Of a stretch of 64,000 nt of DNA, positions 1 through 64,000 are shown in pieces. Origin of the DNA: Pseudorhodoferax soli (GTDB lineage Bacteria > Pseudomonadota > Gammaproteobacteria > Burkholderiales > Burkholderiaceae_C); NCBI RefSeq assembly GCF_003337555.1, contig NZ_QPJK01000005.1:1-64000 (forward strand), given 5' to 3'. The translations under genes and the position numbers were made by a program. Position 1 is the stretch's first letter. Each line of letters starts with the position of its first letter. A model generated the notes under the pieces. The model was not told the DNA's origin. It worked only from the letters and a program-made list of their open reading frames with translations, and searched no databases.

Positions 1-48
1 CGCGCCACGCCCCGTCAACCTCTGCATCCAACCCGCCGGTCGGCCCAT
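1..48 (-). CDS. IS30-family transposase, N-terminal fragment (runs off left edge)
   Basis: Only the first 16 residues are present: MGRPAGWMQRLTGRGA. They resemble from memory the start of IS30-family transposases in Betaproteobacteria (MGRPAGWM..LTGR). The ATG at 46-48 is preceded at ideal spacing by aaggaggt. The catalytic DDE domain lies outside the window. The identification therefore rests on a short N-terminal match and on its position inside an otherwise intact ABC ATPase gene. Confidence 0.5.
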   Translation of the reverse strand, partial: MGRPAGWMQRLTGRGA

Positions 49-96
49 AGACACCTCCTTGATTGAAGGTGTTGCGTCGACCGGTTGAATCCACCC
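1..96 (-). mobile_element. End of an IS30-like insertion sequence, cut by the window edge
   Basis: The ABC ATPase reading frame stops matching its family abruptly at position 97, and the DNA beyond looks like an insertion sequence end. There is a GC-rich terminal stretch (about 66-96, containing ttgcgtcgaccggttgaatc), then a perfect Shine-Dalgarno (aaggaggt on the minus strand, 53-60) and the start of a new gene at 48. The terminal inverted repeat presumably lies within about 62-96, but the other end is outside the window, so the exact boundary and target duplication cannot be read. The family assignment rests on the transposase N-terminus. Confidence 0.6.
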
Positions 97-1212
97 CATC
101 TGGATCTTGCCCTGCGTCTGCTGGCGGAACTGCGCGCCCGGCTGCAGCGCGCGGCCCTTGAACAGGATGCGCCCGCTGTCGAACGGCGCCAGGCCGACGA
201 TGCAGCGGCCCACGGTGGACTTGCCCGAGCCGGATTCGCCCACCAGGCCCAGGGTCTCGCCGCGCCGCACGTCGAACGACAGGCCCTTGGCGGCCTCGAC
301 GCGCCGGCCCTTCTTGAACAGGCTGCCGCCCGTCACGTAGGTCTTGCGCAGGTCCTGCACCTGCAGCACATGTTCGATCTCGCGGTCTTCGGCCGTGGCG
401 CGCACCTGCCCGTTCGGGATGGCGGCGATCAGCTTGCGCGTGTAGGCGTGCTGCGGGCGCGCCAGCACGGCGGCGGCGGGGCCGGCCTCGACCACCTGGC
501 CGGTCTGCATCACGACGACCTGGTCGGCGATCTCGGAGACCACGCCGAAGTCGTGCGTGATGAACAGCACGGCCGTGCCCTTGCGCTGCTGCAGCTCGCG
601 GATGAGCTTCAGGATCTGCGCCTGCGTGGTCACGTCCAGCGCGGTGGTGGGCTCGTCGCAGATCAACAGGGCCGGCTCCAGCACCAGTGCGCAGGCGATC
701 ATCACGCGCTGGCGCTGGCCGCCGGACAGGCGGAAGGGGTAGCTGTCGATCAGCACCTCGGGCTCGGGCAGGCCCACGTCGGCCAGTGCGGCGAGGATGC
801 GCTGGCGCTTCTCGGCTGCGGACAGGCTCACGTGCGCATCGAACACCTCGGCGATCTGCTCGCCGATGCGCATGACGGGGTTCAGCGCCGTCATGGGTTC
901 CTGGAACACCATGCCCATGCGCCGGCCGCGCAGTTCGCGCAGTTGGCCTTCATTGAGCTGCAGCAGGTCCTTGCCGTCGAACAGGATCTTGCCGGCCACC
1001 GGTTCCACATGCGGCCGCGGCAGCAGGCCCATGATGGCGTTGGCGATCATGGACTTGCCCGAGCCGGACTCGCCGACCACGCAGAGCGTCTGGCCCTGCA
1101 GCAGCTGCAGCGAGGCGCCTTGCACGGCGAGTTCACGGTCGGCGCCCCGGGGCAGGCGGATGTCCAGGTTCTGGATGTCCAGCACGGGCAGTTCCATCTT
1201 TTCCATTTTCAT
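97..1212 (-). pseudogene. Dipeptide-type ABC transporter double ATPase, disrupted by IS insertion
   Basis: This is the energising subunit of a peptide-family ABC importer, of the fused type with two nucleotide-binding domains in one chain. It starts at ATG 1212, overlapping the permease stop by ATGA. The first domain is complete: Walker A GESGSGKS, Q-loop VFQEPMTALNP, signature LSGGQRQR, Walker [13 protein letters not shown]. The second domain keeps its Walker A (GESGSGKST) but family similarity ends after GKIQM at position 97, exactly where VFQDP (the Q-loop) should follow. About 372 codons remain of the 530-550 usual for the fused family. Signature and Walker B of domain 2 are lost, so the transporter is probably inactive unless domain 1 suffices or another ATPase substitutes. 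Confidence 0.8.
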
Positions 1213-2051
1213 TTCCCTCTCCCGTCGGCGCGCGCGTTCAGGCCGTCATTGAGTCCTTCGCCGACCAGGTTCAACGCCAGCACCGTGAGCAGGATCGCCA
1301 GGCCCGGGAACACCGCCATCCACCAGGCCTGGCGCAGCACGGTGCGGGCCGAACCCACCATGTAGCCCCAGCTCATCTGGTTCGGGTCGCCCAGGCCGAG
1401 GAAGCTCAGCGACGATTCGAGCAGGATGGCGGTGGCCACCATCAGCGAGGCCATCACCACGATGGGCGAGGCCGCGTTGGGCAGGATCTGCGTGAGGATG
1501 ATGCGCGGCGTGGACTGGCCCGCCAGCTGGGCGGCGGCCACGAAATCACGCTGGCGCAGGGTGAGGAACTCGCTGCGCACCAGGCGCGCCACGGGTGGCC
1601 AGGAGACCACCGCGATCGCCGCCACGATGGAGCCGACCGAGGGCTCGAAGATGGCCACCAGCACGATGGCCAGTGCGAAGCTCGGGATGGCCTGGAACAG
1701 TTCGGTGAAGCGCATCAACGTGGCGTCGACCCAGCCGCCGAAGTAGCCCGAGATGGCGCCGATCGACACGCCGATCAGGAGCGACACCACGGTGGAGACC
1801 ACGCCGATCAGCAGCGAGACGCGGGCGCCGGCCACGATGCCCGCGAAGATGTCGCGGCCCATGGTGTCCGAGCCCAGTGGCAGGCCTTGTTCGGCCCAGG
1901 GCCGGGCGAACGGCATGCCGACCATGTCCCAGGGATTGTTCTGGGCGATGAAGGGGCCGAGCACGGTGACCAGCGCCACCAGCATCAGCACGATGAGGCC
2001 GAACACGGCGCCCTTGTTGCGGCAAAAGCGCCGCCAGAAACTGCTTTTCAT
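1209..2051 (-). CDS. ABC transporter permease, DppC/OppC-like
   Basis: Inner-membrane permease of a peptide/opine-type ABC importer, 280 residues, the usual DppC length. It has an N-terminal membrane segment (about residues 15-38), the QNNPWDMVG periplasmic start and the GSDTMGRDIFAGIVAGARVS stretch typical of DppC. A cluster of membrane helices follows, and the ATPase-contacting EAA-type loop lies around residues 170-195 (AAQLAGQSTPRIILTQILPN). The TGA stop at 1209-1211 overlaps the ATPase ATG (ATGA), and the upstream permease ends 13 bases before its start, so the genes are translationally coupled. The substrate cannot be read from the permease alone. Confidence 0.9.
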   Translation of the reverse strand: MKSSFWRRFCRNKGAVFGLIVLMLVALVTVLGPFIAQNNPWDMVGMPFARPWAEQGLPLGSDTMGRDIFAGIVAGARVSLLIGVVSTVVSLLIGVSIGAISGYFGGWVDATLMRFTELFQAIPSFALAIVLVAIFEPSVGSIVAAIAVVSWPPVARLVRSEFLTLRQRDFVAAAQLAGQSTPRIILTQILPNAASPIVVMASLMVATAILLESSLSFLGLGDPNQMSWGYMVGSARTVLRQAWWMAVFPGLAILLTVLALNLVGEGLNDGLNARADGRGK

Positions 2052-2064
2052 GGTGTGTTGCTCC

Positions 2065-3039
2065 TCAGCCCAGTTCGATGCGGGGATCGACCAGGGTGTA
2101 GACGAAGTCGGTGATCAGGTTGAACAGCACGGCCATGGCCGCGGTGAACAGGAAGCAACCCATCAGCAGGTTGTAGTCGCGCTGCAGCAGGGCGTCGAAC
2201 ATGAGCCGGCCGATGCCGGGCCAGGCGAACACGGTCTCCGTCAGCACGGCGCCGCCGATCATGCCGCCGGCCTGGATGCCGGCCAGCGTGACCACCGGCA
2301 GCAGCGCGTTGCGCAGGATGTGCCTGCGCTGGATGCGGCCGGGGCGCACGCCCTTGGCGCGGGCGGTCTTGACGAAATCCATCTGCGCCACCTCGAGCAT
2401 GGCGGCGCGCGTCATGCGGGCGTAGACGGCCATGTAGAACAGGCCCAGCGTGCCGGCGGGCAGGATCAGGTGCTTGGCGATGTCCAGCCACTTGGCCGGG
2501 CCGCTGAGGTCGGCGCCGACGGTGAAGAAGCCGAAGGCCGGCAGCAGGTCCAGCTGCACGGTGAACAGCAGCACGGCCATCATCGCCAGCCAGTACAGCG
2601 GCGTGGCGTAGAACACCAGCGCCACCACGGTGATGGCGCTGTCGAGCCACTTGCCGGCGTTGCGGCTGGCCAGCGCGCCCAGGCCGATGCCCATGGCCAG
2701 CGACAGCGCGAAGGCGGTGCCGGTCAGCAGCAGCGTGGCGGGCAGGCGTTCCAGGATCAGCGTGGCCACGGGCTGCTGCTGGCGGTAGGAGTAGCCCAGG
2801 TCGAGCTGCACCACATGGCCGAGGTAATTGGCCAGCTGCGTGGGCAGCGGCTGGTCGAGCCCGAACTGCGCGCGCAGCTGGGCCACGAACTGCGGGTCGG
2901 ACGCACCGGCCTCGCCGGCCATGATGGAGACCGGGTCGCCCGGCGCGGCGCGCACCAGCATGAAGTTGGCGGTCGCGATCACCAGCAGGGCCAACAGGCC
3001 TTGCAGGACACGCACGGACATGAACTGGAGTCGTTTCAT
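2065..3039 (-). CDS. ABC transporter permease, DppB/OppB-like
   Basis: Inner-membrane permease paired with the DppC-like subunit. Starting at ATG 3039 (MKRLQFMSVRVLQGLL) gives 324 residues with an immediate transmembrane helix, as in the family; an in-frame ATG at 3090 would add an unusual proline-rich leader. It carries the DppB hallmark FMLVRAAPGDPVS near residue 30, five to six membrane helices, and the cytoplasmic loop TARAKGVRPGRIQRRHILRNALLP that docks on the ATPase. It lies between the binding-protein gene and the second permease in one leftward operon. Confidence 0.9.
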   Translation of the reverse strand: MKRLQFMSVRVLQGLLALLVIATANFMLVRAAPGDPVSIMAGEAGASDPQFVAQLRAQFGLDQPLPTQLANYLGHVVQLDLGYSYRQQQPVATLILERLPATLLLTGTAFALSLAMGIGLGALASRNAGKWLDSAITVVALVFYATPLYWLAMMAVLLFTVQLDLLPAFGFFTVGADLSGPAKWLDIAKHLILPAGTLGLFYMAVYARMTRAAMLEVAQMDFVKTARAKGVRPGRIQRRHILRNALLPVVTLAGIQAGGMIGGAVLTETVFAWPGIGRLMFDALLQRDYNLLMGCFLFTAAMAVLFNLITDFVYTLVDPRIELG

Positions 3040-3119
3040 CGCGGGCTCGGGTCGGGCATGCGGCGGCGCGGCCTGGCCAGGCCGCCGCATGCGGGGAGGG
3101 AAAGATCAGGCCAGCCCGG

Positions 3120-4682
3120 TCAGGCGACCTTGATGCGGCCCAGGCTGTCGTTCAGCCCGATGCCGGACGAGACGATGTTCTGGATCTTGCTGCGGTACAG
3201 CGTCGGGAAGTTGATCTCGTGCAGCCAGGCCACGGGCACCTCGTCGACCAGGATCTTCTGCGCCTCCAGGTACAGCGCCTTGCGCTTGGCCGGATCGCCT
3301 TCCTTGGCACCGGCGGCGAACAGCTCGTCGACCTTGGCATTGGTGTAGCCGGCCACGTTGTTGAACGGCGAGCCCTTGGCGATGTTGTCGCTGGTGTAGT
3401 TGCGGCCCACGCCGAGGGCCGGGTCGCCGTACTGGTAGACGTAGGTGAAGGCGAGATCGAAGTCCCACTCGTTGCAGCGCTGGTTCCAGCCGGCCACGTC
3501 GGTGGCCACCATCTCGATCTTGACGCCGGCCTGCGTGAGGTTCTGGCGCACGATCTCGGCCTGGCGCTGCCAGGATTCACCGTAGGGCAGGGGCAACAGG
3601 CGCAGCGTCTCGCCCTTGTAGCCCGATTCGGCCAGCAGCTTCTTGGCCTTGGCCAGGTCGCGCGGGTACTTGGCCACGTCCTCGCTGGCGAAGGCGATGT
3701 GGCTGTTGAACGGGCCGGTGGCCGGCTTGGCGTAGCCGTACCAGGCGATCTTGGCCATGGCCTCGCGGTCGATGGCGGTCCAGATGGCCTGGCGGAACTT
3801 CACGTTGTCCATCGGCTTGGTGCGGTTGTTCATCCACAGCCAGCTGTGCGGCGCAAAGAACTCCCAGCCCTTGGTGGTGACCGAGGCGCCCGGCAGCTTG
3901 GACAAACGGCTCACGTCGAAATACTCCACCGTGCCGCCCGGGGCGATGTCGACCTTGCCTGATTCGAAGGCCGCGGCGCGCGCGGCGGCGTCGGGGATCA
4001 CGTGGAAGTAGACGCTCTCCACGCTGACGACGCCGGCCTGGTGGTAGTTCTCGTTGGCCACCAGGTGGATGTAGGAGCCCTTGGACCATTCCTTGAACTT
4101 GAGCGGACCGGTGCCGATGGGCGTGGCGTTGGCCGGGTTGGTCAGGAAGTCGGTGCCTTCGTAGATGTGCTTGGGCACCATGGGCATGGTGCCGTTCTCG
4201 AAGATGCCCATGAAGGGGCCGAACGGCTGCTTGAGCTTGAACTCCACCGTGAGCGGGTCCAGTGCCTTGATCGATTCCACATGGGCCAGGCTGGCGCGAA
4301 AGCGCGCATGCGTCTTGCGCAGGAACACGTCGCACGAGAACACCACGTCGTCGGCCGTGAAGGGCTTGCCGTCGTGCCACTTCACGTTGGGCTTGAGCTT
4401 GAAGACGTAGGTCTTGCTGTCCGGGCTCACCGTCCACGAAGTCGCCAGCTGGGGCTGGGGCGCGAGCTTCTCGTCGTAGCGCAGCAGGCCTTCGTAGATG
4501 TTGCCGGCGACCAGCTGGGTGGGGCCGTTCTGCACGATGCCCATCATCAGGCCCGGCGGCTCGGGCTGGACCAGCACGTTGACGACGCCTTTCTTCGCCT
4601 GGGCCAGGCTCATCAGGGGCACCCCGGCGATGGACAGGCCCAGCGCAGCGGGGACGGCTTGGATCAGGTGGCGGCGTTTCAT
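3120..4682 (-). CDS. ABC transporter substrate-binding protein, family 5 (peptide/nickel type)
   Basis: Periplasmic binding protein of the same importer, 520 residues. The start at ATG 4682 gives a Tat- or Sec-like leader (MKRRHLIQAVPAALGLSIAG..LAQA, cleavage near residue 28). Family 5 features follow: NIYEGLLRYDEKLAPQPQLATSWTVSPDSKTYVFKLKPNVKWHDGKPFTADDVVF and, in the C-terminal half, AIWTAIDREAMAKIAWYGYAKPATGP. Members bind peptides, opines, glutathione or sugars. The neighbouring class II aldolase hints at a carbohydrate- or hydroxy-acid-linked substrate, but this is inference only. Confidence 0.9.
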   Translation of the reverse strand: MKRRHLIQAVPAALGLSIAGVPLMSLAQAKKGVVNVLVQPEPPGLMMGIVQNGPTQLVAGNIYEGLLRYDEKLAPQPQLATSWTVSPDSKTYVFKLKPNVKWHDGKPFTADDVVFSCDVFLRKTHARFRASLAHVESIKALDPLTVEFKLKQPFGPFMGIFENGTMPMVPKHIYEGTDFLTNPANATPIGTGPLKFKEWSKGSYIHLVANENYHQAGVVSVESVYFHVIPDAAARAAAFESGKVDIAPGGTVEYFDVSRLSKLPGASVTTKGWEFFAPHSWLWMNNRTKPMDNVKFRQAIWTAIDREAMAKIAWYGYAKPATGPFNSHIAFASEDVAKYPRDLAKAKKLLAESGYKGETLRLLPLPYGESWQRQAEIVRQNLTQAGVKIEMVATDVAGWNQRCNEWDFDLAFTYVYQYGDPALGVGRNYTSDNIAKGSPFNNVAGYTNAKVDELFAAGAKEGDPAKRKALYLEAQKILVDEVPVAWLHEINFPTLYRSKIQNIVSSGIGLNDSLGRIKVA

Positions 4683-4729
4683 CGGTGCAGGCCTTTCTAT
4701 GTGGGGGAGGGCTGGGAAGGAAGGAGGAT

Positions 4730-5569
4730 TCAGTCGCGGAACGAGGCAGTGCTGGCCGGCTCCAGCCGTTGCAGCAGTGCGCGCCATTCGCGGGCATAGG
4801 GGTCGGTGGGCACCGCGGCCAGGCGGTTGGTGTCGCCGCTGGCGTATTGCTGCGCCGTCAGTTCGCAGACCTCTTCGGGCACCGGGTTCACGGCCTGGCC
4901 GGTGCTCTGGATGGCGACCTGCACGCGGCAGGCACGCTCCAGGTTGTGCATGAGGATGAAGGCCTCGGAGACCGTGCGGCCCAGCGTCACGAGGCCGTGG
5001 TTGCGCAGGATCAGCGCGCGCGAGGTGGGGCCCAGGTCGGCCACCAGGCGCTCGCGCTCGGCGTGGTCCAGCGCGATGCCCTCGAACGCGTGGTAGGTCA
5101 CGCGGTTGTGGAACTGCAGCGCCCACTGGTTGCAGGGATGCAGGCCGCCGGCCAGCGAGGACACCGCCACGCCGGCCACCGTGTGGGTGTGCAGCACGCA
5201 GGCGGCATCGTGCCGGGCCGCGTGCACGGCGCTGTGGATGGTGAAGCCGGCCGGGTTCACATCCCATTCGCCGGGCTCGACGATGTTGCCGTCCAGGTCG
5301 ATCTTCACGAGCGAGGACGCCGTGATGTCGCGGAACAGCATGCCGAACGGGTTGATCAGGAATTGGTCTTCCGTGCCGGGCACGCGCGCCGAGATGTGGG
5401 TGTAGATGCTGTCGTCCATCCCGTAGAGGGCGACGAGCCGGTAGGCGGCGGCCAGGTCTTCACGGACCTGGCGCTCGGCCGCCGACATGGCGGGGCGACT
5501 GGCGGGGCGTGCGGCCGGGGCGGTGCGTTCTGCTGTTTCCACGGATTCTCCGGAAGTGTGTTCTGTCAT
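4730..5569 (-). CDS. Class II aldolase/adducin-family protein
   Basis: Zn-dependent aldolase fold (fuculose-phosphate aldolase/adducin head), about 279 residues from ATG 5569. The metal ligands are visible as HTHTVAG (two His) and the downstream LRNHGLVTLG. The acidic loop after YGMDDSIYTHISARVPG and the phrase FLINPFGMLFRDITASSLVKIDLDG are typical of this group. The N-terminal 30 residues (TSGESVETAERTAPAARPA) are low complexity, and there is no strong Shine-Dalgarno for either this start or the internal Met at 5488, so the start is uncertain. It is the promoter-proximal gene of the ABC operon and overlaps a near-perfect palindrome. Confidence 0.85.
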   Translation of the reverse strand: MTEHTSGESVETAERTAPAARPASRPAMSAAERQVREDLAAAYRLVALYGMDDSIYTHISARVPGTEDQFLINPFGMLFRDITASSLVKIDLDGNIVEPGEWDVNPAGFTIHSAVHAARHDAACVLHTHTVAGVAVSSLAGGLHPCNQWALQFHNRVTYHAFEGIALDHAERERLVADLGPTSRALILRNHGLVTLGRTVSEAFILMHNLERACRVQVAIQSTGQAVNPVPEEVCELTAQQYASGDTNRLAAVPTDPYAREWRALLQRLEPASTASFRD

Positions 5570-5585
5570 CTGTCGACAGCTGACA
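5564..5585. promoter_or_regulatory. 22-bp near-perfect palindrome at the start of the ABC/aldolase operon
   Basis: The two 11-base arms pair at 10 of 11 positions, centred between 5574 and 5575 on the core CTGTCGACAG, with TGTCA and TGACA at the outer ends. It covers the proposed aldolase start codon and lies in the 197-bp divergent region before rbgA. Its size and symmetry fit a homodimeric regulator site. No regulator gene lies directly beside it. Confidence 0.55.
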
Positions 5586-5766
5586 TGATGCAGATCCCGT
5601 GCCAGCCCAAACATCCGCAGAAACCCGGCAATCGGCGTTGCTGGCGGTGCGCGAGACCGAAACGCGCACCATCGACGTGCACTGGCGCACGCGAGACGTG
5701 CAAAAACCGCGCGCCGCCACTTGGCCGACAATCCGGCCCCGCATCCGCAACGAAAGTCCGCTCCGC

Positions 5767-6714
5767 ATGTCCATCCAATGGTTTCCCGGTCACATGCACT
5801 CGACGCGCAAGGCGATTGCCGAGCGCCTGCCCGAGATCGACGTGGTGATGGAACTGCTGGATGCGCGCCTGCCCGGCTCCAGCGCCAACCCGCTGATCGC
5901 CGAACTGACCCGGGGCAAGCCGTCGCTCAAGCTGCTGACCAAACAGGACCTGGCCGATCCGGAGCAGACCGCGCGCTGGCTGGCGCACTACCAGGCCGAG
6001 GCCGGCACCAATGCCATCGCGCTGGACTCGGGCATGGCCGCGCCGATCCGCGCACTGGCCCCGGCCTGCCGCGCGCTGGCGCCCAACCGCGGCGGCATGG
6101 CCAAGCCCATGCGCGTGCTGGTCTGCGGCATTCCCAACGTGGGCAAGTCCACGCTGATCAACAGCCTGCGCGGCCAGCGCAAGGCCAAGACCGGCGACGA
6201 GGCCGGCGTCACCAAGACCGAGCAGCGCATCGTGCTGGAGGACGATTTCTACCTCTACGACACGCCGGGCATGCTGTGGCCGCGCATCGCCATCGCGCAG
6301 AGCGGCGAGCTGCTGGCTGCCAGCGGTGCGGTCGGCCGCAACGCCTACGACGATGTCGAGGTCGCGTTGGCCCTGCTCACGCAGATGCTGGGGCGCTATC
6401 CGGAGCGGCTGCGCGAACGCTACAAGCTCAAGGACATGGACGGCCTGAACGACGAGGCCGTGCTGGCCGAGATCGGCCGCAGGCGCGCGCCCTTGCTGCC
6501 AGGCGGCCGGCCGGACCTGCAGAAGGCCGCCGAGATCGCCATCCACGACTTCCGCAGCAGCGCCTGGGGCCGTGTGACGCTGGAGACGCTGGAGGAGTTC
6601 GCGGAGTGGCGCGCGCAGGCCGAGGTGGCGGATGCGGCGCGGGCGGAGAAGCAGGCGGCGCGCAAGCAGAAGAAGGCGCCGCAGCGCGGGGCGCCCGACG
6701 CTTCCGAGGCCTAG
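5767..6714 (+). CDS. ylqF: Ribosome biogenesis GTPase RbgA/YlqF
   Basis: Circularly permuted GTPase acting in late assembly of the 50S ribosomal subunit, 315 residues. The start MSIQWFPGHMHSTRKAI matches the family N-terminus. The G motifs appear in permuted order: G4 TKQDL (about residue 59), G1 GIPNVGKST (about 123), the G2 region around TGDEAGVTKTEQ, G3 DTPGMLWP (about 167). The C-terminal domain ends in a Lys/Ala-rich tail (EKQAARKQKKAPQR), plausibly for rRNA contact. The gene is single and convergent with the Mrr-like gene, their stop codons overlapping by four bases. Confidence 0.93.
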   Translation: MSIQWFPGHMHSTRKAIAERLPEIDVVMELLDARLPGSSANPLIAELTRGKPSLKLLTKQDLADPEQTARWLAHYQAEAGTNAIALDSGMAAPIRALAPACRALAPNRGGMAKPMRVLVCGIPNVGKSTLINSLRGQRKAKTGDEAGVTKTEQRIVLEDDFYLYDTPGMLWPRIAIAQSGELLAASGAVGRNAYDDVEVALALLTQMLGRYPERLRERYKLKDMDGLNDEAVLAEIGRRRAPLLPGGRPDLQKAAEIAIHDFRSSAWGRVTLETLEEFAEWRAQAEVADAARAEKQAARKQKKAPQRGAPDASEA

Positions 6715-7277
6715 CCTGCTTTCAGCAGCACGGCCAGGTCCGCCCCCTGGATCACCCGGATCGGCGCCTGCCTGGCAAACGCCAAGGCGTTGTCGCTGAG
6801 CGCGCCCAGTGACAGGAACACCGCCGCATCGGCGTCCTTGGCCTGGCGTGCGGCATCCAGCTCGCGCAGCGGCTCCACGCCCTGGCGCGCCGCCTTCCAG
6901 CGCTTGGCGCTGACCAGCGTGGTGCGCCCGCCCTTGTCGAGCACGAAGTCGGCGCCGCCGGTGGTCTTCTTCACCTCGTAGCCGGCTTGGCGGTAGGCCG
7001 ACTCCAGCGCCGCAGCGAACTCGTTCCACGACATGCCGGCGGCGCGCGCCAGTTGCGCCTCGACCATGGCCGCGCTCGGCGCGCCCCACTGCCGCTTGAG
7101 CGCGATGGCGCCGATAATGGCGAACGGCATGCCGCCCAGCGCGCCGGCCAGCGCGTATTCGCGCGGCAGCAGCGCCGCGCTGACCAGCACGAAGCCGCAG
7201 GCGATCGCCAGGCTGATCCACCAGCGCGAGCGCAGCAGGATCGCGAACAGCGAGTTTTCGGCCATCTTCAGTTTCAT
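6711..7277 (-). CDS. Membrane-anchored Mrr/restriction-endonuclease-like protein
   Basis: The start at ATG 7277 gives 188 residues. Two hydrophobic helices (about 19-36 and 41-61) are followed by an Mrr_cat-like domain with the sequence MSWNEFAAALESAYRQAGYEVKKT, GGADFVLDKGG and LVSAKRWKAA. In the PD-(D/E)xK fold the last motif is normally (E/Q)xK, as in VQCKRW; here the acidic/Gln position is Ser (S-A-K), so nuclease activity is doubtful although Asp and Lys remain. Such proteins are annotated as restriction endonuclease-like membrane proteins; their function is not established. Nearby genes do not suggest a restriction-modification system. Confidence 0.75.
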   Translation of the reverse strand: MKLKMAENSLFAILLRSRWWISLAIACGFVLVSAALLPREYALAGALGGMPFAIIGAIALKRQWGAPSAAMVEAQLARAAGMSWNEFAAALESAYRQAGYEVKKTTGGADFVLDKGGRTTLVSAKRWKAARQGVEPLRELDAARQAKDADAAVFLSLGALSDNALAFARQAPIRVIQGADLAVLLKAG

Positions 7278-7701
7278 GCGGGGGCGCCTCGGGCGTCTCG
7301 GAGGTGTTGGAAAAGGGGGGGTTTGTAGCACGCCACGGCTGTGCAACGGGCCGCTGGTTGCCGCCATGCCGGCATGCAGGCTGCGGGTGCGCCCCAACGG
7401 TGGCAGCCGGCCGGTCGCCAGCCCGTCCGGCCCGGCCGGCCCGTCCGGCTTTCACAGTGTCGCCACAATCGGGCGCTCCTTCTCCAGAGAATCGACCCGC
7501 TTCGGCATGCTGTGGGAGGCGGCCGGTCAAGCACCGCACGGCAGTGGCATCACGCACGGCCGTGCTCAACTGGAGGGCGAGGATGCGTCAGAAGAACTTC
7601 GGGATCGTCGAACGGCTGAACGCCGGCGCCTCCGTGAAAGCATGGCAGCAAGCGCCATGGCTGCAAACAACGGCGCGCTCGCCCTCTGGCAGCCGAAGTT
7701 C
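7278..7701. other. 424-bp region between the Mrr-like and HD-GYP genes
   Basis: The region holds the start regions of two divergent genes. A short direct repeat cccgtccgg occurs at 7422-7430 and 7440-7448. A well-placed Shine-Dalgarno (gggcgagg) precedes an ATG at 7582, opening a 41-codon frame that ends at 7708, just past the chosen HD-GYP start at 7702. That could be a leader peptide or a chance frame. No RNA gene or terminator was seen. Confidence 0.4.
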
Positions 7702-8937
7702 ATGCTGAAGAAAATTCCGTCCGCGCAGCTGCGGCTGGGGATGTACGTGCAGGAGTTCTGTGGTTCGTGGATGGACCACCCGTTCTGGCGCGCGAAATTC
7801 CTGCTCGCGACCGAGGCCCAGCTGTCCAAGGTGCGCCAGAGCGGCGTCCACGAGCTCTGGATCGATACCGACAAGGGCCTGGACATCGAAACCGGCATTC
7901 CCGAGGCGCAGGTCAGGGTCATGGTGGAGCAGGAGCTGGAGCATTTCGCGACCATGCCTGCACCGTTGATGCCCACCGTGCCGGAGAGCGGCGACGATGT
8001 GGGGCAGGCGCTGGAGCTCATCCACCGCTCGCTGCCCAAGATCACGACGATGTTCTCCGATGCGCGGCTGGGCAAGGCGCTCGACCTGCCCGGATGCGAA
8101 AGCATGGTCGACGAGATCTGCGAGTCGGTCATCTCCAAGCCGCATGCCCTCATCAGCGTTGCGCGCCTGAAGCGCCACGACGAATACACGTACATGCACT
8201 CGGTGGCGGTGTGCGCGCTCATGATCGGGCTGGGGCGCCAGCTTGGCCTGAACGACAGGCTGCTGCGCAAGGTCGGCCTGGCCGGCATGCTGCACGACGT
8301 CGGCAAGGCCGCCATGCCGCTGGAGATCCTGAACCGCCCCGGCAAGTTGTCGGACGCAGAATTCCGCGTCATGCGCAGCCATCCGGTGCGCGGCCACGCG
8401 CTGCTCACGGAAGGTGGCGGCGCCGGGCCGGTGGTGCTGGACGTCTGCCTGCACCACCATGAGAAGGTCGACGGCACGGGCTACCCCCACGGCCTGGCCG
8501 GCGAGCAGATCAGCACCGTGGCCAAGATGGGCGCCATCTGCGATGTCTACGACGCCATCACCTCCGACCGGCCCTACAAGCGCGCCTGGAGCCCGGCGGA
8601 GTCCTTGCGCCAGATGGTGCAGTGGAAGGGCCATTTCGACCCCAAGGTGTTCCAGGCCTTCGTGCGCACGGTGGGCATCTACCCGATCGGCTCCCTGGTG
8701 CGGCTGCGCTCGGGGCGGCTCGCCGTGGTCGTCGAGCAGAACGCCGCCAACCTGCTGGCGCCGCGGGTCAAGGCCTTCTTCGACCTGGCGTCCAACGTGC
8801 GGGTCTACCCGCGCGAGGTCGACCTGGCCGATGCCGCCCTGGGTGACGCCATCGAGCGCTACGAGTCGCCGTCCGATTGGCGCTTCACCGACCTCGACGA
8901 GCTCTGCGGCCTGAAGAGGCTCCAGTCCGGCGCGTAA
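7702..8937 (+). CDS. HD-GYP domain c-di-GMP phosphodiesterase with DUF3391 N-terminus
   Basis: About 411 residues. The first 130 residues form a DUF3391 domain (MLKKIPSAQLRLGMYVQEFCGSWMDHPFW). An HD-GYP domain follows with the metal-binding HDVGK (about 198) and the signature HHEKVDGTGYP (about 251), then DVYDAITSDRPYK. HD-GYP enzymes hydrolyse cyclic di-GMP, lowering this biofilm/motility messenger. The start at 7702 matches the family (MLKKI); in-frame ATGs at 7642 and 7657 would add 15-20 residues. It precedes two large phosphorelay kinases, but promoter sharing is unlikely given the 157-bp gap. Confidence 0.88.
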   Translation: MLKKIPSAQLRLGMYVQEFCGSWMDHPFWRAKFLLATEAQLSKVRQSGVHELWIDTDKGLDIETGIPEAQVRVMVEQELEHFATMPAPLMPTVPESGDDVGQALELIHRSLPKITTMFSDARLGKALDLPGCESMVDEICESVISKPHALISVARLKRHDEYTYMHSVAVCALMIGLGRQLGLNDRLLRKVGLAGMLHDVGKAAMPLEILNRPGKLSDAEFRVMRSHPVRGHALLTEGGGAGPVVLDVCLHHHEKVDGTGYPHGLAGEQISTVAKMGAICDVYDAITSDRPYKRAWSPAESLRQMVQWKGHFDPKVFQAFVRTVGIYPIGSLVRLRSGRLAVVVEQNAANLLAPRVKAFFDLASNVRVYPREVDLADAALGDAIERYESPSDWRFTDLDELCGLKRLQSGA

Positions 8938-9094
8938 AAGGGGGTAACCGTGGCGGCGCAGACACCTGGCCGGCGGCAAGCCCCGGCCGGCCCCGCCAGG
9001 GCCCGGCCCTGGCCCCTGGCACCACAGTTGCGCCACATTTGCGGCGCCGGTCTGGGGCCCAATTCGCCATCCTGTTCCTGAAGGCCATGCGCGC

Positions 9095-13051
<3,957 letters not shown>

Positions 13052-13735
13052 TCAGCCGTCCACGCGCTCGAAGCGGTAGCCGAAGCCGTAGACCGAGACC
13101 ATCTTCCAGCCGTGCGTGCCGTCCAGCTTGAGCTTGCGGCGCAGCCGGCTGACGTGGGTGTCCACGGTGCGCGCGTCGACCTCGGTCGACACGCCCCAGA
13201 CCTTGTCGAGCAGGAAGTCGCGCGAGAGCAGCTTGCCCATGTTCTGGAACAGGCACACCGCCAGGTCGAACTCCTTTTGCGTGAGCTCCATGGGCTGGCC
13301 GGCCATGGCCAGGCGCTGGCGGGTGATGTCGATCTCGTACTCGCCCGCGCGCAGCACCGGCAACTGGCCGGGGCGGGCGCGGCGCGAGGCGGCGGTGATG
13401 CGCGCCAGCAGTTCCAGCGGCTTGGCCGGCTTGACGATGTAGTCGTCGGCACCGGCCTCCAGGGCCGCCACGGTGACGGGTTCCTCCTCGCGCGCGGTGA
13501 TGACGATGCAGGGCAGTTGCCAGCCGACGGTCTTGCGCAGCCATTGCAGCACCTCTCCGCCGTTGCCGTCGGGCAGCATCCAGTCGATCAGTGCCAGATC
13601 GAAGGTCTCGGCCTGTACGCCGGCCTGGAACATGGCGGCCGTCTCGAAGCCCTTGCAGGTGTGGCGGCCCTGCTGCACCAGCAGCGTCAGCAGTTCGCGC
13701 TGCACCGGGTCGTCCTCCAGGATGGCGATGTGCAT
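13052..13735 (-). CDS. OmpR/PhoB-family response regulator
   Basis: A DNA-binding response regulator of 227 residues starting at ATG 13735, preceded by aaggag. The receiver domain (MHIAILEDDPVQRELL) has the acidic pair, phospho-Asp near 54 in LALIDWMLPDGNGG, Thr in IVITARE and Lys in DYIVKPAKPLELL. The C-terminal winged helix (about 130-225) has ELTQKEFDLAVCLFQNMGKLLSRDFL and the recognition segment TVDTHVSRLRRKL. It converges with the large hybrid kinase, leaving no gap between stops. Its targets cannot be read from the window. Confidence 0.92.
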   Translation of the reverse strand: MHIAILEDDPVQRELLTLLVQQGRHTCKGFETAAMFQAGVQAETFDLALIDWMLPDGNGGEVLQWLRKTVGWQLPCIVITAREEEPVTVAALEAGADDYIVKPAKPLELLARITAASRRARPGQLPVLRAGEYEIDITRQRLAMAGQPMELTQKEFDLAVCLFQNMGKLLSRDFLLDKVWGVSTEVDARTVDTHVSRLRRKLKLDGTHGWKMVSVYGFGYRFERVDG

Positions 13736-13860
13736 TCTTGCTCCTTCTAAAACATCGGAATGCCGGCACGTGCAGCGGTCCTGCGCCGCCCTGCGGTAGC
13801 GGGGCCGGGGCCGGCGATGACAATCGCGGCCCATCTGCCACCCCGAGGAGACCGCTTCCC

Positions 13861-14250
13861 ATGCCGACCCACCATCTGACGCTGGCCTACTGGTGCCTGC
13901 TGGCCGCCGCGGTGCTGCCCTACGTGACTGCCTGGATCGCCAAGGCCGGTGCCTTCGGCCCTGGCGACAACCACACGCCGCGCGCGTGGGCGGCACGCCA
14001 GGGCGGCTGGCGCGCCCGCGCGCTGGCGGCGCAGCACAACGGCTTCGAAGGGCTGCCGCTGTTCATGGCCGGCGTGCTGGCGGCCCACCAGTTCGGGGCC
14101 ACGCAGGCGCGCATCGACGCGCTCGCCTTGGCCTATGTGCTGCTGCGCGTGGTCTATGTCTCGTGCTACATCCGCGACAAGAGCACCCTGCGCAGCCTGG
14201 CCTGGACCGCGGGGGTGGCGGTCAGCGTGGCGCTGTTCTTCGTGCGCTGA
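13861..14250 (+). CDS. MAPEG-family membrane protein
   Basis: A small integral membrane protein of 129 residues with four predicted helices, of the MAPEG (eicosanoid/glutathione metabolism) family. It starts MPTHHLTLAYWCLLAAAVLPYVTAWIAK and contains the conserved stretch AALAAQHNGFEGLPLFMAGVLAAHQ, in which NxxE corresponds to the family glutathione-binding signature, and YVLLRVVYVSCYIRD. Bacterial members of this short group mostly have no assigned substrate. The gene stands alone between the response regulator (divergent) and a long spacer. Confidence 0.85.
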   Translation: MPTHHLTLAYWCLLAAAVLPYVTAWIAKAGAFGPGDNHTPRAWAARQGGWRARALAAQHNGFEGLPLFMAGVLAAHQFGATQARIDALALAYVLLRVVYVSCYIRDKSTLRSLAWTAGVAVSVALFFVR

Positions 14251-14697
14251 CGCCGTTCCGAGGCGCGCGCCAGCGCCCGCGTTGCCGGTGCCGGTGCGGG
14301 GCGCAGGACGGGCCTGGCCGGGATGGATGCGCGCGCTGCGGGGAACGGCCGGCAGGCTGTCGCCGTTGGCCGGCGCCGGTCCGCTCCGACGGCCGGGCCG
14401 CGCAGCCCGGCCATGGGCGAGGGCTTGGCCTCGGCCGTGCCCGGGGCCGGCAAATCCCGCCGCAGCGGGCACCGTGCCACAGCCGAGCGCCGCGAACCGC
14501 ATCGGCAACGGCATGGATCTCCTTGTTTGCAACGGCCGAATTTTGAAACAGTTCTTGTAACTTTTGTGTTGGGGATCGCCCGAATGTGGTGCTGTCCTAC
14601 CACACAGCCGTGCGCTGCGACGGGTGCGCGGCTGGTGGCGCCAGACGCGGCAGGCTGCATCCCGGCGCAGCGCGTTGGGCCCGTGGCCGGACGTTTG
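14251..14697. other. 447-bp spacer between two convergent genes
   Basis: The spacer lies between the 3' ends of the MAPEG gene and the second hybrid kinase. Frames across it are GC-rich chance frames without recognisable protein features. A short AT-rich patch (about 14520-14575) is visible, but no convincing terminator hairpin, RNA gene or repeat was seen. Confidence 0.4.
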
Positions 14698-18522
<3,825 letters not shown>

Positions 18523-18698
18523 GGCAAACCTCCGTGGCGTGGCGGCTGCAGAACCGCCGAGCCTAAGCGCGGCGCCGGCGTGGGAACGTAGGACAGGGCG
18601 ACGAGCGCGGCAGTGCCGCTGCCCGTGCCGGTGTCGCTGGCAGATTCTTGGCCGGAAGATCTGGGGGCTGCCGGCGGGCGCGGCAGGCCCCCGCCGGC

Positions 18699-20177
18699 TC
18701 AGTGCGCCTCGGCCGCCTTGGCGGCCTCGATCGCATCGGCCGTGTTGTCGCCGGTGCCGTTGAAATAGATGTTGAGCAGCACGGCGGCGATCGCCGTCAG
18801 CAGGATGCCGGACTCCAGCAGCGGGTGCAGGCCATGGGCCATCTGCTGCATCCAGCGCGGCGCCACCAGCGGGATCAGGCCGAAGCCGATGGCCAGCGCG
18901 ACGATGTACAGGTTGTTGCGGTTGCCGCGGAAATCCACCGCCGACAGGATGCGGATGCCGGTGGCCGCGACCATGCCGAACATCACCAGGCCGGCGCCGC
19001 CCAGCACGAAGGTGGGCACGCTCTCTACCAGCGCGCCCATCTTGGGCAGCAGGCCCAGCACCACCATGATCACGCCGCCGGCCACGCAGACCCAGCGGCT
19101 GCGCACACCGGTCACGCCGACCAGGCCCACGTTCTGGCTGAAGCTGGTGTACGGGAAGGTGTTGAAGAACCCGCCGATGACGGTGCCCAGGCCGTCGGTG
19201 CGCAGGCCCGCGGCGAGGTCGGCCTGCGAGATCTTCTTGCCCGTGATGTCCGACAGCGCGAGGAACATGCCGGTGGACTCGATCATGACCACCACCATGA
19301 CCAGCGTCATGGTCAGGATCATCACCGGGTCGAAGGTCGGCATGCCGAAGGCCAGCGGCGTGACGATGTCGAACCAGTGCGCCTCGGCCACCTTGTGGAA
19401 GTCCATCTTGCCCATGGCCACGGCCACCGCGCAGCCGGCCACGATGCCCAGCAACACCGAGATGTTGGCCAAGAAGCCGCGGCCGAACCGCACCAGCAGC
19501 AGGATGAAGACCAGCACCGCGGCGGCGATGCCCATGGTGTCGAGCGCACCGTAGTTCGGGTTGTCCTGCATCGGGATCGGGCCGAGCAACTGGCCCACCG
19601 GCACGCCCTTGGCTTCTGCGGCGGCGCGCGTGGCGTCCACCAGGCGCACCAGCGCGTCGGCGTTGACGGTCTGCGCCATCGAGGACGGGCCGCCCATGGC
19701 CCAGCCCACGCCCACGCGCATCAGGCTGATGCCGATGACGGCGATGATGGTGCCCGTCACGACGGGCGGAAAGAAGCGCAGCATCTTGCTGATGGCCGGC
19801 GCGATCAGCATGGAGACGACGCCCGCGCCGATGATGGCGCCGAAGATCGCGCGCGCGCCCTCCACGCCGGGCATGGCGTTGGCGAAGGCCACCATGGGGC
19901 CGACGGCCGCGAAGGTCACGCCCATCATGACCGGCAGGCGGATGCCGAACCAGCGCGTCATGCCGAAGGACTGGATCAGCGTGACGATGCCGCAGCAGAA
20001 CAGGTCGGCGCTGATCAGCATGGCCACCTGGTGCGGCGAGAGCTGCAGCGCGCGGCCGACGATCAGCGGCACGGCGACGGCGCCGGCGTAGATCACGAGA
20101 ACGTGTTGCAGGCCCAGCGCGGCCAGGCGGCCGGTGGGCAGGCGTTCATCCACGGGGTGGACAGCGGGCGTGGTCAT
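18699..20177 (-). CDS. Nucleobase:cation symporter-2 family permease, probable urate/xanthine transporter
   Basis: An NCS2 (NAT) inner-membrane permease of 492 residues from ATG 20177, preceded by ggag. About 12-14 helices begin at [21 protein letters not shown]. The NAT signature region [16 protein letters not shown] and the TM8 motif with Glu ([20 protein letters not shown]) are present. The N-terminal QHVLV His-Val signature and [13 protein letters not shown]-like segment resemble PucJ/PucK/UacT-type urate carriers. Position at the end of a leftward urate-degradation set (after hiuH) supports uptake of urate or xanthine. The 236-bp upstream gap contains two ATCGYATAC motifs. Confidence 0.87.
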
Positions 20178-20349
20178 CGGGGTGTCTCCAGGACTTCGCA
20201 AAAATGCACGCGCGCTGGGCGGCTTTCAGTGGGGGAAGCCGCGGCCAGTGCCGGCCGGTTCTTCCCCCCACCACAGCGGGTTCTGTGAGGAGCTCTGGTC
20301 GCAAAACCCCTTGGAGAAGGAGACCCGCGGCGACCTGGATATAAGGCTT

Positions 20350-20404
20350 ATCGTATACACCTTAGAGTGTTTTTTGTCTCCGGATAAACCCTCTGATCGC
20401 ATAC
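20350..20404. promoter_or_regulatory. Two copies of motif ATCGYATAC upstream of the permease
   Basis: ATCGTATAC occurs at 20350-20358 and ATCGCATAC at 20396-20404, within an AT-rich island (about 20337-20412) between hiuH and the permease. A third copy precedes hiuH. GTATAC-centred sites are common for GntR/FCD regulators (established for the family), and such a regulator is encoded at 25617. The link is inference. Confidence 0.45.
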
Positions 20405-20413
20405 GAATAGCGC

Positions 20414-20773
20414 TCAGGAACCGCGGTAGGTGCTGTAGCTGAAGGGACTCACGAGCAGCGGCACGTGGTAATGGCCGGCCTTGTCGGCGATGCCGAAGTC
20501 GAGCGGCACGCTGTCGATGAACGGGGGCTCGGGCAGCTCCACGCCGCGCGCACGGAAGTAGGGCGCCACCTCGAACACCAGGCGCCAGCGGCCGGTTTCC
20601 ATGGTGGATGCGTCCAGCAGCGGGCCGCCGTCGTTGCGCCCGTCGGCGTTGAGCGTGATGGTCTTGACGGTCTGCGCGCTGCCGTCGGCCTGCACGCGCT
20701 GCAGCTTCACAAGCATGCCTGCGGCGGGGCAGCCGTTGGCGGTGTCGAGGACGTGGGTGCTCAGGTGTCCCAT
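20414..20773 (-). CDS. hiuH: 5-Hydroxyisourate hydrolase
   Basis: A transthyretin-like enzyme that hydrolyses 5-hydroxyisourate to OHCU, the second step of urate breakdown. The 119 residues match the family length, starting MGHLSTHVLDTANGCPA (catalytic His in STHVLD). The central Arg lies in TGRWRLVFEV, and the protein ends in the diagnostic YRGS. No signal peptide is seen, so it acts in the cytoplasm. It sits between the permease and the tartronate semialdehyde reductase, and its product feeds the UraD half of the fusion at 27321. A promoter-proximal ATCGTATAC lies 39 bases before the start codon. Confidence 0.95.
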   Translation of the reverse strand: MGHLSTHVLDTANGCPAAGMLVKLQRVQADGSAQTVKTITLNADGRNDGGPLLDASTMETGRWRLVFEVAPYFRARGVELPEPPFIDSVPLDFGIADKAGHYHVPLLVSPFSYSTYRGS

Positions 20774-20811
20774 GGTCGGTGTTCCTTTCGAAGAGGTTGG
20801 GCAGAGTCTGG

Positions 20812-20820
20812 ATCGTATAC
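20812..20820. promoter_or_regulatory. ATCGTATAC motif upstream of hiuH
   Basis: Third copy of the motif seen at 20350 and 20396, placed 39-47 bases upstream of the hiuH start codon, where an operator would act. The following bases, gcgataagg, resemble on the opposite strand the flank of the 20350 copy. Confidence 0.45.
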
Positions 20821-20892
20821 GCGATAAGGCGCCTGCACGCCTCCGCGGCCGCGGAGGCGATGCAAGCGCCGTACCGGGAGGGGCGGGCGGGC

Positions 20893-21807
20893 TCAGGCCG
20901 GCTTGTCGCCGATCTTGAACTGCGACAGGGCTTCCAGCGCCCGCACCATGCCCGAGTGGTCCCAGGCCGCGCCGCCCTGGGCCACGCAGGCCGAGAGCAG
21001 CTGCTGCGCACCGGCCGTGCCCGGCAGTGCCAGGCCCAGCTGGCGTGCGGCACCCAGGGCCAGGTTCAGGTCCTTCTGGTGCAGCGCGATGCGGAAGCCC
21101 GGCTCCACGGTGCGCGCGACCATGCGCTCGCCCAGCACCTCGAGGATGCGCGAGCTGGCCAGGCCGCCCAGCAGGGCCTCGCGCACGCGGGCCGGGTCGG
21201 CGCCGGCGCGTGCGGCGAAGAGCAGGCCTTCGGCAACGGCCTGGATGGTCAGCGCCACGACGATCTGGTTCGCCACCTTGCAGGACTGTCCGTCGCCGCT
21301 GCCGCCCACGCGCGTGATGTTCTTGCCCATCAGCGCGAGCACCGGCTTGGCGCGCTCGAACACCTCGGGCTTGCCGCCGCACATGATGGACAGCGTGGCG
21401 TTGCGCGCGCCCACGTCGCCGCCGGAGACCGGCGCGTCCAGGTAGTCGGCGCCCAGGGCCTCGATGCGGCGCGCGAAATCCTGCGTCTCCACGGGAGAGA
21501 TCGAGGACATGTCGATCACCAGCTTGCCCTTGCCATGGGTGGCCAGGCCCGCGGCCATGCCGTCCTCGCCGAACAGCACGGCCGCCACGTCGGGCGTGTC
21601 CGGGAGCATGGTGACCACGATGTCCGCGCGCTCGGCCACGCCGCGCGCCGAGGTGCACTGCGTGGCACTGGTCTCGGCCAGCGCGGCCGGCACCTTGCCC
21701 AGCGTGTGCAGGAACAGCTGGTGGCCGGCGGCGATGAGGTGGCCTGCCATGGGCGTGCCCATGACGCCCAGGCCGATGAAACCGATCTTGAGGGAGGAAG
21801 AAGTCAT
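20893..21807 (-). CDS. glxR: 2-Hydroxy-3-oxopropionate (tartronate semialdehyde) reductase
   Basis: A beta-hydroxyacid dehydrogenase reducing tartronate semialdehyde to D-glycerate with NAD(P)H. It has 304 residues: Rossmann motif GFIGLGVMGTPMA at the N-terminus, substrate-binding DAPVSGGDVGA (about 119-129) and the catalytic Lys in GDGQSCKVANQ (about 171). The C-terminal domain has IALHQKDLNLAL. It follows hyi and gcl in the same leftward operon, which is the glyoxylate-to-glycerate route in purine degraders. The exact family name within the GarR/GlxR group rests on this context. Confidence 0.92.
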   Translation of the reverse strand: MTSSSLKIGFIGLGVMGTPMAGHLIAAGHQLFLHTLGKVPAALAETSATQCTSARGVAERADIVVTMLPDTPDVAAVLFGEDGMAAGLATHGKGKLVIDMSSISPVETQDFARRIEALGADYLDAPVSGGDVGARNATLSIMCGGKPEVFERAKPVLALMGKNITRVGGSGDGQSCKVANQIVVALTIQAVAEGLLFAARAGADPARVREALLGGLASSRILEVLGERMVARTVEPGFRIALHQKDLNLALGAARQLGLALPGTAGAQQLLSACVAQGGAAWDHSGMVRALEALSQFKIGDKPA

Positions 21808-21826
21808 GTCTGAGAGCGTGTCGTTG

Positions 21827-22600
21827 TCAGTGGGAGGGAATCCAGGCCAGGCCGTCTTCGGTGCGGCCCGCGGGCTTGTATTCGCAGCCGATCCATCCGG
21901 AGTAGCCGATGCGGTCCAGGTGGGCGAACAGGAAGGGGTAGTTGATCTCGCCCGTGCCCGGCTCGTTGCGGCCAGGGTTGTCGGCCAGCTGGATGTGGGC
22001 GATGCGCGGCAGCTGCCGGGTGAGCGTGGCCGCGAGTTCGCCTTCCATGCGCTGCATGTGGTAGATGTCGTACTGCAGGAAGAGGTTGGGCGCGCCGACC
22101 TCGTCCAGCAGCGCCAGCGTCTGCGCACTGCGGTTCAGGTGGAAGCCCGGGATGTCGTAGCTGTTGACGGGCTCCACGAGCAGCTTGAGGCCCGCATCGG
22201 CCAGCTGCAGCGCGGCATAGCGCAGGTTCTCCACGAGCGTGGCGTGCACCCGGCCGGCGTCCGCGCCGGGCGGCGTCTTCCCGACGAGGCAGTTGAGCTG
22301 GCCCACGCCGAGCACGCGGGCGTACTCGATGGCCTGGCCCACACCGGTGCGGAACTCGCGCTCGCGCCCCGGGATGCAGGCGATGCCGCGCTCGCCGGCA
22401 TCCCAGTCGCCGGCCGGCAGGTTGTGCAGCACGAGCTGCAGCCGGTGTTCCTGCATGCGGCCCAGGATGTCGGCGGCCGAATACGGGTAGGGGAACATGA
22501 ACTCGACGGCCTGGAAGCCGGCGTGCGCTGCGCGTTCGAAGCGGTCCAGGAAGGGCACCTCGGTGAACAGCATCGAGAGGTTGGCGGCAAAGCGGGGCAT
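21827..22600 (-). CDS. hyi: Hydroxypyruvate isomerase
   Basis: A TIM-barrel enzyme interconverting hydroxypyruvate and tartronate semialdehyde. It has 257 residues, the normal Hyi length, starting MPRFAANLSMLFTEVPFLDRFERAAHAGFQAVEFMFPY. Metal-binding acidic residues are visible in LLVEPVNSYDIPGF (Glu) and QYDIYHMQRMEGE (Asp/His), with HIQLADNPGRNEPGTGEINYPF and GYSGWIGCEYKP towards the C-terminus. It lies 10 bases after gcl and 19 bases before glxR, forming one operon. Confidence 0.94.
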   Translation of the reverse strand: MPRFAANLSMLFTEVPFLDRFERAAHAGFQAVEFMFPYPYSAADILGRMQEHRLQLVLHNLPAGDWDAGERGIACIPGREREFRTGVGQAIEYARVLGVGQLNCLVGKTPPGADAGRVHATLVENLRYAALQLADAGLKLLVEPVNSYDIPGFHLNRSAQTLALLDEVGAPNLFLQYDIYHMQRMEGELAATLTRQLPRIAHIQLADNPGRNEPGTGEINYPFLFAHLDRIGYSGWIGCEYKPAGRTEDGLAWIPSH

Positions 22601-22610
22601 GTCGTCTCCC

Positions 22611-24407
22611 TCAGTCCAGCATCGCCGCGGCGATGGCCGTGGGCACGTCGGACTTGTTCGCCGCCAGTTCCTCGAACTCCACCACGTTGTCGATCTCGGT
22701 GCCCATGGCGATGTTGGTGATCTGCTCCAGCAGCACCTCCACCACGACCGGCACGCGGTACTCCTCCATCCAGGCCTCGGCCTGGCGCAGCGCCGGCGCG
22801 ATCTCCTCTTGGCGGTGCACGCGGATGGCCTTGCAGCCCAGGCCCTCGACCACCTTGATGTGGTCCACGCCGTAGCTGCGCACCGCCTCGTCTGCCGGCG
22901 TGTTGATGTTGTCGAAGGCCAGCTGGACGCAGTAGTCCATGCCGAAGCCGCGCTGGCTCTGGCGGATCAGGCCCAGGTAGCTGTTGTTCACCACGATGTG
23001 CAGGTAGGGCAGCTTGAACTGCGCACCCACGGCCAGCTCCTCCAGCATGAACTGGAAGTCGTAGTCGCCCGACAGCGCGACGATCTTGCGGCTCGGGTCG
23101 GCGGCGCGCACGCCCAGGGCTGCCGGCACCGTCCAGCCCAGCGGGCCGGCCTGGCCGCAGTTGATCCACTGGCGCGGGCCGTAGACATGCAGGAACTGCG
23201 CGGCCGCGATCTGCGACAGGCCGATGGTGGAGACGTAGGTCACGTCCTTGCCGAAGGCGTTGTTCATGCACTGGTACACGCGCTGCGGCTTCATGGGCAC
23301 GCTGTCGTAGTTGGTCTTGCGCAGGTACTGGATGTCGCGCTTGCGGTCCTGGCATTCGGCGGCCCAGGCGGAGCGCTCGGGCAGCTTGCGTTGCGCGGCG
23401 CGTTCGCGTGCGGCCTGCACGAACAGCTCGAGCGCGGCCTTGGCATCGGAGACGATGCCGTAGTCGGGCGCGAACACGCGGCCGATCTGCGTGGGCTCGA
23501 TGTCGACGTGGATGAACTTGCGGCCCTTGCAGTAGACCTCGGGGCTGCCGGTGTGGCGGTTCGCCCAGCGGTTGCCGATGCCCAGCACGAAGTCCGACGC
23601 CAGCATGGTGGCGTTGCCGTAGCGGTGGCTGGTCTGCAGGCCGCACATGCCGGCCATGAGCGGGTGGTCGTCGGGGATGGTGCCCCAGCCCATCAGCGTG
23701 GGGATCACGGGGATGCCGGTCAGCTCGGCGAACTCCACCAGCAGCTCGCTCGCGTCGGCATTGATGATGCCGCCGCCGGCCACGATCAGCGGGCGCTCGG
23801 CCTCGGCCAGCATGTCCAGCGCCTTGTCGATCTGCGCGCGCGTGGCGGCTGGCTTGTAGACGGGCAGCGGCGAGTAGGTGTCGATGTCGAATTCGATCTC
23901 GGCCATCATCACGTCGAACGGCAGGTCGATCAGCACCGGCCCGGGGCGGCCCGAACGCATCAGGTGGAAGGCCTGCTGGAAGGCGCGCGGCACCTGGGCC
24001 GGCTCCAGCACCGTGGTGGACCACTTGGTCACGGGCTTGACGATGCTGGTGATGTCCACCGCCTGGAAGTCTTCCTTGTGCAGCCGTGCGCGCGGCGCCT
24101 GGCCGGTGATGCACAGGATCGGGATGCTGTCGGCACTGGCCGAGTACAGGCCGGTGACCATGTCGGTGCCGGCCGGGCCCGAGGTGCCGATGCACACGCC
24201 GATGTTGCCGGCCTTGGCCCGCGTGTAGCCCTCGGCCATGTGCGAGGCGCCCTCGACATGGCGCGCCAGCACATGGCTGATGGTCTGGCGCTCGCGCAGC
24301 TGCGCATAGAGCGGGTTGATGGCGGCGCCGGGCACGCCGAAGGCCTGGGTGATGCCTTCTTTTTCCATCACGAGCACTGCGGCCATCGCCGCCTTCATCT
24401 TTGCCAT
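22611..24407 (-). CDS. gcl: Glyoxylate carboligase
   Basis: A TPP- and FAD-dependent enzyme joining two glyoxylates into tartronate semialdehyde and CO2. It has 598 residues from ATG 24407, preceded by aggag. The segment [20 protein letters not shown] shows the Gcl hallmark: Val replaces the catalytic Glu found in other TPP enzymes. The TPP motif is [28 protein letters not shown]. It is the first gene of the leftward gcl-hyi-glxR set and is divergent from a LysR gene, with a palindrome between them, so glyoxylate-linked induction is likely. Confidence 0.95.
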
Positions 24408-24489
24408 TGCTGGTCTCCTGGTTGGTGCAATCGAGGGCAATGGTCGCGACGGCGCCGCCCCGCGTGAACGCCTGCCACTGGATATCAAC

Positions 24490-24506
24490 TATTCCGCGAC
24501 GGAATA
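24490..24506. promoter_or_regulatory. Palindrome TATTCCG-N3-CGGAATA in the gcl/LysR divergent region
   Basis: A perfect 7-base inverted repeat around CGA, containing a T-N11-A LysR box (TTCCGCGACGGAA). It sits in the 119-bp gap between gcl and the divergent LysR gene, 21 bases before the LysR start codon. This is the classical place for an autoregulating LysR-type site. Confidence 0.65.
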
Positions 24507-24526
24507 GGCGTGCCTACACTGCAGCC

Positions 24527-25447
24527 ATGGACCGATTGATGACCATGCAGGTGTTCGTGCGCGTCGTGGAGACGGGCAGCTTCAGCAAGGCCGCGGCCGA
24601 GCTGGCCACCACCCAGCCCACGGCCACCAAGGCCGTGGCCGAGGCCGAGCGCCGGCTGGGCGCGCGCCTGCTGCACCGCAGCACGCGCGGCGTCACGCCG
24701 ACCGAGGTGGGCCTGCTGTACTACGAGCGCTGCAAGGCCCTGGTGCGCGATGCCGACGAGGCCGACAGCGTGGCCGCGCTGGTGCAAGGCGGCGGCAGCG
24801 GCCTGCTGCGCATCAACACCTCGGTGGCCTTCGGCCGGCGCGTGCTGGTGCCGCTGGTGCTGCGCTACATGCAGGCGCATCCGCAGCTGCAGGTCGAGCT
24901 GTCCTTCGACGACCGCTACGTGAACCTGGTGGAGCAGGGCGTGGACCTGGCCGTGCGCATGGGCCGGCTGGCCGATTCCTCGCTCGGTGCACGCTACCTG
25001 GGCCGCAACCCCTGGATGCTGGCCGGTGCGCCGGCGTATCTCACGGCGCGCGGCACGCCGCAGCGCCCGGCCGACCTGGCCGGCCATGATTGCCTGGTCT
25101 ACAGCAGCGTGCAGGGCGATGCGCGCTGGCCCTTTGTCACGCCCGCGGGCGAGGAGCTGGCCGTGCCCGTGCGTGCCACGCTCAAGTCCAACAACCTGTC
25201 GGCCCTGCTGGCGGCCTGCCGCGCCGGCATGGGGCTGGCGGTGCTGCCCTGGTACGTGGCCAACACCTCGCATGCAGACGGCAGCATCGTGCAGTTGCTG
25301 GCCGACCATGCGCTGCCCTCGCAGGAGGTGCACGCCGTCTTTCCCTCGCCCAAGCTGGTGCCTGCCAAGGTCACGGCCTTCATCGTCTGGCTGCAGCAGC
25401 AGCTGCAGGGCGAGTGGTGGGTCGCCGACCTGACACAGGGCGACTAG
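24527..25447 (+). CDS. LysR-family transcriptional regulator of the gcl operon
   Basis: 306 residues from ATG 24527. The N-terminal winged helix is MDRLMTMQVFVRVVETGSFSKAAAELATTQPTATKAVAEAERRLGARLLHRSTRGVTPTEVG. The effector-binding domain includes FDDRYVNLVEQGVDLAVRMGRLADSSLGARYLG and ends LQGEWWVADL. It is divergently transcribed from gcl with a palindromic site between, so it probably controls gcl-hyi-glxR in response to a glyoxylate-pathway intermediate. That is family knowledge plus position; the effector is unknown. Confidence 0.9.
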   Translation: MDRLMTMQVFVRVVETGSFSKAAAELATTQPTATKAVAEAERRLGARLLHRSTRGVTPTEVGLLYYERCKALVRDADEADSVAALVQGGGSGLLRINTSVAFGRRVLVPLVLRYMQAHPQLQVELSFDDRYVNLVEQGVDLAVRMGRLADSSLGARYLGRNPWMLAGAPAYLTARGTPQRPADLAGHDCLVYSSVQGDARWPFVTPAGEELAVPVRATLKSNNLSALLAACRAGMGLAVLPWYVANTSHADGSIVQLLADHALPSQEVHAVFPSPKLVPAKVTAFIVWLQQQLQGEWWVADLTQGD

Positions 25448-25616
25448 GGCGATTTCCACCCTTTCCTGTATTCAGATTTTTCGGCCGCCTTCTCGGCGCG
25501 GAGCCGCGCGCGCCAGAGAGGACACCGGCCCAATGGATACCCATTGGGCCATCCGGGACTTGCGTTGCCCTGAATTACTGTACACAATTAGACGCATAAA
25601 TCGTCTTCAATCCATC

Positions 25617-26342
25617 ATGCCCCGCAAGCCTGCCTCATCCCTGCGCCTGGTGGAACCGGTGCGCACGCCGCGCGATGCACCCAGCACGACGGACCAGATC
25701 GTCGAGTCCATCACGGGTGCCATCGTCGAGCAGCGCCTGATGCCCGGCACCAAGCTCGTTGAGCAGCAGATCGCCGACGTGTTCTCGGTCTCGCGCACGG
25801 TCGTGCGCCAGGCGCTGAACCAGCTCGCGCGCAGCCGGCTCGTCACGCTGCTGCCGGCGCGCGGTGCCTTCGTGGCCACGATGAGCGCGGAGGAGGCGCG
25901 CCAGGTGTTCGAGCTGCGCCGCCTGGTGGAAGGCGGCATGGCGCGCGAGCTGGCGGCCCGCATCACCGACGCGCAGATCGCCCAGCTGCGTGCGCACCTG
26001 CAGGACGAGCGCGACGCGGTCAAGCGGTCCGACGTGACCGGCCGCACCCGGCTGCTGGCCGACTTCCACGTGATCCTGGCGCGGCTGCTCGGCAACGAGG
26101 TGCTGGCCGAACTCATCGCCGACCTGCTCTCGCGCTCGCAGCTGATCGCCTTGATGTACCAGAGCGGCCACTCGGCCGAGCACTCGCAGTCCGAGCACAT
26201 CGAGATCGTCCAGGCGCTGGAGAAGCGCGACGGCCGCGCCGCGGCCAAGCTCATGGAGCAGCACATCACCAGCGTCGAGCGCAACCTGCGGCTCGATCCC
26301 CGCAGCCCCGACCTGGCCGCTGTCCTGCGGCCCAAGACCTGA
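25617..26342 (+). CDS. GntR-family (FCD) transcriptional regulator
   Basis: 241 residues from ATG 25617. The N-terminal GntR winged helix (about 20-90) is TTDQIVESITGAIVEQRLMPGTKLVEQQIADVFSVSRTVVRQALNQLARSRLV. An FCD effector domain with metal-type His residues follows (LADFHVILARLLGN, SEHIEIVQALEKRDGRAAAKLMEQHI). It lies 23 bases before puuE in the same direction, so it probably regulates the urate/allantoin genes. A TGTACA palindrome at 25579-25584, 33 bases before its start, could be an autoregulatory site related to the GTATAC motifs near hiuH. Confidence 0.9.
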   Translation: MPRKPASSLRLVEPVRTPRDAPSTTDQIVESITGAIVEQRLMPGTKLVEQQIADVFSVSRTVVRQALNQLARSRLVTLLPARGAFVATMSAEEARQVFELRRLVEGGMARELAARITDAQIAQLRAHLQDERDAVKRSDVTGRTRLLADFHVILARLLGNEVLAELIADLLSRSQLIALMYQSGHSAEHSQSEHIEIVQALEKRDGRAAAKLMEQHITSVERNLRLDPRSPDLAAVLRPKT

Positions 26343-26364
26343 ACCTGAAAGAACACACGTGACC

Positions 26365-27324
26365 ATGGCCTCCTCCAGCGCCACCCCCCAGTACCCGCGC
26401 GACCTGCGCGGCTACGGCCGCAACCCGCCGCACGCGCAATGGCCCGGCCAGGCCCGCGTGGCCGTGCAGTTCGTGCTGAACTACGAGGAGGGCAGCGAGA
26501 ACTCGGTGCTGCACGGCGATGCCGGCAGCGAGCAGTTCCTGTCCGAGATGTTCAACCCCAACGCCTATGCGGCCCGCCACATGAGCATGGAGGGCATCTA
26601 CGAGTACGGCTCGCGCGTGGGCGTATGGCGACTGCTGCGCGAGTTCGAGAAGCGCGGCCTGCCGCTCACGGTGTTCGGCGTGTCGATGGCGCTGCAGCGC
26701 TGCCCCGAGGTCACCGCCGCCTTCGTCGAACTGGGTCACGAGATCGCCTGCCACGGCTGGCGCTGGATCCACTACCAGAACACCAGCGAGGCCAAGGAGC
26801 GCGAGCACATGCGCCTGGGCATGGAGGTGCTCGAACGCCTGACCGGCCAGCGTGCGCTGGGCTGGTACACCGGCCGCGACAGCCCCAACACGCGCCGCCT
26901 GGTGGCCGACTACGGCGGCTTCGAGTACGACAGCGACTACTACGGCGACGACCTGCCGTTCTGGCTGCAGGTGCGCAAGACCGACGAGAGCCTGGCGCCG
27001 CAGCTCGTCGTGCCCTACACGCTGGATTGCAACGACATGCGTTTCGCGCTCCCGCAGGGCTTCAGCCATGGCGACGAGTTCTTCGAGTACCTGCGCGACG
27101 CCTTCGACGTGCACTACGCCGAGGGCGACGAGCGGCCCTCGATGATGAGCATCGGCATGCACTGCCGCCTGCTCGGCCGACCCGGCCGCATGCGTGCGCT
27201 GCAGCGCTTCCTGGACCACGTGCAATCGCACGACCGGGTCTGGGTCACGCGCCGCATCGACATCGCACGCCACTGGAAGCAGGAGCATCCCTTCGATGCC
27301 AACACCGCCTTTGTCTGGGAATGA
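26365..27324 (+). CDS. puuE: Allantoinase PuuE (polysaccharide deacetylase fold)
   Basis: A metal-independent-type allantoinase opening allantoin to allantoate, about 319 residues. It has the PuuE hallmarks YPRDLRGYGRNPPHAQWPGQARVAVQFVLNYEEGSE, GIYEYGSRVGVWRLLREFEKRGLPLTVFGV, EIACHGWRWIHYQN, WYTGRDSPNTRRLV and HCRLLGRPGR. A GTG two codons upstream (26359) could also start translation. The stop overlaps the next start by ATGA, coupling it to the UraD-AllC fusion. Confidence 0.94.
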   Translation: MASSSATPQYPRDLRGYGRNPPHAQWPGQARVAVQFVLNYEEGSENSVLHGDAGSEQFLSEMFNPNAYAARHMSMEGIYEYGSRVGVWRLLREFEKRGLPLTVFGVSMALQRCPEVTAAFVELGHEIACHGWRWIHYQNTSEAKEREHMRLGMEVLERLTGQRALGWYTGRDSPNTRRLVADYGGFEYDSDYYGDDLPFWLQVRKTDESLAPQLVVPYTLDCNDMRFALPQGFSHGDEFFEYLRDAFDVHYAEGDERPSMMSIGMHCRLLGRPGRMRALQRFLDHVQSHDRVWVTRRIDIARHWKQEHPFDANTAFVWE

Positions 27325-29105
27325 ACATGCCGCTGACGCTGGAGCAACTCAACACCGCCACGCAGGCCGACTTCGTCGCCTTGCTGGAGGGCACCTACGA
27401 ACATTCGCCCTGGGTGGCCGAGGGCGCCTGGGCCGCGCGGCCCTTCGCCTCGCTGGCTGCACTCAAGGCGGCGCTGGCCGGGTCGGTGCGCCGCGCCGGC
27501 CGCGACCTGCAGATGGCGCTGGTGCGCGCCCACCCCGAGCTGGCCGGCAAGGCCATGGCCAGCAACAGCCTGACGGCCGAATCGACCAACGAGCAGAGCA
27601 AGGCGGGCCTGACCAACTGCACGCCCGATGAGCTCGCGCTGATCGGCCGCCTGAACGCGCAGTACAACGCGCGCTTCGGCTTCCCGTTCATCATGCCGGT
27701 GCGCGGGCCGCGCGGCACCGGGCTGTCCAAGCAGCAGATCATCGCCACGGTGCAGCGCCGGCTGAACCACCACCCGGACTACGAGTTCGCCGAGGCGCTG
27801 CGCGCGATCCACCGCATCGCCGAAATCCGGCTGGACGACAAGTTCGGCCAGGCGCCCGTGCTGGGCAACCTGGTGTGGGACTGGTCGGAGCAGTTGGCCG
27901 CCCACTCCGACCCCGGCTATGCCGAGCGCGGCGAACTCACGGTCACCTATCTGACCGACGCGCACCGCGCCTGCGCCGCGCAGCTGGCCGCCTGGATGCG
28001 CGAGGACTGCGGCTTCGACGAGGTCGGCATCGACGCCGTCGGCAACGTGGTCGGCATCTACCACGGCACGGACCGCGATGCACCACGGCTGCTGACCGGC
28101 AGCCACTACGACACCGTGCGCAATGGCGGCAAGTACGACGGCCGCCTCGGCATCCTGGTGCCCATGGCCTGCGTGCGCGAACTGCACCGCGCCGGCCGCC
28201 GCCTGCCCTACGGCTTCGAGGTCGTCGGCTTCGCGGAGGAAGAGGGCCAGCGCTACAAAGCCGTGTTCCTCGGCTCGGGCGCGCTGACGGGCGACTTCGA
28301 CCCGAACTGGCTCGACCAGCAGGACGCCGACGGCATCACCATGCGCGCAGCCATCGCCAACGCCGGCCTGCGCGTGGAGGACATCGCGGGCCTCCAGCGC
28401 GACCCGGCCCGGTACCAGGGCTTCGTGGAAGTCCACATCGAGCAGGGCCCGGTGCTCAACGAGATGGACCTGCCGCTGGGCATCGTGACCTCGATCAACG
28501 GCAGCGTGCGCTACGTGGGCGAAGTCATCGGCATGGCCAGCCACGCCGGCACCACGCCGATGGACCGGCGCCGCGATGCCGCCGCCGCCGTGGCCGAGCT
28601 GGTGCTGTTCATGGAAAAGCGCGCCGCGGCCGAGCCGCACCTGGTCGCCACGGTGGGCATGCTCGAGGTGCCGAGCGGCTCCATCAACGTGGTGCCTGGC
28701 CGCTGCAAGTTCAGCCTGGACATCCGCGCCACCACCAACGAAGCGCGCGACGCCTGCGAGCGCGACGTGCTGGCCGAGCTGCAGGCCATCTGCGAGCGCC
28801 GCGGCGTGCACCACCAGGTCGAGCAGACGATGCGCGCGTCGGCGGCACCCAGCGCGGCAGCCTGGCAACAGCGCTGGGAGCAGGCCGTGCAGGCCCTGGG
28901 CCTGCCGCTGTACCGCATGCCCAGCGGGGCCGGCCACGACGCCATGAAGCTGCATGAGCGCATGCCCCAGGCCATGCTGTTCGTGCGTGGCGAGAACGCC
29001 GGCATCAGCCACAACCCGCTGGAATCGACCACCAACCACGACATGGAACTCAGCGTGCGCGCGTTCCAGACCCTTCTCGACCAACTCGCGAGCGAACAAG
29101 CATGA
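27321..29105 (+). CDS. Bifunctional OHCU decarboxylase / allantoate amidohydrolase fusion
   Basis: A single 594-residue chain with two catabolic steps. Residues 1 to about 170 are UraD: HPELAGKAM (catalytic His), TNEQSKAGLTNC, FGFPFIMPVRG; this part decarboxylates OHCU to S-allantoin. Residues about 180-594 are an M20-type Zn amidohydrolase of the AllC/HyuC group: GSHYDTVRNGGKYDGRLG (metal His and Asp), FAEEEGQRY, HIEQGPVLNEMDLPLGIV, MASHAGTTPMDRRRDA, and PSGAGHDA near the end. The fusion joins steps on either side of PuuE, which is the adjacent upstream gene. The start overlaps the puuE stop (ATGA), with a second ATG two codons later. Confidence 0.92.
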   Translation: MNMPLTLEQLNTATQADFVALLEGTYEHSPWVAEGAWAARPFASLAALKAALAGSVRRAGRDLQMALVRAHPELAGKAMASNSLTAESTNEQSKAGLTNCTPDELALIGRLNAQYNARFGFPFIMPVRGPRGTGLSKQQIIATVQRRLNHHPDYEFAEALRAIHRIAEIRLDDKFGQAPVLGNLVWDWSEQLAAHSDPGYAERGELTVTYLTDAHRACAAQLAAWMREDCGFDEVGIDAVGNVVGIYHGTDRDAPRLLTGSHYDTVRNGGKYDGRLGILVPMACVRELHRAGRRLPYGFEVVGFAEEEGQRYKAVFLGSGALTGDFDPNWLDQQDADGITMRAAIANAGLRVEDIAGLQRDPARYQGFVEVHIEQGPVLNEMDLPLGIVTSINGSVRYVGEVIGMASHAGTTPMDRRRDAAAAVAELVLFMEKRAAAEPHLVATVGMLEVPSGSINVVPGRCKFSLDIRATTNEARDACERDVLAELQAICERRGVHHQVEQTMRASAAPSAAAWQQRWEQAVQALGLPLYRMPSGAGHDAMKLHERMPQAMLFVRGENAGISHNPLESTTNHDMELSVRAFQTLLDQLASEQA

Positions 29106-30343
29106 CCACGACGACCACCACCTACGACGCCATCGACCGCTGGGTCGATGCGCACTTCGACGAGCAGGTGCGCTTCCTGCAGGCCCTGGTGCAGGTGCCG
29201 ACCGACACGCCGCCCGGCAACAACACGCCGCATGCCCAGCGCACGGCCGCACTGCTCAAGGACTTCGGCTTCGAGGCGCAGGCGCACGAGGTGCCGGCCG
29301 CCACCGTGCAGGCCCATGGCCTGGAGTCCATCACCAACCTCGTGGTGCAGCGCCGCTACGGCAAGGGCGGCCGCGTCGTGGCCCTGAATGCCCACGGCGA
29401 CGTGGTGCCACCCGGCGAAGGCTGGACGCAGAAGCCCTACGGCGGCGAGGTCGTGGACGGCAAGCTCTACGGCCGCGCCGCGGCCGTCAGCAAGTGCGAT
29501 TTCTCCACCTTCAGCTTTGCCACGCGCGCGCTGGAGGCGGCCGGCGTGCCGCTGGCCGGCGGTGTCGATCTGCTGTTCACCTACGACGAGGAATTCGGTG
29601 GCGAACTCGGCCCGCAATGGCTGCTGGACAAAGGCATCACCCGCCCGGACCTGGAGATCGCCGCCGGCTTCAGCTACCAGGTGGTCACCGCCCACAACGG
29701 CTGCCTGCAGCTGGAGGTCACGGTGCACGGCAAGATGGGCCATGCCGCCGTGCCCGAGACCGCGGTGGATGCCCTGCAGGCCGCCAACCGCATCCTGACG
29801 GCGCTGTACGCGGAGAACGGCGAGCTGCGCAAGACCAAGAGCGCGGTCGAGGGCATCAACCACGGCTACATCAACGTGGGCCAGATCAACGGCGGCACCA
29901 ACACCAACGTGGTGCCCGGCAAGGTCGTGCTCAAGGTGGACCGCCGCATGATTCCCGAGGAAGACCCGGTGGCGGTCGAGGCCCGGCTGCGCCAGCTGAT
30001 CGTGCAGGCGGCCGAAGGGCAGGCCGGCATCACGGTGGAGATCAAGCGCCTGCTGATGGCCCATGCCATGAAGCCGCTGGCCGGCAATGCGCCCCTGGTC
30101 GAGTCGCTGTGCAGCCATGCCACGGCCCTGTTCGGCGAGCCCGTGAAGGCCTCGGGCACGCCGCTGTACACCGATGCGCGCCTGTTCAGCGAGCGCGGCA
30201 TCCCGGCCGTGATCTACGGCGCCGGCCCGCGCACCGTGCTCGAGTCCAACGCCAAGCGCGCCGACGAGCACATCGTGCTGGAAGACCTGCGCCGCGCCAC
30301 CAAGGTGGTGGCGCGCACGCTGTTCGATCTGCTCAAGGCGTGA
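29102..30343 (+). CDS. M20/M25/M40-family amidohydrolase
   Basis: 413 residues, cytosolic, of the ArgE/DapE group, with start overlapping the AllC stop by ATGA. Visible motifs are [20 protein letters not shown] (metal His and Asp), [12 protein letters not shown] (general-base Glu), the dimerisation domain with [11 protein letters not shown], and a late metal His in [10 protein letters not shown]. The usual bridging-metal segment GRGAxDMKGG is here [10 protein letters not shown], so the conserved Asp is missing at its normal place. I recall relatives with AVSKSDF, so this may be a subfamily trait. Its place at the end of the purine operon suggests an amide or carbamoyl hydrolysis after allantoate, but the substrate is unknown. 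Confidence 0.85.
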
Positions 30344-30420
30344 TCCACATCAAGGCCCGGCCGCTGCGCCGGTCCTAGAGTCTGCTCCACAGCTTCCAAC
30401 GAAACCCGAGAGGACAAGAC

Positions 30421-30879
30421 ATGCGCATCCCACGCAATACCCTGGCGCTGCTCGCCGCCTGTGTGCTGGCCGGCCCGGCGCTGGCCGCCGGCCCCTGCGA
30501 GGCCGAGATCGACGGCACCGACGCCATGCAGTTCAGCAAGGCCACGCTGGCCGTGCCGGCCAGCTGCAAGCAGTTCAAGCTCACGCTCAAGCACGTGGGC
30601 AAGCTGCCCAAGGCCGCCATGGGCCACAACTGGGTGTTGAGCAAGACGGCCGACATGGCCGGCGTGGCCAGCGATGGCATCGCCGCCGGCCTGCCCAACG
30701 ACTACCTCAAGCCCGGCGATGCGCGCGTGCTCGCCGCGACCAAGGTCATCGGCGGCGGCGAGAGTGCCTCGGTCAGCTTCGACGTGGCCAAGCTCAAGGC
30801 CGCCGAGGCCTACAGCTACTTCTGCTCGTTCCCCGGCCACTCGGCCATCATGAAGGGCACGCTGACGCTGGCGAAGTAG
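30421..30879 (+). CDS. azu: Azurin (type I copper protein)
   Basis: A periplasmic blue copper electron carrier of 152 residues. A signal peptide (about 1-22, ending GPALAA) precedes mature [17 protein letters not shown]. The copper ligands are visible: His in GHNWVL, and Cys, His and Met in [14 protein letters not shown]. The disulfide Cys pair is in GPCEAEID and PASCKQF. It is a single gene with its own rho-independent terminator, and is not part of the upstream purine operon (77-bp gap). Its redox partner is not in the window. Confidence 0.96.
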
Positions 30880-30898
30880 GCCGGGCTTCCTTCTGCAC

Positions 30899-30937
30899 AA
30901 GCGGTTGCGGGCCTGGCCCGCAGCCGCTTTATCTTTT
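30899..30937 (+). terminator. Rho-independent terminator after azurin
   Basis: A 15-base stem with one mismatch (aagcggttgcgggcc pairing with ggcccgcagccgctt, so a very tight loop) runs 30899-30928 and is followed by tttatctttt. It lies 20 bases after the azurin stop. Confidence 0.85.
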
Positions 30938-31064
30938 GGGGGCTCGCACGCCGGCGCATAAGCTTGCGCGAAAAGCTTCGTTGGGTTGCGGCGCGGTGCT
31001 TCGAACAATGGCCTGCTGCGCGCCCAGCACCGCCGCCGGCGGTGGCGGCGCGCCAGGAGCCCGC

Positions 31065-31301
31065 ATGTCCGATCTCTCACCGCTGTCCGATGCCGCGCTG
31101 GACCGCCTGTTCCGCCAGGCCCGCACGGTGCACGCCTTCCAGCCCGTGGCCGTCTCCGACGCCACGCTGCACCAGCTGTACGACCTGCTGAAGTGGGGCC
31201 CCACGGCCTTCAACGCCCAGCCTGCGCGCTATGTGTTCGTGCGCAGCGCCCAGGCCAAGGCGAGCTTGTTGCCCTTCGACGAAGCCGCGAGGATCGTGTG
31301 A
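31065..31301 (+). pseudogene. Truncated RutE/nitroreductase-family fragment
   Basis: 78 residues preceded by a good Shine-Dalgarno (caggag). The first 65 residues match the N-terminus of malonic semialdehyde reductase RutE/nitroreductases: [59 protein letters not shown]. Full-length members are about 195 residues; here the chain ends after [11 protein letters not shown], so most of the FMN-binding fold is gone. The stop overlaps the next start as TGATG, so the fragment may still serve as a translational lead-in for the monooxygenase. It probably arose by an internal deletion. Confidence 0.75.
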
Positions 31302-32653
31302 TGACGCAGCGCAAACTGCGCCTGGGCGCCTTCATCATGGCCACCGGCCACCACATCGCGGCCTGGCGCCATCCAGGGTCCCAGATCGACTCGGGCGTCA
31401 ACATCGACCACTACATCGAAGTCGCGCAGACGGCCGAGCGCGGCCTGTTCGACCAGGTCTTCGTGGCCGACAGCCCGGGCATCGGCTTCCGCGGCGACGA
31501 GGAGGCGCTGCGCCGCCAGGGCCGCGTGTCCTACTTCGAACCTGTCACGCTGTGGGCGGCGTTGTCGGCGGTGACGAAGCACATCGGCTTCGTCGCGACG
31601 GCCTCCACGACCTACGAAGACCCCTACCTGCTGGCGCGCAAGTTCGCCTCGCTGGACCACATCAGCAAGGGCCGCGCGGCCTGGAACGTAGTGACCACCA
31701 GCGCCGACAACGTCCACGGCAACTTCGGCCTCGATGCCCACCCGGATCCGGCCCTGCGCTATGAGCGCGCGCACGAGTTCGTCCAGGTGGTCAAAGGCCT
31801 GTGGGACAGCTTCGAGGACGACGCCTTCGTGCGCGATGGGGGCTCGGGCGTCTACTTCGATCCAGCCAAGCTGCATGCGCTCAACCACGTGGGCAAGCAC
31901 TTCAAGGTGAAGGGGCCGCTGAACCTGGAACGCCCGCCCCAGGGCTACCCGGTGATCTTGCAGGCCGGCTCGTCGGAGGACGGCAAGGAGCTGGCCGCCG
32001 CCACGGCCGAGGCCATCTTCACGGCCTGGACCAGCCTGGCCGAGGCGCAGGCCTTCTACCGCGACGTCAAGGGCCGCATGGCGCGGTACGGCCGCAGGCC
32101 TGAGCAGCTGCTGGTGCTGCCCGGCATCTCGCCCGTGGTCGGCCGCACCGAGGAGGAAGCCCGGGCCAAGTGGGCCGAGCTGCAATCCCTGATCCATCCT
32201 TCGGTGGGCCTGGCCGCGATCGCGCCGTTCTGGCCTGGCGAAGACCTGAGCCGCTGGGACCTGGACGCGCCGCCGCCGTACATCCCCGAGGCGCCCAAGG
32301 GCATCCAGAGCCGCGCCCAGGTGGTGCTGGAGCTCGCGCGGCGCGAGGGTTTCACCGTCCGCCAGCTCTACGAATACCTGGCCGGCGCACGTGGCCACTG
32401 GGTGGTGGTGGGCACGCCCGTGCAGATCGCCGACCGCATGCAGGAATGGTTCGAGAACGGCGCGGCCGACGGCTTCAACGTCATGCCGCCGGTGCTGCCG
32501 GCCTCGCTCAACGAGTTCGTCGACCTAGTGGTGCCCGAACTGCAGCGGCGCGGGTTGTTCCGCACTGCCTACGAAGGCCGCACGCTGCGCGAGAACCTGG
32601 GGCTCGAACGGCCGGGCAACGCGTTCGCGCAGGGGCAGCGCCAGGCCGCCTGA
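31301..32653 (+). CDS. LLM-class flavin-dependent monooxygenase (NtaA/SnaA/DszA type)
   Basis: 450 residues from ATG 31301, preceded by gagga. It is a two-component FMNH2-dependent monooxygenase of the NtaA/SnaA/DszA/DmoA group. Visible segments are LRLGAFIMATGHHIAAWRHP, YIEVAQTAERGLFDQVFVAD, FEPVTLWAALSAVTKHIGFVATASTTYEDPYLLARKFASLDHISKGRAAWNVVTT, GYPVILQAGSSEDGKELAA and GFNVMPPVLP. Such enzymes oxidise chelators, sulfides, sulfonates or heterocycles and need a separate flavin reductase, which is not seen here; the truncated nitroreductase upstream cannot supply it. The substrate is unknown. Confidence 0.9.
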   Translation: MTQRKLRLGAFIMATGHHIAAWRHPGSQIDSGVNIDHYIEVAQTAERGLFDQVFVADSPGIGFRGDEEALRRQGRVSYFEPVTLWAALSAVTKHIGFVATASTTYEDPYLLARKFASLDHISKGRAAWNVVTTSADNVHGNFGLDAHPDPALRYERAHEFVQVVKGLWDSFEDDAFVRDGGSGVYFDPAKLHALNHVGKHFKVKGPLNLERPPQGYPVILQAGSSEDGKELAAATAEAIFTAWTSLAEAQAFYRDVKGRMARYGRRPEQLLVLPGISPVVGRTEEEARAKWAELQSLIHPSVGLAAIAPFWPGEDLSRWDLDAPPPYIPEAPKGIQSRAQVVLELARREGFTVRQLYEYLAGARGHWVVVGTPVQIADRMQEWFENGAADGFNVMPPVLPASLNEFVDLVVPELQRRGLFRTAYEGRTLRENLGLERPGNAFAQGQRQAA

Positions 32654-32662
32654 GCGCGGCGG

Positions 32663-33559
32663 CTAGGCGGCGACGCCCGCCGCCTGCGCGCGGATCCAGC
32701 GCCGGAACGCCGTGAGCGGCGGGTACCAGGCCCGGTTGGCGGCGCAGGCCAGGTAGTAGCGCCCGGCGCTGCGGCTGCGCACGTCGACGGCCGGCACCAG
32801 GGTGCCGCGCGCCAGTTCTTCCTGGAACAGGAACTCCGGCAGCAGGGCCACGCCCAACCCGGCCGCAGCCGCCTGCATCGCCGTGGCGAACTGGTCGGTG
32901 CTCATGCCCGCGTCGCCGCCGAACACCAGGCCCTGGGCGCCGAACCAATCCGCCCAGGCCTGCGGCCGCGAGGACAGGTGCAGCAGCGGCGCGGCCAGCA
33001 GCTCGGCCGGCGCCGCGAAGCCGTGCTGCGCCTTCAGTGCACGCGAGCAGGCCGGCACCACGGTTTCCTCGAACAGGAAATCGAGCTCGGCGCGCGGCCA
33101 TTCGGGCGCGCCGTAGTGCAGGGCGGCGTCCACGCCGTCGGTCTCCATGTTGAAGGGCTCCAGCCGCGTGACGAGGTTCAGCGTCACGCCAGGGTTCTTC
33201 TGCGTGAAGTCGGGCAACAGCGGGGCCAGCCAGCGCGTGCCCATGGTGGGCAGGATGGCCAGGGTGAGCGTGCCGGCGTCGGGGCTGGCCTTCAGGCGCA
33301 GCGTCGCCTGCGAGATGGCGCGCAGGGCCTGGCGCAGCTCGTTGGCATAGGCCTCGCCGGCCGGGGTCAGGCGCACCGTCTGGCGTTCGCGCGCGAACAG
33401 CTCGACGCCAACGATGTCCTCGAGCGCGCGGATCTGCCGGCTCACCGCACTTTGCGTCAGGCTCAACTCCTCGGCGGCCGCCGTGAACTTCTGCAGCCGG
33501 GCGCAGGCCTCGAAGGCCACCAGCAGTCCCATGGAGGGGAGGTATTTCCGTGCGTGCAT
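32663..33559 (-). CDS. LysR-family regulator, divergent from the Bug/HglS operon
   Basis: 298 residues from ATG 33559 (GcvA-like group). The N-terminal helix-turn-helix is YLPSMGLLVAFEACARLQKFTAAAEELSLTQSAVSRQIRALEDIVGVELFARERQTVRLTPAGEAYANELRQAL. The effector domain includes LPTMGTRWLAPLLPDFTQKNPGVTLNLVTRLEPF and DGVDAALHYGAPEWPRAELDFLFEE. It is divergent from the Bug-type binding protein gene with an inverted repeat between them, so it likely controls the 33803-37643 operon. Confidence 0.9.
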   Translation of the reverse strand: MHARKYLPSMGLLVAFEACARLQKFTAAAEELSLTQSAVSRQIRALEDIVGVELFARERQTVRLTPAGEAYANELRQALRAISQATLRLKASPDAGTLTLAILPTMGTRWLAPLLPDFTQKNPGVTLNLVTRLEPFNMETDGVDAALHYGAPEWPRAELDFLFEETVVPACSRALKAQHGFAAPAELLAAPLLHLSSRPQAWADWFGAQGLVFGGDAGMSTDQFATAMQAAAAGLGVALLPEFLFQEELARGTLVPAVDVRSRSAGRYYLACAANRAWYPPLTAFRRWIRAQAAGVAA

Positions 33560-33677
33560 GAACTCGTGTGCGCCACCGACACCAGGCAAAGGCCCTCGCG
33601 GAGCGGCCCTGGAGAGGGAAAACAGCGGTACTGCGCGCGATTCTAGCCAGCGCCGGCCTACGTGTTTCCCGCAATGG

Positions 33678-33698
33678 TTCATTCCGTTTACGAATGAA
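33678..33698. promoter_or_regulatory. Inverted repeat TTCATTC-N7-GAATGAA between LysR and the Bug gene
   Basis: Perfect 7-base arms around CGTTTAC contain a T-N11-A LysR box (TTCCGTTTACGAA). It lies 119 bases before the LysR start and 105 bases before the Bug start, suited to control both divergent promoters. Confidence 0.6.
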
Positions 33699-33802
33699 GT
33701 TCTTCCGAAACATTGATTGATCTCAAGACCGCTTGTCGGAAACATCCGTGTCTTTTCGGCGCGCCCGCTGGGCGATGCCACCGATTCCCGGAGAGCCTCC
33801 CG

Positions 33803-34807
33803 ATGACCCGTTCCCGCCTGACCAAGACCTCCACGCGCAAGCAGTTCCTCGCCACGCTGGCGCTGCTGGCCACCAGCCTCGCCGCCCCGGCCTTCGCCCA
33901 GGGCGACTACCCGAACAAGCCGATCAAGCTGGTGGTGCCGTTCTCGCCGGGTGGCAACACCGATGTGATCGCGCGCATGCTGGCGCAGGGCCTGGCCGAG
34001 CAGCTGGGCCAGCCGGTGATCGTGGAGAACCTGGCCGGTGCCAACGGTTCCATCGGCGCCAGCCGCGTGACGAGCGCGCCCAACGACGGCTACACGCTGC
34101 TCTTCGGCACGGCCGGCACCCAAGCCATCAACCAGAGCCTGTACCGCAACCTGGGCGAGAAGAACCTGGGCGACTACGCCTACATCGCGCTCGTGACCAG
34201 CATCCCCAACGTGCTGGTGGTCAACGAGAGCAAGACGCCCGTGCGCACCGTGGCCGAGTTCGTCGCTGCCGAGCGCAAGCGCGGCGCGGGCCTGAGCTAC
34301 GGCTCCCCGGGCACGGGCTCGACCGTGCACCTGTCCGGCGAGTTGTTCAAGACCGCCACCAAGCTGGACCTGCTGCATGTGCCCTACAAGGGCAGCGCGC
34401 CGGCGCTGACCGACCTCATGGGCGGGCAGATCGACTTCATCTTCGAGAACGTCACGCCGGCCTTGCCGTTCGTGCAGTCGGGCAAGCTGCGCGCGCTGGC
34501 GGTGACCTCGGCCGAGCGCCTGCCGGCCCTGCCGAACGTGCCCACGATGAGGGAGAGCGGCTACCCCGACTTCGTGACTGCGACCTGGAACGGCGTGCTG
34601 GCGCCCAAGGGCACGGCACCTGCCATCGTCCAGCGGCTGCAGGACGCCACGCTCAAGGTGGCCGGCAGCGCCGACTTCAAGACCCGCGTGACGGCGCTGG
34701 GCGGCGAGGTGCGCCTGCTCGAGTCCGCCGCGTTCCGCGACTTCACGCGCACCGAGTACCAGCACTGGGGCGCCATCATCAAGAACGCCGGCGTGACGGT
34801 GCAATGA
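33803..34807 (+). CDS. Tripartite tricarboxylate transporter substrate-binding protein (Bug family)
   Basis: A periplasmic binding protein of 334 residues. The signal peptide is STRKQFLATLALLATSLAAPAFA (cleavage near residue 32), preceding GDYPNKPIKLVVPFSPGGNTDVIARMLA, the standard Bug start. Further family segments are GQPVIVENLAGANGSIGA, GYTLLFGTAGTQAIN and LLHVPYKGSAPALTDLMGGQIDFIFEN. Bug proteins bind carboxylates or aromatic acids. No TctA/TctB membrane genes are adjacent, as is common for this expanded family. Coupling by ATGA to a GlcD-type dehydrogenase and then HglS suggests a C5-C6 keto- or hydroxy-dicarboxylate ligand (inference). Confidence 0.92.
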   Translation: MTRSRLTKTSTRKQFLATLALLATSLAAPAFAQGDYPNKPIKLVVPFSPGGNTDVIARMLAQGLAEQLGQPVIVENLAGANGSIGASRVTSAPNDGYTLLFGTAGTQAINQSLYRNLGEKNLGDYAYIALVTSIPNVLVVNESKTPVRTVAEFVAAERKRGAGLSYGSPGTGSTVHLSGELFKTATKLDLLHVPYKGSAPALTDLMGGQIDFIFENVTPALPFVQSGKLRALAVTSAERLPALPNVPTMRESGYPDFVTATWNGVLAPKGTAPAIVQRLQDATLKVAGSADFKTRVTALGGEVRLLESAAFRDFTRTEYQHWGAIIKNAGVTVQ

Positions 34808-36222
34808 GCAGTGTGATCGAGACACTGGCCGGCATCGTCGGCGCGGCCCATGTGCTGCGCGGCGAGGACGCATCGGGCTACGAGCAGGACTGGCGCCGGC
34901 GCGCCCAGGGCCGCGCGCTCTGCGTGGTGCGCCCCGGCTCCACGCAGGAGGTTGCGGCCGTGGTGCAGGCCTGTGCGGCCGCGCGCGTGGCCATCGTGCC
35001 GCAGGGCGGCAACACCGGCCTGGTGGCCGGCTCCGTGCCCGACGGCACGAGCACGCAGGTGGTGCTGAGCCTGCGCCGCATGGCGGCCGTGCGCGCCGTC
35101 GATCCGCACAACATGACCATCACGGTGGAGGCCGGCTGCATCCTGCAGACGCTGCAGGAGACGGCGGATGCGGCGGGCTTCCTGTTCCCGCTGAGCCTGG
35201 GCGCCGAGGGCAGCTGCACCATCGGCGGCAACCTGGCCACCAATGCCGGCGGCACCCAGGTGGTGCGCTACGGCAATGCGCGCGAGCTGTGCCTGGGCGT
35301 GGAGGTCGTCACGGCCCAGGGGCAGGTGTGGGACGGCCTGGCGGGCCTGCGCAAGGACAACACCGGCTACGACCTGCGCGACCTCATCGTCGGCAGCGAG
35401 GGCACGCTGGGCATCATCACGGCCGCCACGCTGCGGCTATACCCCAAGCCGGCCGCGCAGCTGACGGCCTGGGCGGCCGTGCCTTCGCTGGAGGACGCCA
35501 ACCGCCTGCTGGGCCTGGCGCACCAGCAGCTGGCGGCCGGGCTCACGGGCTTCGAACTCATGAACCAGTTCGCGCTGGGCCTGGTGGACCGGCACTACCC
35601 GCAGCTGCGCGTGCCGATGTGGCGCGAGCAGCCCTGGTGCGTGCTGCTGGAAATCTCCGACCATGAATCGGAAGCGCATGCGCGCGGCCTGTTCGAGCGG
35701 CTGCTGGAAACCGCGTTCGAGCAGGGCATCGTGGCCGACGCCATCGTCGCCGAGAGCATCAAGCAGGCGCACGACCTCTGGCATATCCGCGAGAGCATCA
35801 CGCTGGCCCAGGTCGAGGAGGGCTTCAACATCAAGCACGACATCTCGATCCCGGTCTCGCGCATTCCGGACTTCGTGCGGGCGGCGGATGCCGCGCTCAC
35901 CCAGGCGGTGCCGGGCGTGCGCTTCGTCAACTTCGGCCACCTGGGCGACGGCAACCTGCACTACAACATCCAGGCCCCGGCCGAGGGCGATTCCAGGGCC
36001 TTCGTGCAGCAGCACGAGGAGCAGATCACGGGCATCGTCTACGACACCGTCAGCGCCTTCGGCGGCTCGATCTCGGCCGAGCACGGCATCGGCGAGCTCA
36101 AGCGCCACAAGCTGCCGCTGCACAAGTCGCCCGTGGCGCTGGACCTCATGCGCGCGGTCAAGACCGCCTTCGATCCGCTGGACATCCTGAACCCGGGCCG
36201 TGTGCTGGCACCGCAGGGCTGA
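34804..36222 (+). CDS. FAD-binding GlcD/D-2-hydroxyglutarate dehydrogenase-type oxidoreductase
   Basis: 472 residues of the VAO/PCMH flavoprotein family (GlcD, D-lactate and D-2-hydroxyglutarate dehydrogenases). The FAD-binding half has VVRPGSTQEVAAVVQACAAARVAIVPQGGNTGLVAGSVPDG and EGSCTIGGNLATNAGGTQVVRYGNARELCLGVEVV, then KDNTGYDLRDLIVGSEGTLGIITAATLRLYP. The C-terminal half has FGHLGDGNLHYNI and SAEHGIGELKRHKLP. The start overlaps the Bug stop (ATGA) and HglS follows after 35 bases. Since HglS makes D-2-hydroxyglutarate, oxidation of this to 2-oxoglutarate is the most economical assignment, though glycolate- or lactate-type activity is not excluded by sequence. Confidence 0.87.
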   Translation: MSSVIETLAGIVGAAHVLRGEDASGYEQDWRRRAQGRALCVVRPGSTQEVAAVVQACAAARVAIVPQGGNTGLVAGSVPDGTSTQVVLSLRRMAAVRAVDPHNMTITVEAGCILQTLQETADAAGFLFPLSLGAEGSCTIGGNLATNAGGTQVVRYGNARELCLGVEVVTAQGQVWDGLAGLRKDNTGYDLRDLIVGSEGTLGIITAATLRLYPKPAAQLTAWAAVPSLEDANRLLGLAHQQLAAGLTGFELMNQFALGLVDRHYPQLRVPMWREQPWCVLLEISDHESEAHARGLFERLLETAFEQGIVADAIVAESIKQAHDLWHIRESITLAQVEEGFNIKHDISIPVSRIPDFVRAADAALTQAVPGVRFVNFGHLGDGNLHYNIQAPAEGDSRAFVQQHEEQITGIVYDTVSAFGGSISAEHGIGELKRHKLPLHKSPVALDLMRAVKTAFDPLDILNPGRVLAPQG

Positions 36223-36257
36223 TCCGCAGACTTCCTCCATCTCCACGTTCCATCCCC

Positions 36258-37643
36258 ATGCCCACGTTTGCCAGTTCGGACCAGATCCGCGACCAGTTCT
36301 CCCGCGCCATGTCGGCCATGTACAAGACCGAGGTGCCGCAGTACGGCACCTTGCTCGACCTGGTCGCGGACATCAACCGCGCCACGCTTGCTGACGACGG
36401 CGCGCTGCGTGCCCAGCTCGAGACCGCCGACGAGCTGCGCCGCCTGGACGTGGAGCGCCATGGCGCGATCCGCCTGGGCACGGCCCGTGAGCTGGCCGAC
36501 ATGCGGCGCATCTTCCGCGTCATGGGCATGCACCCGGTGGGCTACTACGACCTCTCGGTGGCCGGGGTGCCCGTGCACGCCACGGCATTCCGCCCCGTGG
36601 ACGACGCGGCGCTGCGCACCAATCCGTTCCGCGTCTTCACCTCGCTGCTGCGCCTGGAACTGATCGCCGACCCGGCGCTGCGCGAGGAGGCCCAGGCCAT
36701 CCTGGCCCGGCGCGCGATCTTCACGCCGCGTGCTCTGGCACTGACGGCGCTGGCCGAAGAGGCCGGCGGCCTCACCAAGGCGCAGGCGGCCGAATTCGTG
36801 CAGGAGGTGACGCAGACCTTCCGCTGGCACAGCGAGGCCACCGTGAGCCACGCGCGCTACCGCCAGCTGCATGCGGCGCACCGCCTGGTGGCCGACGTGG
36901 TCTCGTTCAAGGGCCCGCACATCAACCACCTGACGCCGCGCACGCTGGACATCGACGCGGCCCAGGCCGAGATGCCGCGCCGCGGCATCGCCGCCAAGGA
37001 GGTGGTGGAAGGCCCGCCGCGCCGCAAGCACGCCATCCTGCTGCGCCAGACCAGCTTCAAGGCGCTGGAGGAACCCATCGTCTTCGCCGACGACGGCGCC
37101 GATGGCTCGCACTCGGCCCGCTTCGGCGAGATCGAGCAGCGCGGCATGGCGCTCACGCGGGCTGGCCGTGCGCTGTACGACGAGCTGCTGGCCGGTGTGC
37201 GCTCGATGCAGGGGGCGGGCAGCGCCTCGGCCGACTACAGCGAGCGCCTGGCCGCGGCCTTCCGCGATTTCCCGGACGATCTGGACCAACTGCTGGAGCG
37301 CGGCCTGGCCTTCTTCCGCTGGCGCGTGCTGGATGCCGACGGCCTGGCCCGCGTGGCCGCCAGCGGCGCCCCGTTCGACCTGCAGGCGCTGCGCGCAAAG
37401 GGCCTGGTGGCGGCCAGCCCCATCGTCTACGAAGACTTCCTGCCCGTCAGCGCGGCCGGCATCTTCCAGTCCAACCTGGGCGGGGCCGAGCAGAAGAGCT
37501 ACGCGGCCAACGCGGCGCAGGAGGCCTTCGAGGCCGCGCTGGGCGCCCCGGTGGCCGACGAGATCGCGCTGTACGCGCAGAGCCAGCAGGCCTCCATCGA
37601 CACCGTGCGCGCGCAGTACCAGGCGGCAGTGCTCAGCCGCTGA
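36258..37643 (+). CDS. hglS: 2-Oxoadipate dioxygenase/decarboxylase (HglS/YdcJ, DUF1338)
   Basis: An Fe(II) enzyme of the VOC-like DUF1338 family converting 2-oxoadipate to D-2-hydroxyglutarate and CO2 in lysine breakdown. It has 461 residues, the normal length. Candidate metal ligands and substrate residues by comparison with the family are His68 and Arg72 in ERHGAIRLG, the His in HINHLTPRTLDID, and the Glu in FGEIEQRGMALT. The ending QSNLGGAEQKSYAANAAQEAFEAALG is typical. It is the last gene of the operon with Bug and GlcD-type genes. Its final 11 bases overlap the convergent cyclase gene. Confidence 0.9.
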   Translation: MPTFASSDQIRDQFSRAMSAMYKTEVPQYGTLLDLVADINRATLADDGALRAQLETADELRRLDVERHGAIRLGTARELADMRRIFRVMGMHPVGYYDLSVAGVPVHATAFRPVDDAALRTNPFRVFTSLLRLELIADPALREEAQAILARRAIFTPRALALTALAEEAGGLTKAQAAEFVQEVTQTFRWHSEATVSHARYRQLHAAHRLVADVVSFKGPHINHLTPRTLDIDAAQAEMPRRGIAAKEVVEGPPRRKHAILLRQTSFKALEEPIVFADDGADGSHSARFGEIEQRGMALTRAGRALYDELLAGVRSMQGAGSASADYSERLAAAFRDFPDDLDQLLERGLAFFRWRVLDADGLARVAASGAPFDLQALRAKGLVAASPIVYEDFLPVSAAGIFQSNLGGAEQKSYAANAAQEAFEAALGAPVADEIALYAQSQQASIDTVRAQYQAAVLSR

Positions 37644-39234
37644 CGGCGACCTGGTTGCGGCCCTTGCGCTTGGCCTCGTAGAGGGCAGCGTCGGCGGCCT
37701 TGAGCAACGCCGGCTCGGTGTCCTGCTGCCCGGGCACCATGGCCGCCACGCCCAGGCTGATGGTGACCTTGCCGGCCACCACGGCCGCGTGCGGGATGTC
37801 CATTGCGGCCACGGCGGTGCGCGCCGCTTCGGCCACCATGGTGGCGCCCAGCAGATCGGTCTGCGGCAGCAGCAGCACCATTTCCTCGCCGCCGTAGCGC
37901 GCGACGAAGTCCTCGGGCCGCTGCACCGTGGCACGCAGCGCCGCTGCCACGCGGCGCAGGCACTCGTCGCCTTCCACGTGGCCGTAAAGGTCGTTGTATT
38001 TCTTGAAGTCGTCGACATCGACCATGACCACGGCCAGCGTGCCGCCGTCGCGCTGGGCCTGGCGGAACACGCGCGCGAAGCGCCTGTCGAAGTAGCGCCG
38101 GTTGGGCAGGCGGGTCATGTCGTCGATGCGGGCAAGCGCCGCCAACTGCTCGTTGGCCTGCGTCAGCGCATCGCGTGCATCGCGCAGGCCGGCTTCGGCC
38201 TGCTGGCGTTGTGCCATGGTGCGGCGCGTGTAGGCGCCGGCGCGCTGCAGCAGCAGGCACAGGAATGCGACCCAGACCGTCTGCAGCGTCGAGTTGATGC
38301 GCCAGTTGGCCAGCACCTGGCTTTTGCTGGCCGCCACCGTGACCTGCAGCGGATAGTTGCGCGCATGCTCGAAGCTGATCAACCGCACCACGCCGTCCAG
38401 CGGCGAGCGCGCATCGACCGTGCCGGAGCGGTGCGTCGCCAGGAAGGTGGTGACGTCCGAGGGCGGCAGCGGCTTGCCGATGTCGGCATCGATGGAGGGG
38501 TTGCGCGCCACCATGCGGCCCGCCGCGGTCAGCAGGATCGCGCCTTCGCCGACGTCGAAGCGCTCCAGCACACCGCGCAGGTGCGGCACGCTCAGCGTGG
38601 CCAGTGCCACGCCGGCGAACTCGCCGTCGATGCCGTTGAGCCGGCGCGAGACGGGCACGATCCACTCGCCTGACGAGCGGCTCAGGATCGGCGGGCTGAC
38701 CAAGGTCGACGCGCTCGGGTTGTGCTGGTGGTGGATGAAGTAGGCGCGGTCGGCGTTGCTCCAGGCCGGGTCCCATTGCGGCACCGATGTGGCGACCCAG
38801 GCGCCGCGCGCGTTGTAGACGAACAAGCCCTTGATCTGCTCCGTGCGGGCCACGTGGTTGACGAGCAGCGGCTGCATCGGCTCGAGGGCGGCCGGCGAGA
38901 GATCCGTGCGCTCGAGCTCGTAGACCAGGCCGTCCAGGATGTGGTCGGCCTCGGAGACCGCTGCTTCCATGCGCTCGGTCACGGCCCGCGCGAGGTTGGT
39001 GCTGGCCAGTTGCGCCTGGGCGATGGCATGGGCGCGCGCATCGATGATGAGCCAGACGTTGGTAGCCAGCAGCGCCAGGCAGACGAAGACCACCAGCCAG
39101 CGCGCACGCCGGATGGGGTCGCGTGCCGGTGCGGGGGCGTCCGGCGGCTGGCCCAGCGGGGCAAGGTCGCTGAAGCCCGATGGCGGGCCCGCGCGGACTT
39201 GCGATGGTGGATGAGCGCCTGGTGGGGTGGACAT
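37633..39234 (-). CDS. Diguanylate cyclase with periplasmic Cache-type sensor
   Basis: 533 residues. A membrane helix (about 46-66) is followed by a dCache-like periplasmic domain (about 70-330; NVARAVTERMEA-type helix, KGLFVYNARGAWVATS, DRAYFIHHQHNP, GEFAGVALATLSV) and a second helix (about 325-340). A short coiled coil leads to a GGDEF domain: DDMTRLPNRRYFDRRF, VDVDDFKKYNDLYGHVEGDECL, and the active-site RYGGEEMV (about 446-453). The product-inhibition I-site RxxD is present as RPED exactly five residues before. It should synthesise c-di-GMP in response to a small periplasmic ligand and, with the HD-GYP gene at 7702, it represents both sides of c-di-GMP turnover. Confidence 0.92.
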   Translation of the reverse strand: MSTPPGAHPPSQVRAGPPSGFSDLAPLGQPPDAPAPARDPIRRARWLVVFVCLALLATNVWLIIDARAHAIAQAQLASTNLARAVTERMEAAVSEADHILDGLVYELERTDLSPAALEPMQPLLVNHVARTEQIKGLFVYNARGAWVATSVPQWDPAWSNADRAYFIHHQHNPSASTLVSPPILSRSSGEWIVPVSRRLNGIDGEFAGVALATLSVPHLRGVLERFDVGEGAILLTAAGRMVARNPSIDADIGKPLPPSDVTTFLATHRSGTVDARSPLDGVVRLISFEHARNYPLQVTVAASKSQVLANWRINSTLQTVWVAFLCLLLQRAGAYTRRTMAQRQQAEAGLRDARDALTQANEQLAALARIDDMTRLPNRRYFDRRFARVFRQAQRDGGTLAVVMVDVDDFKKYNDLYGHVEGDECLRRVAAALRATVQRPEDFVARYGGEEMVLLLPQTDLLGATMVAEAARTAVAAMDIPHAAVVAGKVTISLGVAAMVPGQQDTEPALLKAADAALYEAKRKGRNQVAVSG

Positions 39235-39519
39235 GTCCGGTGCTGCGCAGAGGAGGCACCATTGACCGAAGCCGCAGGAGTTGCCGCCGGGGTCGGAATT
39301 CGCTCGCTCAGCGCGCGCTGGTTTGCATGTTAGCGCACAGAAAATGTAGCAAGTGAACGGGGGGAGTTGTGGGCCGCCTGCGTGCAGGGCTTTGCGTGCG
39401 CCGTTCGTCTTGCGAACAGCACCACCTGTTCATGGATTCTCTTGTTCGTCAAGGTGAGCAGATAAGTTCGTGGAATAGTTGGCGTTCGTTCAGAAGGCGC
39501 AACCAGATACTGCGCCCCC

Positions 39520-39879
39520 ATGGAAATCGCGCCCGGAATCATGGCGGTCATCGCCCGCAGCAGCCACGAAGCCAATGTGGGGGTGGTTGTGCACGTGGTG
39601 CGCCGCTACCAGGTGCAGGCGGCACTGCCGCCGGGGCGGGCATCGGGCTGGTGGTTGATCACCTCGCGCACGCCGCTGATCGCCTTCACTGCCGACCTGC
39701 CCGAATGTGCCCTGTGGTCGCCCGACGGGAAGGAACTGCTGGCGCACAACGACGACCTGCTGGCCCTGCGTGGCCACGACGGCGAGCCCATGCGCTGGCG
39801 CCGGGCCCGGATCAGCGACAACGATCCGTCCAAGCTCCGCAAGGCTGCCCCGCGCGGCGGCCCCAGGCTCGGGCGCTAG
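39520..39879 (+). CDS. Hypothetical protein
   Basis: 119 residues, soluble, not assigned to a family: MEIAPGIMAVIARSSHEANVGVVVHVVRRY, then WWLITSRTPLIAFTADLPECALWSPDGKELL and a basic tail (SKLRKAAPRGGPRLGR). The AVIARSSHEANVG segment and the short length suggest a small beta-barrel protein, but no function is proposed. No clear Shine-Dalgarno was seen; codon use is like the neighbours. It converges with a second small hypothetical gene 42 bases downstream. Confidence 0.55.
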   Translation: MEIAPGIMAVIARSSHEANVGVVVHVVRRYQVQAALPPGRASGWWLITSRTPLIAFTADLPECALWSPDGKELLAHNDDLLALRGHDGEPMRWRRARISDNDPSKLRKAAPRGGPRLGR

Positions 39880-39921
39880 CCTGGCCCGTGCGGGTGCCGC
39901 GCTGGGGTGCGCGGCGCCGCT

Positions 39922-40239
39922 TCATGCCTGCAAGGGGTCGTAGCGGGAAACCACCCACGGCCGTCCGGAAGATTCCTTGGGTTCCCTGTGTCCTTCGGCC
40001 TCGGCCTGCGCGCTGGCGAGCTCGGCCAGCGGGGCCAGCACGGGGGCGAGGGCGTCGACCTCCTCGAAGGCCTTCACCGCCAGCAGCAGAAAGGCCGGTG
40101 TCAGGCGGCCCGCATCGTGCAGCTGGATCAGATGGGCGATCAGGTCGAAGGCCAGGTCGTCCAGTTCGGCCGGCACGGCGATGGTGCCGAGCAGGCTTTG
40201 ACAACGTTCGAGGCGGGCGCGGATGTCGGGACTCTGCAT
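39922..40239 (-). CDS. Hypothetical helical protein
   Basis: 105 residues from ATG 40239: MQSPDIRARLERCQSLLGTIAVPAELDDLAFDLIAHLIQLHDAGRLTPAFLLLAVKAFEEVDALAPVLAPLAELAS. It is predicted to be mostly helical with a Gly/Ser tail, and no family is recognised. It is followed on the same strand by nothing within the small gap to the previous gene; the peptide-binding protein gene lies 152 bases upstream on the same strand, and shared transcription is possible but weakly supported. Confidence 0.55.
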   Translation of the reverse strand: MQSPDIRARLERCQSLLGTIAVPAELDDLAFDLIAHLIQLHDAGRLTPAFLLLAVKAFEEVDALAPVLAPLAELASAQAEAEGHREPKESSGRPWVVSRYDPLQA

Positions 40240-40391
40240 GTGGCCAGTGAATGTATGCGCCTGTGCGCCGGCGGGTCTGGCGCGGGCCCGCCTGCGGTCG
40301 CCCCGGTGCCACCGTTGGGCGTGGCGCCCCGGGCGCAACCGGGCCGGCCGGTGCCACAAGCCCATGGGAAGCCTCCAGGAGGCAGGGCCCT

Positions 40392-41963
40392 TCAGCGCAG
40401 CCGCACCCAGCGCAGCTCGATGGTGTCGCTGGGCCACTGCACCGCCTGCACGTTCTTCGCCAGCGCCCAGGTCAGCGTGCGCCGGTAGAGCGGCACCAGC
40501 GGCAACTCCTCGTGCACCAGCCGCAGCACGGTGGTCACGAGCGCGCGGCGGCGCGTCGGGTCGGTCTCCACGCGGATCTGGTCGATCAGCGCGTCGAGCC
40601 GCGGATTGCTGTAGCGGCCGGCGTTGAAGCTGCCCAGGCCACTCGGGTCGTGGCTGCGCAGCAGGGCGTTCAGCGACAGGTAGGGGTCCATGCCGGGCGT
40701 CCAGCCGAATTCCATGAAGCTGCCCTGGCCCTGGCTCAGCTTGGGAAAGAACACGGTGGAGACGCTGGTGCGCAGCCGGGTCCGGATGCCCACCTGCGTG
40801 AGCATCGCCGCCATGGCCTGGCAGACGTTTTCGCGCCAGGCCACGTTGACGCAGTCCAGCGTGACCGAGAACCCGTCGGGATAGCCGGCCTCGGCCAGCC
40901 GCTGGCGCGCCAGTGCCGGGTCGTAGGGCAGGCGCCGGTCCAGTTCGGCCGGCGAGCCGTCCAGCAGCGGCGACAGGAAGGCGCCGGTGGCCTGGGCCTG
41001 GCCGCGCAGCACCTTGTCGACGATCAGCGGCATGTTCAGCGCGTGGTAGACGGCCTGGCGCACGCGCAGGTCCTTGAAGGGGTTGCGGCCCTTGACATCG
41101 CTGTCCTGCAATTCGTCGCGCGACTGGTCGAAGGCGAGGTACTGCTGGCCCAGGTCCGCGGTGCTGAGCAGGTTCAGGCGGGCGTCGCTGCGCAGCCGGG
41201 CGATGTCCTGGTAGGGTGGGTCGAGCACGGCATCCACCTCGCCCGAGGACAGCGCTGCCAGGCGCGTGGCGTCGGACTTGATCACCACGAACTGCGCCTG
41301 CTCCACGTTGCCGCTGCGGCGGTCCTGCCAGCCCCAATGGCCGGCAAAGCGCTCCAGCGTCGTGCGCGCATCGGGCTCGTAGCGCAAGAGGCGGAAGGGC
41401 CCTGTGCCGTTGGCATTGCGCACGGCGAAGGTTTCCTGCCTGGCGTTGAAGTCCTGCGCGGCCACCACGCCGCGCTGCTCGCACCACGCCTTGTTCATCA
41501 TGGCCACGCCGAAGAGCTTCTCGGGCAGCAAGGCGTCGGGTGCGTCGAGTTCGATCTCGATGGCCAGCGGGTCCAGCACGCGCACGGCGCGCACCCCGCG
41601 CAACTGGAAGCTGCGCAGCGAAGGCGGCGCCATCGCACGCTCCAGCGAGAACTTGGCATCGATGGCCGTGAACGCGGCGCCATCATGGAAGCGCACGCCC
41701 GGCCGCAACCGGAACTGCCAGCGCGTGGAGGCGGTGGCCTGCCAGGACAGCGCCAGTGCAGGCTCCAGCCGGTAGTGCTCGTCGCGGTGGACCAGCGCGT
41801 CGTAGATCTGGGTGCTCACCCGCGCGTGGTACAGCAGCGCCAGCGCGTGCGGGTCCATGGTTTGCGGATCGAAGGCCGAAGCCACGCGCAGCGTCGCCGC
41901 CGGGGCGGGGCCCATGCACAGCAGCACGCACAGGGCCAGCTGCCAGGTGCGCAGCCGCTGCAT
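40392..41963 (-). CDS. Solitary ABC substrate-binding protein, family 5 (peptide type)
   Basis: 523 residues from ATG 41963, which gives a clear signal peptide (MQRLRTWQLALCVLLCMGPAPA, cleavage near 23). Family 5 marks are ASAFDPQTMDPHALALLYHARVSTQIYDALVHRDEHYRLEPALALSW, FRLRPGVRFHDGAAFTAIDAKFSLERAM, VRQAVYHALNMPLIVDKVLRGQA and the C-terminal LVHEELPLVPLYRRTLTWALAKNV. No permease or ATPase gene is adjacent, so it must share a transporter encoded elsewhere. It is the last chromosomal gene before the element in tRNA-Arg. Confidence 0.88.
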   Translation of the reverse strand: MQRLRTWQLALCVLLCMGPAPAATLRVASAFDPQTMDPHALALLYHARVSTQIYDALVHRDEHYRLEPALALSWQATASTRWQFRLRPGVRFHDGAAFTAIDAKFSLERAMAPPSLRSFQLRGVRAVRVLDPLAIEIELDAPDALLPEKLFGVAMMNKAWCEQRGVVAAQDFNARQETFAVRNANGTGPFRLLRYEPDARTTLERFAGHWGWQDRRSGNVEQAQFVVIKSDATRLAALSSGEVDAVLDPPYQDIARLRSDARLNLLSTADLGQQYLAFDQSRDELQDSDVKGRNPFKDLRVRQAVYHALNMPLIVDKVLRGQAQATGAFLSPLLDGSPAELDRRLPYDPALARQRLAEAGYPDGFSVTLDCVNVAWRENVCQAMAAMLTQVGIRTRLRTSVSTVFFPKLSQGQGSFMEFGWTPGMDPYLSLNALLRSHDPSGLGSFNAGRYSNPRLDALIDQIRVETDPTRRRALVTTVLRLVHEELPLVPLYRRTLTWALAKNVQAVQWPSDTIELRWVRLR

Positions 41964-42111
41964 CCCCGGTCCGTCCCGGAACGTGCGGTGGGCGCCTTGG
42001 AACGGCAAGAGCATGCCGACGTGGTGTTGGAACCGTGTGGGGGCCACGCCAGACACCCGTCCGACGCCTTGCCGGAGACCTTGCAAGTGCATGTTGTAGA
42101 GGCCTGTTTGG

Positions 42112-42137
42112 TGGCCTGCCCGGAGGGGATCGAACCC
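42112..42137 (-). repeat. attL: duplicated 3' end of tRNA-Arg(TCT)
   Basis: 26 bases identical to 58652-58677, starting exactly at the encoded CCA end of tRNA-Arg (core tggcctgcccggaggggatc and the six bases cgaacc c after it). The bases on each side differ, so this is the left junction left behind by site-specific integration. Confidence 0.92.
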
Positions 42138-42173
42138 GGTCCCGGGCGCCTCTCTACAGAGGAAGAGTTGCCG

Positions 42174-42183
42174 TGTATCAGCG
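42174..42183 (+). promoter_or_regulatory. Candidate integrase arm-type site TGTATCAGCG (left end)
   Basis: An exact match, in opposite orientation, to 58582-58591 beside the integrase gene. It lies 37 bases inside attL. Short arm sites repeated at both element ends are typical of tyrosine integrases. Confidence 0.5.
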
Positions 42184-42245
42184 CTGGGATGCGTCAAAAG
42201 TGACACACCGGCAACGATCATAGCGCGACGCACGAAGCGCGGATA

Positions 42246-42872
42246 TCACGCATCCTCTGGAGCGCGATCAGAAGCCCGGGCCTTTGCTGCAAGTTCTTCC
42301 CTCGCACGTGCGAAGTCCGCCAAGTAAGCACGAACACCAAACTTTGCGCTGGTGTCCGATCCTCCGACCATGCCCGCGGCATCTACGCGCTCTATCAAGT
42401 CGACTTGCCCCTCGGGCCAACTGCTGAACGCGACTACGACTGCCGCTGATCGTGGCTCAATGCCGTTGCCAGAAAGTGGCCCATAGCGCCCTGGGCCTGC
42501 GTAGTAGTGAGGAAAGGCCAAAGTTTGATGGTTGAGCGCAAGATAGAACTGATGGCGCCAGAACTCAGCCTGCTCTGCATGCACAGTGCGGTATGTGTCC
42601 GTTTTGATCTGGGCTACCAAGTAATCGTGGCGAAGGAGATGGCGTGCGCAGGTCAGCCAGTTCAAGCGATCAGCAGGTGGAGGAATAGTTTTTCCCTCCT
42701 CCGTGAGGGCGTCGTATGCCCACTTGAGAGACATCCGCGCTTGGGCAGTCAGTTCTTTGTCTGCGTCACGCACACCATTTGCACGATAGGCCAAGTAAGC
42801 AAGAAAGGCGGATACCGGCGTACCCGCCGAAATCAGAACCTTCAACCACTCCATAATGATTTCGCAGGTCAT
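42246..42872 (-). CDS. Hypothetical membrane-anchored protein
   Basis: 208 residues, not assigned to a family. The N-terminus has one membrane segment (MEWLKVLISAGTPVSAFLAYLAYRANG); the rest is soluble with LKWAYDALTEEGKTIPPPADRLNWLTCARHLLRHDYLVAQIKTDTYRTVHAEQAEFWRHQFYLAL and a basic C-terminus (ARASDRAPEDA). The start could also be Met at 42854, six codons on. It is the leftmost cargo gene of the element and is read towards attL. Proteins with one helix plus a small cytoplasmic domain at element ends are often phage-exclusion factors, but nothing here proves it. Confidence 0.7.
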   Translation of the reverse strand: MTCEIIMEWLKVLISAGTPVSAFLAYLAYRANGVRDADKELTAQARMSLKWAYDALTEEGKTIPPPADRLNWLTCARHLLRHDYLVAQIKTDTYRTVHAEQAEFWRHQFYLALNHQTLAFPHYYAGPGRYGPLSGNGIEPRSAAVVVAFSSWPEGQVDLIERVDAAGMVGGSDTSAKFGVRAYLADFARAREELAAKARASDRAPEDA

Positions 42873-42916
42873 GGAACTCGAAAGTAGTTGGGGGGAAGGC
42901 GCCGAATGTATCCGCG

Positions 42917-43531
42917 CTATGTCCTAGTCAACTGCCACCCCGAGGCCTCCACGGCCTCCCAGGACACCACGCGCCAATTGCCCTTCACGAAGCCCTTGGA
43001 CTTGTCGATCCGCTCCAGGCACGGGGACCACGCCATGCGCACGCCATACCCGTGATAGATCGGCTTGCCGGTCACTGGGCAGGCCCTGGGGATCACGATG
43101 TCTTTCGCCTTGATGTCCGATTCCCGACCGTGCTTGCGATCCCGGCGTCGAGCATCGGACGCCATGCGAACCCGGGCGTCTTCCCAGCGGTGCTGACGCT
43201 GGTACTCGATGATTCCGCGGCGCTTTGCTTGGTAGTAGTCCTGGGCGCACGCCCTGCACCTGTTGGTCAAACCGTTGAACCTGCGGCGGTTCACATGAAA
43301 CTCGCTGGAGGGCTTGAGCCACCCGCAAACGTTGCATGTCGCCTCGGCTGCGGTGGTCTTGGGTACTTCGCGCCTCAATGCGCCCACGTCCTTCATGCAC
43401 TCGATGCAGCGGCTGTGCAGGCCCTTCCGGGTCAAGGGGTTTGCGTAGAACGCGGCGGCCGGCTTCAGGATCTGGCAGCGCGTGCAGGTTGCTTCGGTGA
43501 CGCTGCCAGGCGCGGGGGTGCGGGGGGTCAC
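42917..43531 (-). CDS. Phage-type protein with two zinc ribbons and an HNH-like nuclease tail
   Basis: 204 residues from GTG 43531, whose stop-overlap with the upstream gene is GTGA. Two repeated Cys4 modules occur: CTRC..CIEC (about 16-46) and CNVC..CRAC (about 65-98). They are joined to a basic helix (QAKRRGIIEYQRQHRWEDARVRMASDARRRDRKHG). The C-terminal ACPVTGKPIYHGYG..SPCLERIDKSKGFVKGNWRVVSWEAV matches the pattern of small phage HNH/endonuclease VII-type domains (xPSLERIDxxKGYVxGNxxxxSxxAN). It could be a homing-type or packaging nuclease. Family assignment is by pattern, without a search. Confidence 0.7.
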   Translation of the reverse strand: MTPRTPAPGSVTEATCTRCQILKPAAAFYANPLTRKGLHSRCIECMKDVGALRREVPKTTAAEATCNVCGWLKPSSEFHVNRRRFNGLTNRCRACAQDYYQAKRRGIIEYQRQHRWEDARVRMASDARRRDRKHGRESDIKAKDIVIPRACPVTGKPIYHGYGVRMAWSPCLERIDKSKGFVKGNWRVVSWEAVEASGWQLTRT

Positions 43532-43770
43532 TGGGAGACCTTGGGGGTCTTGGGGGCGCCGGGAGTCGTTGCGAGCCGCTGGGCCTTCAGCCGGGCGCGA
43601 TACCGCCGGACCTGCTCTTTCGCTTTCTCGGGGTCGCGACGGTATGCCGCGCGGCGTGCCCCCATGTAGCACTCTTTGCAGCTCGGAAAGTAGCCAGTGC
43701 CGTTGCTATAGAAGTCGGCCAGCGCCTTTGACTTGCCGCAGGCCCTACAGCACTTGTTAGTGAAGATCAT
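43528..43770 (-). CDS. Small Cys4 zinc-ribbon protein
   Basis: 80 residues from ATG 43770: MIFTNKCCRACGKSKALADFYSNGTGYFPSCKECYMGARRAAYRRDPEKAKEQVRRYRARLKAQRLATT. The CRAC..CKEC ribbon is the same module as in the next gene, followed by a basic helical tail. The stop overlaps the downstream GTG start (GTGA), so the pair is co-translated. It probably binds nucleic acid; the specific role is unknown. Confidence 0.7.
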   Translation of the reverse strand: MIFTNKCCRACGKSKALADFYSNGTGYFPSCKECYMGARRAAYRRDPEKAKEQVRRYRARLKAQRLATTPGAPKTPKVSQ

Positions 43771-43970
43771 TGTTTGTTTTGCGTAAAAACAGACGCACGC
43801 ATACGCGCGCATCCGCAATTGAAGTCAGCAGGGGCCCGCAAAGGCCCCCAGAAGCCACGCAGGCCGCACGGTGGGCCCAGGGTCACCCCAAGACCTCCCA
43901 GCCCCTCCAGGCCGCTTTGTGCAGCCCCGGGCCACATGTCCGAAATCGACCGTCTTAGGGCATGCCTGGA

Positions 43971-44013
43971 ATGCATGTTCAAAAAGTAGCTTGTTCTACT
44001 TCTGGACATGCAT
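43971..44013. promoter_or_regulatory. 43-bp imperfect palindrome upstream of the serine recombinase
   Basis: Two 20-base arms match at 17 positions around ttg (43991-43993). The outer arms are atgcatgt and acatgcat, the inner arms aagtag and ctactt. It ends 37 bases before the recombinase GTG. It may be a recombination (res-type) site bound by the recombinase, an autoregulatory operator, or a hairpin. Confidence 0.5.
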
Positions 44014-44050
44014 CACAATTCGGACTCCCATTTCGTACAGGAGCCCCAGC

Positions 44051-44632
44051 GTGTCCCGTGTCTTCGCCTATTGCCGTGTGTCCACCTCGGACCAGACCAC
44101 CGAAAACCAGCTACAGGAGATCGCTGCGGCCGGCTTTGCGATCCAAGCGTCCCGGGCGATCACAGAGACCGTCAGCGGGTCCGTAGCGGCCTCAGAGCGC
44201 CCAGGCTTCGGCAAGCTGCTGGACAAGATGGAGGCCGGGGACATGCTGGTCGTGACCAAGCTGGACCGCCTGGGACGGAACGCGATGGACGTCCGGGGGA
44301 CCGTCGAGGCCTTGGGGGGGCTTGGCATCCGCGTGCACTGTCTGGCCCTTGGCGGGATGGACCTGTGCAGCCCAGCGGGCCGCATGACCATGGGCGTTAT
44401 CGCAGCGGTCGCCGAGTTTGAGCGGGATCTACTGATCGAACGGACGCAGGCGGGTCTGACCCGCGCGAAGGCTGAAGGGAAGACCTTGGGCCGGCCGTCG
44501 TCGCTGACGTCCGCCCAGGTACGCGAGGTGCGCGAAGGCATTGCACGCGGTCAGACCGTGGCTGCGCTGGCACGGGCCATGAACACCAGCCGACAGACCA
44601 TCATGCGGGCCCGAGACAGCGCGGACAGCTAG
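44051..44632 (+). CDS. Serine recombinase (resolvase/invertase family)
   Basis: 193 residues from GTG 44051, with aggag 8 bases before. The N-terminal catalytic domain has [20 protein letters not shown] (nucleophile Ser at about 10), the arginine region around [13 protein letters not shown], and [31 protein letters not shown], then a C-terminal helix-turn-helix ([37 protein letters not shown]). The size fits a small resolvase/DNA invertase such as Pin or Tn3 TnpR. A palindrome precedes it and a terminator follows 22 bases after the stop. No invertible tail-fibre gene was seen, so element-multimer resolution or a host-regulatory role is more likely. Confidence 0.92.
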
Positions 44633-44653
44633 GGGAGCCCTGCGACCCCACAG

Positions 44654-44676
44654 AGCCGGCCTTGCGCCGGCTTTTT
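44654..44676 (+). terminator. Rho-independent terminator after the serine recombinase
   Basis: A 7-bp perfect stem, agccggc (44654-44660) with gccggct (44666-44672) around cttgc, followed by tttt. It lies 22 bases after the recombinase stop. Confidence 0.85.
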
Positions 44677-44784
44677 CGCGCCTGGGTGGCCAGGGGGGCC
44701 CCGGGGGCCCATGGGGGGAGTTCGCGCGGCTTCGCGGGCACAGGAGGTCCCGCGAATTTTTCAGGGGGAAAATTGGACCGCGTG

Positions 44785-45051
44785 TCAGCGTAGCGACGTG
44801 ACTCCGGGAATCGGCGGCGCGGCTGGAGGAGTCGGGCTCACATCGGGCAGGCCCACGCCCGAGCACTTCCCAGTAGCGGCGTTGTAGGTGACACGGCCCG
44901 GTCGGCGGGCTAGGCCGCCGAGCAACCGACAGCCAGCGGGGAGGTAGTCCATAACGCCTAGGCCCTCGGGGCCCTCATAGAGCGCGTCGGCGCTCTCATC
45001 ATCTTGTGCAACTTGCAGGCTGTTGCCGCGGACACGTACAGCGTAGTACAT
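44785..45051 (-). CDS. Hypothetical phage-like protein
   Basis: 88 residues: MYYAVRVRGNSLQVAQDDESADALYEGPEGLGVMDYLPAGCRLLGGLARRPGRVTYNAATGKCSGVGLPD, with a Pro-rich tail. No family was recognised. It is the last gene of the leftward block that begins with the 885-residue protein, separated from the preceding gene by 45 bases. Two small beta-rich halves are suggested by the sequence. Confidence 0.6.
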   Translation of the reverse strand: MYYAVRVRGNSLQVAQDDESADALYEGPEGLGVMDYLPAGCRLLGGLARRPGRVTYNAATGKCSGVGLPDVSPTPPAAPPIPGVTSLR

Positions 45052-45096
45052 GAGTGTTCTTTCAATCGGTGGCGGACCTCAGGCCCGCCGGGTTTC

Positions 45097-45492
45097 TCAG
45101 TGCCCGCCCCGTCGCTCCAAGCGCATGCGCTCGGGCCTCAGGTCTAGGCAGTCTTCCATGTGGATCACGTCGCCATCCTGGGCACCCAGGATCAACGCGG
45201 CCACGCTATAGGTGTGGTCCTTGATCGGCTTGCGGCCGGGCCCCAGGGCATACGCGCGGACTTCGCCGTCTTCGTAGACCCAGCGTGTCCCGGTCAAACC
45301 ATAGGCACCCACCAAGCGGTGGTGATCGCTGGTGCGCAGCATCACGCGCATACTTGGATGCCCCTCGACAGACACATGCGCGGTCCCGTCCGGGTCGTGC
45401 CGAGTGCCGAAGGCGGCCGCGTACGTGCGCCCATTGAGCGCACGCGGGGCGAGCGCCCCGTAATTGCGGCTCAGAGTTGCATAGCCACCCAT
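45097..45492 (-). CDS. Hypothetical phage-like protein
   Basis: 131 residues: MGGYATLSRNYGALAPRALNGRTYAAAFGTRHDPDGTAHVSVEGHPSMRVMLRTSDHHRLVGAYGLTGTRWVYEDGEVRAY, ending LRPERMRLERRGGH. Family unknown. Its ATG overlaps the previous stop by one base (TGATG), a pattern repeated along this block, so it is co-translated with its upstream genes. Gly/Tyr/Arg-rich composition and position suggest a virion or tail accessory part. Confidence 0.65.
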   Translation of the reverse strand: MGGYATLSRNYGALAPRALNGRTYAAAFGTRHDPDGTAHVSVEGHPSMRVMLRTSDHHRLVGAYGLTGTRWVYEDGEVRAYALGPGRKPIKDHTYSVAALILGAQDGDVIHMEDCLDLRPERMRLERRGGH

Positions 45493-45725
45493 CAGCGGCC
45501 ACCTACGCGGAAACGCACGTCCCGACTGCCTGGGCCCACGACCGTGACACGCTCTGCGTTGTCCAAGGTCTGATCCGCCATGGCTCCAGCTTCGTCAACG
45601 CGTCGCGCCCATTGGCCCTGCGTCATGGTCGTGTTCGGGGTCGCCACGAACTGCAGCGCACCCGTGATGCGGCTTTGACGGAAGCCACTGGGCTGCACGG
45701 GGTTACCGTTGGAATCGAAGTGCAT
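45492..45725 (-). CDS. Hypothetical small phage-like protein
   Basis: 77 residues from ATG 45725: MHFDSNGNPVQPSGFRQSRITGALQFVATPNTTMTQGQWARRVDEAGAMADQTLDNAERVTVVGPGSRDVRFRVGGR. No family was recognised. It is joined by TGATG overlaps to the genes on both sides, which is strong support that all three are real and expressed together. Confidence 0.65.
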   Translation of the reverse strand: MHFDSNGNPVQPSGFRQSRITGALQFVATPNTTMTQGQWARRVDEAGAMADQTLDNAERVTVVGPGSRDVRFRVGGR

Positions 45726-46204
45726 CAGGCGTTCCTCGGCAGGCTCTTGTGTTGCTGCGTGGGATTCAGCGGGTGCTCGGGGTGCCTCGGGTCGTCCTTG
45801 GTGATCGTGCCCGGGCGCAAGGGCGCAGGGGCGGAACTGGACGTGCAACCCATACCGAACTGAATGCGGGACAGGTGGTCATGCTCCAGGCGGACCATGA
45901 TGGGCGCGAAATCGCCGCCGGTCTCCAGGACCGTGCGCAGACCTCGGAGATCCTCGCTGAGCCGTTCATGTGCGGCCGGCAAGCTGGCAAGCATCTGGAC
46001 CACGAGGTCTAGGGCCTGCGGCTTGGTTAGGGCCATGGCTTGAACGCCGAGCACCAGCGAGCGAAGCGGATCAGCGATGGCCTTTGCTTCCAGGTACCTT
46101 GCGGCCTCGGGCGTGTCCGCGTAGATCGGACCGGACTCGGTCTCGATGGTCGGGGCGCCTTTGTCGGCGACGGTGGAAATCTTGAACATGCTGGGCGCCT
46201 TCAC
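45725..46204 (-). CDS. Hypothetical phage-like protein
   Basis: Up to 159 residues. The GTG at 46204 overlaps the upstream TGA (GTGA); an internal ATG at 46189 gives MFKISTVADKGAPTIETESGPIYADTPEAARYLEAKAIADPLRSLVLGVQAMALTKPQALDLVVQMLASLP. The middle is helical and the C-terminus is Pro/His-rich (PRHPEHPLNPTQQHK). It sits between the pentapeptide-repeat gene and a 77-residue gene in an overlapping chain. Function unknown. Confidence 0.65.
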   Translation of the reverse strand: MKAPSMFKISTVADKGAPTIETESGPIYADTPEAARYLEAKAIADPLRSLVLGVQAMALTKPQALDLVVQMLASLPAAHERLSEDLRGLRTVLETGGDFAPIMVRLEHDHLSRIQFGMGCTSSSAPAPLRPGTITKDDPRHPEHPLNPTQQHKSLPRNA

Positions 46205-46836
46205 GCTACTGCTTCGGGGTTGAACTGGGCGGCGAACTTCTGGGCGTTCTCGATGGAACTGCCCGCGGCGACGCAGCGGGTCCCGGCCTTGATGTGCTCG
46301 GGCATGCTGCTTTGCGCCAGGATCACCTCGCGGTCGTCCACGCTGCGCAGGTCGGCATAGGCCAGGTCTGCGCCGCGGAAGTCAGCGCGAGCAGTGCGCA
46401 CGGACGACCAGCGAGACCGCGGGGCCACCAGGTCACGCGCAGAGACACCGCGGAAGTTCACGGCAGTGAACACGGCCTCGGTCGCATCCGCGCCGTTCCA
46501 TAGAGACCCGGACAGGTCGCAGGTCGTGAACGCGGCGCCGTGCGCCTTTACGCGCCCGAACAGGCTGTAGCTCAATGCGCAGTTGTCGAAGCTGGCGCCG
46601 GCCATCTTGGAGCCGGACCAGTTCACGCCAACGGCGGAACAGTTGACCAGCTTCAGGCCCTCGTAGTGGCCCTCGCTCAGGTCCATGCCATCCAGGCTCA
46701 GGAAGTGCAGCGCCTCGCCGGTTCGCGCAGCGTGCTCGATGGCCGCACGGCGGGCCACAGGTTCAGATGGGTTCCCGGAGATGCGAACACTCCAGGGTGT
46801 GCCGCCTGGGTAGCGGCTGAGAAAGGTGATGATCAT
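46201..46836 (-). CDS. Pentapeptide-repeat protein
   Basis: 211 residues from ATG 46836 (an ATG at 46860 would add 8). Residues about 45-165 form A(D/N)LxX-type repeats: LDGMDLSEGHYEGLKLVNCSAVGVNWSGSKMAGASFDNCALSYSLFGRVKAHGAAFTTCDLSGSLWNGADATEAVFTAVNFRGV and FRGADLAYADLRS. Such repeats fold into a right-handed quadrilateral beta-helix. In phages they occur in fibres, and elsewhere in gyrase-protecting DNA mimics. This one lies in the virion-like block, so a structural part is the more likely reading. Confidence 0.8.
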   Translation of the reverse strand: MIITFLSRYPGGTPWSVRISGNPSEPVARRAAIEHAARTGEALHFLSLDGMDLSEGHYEGLKLVNCSAVGVNWSGSKMAGASFDNCALSYSLFGRVKAHGAAFTTCDLSGSLWNGADATEAVFTAVNFRGVSARDLVAPRSRWSSVRTARADFRGADLAYADLRSVDDREVILAQSSMPEHIKAGTRCVAAGSSIENAQKFAAQFNPEAVA

Positions 46837-46955
46837 TGGTGGTGTGGTGCAAGGTGCCATGCGAAGCGCATGGCGGCTACAGCGCCATTGCGGCGGTGTC
46901 GGGATACGCGGCGACTCTTGGCGGTCGACGGCGCGGCTGACAGAAAACGGGCAGG

Positions 46956-46992
46956 CAAAAAGAAGCCCCCTGAGCCTTGCGACACAGGGGGT
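46956..46992 (-). terminator. Rho-independent terminator, leftward
   Basis: Read on the minus strand, a 7-bp stem (ccccctg / caggggg, 46966-46972 with 46985-46991) is followed by cttcttttt. It would stop leftward transcripts from the 885-residue gene before the pentapeptide-repeat gene, implying a separate promoter for the latter. Confidence 0.75.
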
Positions 46993-47506
46993 TCATGGAG
47001 TTGCCTTGCCCATCGCCCACCAGCGATGGACGGTTGGGGTACGTGGCGGGCCTTGCGGCCTGCTGACCATCTCTGAAAGGGGTACGGCGAAGCCGGATCA
47101 GGGATGGTCTTGGGTGTCCTGAAGATGCTTAGGACTACTCTGAGAGTTGTTCTTCAAGACCGTAAACACTGAGATACGAAGGGATCAACCCAAGGTTCTC
47201 AAGCTCATCAGGCTCTTTGTGTTTGACCCTTCGATGTCTTCAAGAAGACTCAAGGTTTCGCCTTCGGCGAGACCCCCCAGAGCGCAAGTCGTGCTCGCGC
47301 ACGACACGGTGGAGGTCGAACGGGTTTCAGTGCGGCCTCGGGGGCCAGTAGCTGGGGAGGTGGGGTCAGGCCTCGTCCAGCGAACTTCTGCGCGTTCGCC
47401 CATGTCGGCCATGGGAGCCTCTTCGTTTCGCCGGGTGGCGCCGTGAAGACACGGGGGTGACAGGGTGAAGTGATGGCCCCTGTCAGGCCTGGGAGTGGTC
47501 GGGACC

Positions 47507-47623
47507 TAGGGTCCTTCTACCACCTAGCCTTTTATTCGTTTGTTTCGCGAAGCCAGGGTGCACAACGGTCGGGCCGTGCATAGGGTCTCTCTTACCACCT
47601 GCGGATTTATTCGTTTGTTTCGC
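47507..47623. repeat. Two copies of the element's dispersed repeat
   Basis: Copies lie at 47507-47548 and 47581-47623. They share taggst-type starts, yaccacct, then ttattcgtttgtttcgc identically at the end (the last 17 bases match). On the minus strand both encode, in one frame, AKQTNK[S/R]xGG[K/R]R. Related shorter copies occur at 50450, 50934 and 50969. Confidence 0.65.
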
Positions 47624-47698
47624 TGGACCCGATGCGCCCCAGGGATCACGATGTATCCCCCGGGGACGCTGGGTCACTATGGGCTTGCCCCGATGGCC

Positions 47699-50356
47699 TC
47701 AGGGCCGCGCGAAGGCGACCGGGTGCTTTTGGTGCTGAACGGCACCCGTCACCGGATCCGCGTTCGCTTGCCACACCTTGATCTCCGCTTTGCGGGCTTC
47801 GCCCTGCTGGTGCAGTTGCTCGGCCGCCGCACGTTCGTCGCCAACCAGTCGATAGCCGTAGGCAAATCGGTAGGTGTTGGCGCCTTCACGGGTCGAAGCG
47901 CCGCGGATCACGTGGACCCCAGGCGGCAAGATGCCAGCCAAGAAGCTGTCGGCTTCGGCAGGGGACTTCGGGATCACTTGGTCCTTCCCGTTCAGGTGGA
48001 CGGTTTGGCCGCCGAAAACTGCAAGCGGGACTTGTCCAGTCTTCATGATCGGCATTAGGCCTGGCTTCATGTCCGGCAGCGCCAAGTAGACTCGGGAGGC
48101 CGCTGCGCCGCTTTGCCGGGTCTGGCGACCCTCGGCCACCTTGGAGCGATCTGGGTTGAGCCCGTCGATGAACTCATCCGCGAAGCTGTCGTCTGCCGGG
48201 TCGAGACCCAGAAGGCCGCTAAAGGTCTTCACGATGGCCGGGAGGTCTTTGCGCACGAATGTCGCGTGCGGGTCCTCCTCCTGTCCAAAGGCGTTGACGA
48301 TCTTGGTTCCGGCATAGACCTTCCGACCACCATAGGTGGCAATGGGGTCCTTGAGCTGCCGGCCTTTGCCCGCATAAGGGTCCGGGATGTACCGCAGCAC
48401 TCCACCCTGAGCCGAGATCGGTACAGCCTCGGCCGCAACGGACTTCGCTGCCCAGTCCGCCGCTTGCGACAGGTCAGGCTTCCCGCCGGCTGGTAGATTG
48501 GCCTGCTGCTCGTAGGCGTGGCGTGCCGTGAGTCGGTACAGCTTGTCTTGTAAGGTGGGGTGCAAGTTGACACGAGGATTGAAGATGACCCCGTCGTGGC
48601 CGCTGGCCTTGGTCAGTGCCTTTGCGGCTCGTCGATCGATCTCGTCCTTCGCGGCAAACTCCTTCAGTTCAGGATCGCGCAGAGCATCGGCCCAGTCGAT
48701 ACGAGTCGGGAGCGTAGCCTTGTGTCCGCGCTGCTCCGCGCCGGCATCGGCCGCCACAAGTTGCACGGCGGTTTCCAGGCCGCCCGCGTCCCTAGCGCGG
48801 GTCAGGATGACATCGAACCGCGCACGTGCCTTGTCGTCACGCAGCAGCGACCGCAAGAACTGCTCGCCGCCTGGGGTGTCCTTGAGGGCGGATGCGCCTG
48901 TGACAGCGATCATCATGCGTTGCGGGTCGCCGCTCATCAGCGCATCCGAGAACTGGGCCGCGGTGTTGTCGTCGACGGCGAAGCCGAAGGCGTCCGGTCG
49001 AGATCCCAAGAGCCGACCGAACTGCCCCGCGCTCTGTCGACTTGCCAGGAAGTCATAGCCGCCGCCGGCCTGCTGGGCCGCGGCAAGGTCGGGATAGCGT
49101 TCTGCGAACCCGGGCAATTGCATGATGGTGTTGACGGCAGGAATGAACGACTTCTGGATGGTCGAGTTGAACTCAGGTTCCTTCGCGGTGCCGTTGGACA
49201 GCACGCGGCGCAGCGAGCCACCGTTTTGACCCAAGAAGGCTTGGACGATGGAGTTCGCTTCCGCCTGGGTCTGCAGGGCCGAACGGGCGCCCGCGTGACC
49301 GCTTGCGCGGTCATCAAGGCCAGCGGTCAGCCATGGGAATTGACCGCGGCCGACACCATGCCGGTTATCGACATCTGCCGCGCGACGTATGAAGCCCAGG
49401 TATTCCTGAACTGGCATCAGGGTCCCGGCGTTCCTGTAGTTCGCCTGGGCAGCTGCATAGTCGGTGTTGACTTGCTCAACCTCGCTGCCTGCGGCCACAG
49501 ACTTGATTTGATTCGTGCGTTGCCATGCGGCCTCGGTGATCTCGCGATAGACATCGGGATTGCGCTGGGCGAAGCCGGACTCGCGCATAGCGGCCAGGGT
49601 GGAATTGGCGTGACCGGGGTTGTAGATGGCGGTCTTCAGGACACCAGCAAAGAACTGGTCGGCCTTCGCGACATCGCCTTTCATCAGACCAAGAGCCTCG
49701 CCGTAAAAGCCGTCCACTTGGCCCGTGGTCACGCCGCCTTGCTCCATCATTTTCCGCGTCAGCGACTTGCTGATGGTCTCTGCAATGTTGCTTTCGGCGG
49801 TCTGCGCGATCAGTTCACGCTTCTGCGCCAACAGCTGGTCAGCTTGGCGCTTGACGCCCCATGCAACCCGCCCGTCAATGGCCGGGTCGCCCGTGCCGCC
49901 CGCGACTTGCTTGCGGACGAAGTCGGTAGCGAAGGCATCTAGGTCCTGGTCTGGCGTGTTAGGCAGGTCACGAATGGCGGTCCCGAGGTCCGTGGAGATA
50001 CGCGAGGCGGTCTCGTCGGCCACTGCGACGTCATAGGCGCCTTTGTATGCCTGGAAGCCATTCAGCGCCTCATTGCGCGGTGCGCCCGATCCAGCTTCGG
50101 CCAGGCCCTGGGCCTTGCGCGTTTCGTTCTGGCGCTCGATCTCGACCAGTTCTTCGCGGTGCTGGATCTCGCCAATGGATTCGATGGTCTTGGCCGTAGT
50201 GCCGAAGAAAGAGCCGAGGGCAGAGCCGATGGCGCTCAGTTGTGCCCCTTGGCCTTGCACGGTGGCTTGGGTGGCTTGGTGCTGCTGGGTGCGCACGGAG
50301 GGCGCGGGGTTCACGCTGAAGCCGCGCGGGCCGGCGGATGGTTGTTGTGTGGTCAT
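47699..50356 (-). CDS. Large phage protein, candidate internal virion protein
   Basis: 885 residues, soluble, start MTTQQPSAGPRGFSVNPAPSVRTQQHQATQATVQGQGAQLSAIGSALGSFFGTTAKTIES. It is rich in helices, Gln and Ala through about residue 600 (TKTIESIGEIQHREELVEIERQNETRKAQGLAEAGSG) and more globular towards the end (PEADSFLAGILPPGVHVIRGAS, YRFAYGYRLVGDERAAAEQL). Length, composition and the helical N-terminus resemble internal core proteins of podophages (T7 gp15-like), but I see no diagnostic motif. The start precedes a good spacing but weak Shine-Dalgarno. A leftward terminator lies about 700 bases downstream. It is the largest gene of the element. Confidence 0.75.
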   Translation of the reverse strand: MTTQQPSAGPRGFSVNPAPSVRTQQHQATQATVQGQGAQLSAIGSALGSFFGTTAKTIESIGEIQHREELVEIERQNETRKAQGLAEAGSGAPRNEALNGFQAYKGAYDVAVADETASRISTDLGTAIRDLPNTPDQDLDAFATDFVRKQVAGGTGDPAIDGRVAWGVKRQADQLLAQKRELIAQTAESNIAETISKSLTRKMMEQGGVTTGQVDGFYGEALGLMKGDVAKADQFFAGVLKTAIYNPGHANSTLAAMRESGFAQRNPDVYREITEAAWQRTNQIKSVAAGSEVEQVNTDYAAAQANYRNAGTLMPVQEYLGFIRRAADVDNRHGVGRGQFPWLTAGLDDRASGHAGARSALQTQAEANSIVQAFLGQNGGSLRRVLSNGTAKEPEFNSTIQKSFIPAVNTIMQLPGFAERYPDLAAAQQAGGGYDFLASRQSAGQFGRLLGSRPDAFGFAVDDNTAAQFSDALMSGDPQRMMIAVTGASALKDTPGGEQFLRSLLRDDKARARFDVILTRARDAGGLETAVQLVAADAGAEQRGHKATLPTRIDWADALRDPELKEFAAKDEIDRRAAKALTKASGHDGVIFNPRVNLHPTLQDKLYRLTARHAYEQQANLPAGGKPDLSQAADWAAKSVAAEAVPISAQGGVLRYIPDPYAGKGRQLKDPIATYGGRKVYAGTKIVNAFGQEEDPHATFVRKDLPAIVKTFSGLLGLDPADDSFADEFIDGLNPDRSKVAEGRQTRQSGAAASRVYLALPDMKPGLMPIMKTGQVPLAVFGGQTVHLNGKDQVIPKSPAEADSFLAGILPPGVHVIRGASTREGANTYRFAYGYRLVGDERAAAEQLHQQGEARKAEIKVWQANADPVTGAVQHQKHPVAFARP

Positions 50357-50449
50357 GCTGTTGCTTGGATGGATGGGCAGGCGAGTCCGTCAAAGCAGCG
50401 ACGGGACAGCAATGGGGCGCAAGGTGCGCCGGGCCGCGTGCTGCGGCGG

Positions 50450-50477
50450 TAGGGTTGTCACCCCCTGCGGGTTTGTT
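50450..50477. repeat. Dispersed repeat copy overlapping a stop codon
   Basis: Carries tagggttgtcaccccctgcg then ggtttgtt. It covers the TGA stop (50458-50460) of the gene at 50458-50922, which therefore ends in TRRG. Confidence 0.65.
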
Positions 50478-50922
50478 CTTCGGGGGTGCTCGGCGACAAG
50501 CTGCGGGCCGCCTTCTTTACCGCGTAGGCCGCCCGCTTCTGCGACAAGATGGCATCGCGGTTCGCTGCATAGTGCTTGGCGTTGCTGGCGGCTTGGGCGG
50601 CCCGGTTCGCCGCCGCAGCCTCACGCCGCCGTGCCAGGATGGCATCCCGGTTTGCTGCGCGGTACCTGGCCTGTTGCGCACGAACGGCGGACTTGTTGTC
50701 CGCGTAGTACGTCGTCGCAACGGCGGCCGAAGCGGACGCGGGGGGCTTTGGAGATGAGGAGGTGCGCCGGGTGGCTCGGCGTGCGCTAGGAGCCTCGGGC
50801 GCTGCTGGGAGGCTCGGCGGCGGTCGCAGCGCTTTCGGCTGCGTCAGGCCCAGCCGGGAACGCAAGGCCGTCAAGCTGGTTTGCAATGCGTCGGGTTCGC
50901 TGGGTGCAGTGGGAATGGTCAT
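50458..50922 (-). CDS. Basic Ala/Arg-rich repeat protein
   Basis: 154 residues, not assigned. After a Pro-rich N-terminus (LRPPPSLPAAPEAPSARRATRRTSSSPKPPASASAA) there are repeated units of the form YxAxNRDAI(L)xxxRxAxA: YYADNKSAVRAQQA, RYRAANRDAILARRREAAAANRAAQAAS, KHYAANRDAILSQKRAAYAVKKAA. The units resemble the basic helical tails of phage zinc-ribbon proteins such as the one at 43528, but here no Cys ribbon is present. A nucleic-acid-binding role is likely by charge; the exact function is unknown. Its 3' end lies in a dispersed repeat. Confidence 0.6.
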   Translation of the reverse strand: MTIPTAPSEPDALQTSLTALRSRLGLTQPKALRPPPSLPAAPEAPSARRATRRTSSSPKPPASASAAVATTYYADNKSAVRAQQARYRAANRDAILARRREAAAANRAAQAASNAKHYAANRDAILSQKRAAYAVKKAARSLSPSTPEEQTRRG

Positions 50923-50933
50923 GTGGTGGCCTG

Positions 50934-50996
50934 TAGGGTTGTCACCCCCTAGCGGTTTTATCGGCAGGTAGGGTGTTCACCCCCTGCGGATTTGTT
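50934..50996. repeat. Two adjacent dispersed repeat copies
   Basis: Copies at 50934-50961 (tagggttgtcaccccctagc, then ggttttat) and 50969-50996 (tagggtgttcaccccctgcg, then gatttgtt). They are separated by seven bases. The first overlaps the stop codon of the antirepressor remnant. Confidence 0.65.
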
Positions 50997-51170
50997 GCTG
51001 GCGGAGGCTCGGCGACCAAGGTGCCCACCGTGGCCGCCGGCTTCAGGGCAGCGATCTGTGCGTCCTTGGCCTCCAGGGCTTCGGCTTGAGCCCTCCAGCT
51101 CCTGCCAGCGGTCGATGATCTTGGCCCGCGTGGTCACGGAGTAGCCTGAGACCAGGATGAGGGTCCCAGC
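50942..51170 (-). pseudogene. Remnant of a phage antirepressor (Rha/KilA-type tail), frameshifted
   Basis: On the minus strand, TLILVSGYSVTTRAKIIDRWQELE matches the phrase typical of phage antirepressors (xLVSGYSVxxRAKIIDRWQELE). After ELE one extra G shifts the frame; removing it restores AQAEALEAKDAQIAALKPAATVGTLVAEPP and runs to a TGA at 50942-50944. Upstream, an in-frame TAA cuts the match, so the N-terminal DNA-binding part is gone. Only about 70 codons remain of a roughly 200-270 residue gene. It indicates loss of part of the phage control region. Confidence 0.75.
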
Positions 51171-51220
51171 GCTTTAGGTTGGCACATAGCGACCAAGCGA
51201 GGTTCTACGACTTGTGGTAT

Positions 51221-51241
51221 CTGTTACAACAGGTGCCTGTT
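51221..51241. promoter_or_regulatory. Overlapping palindromes CTGTTACAACAG / AACAGGTGCCTGTT before the PARIS-like gene
   Basis: Three half-sites in a row (ctgtt, aacagg, cctgtt) form two perfect overlapping inverted repeats. The last one ends 31 bases before the ATG at 51273. The position fits an operator or a transcript hairpin for the ATPase gene. Confidence 0.5.
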
Positions 51242-51272
51242 TACTCGCCGGTAGTCCTTACCTCATATTGCA

Positions 51273-52874
51273 ATGACTTACCTACTATCGCTTCCCAATG
51301 CGGGAGAGCCCAATAATATTCAACTGAACGCAGGAGAATCGATCTTTCTACTGGGCGCGAATGGTGCAGGAAAATCAAGCCTAATGCATCATTTTTATCT
51401 TCAGCACCATGGCAATGCCGAGCGAATAACAGCTCATCGGCAAATGTGGTTTCAGAATGCCGCTGTTGGAATTTCTCCGGCCGAGAGGGTAAATATCGAC
51501 ACTAGCCTTCGACAGTCCGACATAAACATAAATTCCCGGTATCGAGACGATTATGCGCCTTATAGGTCAAATATCGGCGTATCGGACCTCATGGCCGAGG
51601 AGAATCGTAGGGCGCGCGCGATTACCGAGCTCCTGACACGCGGCGACTTAGATGCTATTTCGAAAGAAACTGCCAAAAGTTCGCCAGTTGCGCGTATAAA
51701 CAACCTTTTTAGCGTAGCAAATCTCCCGATTTCAGTCGCGATCGATGGACGCGACAACCTCGTTGCACGACGCGCCACTACCGGTGCCGAATATAGCATT
51801 CAGCAATTGTCTGATGGTGAGAGAAATGCGCTTATCATTGCCGCGATGGTGCTTTCCGCAAAACCGGGTCGTCTTATCTTGATCGATGAGCCAGAGCGGC
51901 ACCTGCATCGATCAATTATTGCGCCTTTTCTTTCGATGTTATTGGCGGAAAGGAATGACTGCGCATTTGTAGTATCAACTCACGACTTGCACCTACCGCT
52001 TGACACGTCCGCAACAAAAACCTTGTTGGTACGCGGCTGCTCATACTCTGGAGAACACCCCGTCCGGTGGGAAGCCGACCTTTTTCTACCCGGAGAGGCG
52101 CTGGACCGCCAGATCCAAGAGGATATCCTTGGGGCAAGAAAGAAAATCCTATTTATCGAAGGCGATGAAGTCGGAAGTATGGATCTTGCTCTTTATTCCG
52201 TACTATTTCCTGGCTTCTCGGTTGTCGCAAAGCGGCGCTGCAAAGACGTAATTCAAGCAACCAAAGGAATAACGCAGTCGGAAGAGCTTCACTGGATAAA
52301 CGCGCATGGCTTGATAGACGGGGATTCAAGGTCGGCCGATGAGATCCAGAGCCTGAACCAGGATAAGGTGCACACCCTACCGCTCTATTCCGTTGAATCT
52401 GTGTATTATCACTCAACGATCATTTTTGCAATAGCGGAGAAGATGTCGCAGATTTTACCAGGGGACGCACAGCTTATGGGCCGTAAAGCCATTTCTGCGG
52501 CACTGGACGTCCTGAAGCAAAGTGCAGCCGGTCTGGCCGAACGCTCTGCGGAGCGGGCGCTACGAAATGAGTGGGAACGCAACGCACCCACGATGAACGA
52601 CGTTCGCGCGGGCGTCCCATTTGAACGGCGCCTCAATGTGGAGCAGGTTGTAGAACAGCACAAACTTCTGCTGAATGAATTTGTCCAAAATCGAGACTGG
52701 GACGGCATATGCGGACGGTTCAATATTAAGAAATCCGGCATAAAGAAAACGATAGCAAACGCCCTAGGCTTTACAGATTCAAAGCACTATGAAGCAGCGG
52801 CCATTAAAATTCTCAACGCTGACGATGGCATGCTTGCTCGGACACAGGCCTTGGTTGGCGGCGTGCCCGCCTAA
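51273..52874 (+). CDS. Fused AAA ATPase - DUF4435/TOPRIM-like protein; probable single-gene PARIS-type defence system
   Basis: 533 residues. The N-terminal ABC/AAA-15-type ATPase has Walker A GANGAGKSS (28-36), signature LSDGERNAL (about 179) and Walker B LILIDEPERHLH (about 200). The C-terminal half (from about 290) resembles DUF4435: KKILFIEGDEVGSMD (Glu296) and HGLIDGDSRS (Asp349, Asp351) give the E..DxD pattern of a TOPRIM nuclease, followed by TLPLYSVESVYY. This pairing matches the PARIS system (AriA ATPase plus AriB TOPRIM effector), which is known in two-gene and fused single-gene forms. The gene is markedly AT-richer than its surroundings and stands alone, rightward, against leftward neighbours: likely acquired cargo. 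The start lacks a strong Shine-Dalgarno. Confidence 0.8.
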   Translation: MTYLLSLPNAGEPNNIQLNAGESIFLLGANGAGKSSLMHHFYLQHHGNAERITAHRQMWFQNAAVGISPAERVNIDTSLRQSDININSRYRDDYAPYRSNIGVSDLMAEENRRARAITELLTRGDLDAISKETAKSSPVARINNLFSVANLPISVAIDGRDNLVARRATTGAEYSIQQLSDGERNALIIAAMVLSAKPGRLILIDEPERHLHRSIIAPFLSMLLAERNDCAFVVSTHDLHLPLDTSATKTLLVRGCSYSGEHPVRWEADLFLPGEALDRQIQEDILGARKKILFIEGDEVGSMDLALYSVLFPGFSVVAKRRCKDVIQATKGITQSEELHWINAHGLIDGDSRSADEIQSLNQDKVHTLPLYSVESVYYHSTIIFAIAEKMSQILPGDAQLMGRKAISAALDVLKQSAAGLAERSAERALRNEWERNAPTMNDVRAGVPFERRLNVEQVVEQHKLLLNEFVQNRDWDGICGRFNIKKSGIKKTIANALGFTDSKHYEAAAIKILNADDGMLARTQALVGGVPA

Positions 52875-53012
52875 TCGAGTTAGTCAAAGCAACTAACTTC
52901 AACCCGGCGAGTGTAGGAGCTTCGTATTCTATTAGCCCCTGCCATGCCTCCACGACCGAGAGCCCGAGCGCTGAGCACCCCAATGACAAGCCCCACTAGC
53001 CGCCTTTCCAAT

Positions 53013-53393
53013 TCAGGGTTCCCGGCGGTCTCGGGCGCCGCGCTCCGCGGGGCGACCCGGGGCACTTCGGGCTGTTAGGGCTGGCCGGGCTAGCTCCTCG
53101 ACCGCATACGGATCTTTGTTGTACCTAGCGCAGTAGAAGTCCGGCAGGTTATAGAACGCGAAGCGGTCGGCAAGCGCCGCCTTCGGCATGCGAAGCGCAG
53201 CGGCCCAGCGTTGCAAGTCGTGCATTGGGAGGGCAGTCACTCCCCGCTCAACCTGCGACACCATGTTTGCTTCGATGCCTAAGCGTTCCGCGATGTCGCC
53301 TTGAGTGAATCCGAGGTCTTGCCTGCGCCCTTTGAGCGTCGCTCCGAATCGCATTCTGAGCATCAGGGCAGATGGGGGCAGTCGGTCGCGCAT
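53013..53393 (-). CDS. XRE-family repressor-like protein
   Basis: 126 residues from ATG 53393, preceded by ggagg. The helix-turn-helix (about 17-70) is LRMRFGATLKGRRQDLGFTQGDIAERLGIEANMVSQVERGVTALPMHDLQRWAAALRM. The C-terminal part (FYNLPDFYCARYNKDPYAVEELARP) and Arg/Pro-rich tail have no recognised effector or peptidase fold. It is read leftward, opposite to the gene at 53985, and a 13-base motif repeated before this gene and the next upstream one suggests it controls this region. A lysogeny-type repressor is the natural reading. Confidence 0.88.
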   Translation of the reverse strand: MRDRLPPSALMLRMRFGATLKGRRQDLGFTQGDIAERLGIEANMVSQVERGVTALPMHDLQRWAAALRMPKAALADRFAFYNLPDFYCARYNKDPYAVEELARPALTARSAPGRPAERGARDRREP

Positions 53394-53422
53394 TGGTCCT
53401 CCATTGCTGTAGAGAACCACAC

Positions 53423-53435
53423 AGTCTGATGCGCA
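53423..53435. promoter_or_regulatory. Repeated 13-base motif AGTCTGATGCGCA before the XRE gene
   Basis: It lies 30-42 bases before the XRE start codon, inside an inverted repeat (cacagt .. actgtg, 53420-53442). An identical copy stands before the next leftward gene (53903-53915). Likely a repressor operator. Confidence 0.55.
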
Positions 53436-53549
53436 AACTGTGGGGGATTTAGTCCGTTTGTCGCGTTTCATCCTCAATTGGGAGAACGCTGCCTGTTGTC
53501 CTACGGGATCGGCGCGACGTTCGTAGGGGGAACGCAACGCATAGGCACA

Positions 53550-53852
53550 TCACGCGGTAACGGCTTTTGACTCGACAGCAGATGCAAGCACGTTCAAGAA
53601 CTCGAATACCGATTGGTCCCAGTCGGCACTGATGCGCTTGACGTACAAAGCTTGGTTGTCCGCGGTCATGATGAGGACGCGGGAATCTTGGAGGTCGAGA
53701 GTAACCGTTGCGTCCAGTTGTCCCACTTCCAGAGAGATCCAGGGCGCCTCTGCGGCCTCGTTGAACTCGTGCTCAACCACTGCGATGGTTTCGCTCGCCT
53801 CCAGGCGTGCCAGCAACGAATGCAGGGACAGGGGAGCGGTGATGGCGTTCAT
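53550..53852 (-). CDS. Hypothetical phage-like protein
   Basis: 100 residues from ATG 53852, with aaaggaaag upstream: MNAITAPLSLHSLLARLEASETIAVVEHEFNEAAEAPWISLEVGQLDATVTLDLQDSRVLIMTADNQALYVKRISADWDQSVFEFLNVLASAVESK. Small alpha-beta protein; no family recognised. It is read in the same direction as the XRE gene, 156 bases upstream of it, and has the same 13-base motif at 51-63 bases before its start, so both are probably controlled together. Confidence 0.7.
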   Translation of the reverse strand: MNAITAPLSLHSLLARLEASETIAVVEHEFNEAAEAPWISLEVGQLDATVTLDLQDSRVLIMTADNQALYVKRISADWDQSVFEFLNVLASAVESKAVTA

Positions 53853-53902
53853 GGTGCTTTCCTTTGCGTTGGGTGTCGACAACTGAATTATGCAATTGCG
53901 AA

Positions 53903-53915
53903 AGTCTGATGCGCA
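53903..53915. promoter_or_regulatory. Second copy of AGTCTGATGCGCA
   Basis: Identical to 53423-53435. It lies in the 132-bp divergent region between the leftward gene ending its start at 53852 and the rightward gene at 53985, where one operator could control both. Confidence 0.55.
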
Positions 53916-53984
53916 GCAATGCCCGAGCATTGTGCAGGGACTTATGCATAGGCAAAACGCTTCACTTCCCGGCAGAATTCGTAC

Positions 53985-54203
53985 ATGGAACAGGAGAAAC
54001 CAAAGCGCACCGGGCGGCCCAGGGTCATCCAGGGGGAGAGCGCAACCATGATGATCCGCCTGAGCCGAGATCAGCGCGACAAGGTCGACCGCCTGGGCGG
54101 CGCCGCGTGGCTCCGGGCGAGGATCGATGAGGCCCCGGAGCCTGGGGAGGACTCAAGGGCGCGGGGACCTTGGCTTGAGAGGACGAAGGAAGCAGCGGAT
54201 TAA
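53985..54203 (+). CDS. Small hypothetical protein, possible ribbon-helix-helix
   Basis: 72 residues: MEQEKPKRTGRPRVIQGESATMMIRLSRDQRDKVDRLGGAAWLRARIDEAPEPGED. The core TMMIRLSRDQRDKVDRLGGAAWLRARI resembles small Arc/RHH-like phage regulators (strand, then helix-turn-helix). It lies divergent from the XRE-side genes and could be an early/Cro-type gene. Start at ATG 53985 after a short, weak Shine-Dalgarno (gtacatgg context). Confidence 0.6.
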   Translation: MEQEKPKRTGRPRVIQGESATMMIRLSRDQRDKVDRLGGAAWLRARIDEAPEPGEDSRARGPWLERTKEAAD

Positions 54204-54347
54204 GAGACCGCAGCTATGCGCTGCCCATTCCTTGGGCACCGCAGCGCAGCCGCGCCAGGCAACGCTTACGGCAGTTCTGCATGGGGTTAGGCACAGGGTT
54301 GTCCACGGGGCGCAGGGACAACATGAGGCCATCCGGCCTAGGCGCGT

Positions 54348-54572
54348 TCACCTTTGTCTCTGGGTTCGCGCCTTTGATTTGAACTGGCGCAGTGCTTCTA
54401 TCAAAGCCCGAGCTTCATTGACCGCCGCGGCCCCGTGCTCTTGATGCCAGCCCATAGACCAGGCAGCATGCAAAAGGCCTGGGGATTCGGGGTAGGGGTT
54501 CGCCGGAGATGGCGTACCGCCGTGGAACGCCGCCCGACCTTCCAAAACAGCTTCGTCAACGCAGGTGGCCAT
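54348..54572 (-). CDS. Small RMF/CrpP-like protein, copy 1
   Basis: 74 residues from ATG 54572: MATCVDEAVLEGRAAFHGGTPSPANPYPESPGLLHAAWSMGWHQEHGAAAVNEARALIEALRQFKSK. The pattern EGRxAFxxG...NPY......W..GW resembles ribosome modulation factor/CrpP-type small proteins (GxxAxxxG..NPY). Copy 2 at 55925 is clearly homologous (identical across PGLLHAAWSMGWHQEHG). An upstream Met at 54608 would add 12 residues, but copy 2 supports this start. The partner gene at 54636 is duplicated along with it. Confidence 0.7.
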   Translation of the reverse strand: MATCVDEAVLEGRAAFHGGTPSPANPYPESPGLLHAAWSMGWHQEHGAAAVNEARALIEALRQFKSKARTQRQR

Positions 54573-54635
54573 GTAGAACACGGGCAAGCCCCGTGCCCAT
54601 CCTGGCACCTAGACGAATGGGTGGAAAAGCTGCGT

Positions 54636-54824
54636 CTAACCCGAACAGGCAGATAGCATTGCGCGTAGTTTTTGCCGGGCGTCCGCTCGCAGCGATGTGG
54701 CGTGTTCCTGTTCAGCGGGCGTAGCGGGGATGCCGGTCAGACCTCCCCGAAACACGCGCCGTTCCGCGCGCTCAGCGACAAGATGGGCAGCCTTCCAGGC
54801 CAAGCTAGCTTGACAACAGGTCAT
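54636..54824 (-). CDS. Small helical protein, copy 1
   Basis: About 62 residues from ATG 54824: MTCCQASLAWKAAHLVAERAERRVFRGGLTGIPATPAEQEHATSLRADARQKLRAMLSACSG. It is homologous to the gene at 56200 (AWKAAHL..AERR(V/I)FRG.L.G..ATP.E.E.A..LR..A..KLRAM..ACS). It lies 63 bases upstream of the RMF-like gene, as in copy 2 (35 bases). Function unknown. Confidence 0.65.
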   Translation of the reverse strand: MTCCQASLAWKAAHLVAERAERRVFRGGLTGIPATPAEQEHATSLRADARQKLRAMLSACSG

Positions 54825-55029
54825 CCGGATTACCTCAATGATGTGCCTTCTACTGCTTGGCAGGCGCGGCACGAGGGGGTCTGCACAAGAGCCCAAGCTT
54901 GAGGCTGGTCACATGCGCAGAAGGTAGGTCGACGCCGCGACCGCCGTGAACTTAGGTGCTCGACCGGCCAAGGGACAACCCTTGCGACGATTTAGCGCCA
55001 GTCGTTACGCCGTCGTCTACATTGACCGC

Positions 55030-55287
55030 ATGCACCACTTCCCATCCGCGCTGATCCACCTGGAAGCCATCCGAGTGGCCGCAGCGGTTGCGGACGACCT
55101 GGAAGTCCGGGTGGCGGCGTTGGAACTGGTCATGCGGCTTGAGATGGACTACCACCAGCAGCGGCTGAGTAGGGCGTCCATGTTGCTGGCCCTGGACGCA
55201 TTCCGGGGACTCCCAGGGACCGAAGACAGCATCAAGGCGCTGGAGGCTATGGCGGCCCGCAGCGTCTCCGGCTGGCATGGGCTATAG
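55030..55287 (+). CDS. Hypothetical small helical protein
   Basis: 85 residues from ATG 55030: MHHFPSALIHLEAIRVAAAVADDLEVRVAALELVMRLEMDYHQQRLSRASMLLALDAFRGLPGTEDSIKALEAMAARSVSGWHGL. Strongly helical with an LxxxxALELVxRLExD pattern; no family recognised. It converges with the gene at 55290, whose stop is three bases away. Confidence 0.55.
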   Translation: MHHFPSALIHLEAIRVAAAVADDLEVRVAALELVMRLEMDYHQQRLSRASMLLALDAFRGLPGTEDSIKALEAMAARSVSGWHGL

Positions 55288-55289
55288 CT

Positions 55290-55562
55290 CTAGGAGGCGG
55301 TGAATCCTGTAGCCGGCGTGTGGGTCGCAGTGAACACCAAGCGCCCTCGGTCCCCTTGGTTCCGCACAGTGAATTTGGTCAATCGGAACTGCTGGCCGTG
55401 GAACTCGGCATCAAGGGGCCCCAGCATCATTAGTTGGGCGACGATACGCAAGGCTTCAGGACTTCCCAGAATCAGCACGTCCAAGCACTCGGCTTCCGAG
55501 CGTTGGGCAGTACATGAGGTCACGCCCGACACATTGAAGATGCGAAGCGCATGGAACGCCAT
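55290..55562 (-). CDS. Hypothetical small phage-like protein
   Basis: 90 residues: MAFHALRIFNVSGVTSCTAQRSEAECLDVLILGSPEALRIVAQLMMLGPLDAEFHGQQFRLTKFTVRNQGDRGRLVFTATHTPATGFTAS. Two-layer alpha-beta character; no family recognised. Convergent with the preceding helical gene. Confidence 0.55.
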   Translation of the reverse strand: MAFHALRIFNVSGVTSCTAQRSEAECLDVLILGSPEALRIVAQLMMLGPLDAEFHGQQFRLTKFTVRNQGDRGRLVFTATHTPATGFTAS

Positions 55563-55685
55563 TGCATGCTCCCAGTTGGGCGCCGCGTTGTTCTAGACGG
55601 GCGCTGTCTCAGCTTCCATTGCTTGGCCTGGCGGGTTCGCACGGTGCCACGCTGTCGCGTTGCTCCGTTGACATAACATCGGTGT

Positions 55686-55928
55686 ATGTCTATGCGGCCT
55701 ATGCAATTCTTGAAATCCATCGCGAATGCTGCATTTCCGCTGCACGTCGATGATCAAGACGCAGTGCGCGATATTCAAGCGCTTCGCGCGGCGGGCTTTA
55801 TTGAAGCCTCGGTGTCCGCGCCGAGCGCCGAGGACGGAAATCGTTCATCGGTTGTTCACAGAATTGCGCCAGAGGGCCGCGCGGCATTGGCGCGAGAACG
55901 CATGAGGCCACCACGGTTTCCGCTCTAA
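55686..55928 (+). CDS. Small hypothetical protein, possible winged helix
   Basis: 80 residues: MSMRPMQFLKSIANAAFPLHVDDQDAVRDIQALRAAGFIEASVSAPSAEDGNRSSVVHRIAPEGRAALARERMRPPRFPL. The run QALRAAGFIEAS..HRIAPEGRAAL resembles the recognition half of a small winged helix. A second start at 55692 is possible. Its stop overlaps the stop of the convergent gene at 55925 by three bases. Confidence 0.55.
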   Translation: MSMRPMQFLKSIANAAFPLHVDDQDAVRDIQALRAAGFIEASVSAPSAEDGNRSSVVHRIAPEGRAALARERMRPPRFPL

Positions 55929-56164
55929 GTACGCCCGATCTCCGAGTGCTGGGACGCATGCTGCATCGATCTGAACGCCCTCACGGCTTTTGTCAGCACC
56001 CGGGACTCCCGCAAGGCGGTAGACCCATGCTCCTGGTGCCAGCCCATAGACCAGGCAGCATGCAGTAGGCCGGGAGAGAAAGCATACGGATTCGCGGCCG
56101 ACTGAAAGCCAGCGTGAAAAGCTTCGCGCCCCTCAATCACAGCTTGGTCAACACTTTCGGCCAT
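55925..56164 (-). CDS. Small RMF/CrpP-like protein, copy 2
   Basis: 79 residues from ATG 56164: MAESVDQAVIEGREAFHAGFQSAANPYAFSPGLLHAAWSMGWHQEHGSTALRESRVLTKAVRAFRSMQHASQ. Homologous to the gene at 54348, with the core EGREAFxxG..SAANPY fully intact here (copy 1 has PANPYPES). It probably represents the better-preserved copy. RMF-like proteins dimerise ribosomes or bind the anti-Shine-Dalgarno region; whether this one does is unknown. Confidence 0.72.
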   Translation of the reverse strand: MAESVDQAVIEGREAFHAGFQSAANPYAFSPGLLHAAWSMGWHQEHGSTALRESRVLTKAVRAFRSMQHASQHSEIGRT

Positions 56165-56199
56165 CTCGGCCCCGGGCAAGCTGCGTGCCGAGTTGGACC

Positions 56200-56415
56200 T
56201 TAATGAGCCAGTGGGAAGCGGGCCGCGTCGGCGCTACAGGCGGCAACCATTGCGCGTAATTTCTCCTGGGCCTCTAGTCGCAAGGTCTTGGCGACCTCCC
56301 GCTCTATAGGCGTCGCCTGAGCACCGGCCAGGACACCGCGAAAAATACGCCGCTCTGCTAGATCGGCGGCAAGATGCGCGGCCTTCCACGCTCGGCTGCA
56401 TTCAAGGTAGCTCAT
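56200..56415 (-). CDS. Small helical protein, copy 2
   Basis: About 71 residues from ATG 56415: MSYLECSRAWKAAHLAADLAERRIFRGVLAGAQATPIEREVAKTLRLEAQEKLRAMVAACSADAARFPLAH. Homologous to the gene at 54636, lying 35 bases before the RMF-like copy 2. The conservation of both genes and order shows a duplicated cassette. Confidence 0.68.
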   Translation of the reverse strand: MSYLECSRAWKAAHLAADLAERRIFRGVLAGAQATPIEREVAKTLRLEAQEKLRAMVAACSADAARFPLAH

Positions 56416-56546
56416 CCGTGCCTCCAAGGTCGGCGCCCGCTAGCTTTGATGGCGAGCACGGAAGAGTCTGCAAAGGTGCGCCCACTGATTTGCAGTCCGC
56501 CCACTAGGCTGCGTGTAGGCCGATGCGCCAAGCGCCATGTCTGTGT

Positions 56547-56822
56547 TTACTGGCCCCTGTCTGCGTACCACACGTCGATAGCACGTCCTGCCTGGGCCAT
56601 CGCGGCATCAATGGCGTCCCTCCGCTCCCCGTGAACTCTCTGCATCCTGAACGTCATGTTGTGGTCGCACAGCGCCGTGTGAGCGATCCCGGCGCACTCC
56701 CAGCCGTCCGGCGTGGTCTCAAGCCATAACAAGACCACGAAGTCCCGATAGGTGGAGCCGAACGAGGGCGGCGGTTCGCCTGTGAGCTCCAGGGGGCCTT
56801 GGGTGATTGCCAGGGACTTCAT
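56547..56822 (-). CDS. Hypothetical protein next to the integrase
   Basis: 91 residues: MKSLAITQGPLELTGEPPPSFGSTYRDFVVLLWLETTPDGWECAGIAHTALCDHNMTFRMQRVHGERRDAIDAAMAQAGRAIDVWYADRGQ. Alpha-beta, no family recognised. Its start is 15 bases after the integrase stop in the same direction, so it could be co-transcribed with it, in the place where an excisionase-like or accessory gene may occur; the sequence is not like known excisionases. Confidence 0.6.
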   Translation of the reverse strand: MKSLAITQGPLELTGEPPPSFGSTYRDFVVLLWLETTPDGWECAGIAHTALCDHNMTFRMQRVHGERRDAIDAAMAQAGRAIDVWYADRGQ

Positions 56823-56837
56823 GGGGTGCTGGGATGC

Positions 56838-58532
56838 TTAGGAGGCGCTGCGAGTCGGGTAGACGCGCGGGAGGTCCAGGAAGGGGAACAGCGGTAGTCG
56901 CAGCGCCTCCAGAACCGTGACCGGGCGCACATGGGTGTAAACCTTGCGACCGGTGCTTCCCGTTGCTGCGTGGCCTGTCAGAGCATCTGCAGTCGCCTCG
57001 CCAACGTGGTGTGCAGCCAGGGCGGTGCGGATGGTGTGACGGAACTTGTGGAAGCCCTCCAATGGCCCAGGCGGCAGCCCCAGGTCTTTGCGATACCCAC
57101 GCACCCATTCGCCCATCACGTCGCCCGGGCTAGTCTTGCCGCCGCGGTGTAGCGAGGGGAACAACTTGATGTCACCAGCGGCCTGGCGGTCGCGCACGAA
57201 ATCCATGAGTCCCAGGCGCAGGACCTCGGGAGCGATAGGGACCTTGCGGATGCCCGCTTCGGGGTTCTTGATAGTCGAGCCTTCCGCGTCTTCGTGGATA
57301 GATACCAAGGCAACCCTGTTTTCGGTAAGCACGTCGGCCACCTCAAGCTGTCCCAGTTCGCCAATACGTGAGCCTGTCCAAAGGCCCAGCAACATCACGT
57401 AGTACGCGTCCCATGGCTGCACTTTGTAGATGGGGCGGTAGGCACCAGCGGTGTACAGAGTAGAGCCGAACAACGCCGTCAACTGCTCGGCCGTGAACTC
57501 CGCGCGTCCTTTGCTGTCCGTTACGTCGAACTCCAGGCCGGCCCATGGATTGCGTTCAAGTTGGCCATATTCGGTTGCAACGTTCAGCAGGGACTGCAAC
57601 GCCAGCCAGTAGTTCTGACCGGTCTTCTGCTTGAAGCCTCGGGCTGGGTCGCGCAGCCAGTCACGCAAACGAGCACCATCGGGCCGCGTCAGCTTGCCCA
57701 GGGGCTTGTCGTGGCCTGCCTCTTTCAGTAGAAGCAAGGCCCTTTCCGTGCGCTTCAGTGCATCGGGCTTTGGGCGGCGCTTGGCCTCCCAGTTCACGAG
57801 CGCGTCCCGCAGATGCAGCGGGGTGGCCTTGAGGGCGCTGGTGTCGCTGGGCGGCTCAGGAAGCGCCGGGGTGTCGACCACCACGCCGGAGTCTCGTTTG
57901 ATCGACACTTCACAGGCCCGCGCATGGGCCCGCAGGCAAGCTTCCAAAGTCGCGGCACCTTCGGCGCTGTCCCAGTCCACCGTGAGACCCAGAGATCGCG
58001 CGGCCTGCGATGCCAGCGGGATCATTGCCTGAAGATCGCCGGACGCAATTGCGTGCTGAACGTACTCCAAACGCGTACGGTTGAAGGCTGCACGCTGGGC
58101 CACCACCGACGCGGGCAAGGGAGCCAGCCGGGAGACCTCGGGGTAGTCCGGGCGGCTGTCGATGGGGCCAGAGTGAACGCCGGAGACCATCCGCACCGTG
58201 GTGTGTCTGTCGGCCCTTCGGCCTTCGTCCCATGCCAGTTGCCCCGCATAGACAGCATCCGCGATGATGGTCTGCAGGGCCGCAGTCGGGCGCACTGCCG
58301 GCACCGCAAGGGCGCGTCGCTTTTCGAGGAATTCGCCTTCAACCTCGGCCCGTCGCGCCATGCCCCGGACGCGTGCTTCGGCCCGGTCGCTGGTCTGCAG
58401 CGAGACACAGCTATGTGTGGTGGCGAGGGCACCAGATGCGGTACGCGGGTAAAGGTGCCGTAGATCCTTGGGTATCACCAGGCGGCACCAGAACATGGAA
58501 CCACGCGGGAACACGCCGGCTGGAAGTCGCAT
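56838..58532 (-). CDS. Tyrosine-type site-specific integrase
   Basis: 564 residues from ATG 58532 (an in-frame GTG at 58568 could add 12). Long N-terminal arm-binding/DUF6538-like part (MRLPAGVFPRGSMFWCRLVIPKDLRHLYPRTASG), a core-binding SAM-like domain around LRDALVNWEAKRRPKPDALKRTERALLLLKEAG, and the catalytic domain with Arg389 (TGSRIGEL), His495/Arg498 (FHKFRHTIRT), a late His in LTGHAA, and Tyr532 (VYTHVRP). The gene points away from the tRNA and is the likely enzyme that recombined attP with the tRNA-Arg 3' end. Length is above average because of the extended N-terminus. Confidence 0.95.
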   Translation of the reverse strand: MRLPAGVFPRGSMFWCRLVIPKDLRHLYPRTASGALATTHSCVSLQTSDRAEARVRGMARRAEVEGEFLEKRRALAVPAVRPTAALQTIIADAVYAGQLAWDEGRRADRHTTVRMVSGVHSGPIDSRPDYPEVSRLAPLPASVVAQRAAFNRTRLEYVQHAIASGDLQAMIPLASQAARSLGLTVDWDSAEGAATLEACLRAHARACEVSIKRDSGVVVDTPALPEPPSDTSALKATPLHLRDALVNWEAKRRPKPDALKRTERALLLLKEAGHDKPLGKLTRPDGARLRDWLRDPARGFKQKTGQNYWLALQSLLNVATEYGQLERNPWAGLEFDVTDSKGRAEFTAEQLTALFGSTLYTAGAYRPIYKVQPWDAYYVMLLGLWTGSRIGELGQLEVADVLTENRVALVSIHEDAEGSTIKNPEAGIRKVPIAPEVLRLGLMDFVRDRQAAGDIKLFPSLHRGGKTSPGDVMGEWVRGYRKDLGLPPGPLEGFHKFRHTIRTALAAHHVGEATADALTGHAATGSTGRKVYTHVRPVTVLEALRLPLFPFLDLPRVYPTRSAS

Positions 58533-58570
58533 CTTGTCACCCTTCAAATCAGGTTGATCAAGTGCCACTA

Positions 58571-58591
58571 GTGATACACCCCGCTGATACA
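58571..58591 (-). promoter_or_regulatory. Candidate integrase arm-type sites (right end)
   Basis: On the minus strand, TGTATCAGCG (58582-58591) is followed by TGTATCAC (58571-58578), two tandem copies just upstream of the integrase. The first is identical to the left-end copy at 42174. They may also regulate the integrase promoter. Confidence 0.5.
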
Positions 58592-58651
58592 GCCTTGTGG
58601 CTGGAAGCCCGCATGCAGCCTCGTTTCCCTCTGAAAACGACTATTTTAGGC

Positions 58652-58677
58652 TGGCCTGCCCGGAGGGGATCGAACCC
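58652..58677 (-). repeat. attR within tRNA-Arg(TCT)
   Basis: 26 bases identical to attL (42112-42137), forming the 3' end of the tRNA including the CCA. Because the element supplies this sequence, the tRNA stays functional after integration. Confidence 0.92.
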
Positions 58678-58728
58678 CCGACCCACAGCTTAGAAGGCTG
58701 TTGCTCTATCCAACTGAGCTACGGGCAG
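58652..58728 (-). tRNA. tRNA-Arg(TCT)
   Basis: A 77-base gene on the minus strand. The acceptor arm ctgcccg (58722-58728) pairs with cgggcag (58656-58662), followed by discriminator G and an encoded CCA. The D arm (gctcagttggatagagc), anticodon arm with loop CTTCTAA (anticodon TCT), and T arm with ttcgatc all fold normally. The 3' 26 bases are the attachment site of the adjacent element. Confidence 0.96.
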
Positions 58729-58881
58729 TGCTGAACATGCGCCATTCCTTGCTGCAGTTGGGTTCTGAGCTGGCGGAGCGCTCCGCACATGGCGTTGGTG
58801 CGAAGGCCGCGATGATAGCGAAGTCGCTGGCGCGTGGCCGCGCATTGACACCCTGCGCGCCGCGCCGCTAGACTCGCCCCC

Positions 58882-60960
<2,079 letters not shown>

Positions 60961-60962
60961 GC

Positions 60963-62006
60963 ATGGCCCGCATCGGCATTGCCGGCGCCGGCCTGCTCGG
61001 CCGGCTGCTGGCCTGGCAGCTGGCGCGCACGGGCGCGCAGGTGCAGGTGTTCGACGCCGCGGCAGGCCCGGCACCGGCCTTCGGCGCGCAGGGCCCGGCC
61101 GCGTTCAGCGCGGCCGGCATGCTCTGCCCGCTGGCCGAGCGCGACCATGCGGACGCGCGCGTGGCCGCGCTGGGCTGGCGGTCGATCGCGCTGTGGCGCG
61201 GCATCGTCGCGGCGCTCCCGGTGCCGCGGCCGTTCTTCGCGGAGCGCGGCAGCCTGCTGGTGGCGCACCGCAGCGACCTCGCCAGCGCGCAGCGCGTGCT
61301 GGCACGGCTGGTCGACGACACACATGCAGAGCCCGAACCGCTGGACGCCGCCGCGCTCGCCCGGCTGGAGCCTGCGCTGCCGGCGCCGGCGCATGCCTGG
61401 CTGCTGCCGGGCGAGGCGCAGATCGACCCGCTGGCGGCGATGGCCGCATTGCATGCCGCCGCCGAGGGCGTGGCCTGGCACTGGCAGCGTCCGGTAGCGC
61501 AGGCGCTGCCCGGGCGGCTGCTGTTCGCCGATGGCGGCAGTGCCGCATTCGACTGCGTGATCGATGTGCGCGGCCTGGGTGCCGCGCCTGTCTGGCCGCT
61601 GCGCGGCGTGCGCGGCGAAACCGTCTGGCTGCACGCGCCGGGCCACGGCCTCACGCGGCCCCTGCGCCTGGTGCACCCGCGCCAGCGCGTCTACCTCGTG
61701 CCGCGGCCGGACGACCTGCTGTTCCTGGGCGCGACTGAGATCGAGAGCGAAGACCGCTCGCCGGTCTCGCTCAAGAGCGCCGTGGAGCTCATGAGTGCGG
61801 CGCACAGCGTGCTGCCCGTGCTGGCCGAGGCAAGAATCCTGCGGCTGGACCGGCACCTGCGTCCTGCGTTGCCGGACCACCTGCCGCGCACCGAGCACGC
61901 GGATGGGCTGCTGTGCATCAACGGCCTGTTCCGCCACGGCTGGCTCATGGCGCCGGCGCTCGTGCAGGACGCACTGGCGCTGCTGCGGCATGAGGTGGCG
62001 GCATGA
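60963..62006 (+). CDS. thiO: FAD-dependent glycine oxidase-type enzyme ThiO
   Basis: 347 residues, starting two bases after thiC stops. N-terminal GxGxxG FAD motif (RIGIAGAGLLGRLLAWQLARTGAQVQVFD), then FSAAGMLCPLAERDH, LPGEAQIDPLAAM, GAAPVWPLRGVRGETVWL, and the C-terminal NGLFRHGWLMAPAL segment (in DAO-type enzymes the GHxxxGxxxAPxxG flavin region). It oxidises glycine to dehydroglycine for the thiazole ring. Coupled by ATGA to thiS. The family is annotated as ThiO by position and motif. Confidence 0.9.
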   Translation: MARIGIAGAGLLGRLLAWQLARTGAQVQVFDAAAGPAPAFGAQGPAAFSAAGMLCPLAERDHADARVAALGWRSIALWRGIVAALPVPRPFFAERGSLLVAHRSDLASAQRVLARLVDDTHAEPEPLDAAALARLEPALPAPAHAWLLPGEAQIDPLAAMAALHAAAEGVAWHWQRPVAQALPGRLLFADGGSAAFDCVIDVRGLGAAPVWPLRGVRGETVWLHAPGHGLTRPLRLVHPRQRVYLVPRPDDLLFLGATEIESEDRSPVSLKSAVELMSAAHSVLPVLAEARILRLDRHLRPALPDHLPRTEHADGLLCINGLFRHGWLMAPALVQDALALLRHEVAA

Positions 62007-62218
62007 GGGCCGAAACCGTCCCCATCGTGCTGGACGGCCAGCCGCATGCGCTGGCCGCGGGCAGCACGCTGGCCGCGCTGGTCGACGCGCTCGGCCACCG
62101 GCCCGAGGCCGTCGGCACGGCCGTCAACGGCGTCTTCGTCGCCCGCGGTCACCGCCACGACCTCGCACTGCACGAAGGCGATGCCGTCGTGCTGTTCCAA
62201 CCCATCACCGGAGGATGA
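62003..62218 (+). CDS. thiS: Sulfur carrier protein ThiS
   Basis: 71 residues with a ubiquitin-like fold, ending in the diagnostic GG (LFQPITGG). Its C-terminal glycine is adenylated and thiocarboxylated to bring sulfur to ThiG. VLDGQPHALAAGSTLAALVDALG and VAVNGxxxx-type VNGVFVARGHRHDLALHEGDAVV are typical. The ATG overlaps the thiO stop and thiG starts four bases later. Confidence 0.95.
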   Translation: MRAETVPIVLDGQPHALAAGSTLAALVDALGHRPEAVGTAVNGVFVARGHRHDLALHEGDAVVLFQPITGG

Positions 62219-62221
62219 GCC

Positions 62222-63043
62222 ATGCCTGAAGCTGGAGCATCGAACGACCGCTGGCAGGTTGCCGGCACTTCCCTCACGAGCCGCTTCCTGCTCGGCACGG
62301 CCGGCTATCCCTCGCCCGACGTGTTGGGCCAGGCGATTGCGGCGTCGGGCGCAGAGGTTGTCACCGTGGGGCTGAAGCGCGCACTGGCGGCCAGCGGCGA
62401 CAACGGCTTCGTCGCCATCGTGCGCGCGGCCGTGCAGCAGCAGGGCGCGCGGCTCCTGCCCAACACCGCCGGTTGCCGCACCGCACGCGAGGCCGTGCAG
62501 CTGGCGCAGATGGCGCGCGAGCTCTACGACACGCCCTGGCTCAAACTCGAGGTGGTGGGCGACGAGCACACGCTGCAGCCCGACCCCTTCGAACTGCTGC
62601 AGGCCGCGCAGCAACTGATGCGCGAGGGCTTCGTGGTCTGGCCTTACTGCACGGACGACCTGGTGCTGTGCCGCCGCCTGCTCGACGCGGGTTGCCCCGT
62701 GCTGATGCCTTGGGGCGCGCCCATCGGCTCGGGCCAGGGTCTGCTCAATCCGTTCGCGCTGCGCACGCTGCGCGAGCGGCTGCCCGATGCCACGCTGATC
62801 GTCGATGCGGGCATCGGCGCGCCCTCGCACGCGGCCCAGGCGCTGGAGCTGGGTTTCGACGCCGTGCTGCTGAACTCGGCCGTGGCCCAGGCGCGCGACC
62901 CGGTGCGCATGGCCGGGGCGTTCCGTGCAGCTGTGCAGGCGGGCAGGGCGGCCTGGCAGGCCGGCGTGATGGCGCGCCAGGACTTCGCCGTGCCGAGCAC
63001 GCCGGTGGGCGGCGCGCCGCTGCTGATCGGAGGCGCAGCGTGA
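62222..63043 (+). CDS. thiG: Thiazole synthase
   Basis: 273-residue TIM barrel forming the thiazole phosphate from DXP, ThiS thiocarboxylate and dehydroglycine. Motifs: LLGTAGYPSPD, VVTVGLKR, LPNTAGCRTAREAVQLA, the catalytic Lys in WLKLEVVGD, VLMPWGAPIGSGQGLLNP and VDAGIGAPSHAAQALELGFDAVLLNSAVA. Stop overlaps the next GTG start (GTGA). Confidence 0.97.
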   Translation: MPEAGASNDRWQVAGTSLTSRFLLGTAGYPSPDVLGQAIAASGAEVVTVGLKRALAASGDNGFVAIVRAAVQQQGARLLPNTAGCRTAREAVQLAQMARELYDTPWLKLEVVGDEHTLQPDPFELLQAAQQLMREGFVVWPYCTDDLVLCRRLLDAGCPVLMPWGAPIGSGQGLLNPFALRTLRERLPDATLIVDAGIGAPSHAAQALELGFDAVLLNSAVAQARDPVRMAGAFRAAVQAGRAAWQAGVMARQDFAVPSTPVGGAPLLIGGAA

Positions 63044-64000
63044 AGCGGGTCTGGAGCATTGCCGGGACCGACAGCAGCGGCGGCGCCGGCCTCGCCGCCG
63101 ACCAGCGTGCGCTGGATGCCTGGCCCGGCACCCACTACTGCGGCGTGGTGGCCGCCGTCACGGCGCAGAACTCGCAGGCCGTCACACGCGTGGAGGCGGT
63201 CAGCCCGCAGCTGCTGGACGCGCAGCTGGCCGCGCTGGAATCCGACATGCCACCGGCCGCACTCAAGACCGGCCTGCTCGCCGATGCCGCCCAGATGCGC
63301 AGCATGGCGGCCTGGGCCGATCGCCTGCGCGAGGCTGCCCCCGGCCTGCCGCTCGTGGTCGATCCCGTGCTGGGCGCGAGCAGCGGGGCCAACTTCGCCG
63401 ACGACGGCGCGGTCGCCGCCTACCGCGCGCACCTGCTGCCGCGTGCCACGCTGATCACCCCGAACCGGCGCGAGGCTGCGCGCCTGCTGGGGCGGCCCGG
63501 CCTGCGCCGCGACGAGGTGCCTGCTGCCGCCCAGGCGCTGCGTGCGCTGGGCGCGCAATCCGTCTGCATCACGGGTGGCGACCCGGCCGACACGCCCGAC
63601 GACGCCACCCCCGAGGAGGCCGGCATGGCGCTGGACTGGCTGGACAGCCCGCAGGCCAGCGGCTGGCTGGCGCTGCCGCGCATCGGCACGGGCAACACCC
63701 ATGCCACGGGCTGCACGTTCGCCAGCAGCGCGGCGGCAGCGCTGGCCCATGGCTTCGTAGCGGCCGATGCGGTGGTGCTGGCCAAGATGGCGGCCACGCA
63801 CGCGCTGCGCCACGGCCATGCGGCCGGGCGCGGCCCGGGCCAGGTGCTGGCACGGCCCGGCTTCCACGCCGAGCCGGCCTTGCTGCCCACCATGGGCTGG
63901 GGCGCAGAGCCGGGCGGAGCTGGGCCAGCGGCCGAGCGCGCGGCCCCATTGGGCCTGTACGCCATCGTCGACAGCGCCGCGCGCGTGTGCGCCGTGCTGG
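63040..64000 (+). CDS. thiDE: Fused HMP-phosphate kinase / thiamin-phosphate synthase (ThiD-ThiE), cut by right edge
   Basis: Starts at GTG 63040 overlapping thiG. Residues 1 to about 265 are ThiD: SIAGTDSSGGAGLAADQ, TAQNSQAVTRV, LKTGLLADA, VVDPVLGASSG, LITPNRREAARLLG and GTGNTHATGCTFASSAAAALA, which phosphorylates HMP(-P). A short Gly/Ala linker leads to LGLYAIVDSAARVCAVL, the standard beginning of ThiE (thiamin-phosphate synthase), where the window ends. Such ThiD-ThiE fusions occur in Betaproteobacteria. Completes the thiamin operon. Confidence 0.92.
   Translation, partial: MKRVWSIAGTDSSGGAGLAADQRALDAWPGTHYCGVVAAVTAQNSQAVTRVEAVSPQLLDAQLAALESDMPPAALKTGLLADAAQMRSMAAWADRLREAAPGLPLVVDPVLGASSGANFADDGAVAAYRAHLLPRATLITPNRREAARLLGRPGLRRDEVPAAAQALRALGAQSVCITGGDPADTPDDATPEEAGMALDWLDSPQASGWLALPRIGTGNTHATGCTFASSAAAALAHGFVAADAVVLAKMAATHALRHGHAAGRGPGQVLARPGFHAEPALLPTMGWGAEPGGAGPAAERAAPLGLYAIVDSAARVCAVL

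Follow-up and report, generated by a model that had tools for sequence, protein, structure and literature searches.

A divergent single-chain PARIS-type protein carried by an integrated element of Pseudorhodoferax soli

Results

The window analysed in this study is a 64,000-nucleotide stretch of Pseudorhodoferax soli DNA. An intact 533-codon frame with an ATG start occupies positions 51273..52874 on the + strand and codes for a fused AriAB-type (PARIS) protein of 533 aa, the length given in the original prediction. Both flanking ORFs (50458-50922 and 53013-53537) lie on the - strand, the second one encoding a helix-turn-helix phage-type regulator that adjoins the fused gene. With a GC content of 50.7% against 68.1% for the window, the gene is AT-rich and oriented opposite to its neighbours, as had been claimed.

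The N-terminal part (residues 1-272, 51273..52088) is an AriA-like ABC/AAA_21 ATPase domain, recognised by Pfam AAA_21 with 59.4 bits (cut-off 27) and visible in the AlphaFold2 model; AAA_15 scored 27.7 bits, under its 32.1 cut-off. The three ATPase motifs that had been reported as intact were all present on the + strand: Walker A GANGAGKS (residues 28-35, 51354..51377), the ABC signature LSDGE (residues 179-183, 51807..51821) and Walker B (residues 201-206, 51873..51890), which ends with D205-E206. They are followed by an H-loop histidine, H237 (51981-51983). The next domain (residues 290-395, 52140..52457) is AriB-like and of DUF4435/TOPRIM type. It matched Pfam DUF4435 with 35.6 bits (cut-off 27), a match that spans only profile positions 2-104 of 238, and it carries the acidic residues E296 (52158-52160), D349 (52317-52319), D351 (52323-52325) and E375 (52395-52397). 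Residues 396-533 (52458..52871) extend beyond the matched DUF4435 part and form a helical C-terminal region in the AlphaFold2 model of residues 276-533.

Conservation of these residues was examined in an alignment of the window protein and 98 relatives, composed of + strand ORFs; identical rows L101 and L105 were dropped, and L003, L007, L011 and L012, whose gene lies on the - strand, were left out but are present in a 14-row alignment (A1). S180, E183, E206, H237, E296, D349 and D351 were each found in 99/99 rows, D205 in 98/99, E375 in 98/99 (one gap) and K34 in 93/99. The six rows gapped at K34 are short or start inside the domain (336-516 aa). The TOPRIM triad was likewise kept in 14/14 rows of A1, which partly holds the same sequences as the larger set. 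The acidic residues proposed beforehand (E296 and D349/D351) are thus strictly conserved.

A further alignment (A2) comprised the window protein and 65 relatives whose length had been restricted to 533 +/- 59 at selection (523-581 aa). Lengths were recounted without this filter, and 72 of the 73 distinct full-length relatives measured 518-592 aa, the remaining one (L015) reaching 741 aa; L011 and L013 had initially been recorded at 674 and 661 aa. The compactness of the protein, previously taken as a possible sign of a divergent branch, must therefore be abandoned as such a mark since small size is usual in the fused family.

AlphaFold2 monomer modelling gave a mean pLDDT of 90.9 and a pTM of 0.66 for the full-length protein (66 sequences), and a pLDDT of 92.4 with a pTM of 0.87 for the C-terminal half (residues 276-533). 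A block of lower confidence appeared near residues 281-290.

Overlapping palindromes had been announced upstream of the gene. A 9-pair hairpin, listed as terminator-like, does occur at 51216-51237, together with one exact palindrome with 6-bp arms at 51228-51241, and the ensemble (51216..51241, + strand) is a candidate operator, leader or terminator-like element. The earlier claim is only partly upheld, however: the number of exact palindromes does not exceed chance, as 90/500 plain shuffles of the 92 upstream bases reach or surpass it. Region 50923-51272 displayed seven imperfect inverted repeats (reached in 16/200 shuffles), and five terminator-like sites were recorded in 50900-53050 versus 2.1 (sd 1.2) in shuffled sequences. 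On the + strand, the region ahead of the gene gave no sigma-70 promoter-like match. Two similar tandem inverted repeats, TAGGGTTGTCACCCCCTA at 50934-50951 and GTAGGGTGTTCACCCCCTGC at 50968-50987, immediately precede the - strand gene whose start is at 50922 and are possible operators.

The fused gene resides in an integrated element of 16.5 kb (42112..58677), bordered by two 26-bp repeats. The right copy (58652-58677) belongs to the integration target, a tRNA-Arg (tct) gene at 58652..58728 on the - strand, and the left one (42112..42137) is a distal copy of the tRNA 3' end, 26/26 identical. An empty site was found in a congener, where the sequence left of 42137 (89.9%, 1138 bases) meets the sequence right of 58652 (97.1%, 349 bases) on one contig, both flanks overlapping by exactly the 26 bp of the repeat. 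Carriage by an element, as stated in the original prediction, is thereby confirmed.

Other element genes lie on the - strand: a 576-aa tyrosine integrase (56838..58568; Pfam PF00589, phrog_1 4.7e-29), an Endonuclease VII-like protein (42917..43672; phrog_1035 2.7e-25) and an 885-aa protein (47699..50356). The latter displayed no PHROG match at 0.01 and no Pfam match at 0.001, and its relatives occurred in 2/298 other genomes of the family (E <= 1e-15). One of these relatives is flanked on one side by a tail protein and on the other by an internal virion protein that has an endolysin domain, and genes for connector, head assembly and major head proteins lie upstream of it; from this position, the 885-aa product can be given the probable identity of a gp15-like internal virion protein of a podophage. 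The scanned subset of element ORFs contained no recognisable capsid or terminase gene, which makes a reduced prophage or a satellite-like element the probable carrier. GC contents of the 885-aa gene (63.8%) and of the integrase gene (64.1%) exceed that of the fused gene, which suggests separate acquisition of the latter.

Three further element genes deserve mention. Two similar small proteins (54348-54608 and 55925-56179, both on the - strand) resemble ribosome modulation factor (PF04957), scoring 22.5 bits and 28.5 bits, respectively below and above the cut-off of 27.9. A third protein (46201-46860, - strand) has what we take, by eye, to be pentapeptide-like repeats and weakly matched PHROGs without known function.

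Relationship to PARIS was assessed at several levels. The dedicated test for AriAB fusions relied on PADLOC models, and the fusion model PDLC02982 matched the window protein with an E-value of 5.9e-56 (188 bits). The same model matched 66/66 members of A2, DUF4435 being recognised in 58/66. At the structural level, Foldseek ranked 8ux9_A, from the cryo-EM complex of PARIS, first among 872 PDB matches of the C-terminal half (E 4.1e-3, prob 0.99), none of which reached E 0.001. A TM-score of 0.35 and an rmsd of 14.9 over 285 columns make this a weak pass as a test of the AriB fold. 8ux9_A is a chain of 306 residues and chain B of the same entry is AriA; from this and its length, 8ux9_A should be AriB. 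Comparison by hhalign with AriBs from three two-gene loci of the host's order gave E 2.6e-5 over 120 columns (probability 74.6%), pairing E296 with the catalytic-type Glu of AriB, DxD with DxD, and YSVES with YSIEN. E26 is a TOPRIM catalytic residue of AriB (PMC12409363), and E296 would be its counterpart.

Other searches told against this relationship. The sequence profile of the C-terminal half found no AriB in the PDB; nor did one two-gene AriB used as a query, whereas a two-gene AriA from the host's order does find AriA there (3.6e-11). Full-length Foldseek returned SMC, Rad50, PtuA and Gabija ATPases, and no AriA, among the 50 matches listed, and with the whole-protein profile the retron Ec83 ATPase (1.8e-12) scored above AriA (4.3e-9). 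We attribute these misses to the fact that ABC heads are so common. Plasmid searches with two AriB queries retrieved four records and one record, none from E. coli.

The PARIS assignment is supported by the DUF4435, AriAB and 8ux9_A matches, and the refuting outcome named in the original prediction, a C-terminal half unrelated by profile to DUF4435/TOPRIM, did not occur.

Relatives were broadly distributed. Single-sequence scans revealed none in the genomes or in viral contigs but alignment-based scans did, and among at least 588 candidate stretches from bacteria and archaea the profile scan confirmed at least 210 relatives, the best 80 of which were kept. They span Pseudomonadota, Cyanobacteriota, Bacteroidota, Planctomycetota, Verrucomicrobiota, Chloroflexota, Actinomycetota and others. 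Predicted viral contigs contributed at least 10 loci among at least 600 candidates, one being an ATPase fragment only and two encoding the same protein as sequenced Sphingomonas and Tropicimonas genomes. Among plasmids, 51 records matched, 28 of them covering at least 80% of the query. Phage genome records yielded Oenococcus phage phi9805 only, in two records of the same phage, with 27.5% identity over 44% of the query.

Occurrence close to the host was patchy. Besides the window genome, a match was recorded in at least 1/99 host relatives (E <= 1e-15) and at least 7/368 genomes of the class (E <= 1e-25), while the AriAB model, with the best few candidates of each genome scored, matched 0/199 other genomes of the order at E <= 1e-30. 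DUF4435 was present in 5/249 other genomes of the order. Both the protein and the AriAB searches scored the best few candidates per genome, and their counts are therefore lower bounds.

A maximum-likelihood tree of 66 sequences placed the window protein on a lone branch (length 1.13), outside every well-supported set comprising half of the rows or fewer. Its nearest identity, 42%, was to a protein from a Burkholderiaceae MAG.

Discussion

Single-chain PARIS is already known and widespread, and the window gene is a genuine, divergent example. Single-gene fusions were described by Rousset et al. in 2022, with profiles for AAA_15+DUF4435 and AAA_21+DUF4435, the second of which corresponds to the pairing found here; ariAB, two-gene or fused, was reported in 5.2% of genomes (PMC9122126). 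The window protein shares with fused PARIS (AriAB, PDLC02982) a single chain in which the ATPase precedes DUF4435, as well as a mobile setting. Its divergence is apparent from the AriAB model (5.9e-56 versus 2.2e-162 for the best A2 member), from the 42% top identity, and from the loss of the RYPxRE[TS]-type C-terminal motif. The gene is probably best described as a single-chain PARIS protein of the AAA_21 type, the cargo of a phage-derived integrated element. Membership does not assure activity, however, since the two-gene PARIS of Salmonella D23580 was inactive against every phage tried (PMC11341690).

Comparison with two-gene systems reveals a shorter stretch inside the ATPase. From the Walker A Lys to the signature Ser, the 93/99 fused rows having both count 118-162 residues (143-159 in the 66 A2 rows), whereas three two-gene AriAs count 338, 346 and 360; the fused ATPase is thus about 200 residues shorter between these motifs than the three AriAs. 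The pattern E-x(51-55)-DxD-x(17-24)-E, its last Glu lying in Y-[SC]-[IV]-E-[NS], is common to the window protein and three two-gene AriBs, and the tail after that Glu measures 152-189 residues in fused proteins versus 181-204 in two-gene AriBs. The conserved H-loop lies 53-63 residues ahead of E296, which, together with the block of lower confidence near residues 281-290, indicates a short connection between nuclease and ATPase.

In the published model of two-gene PARIS, an AriA hexamer accommodates as many as three AriB, which depart and form dimers once triggered (PMC11455837, PMC12409363). The fused nuclease, by contrast, is tethered and hence in a 1:1 ratio with its ATPase; it cannot be lost without cutting the chain, and we infer that part of the switch must differ. 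Tentatively, and with somewhat less than an even chance of being right, fused PARIS of the AAA_21 type may license its TOPRIM domain in place inside the ATPase assembly, as the linker of about 20 residues, the 1:1 ratio and the roughly 200 fewer residues suggest, instead of releasing a free AriB dimer, and it may respond to a different class of trigger. For the window protein, a different trigger is plausible on sequence grounds because about 200 residues of two-gene AriA are missing.

By analogy with two-gene PARIS, the following scheme can be envisaged. The N-terminal ABC ATPase would act as an ATP-dependent sensor that keeps the C-terminal TOPRIM nuclease inactive. A trigger protein made by an infecting phage (anti-restriction proteins such as Ocr in two-gene PARIS) would rearrange the ATPase assembly and thereby switch on the tethered TOPRIM domains, probably through their pairing, given that AriB functions in dimeric form. 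To judge from the fused architecture alone, this activation would proceed without release of the nuclease. The active TOPRIM domain, with a metal site formed by E296, D349 and D351, would cut host RNA, most likely tRNA. Translation would halt and the infected cell would be sacrificed, sparing the resident element together with its kin.

The candidate RNA target offers a point against tRNA cleavage of the PARIS kind. AriB of E. coli cuts its best substrate, tRNA-Lys, at U36AAUC|A41, and tRNA-Asn with C41 is cleaved much less (PMC12409363). Positions 32-41 of the host tRNA-Lys(UUU) read CTTTTAATC-C. With C41 instead of A41, this tRNA may be a weaker substrate, provided that the fused enzyme shares the preferences of E. 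coli AriB. Residues 320-335 of the window protein are KRRCKDVIQATKGITQ, a segment examined for counterparts of K60/K64, the AriB lysines that hold the anticodon loop; in the alignment of the window protein with its 98 relatives, positions 324, 328 and 331 are variable.

OLD family nucleases and GajA have DNA as their substrate, and their domain order, ABC ATPase then TOPRIM, is identical to that of the window protein, which might accordingly cut phage or host DNA as class 1 OLD or GajA do and represent a separate OLD class. A review calls the relation of the AriAB fusion to the OLD classes unclear and leaves undecided whether it forms such a class (PMC10568477). OLD nuclease 6p74 did appear in the fold search of the C-terminal half, but at rank 40 (E 0.87), and GajA was retrieved in the profile search at profile positions 199-294, from the ATPase to the TOPRIM start. 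Yet it is AriAB and AriB models that match and the AriB fold that ranks top, while the PADLOC GajA model reached just 2.1e-7, on ATPase residues 170-237 only; no membership in an OLD/GajA-type TOPRIM group emerged from 6p74 or from a GajA match confined to the ATPase. We regard this DNA nuclease reading as unlikely. Resemblance to another single-gene ABC-TOPRIM system, IbfA/HEC-04, lies in size, domain order and mobile setting: IbfA has 518 aa, is encoded by plasmids R64 and pUA1135, and aborts infection by a P22-like phage, the pUA1135 version being the one tested (PMC12111858). We identified R64 IbfA with a 1557-bp gene for an AAA family ATPase that adjoins a ProQ-family gene, the arrangement given for pUA1135 in the same source (PMC12111858). 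In a single comparison it matched the window protein only over a 71-aa Walker A stretch (E 0.003), and the profile comparison aligned the ATPase half alone (6.4e-11); by contrast, a homologue from an E. coli 6 kb plasmid showed 31% identity to the window protein over 528 aa. IbfA was thus rejected as a close relative, its TOPRIM half being without significant similarity, and the HEC-04 model was not among the best 25 PADLOC matches of the window protein, direct comparison being made with R64 IbfA. An IbfA/HEC-04-type system is exceedingly improbable here.

Two readings without active defence were also considered. A housekeeping or regulatory ABC-TOPRIM protein finds a precedent in an archaeal OLD-family ATPase reported in cell cycle progression, apparently not in defence (PMC12796447), but the patchy distribution in host relatives and class genomes, the mobile location and a base composition unlike that of the host render it very improbable. 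Three observations favour decay: the element proteins scanned include no recognised capsid or terminase, the upstream region offered no + strand sigma-70-like promoter match, and the motif Y-P-[VI]-R-E-[TS], common in the family, reads F-N-I-K-K-S in the window protein. A dead relic on a decaying prophage is still decidedly unlikely, given an uninterrupted frame of 533 aa in which no catalytic motif has been lost.

A single-chain PARIS protein thus being the preferred reading, the locus on its own represents another putative defence gene borne as cargo by a phage-derived element. The literature examined mentions the fused form without dissecting it; no mechanistic study of fused AriAB turned up among the papers searched, which is no proof of absence. 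A compact one-gene PARIS would be a handy test case for the control of a TOPRIM tRNase without release from its sensor.

Around the relatives, a raw tally of the 142 nearest neighbour ORFs (ORFs above 900 aa left out) gave five integrases, four resolvases and four type I restriction specificity domains. On a Kocuria rosea plasmid (L014), a TIR-domain gene and an N-6 DNA methylase gene flank a fused AriAB homologue, and the three may form a defence cluster. Two mobilizable E. coli plasmids of 5-6 kb (L004 and L136) have four annotated features each, one of which is a fused AriAB homologue, and L004 also carries a toxin gene of the ToxN/AbiQ family.
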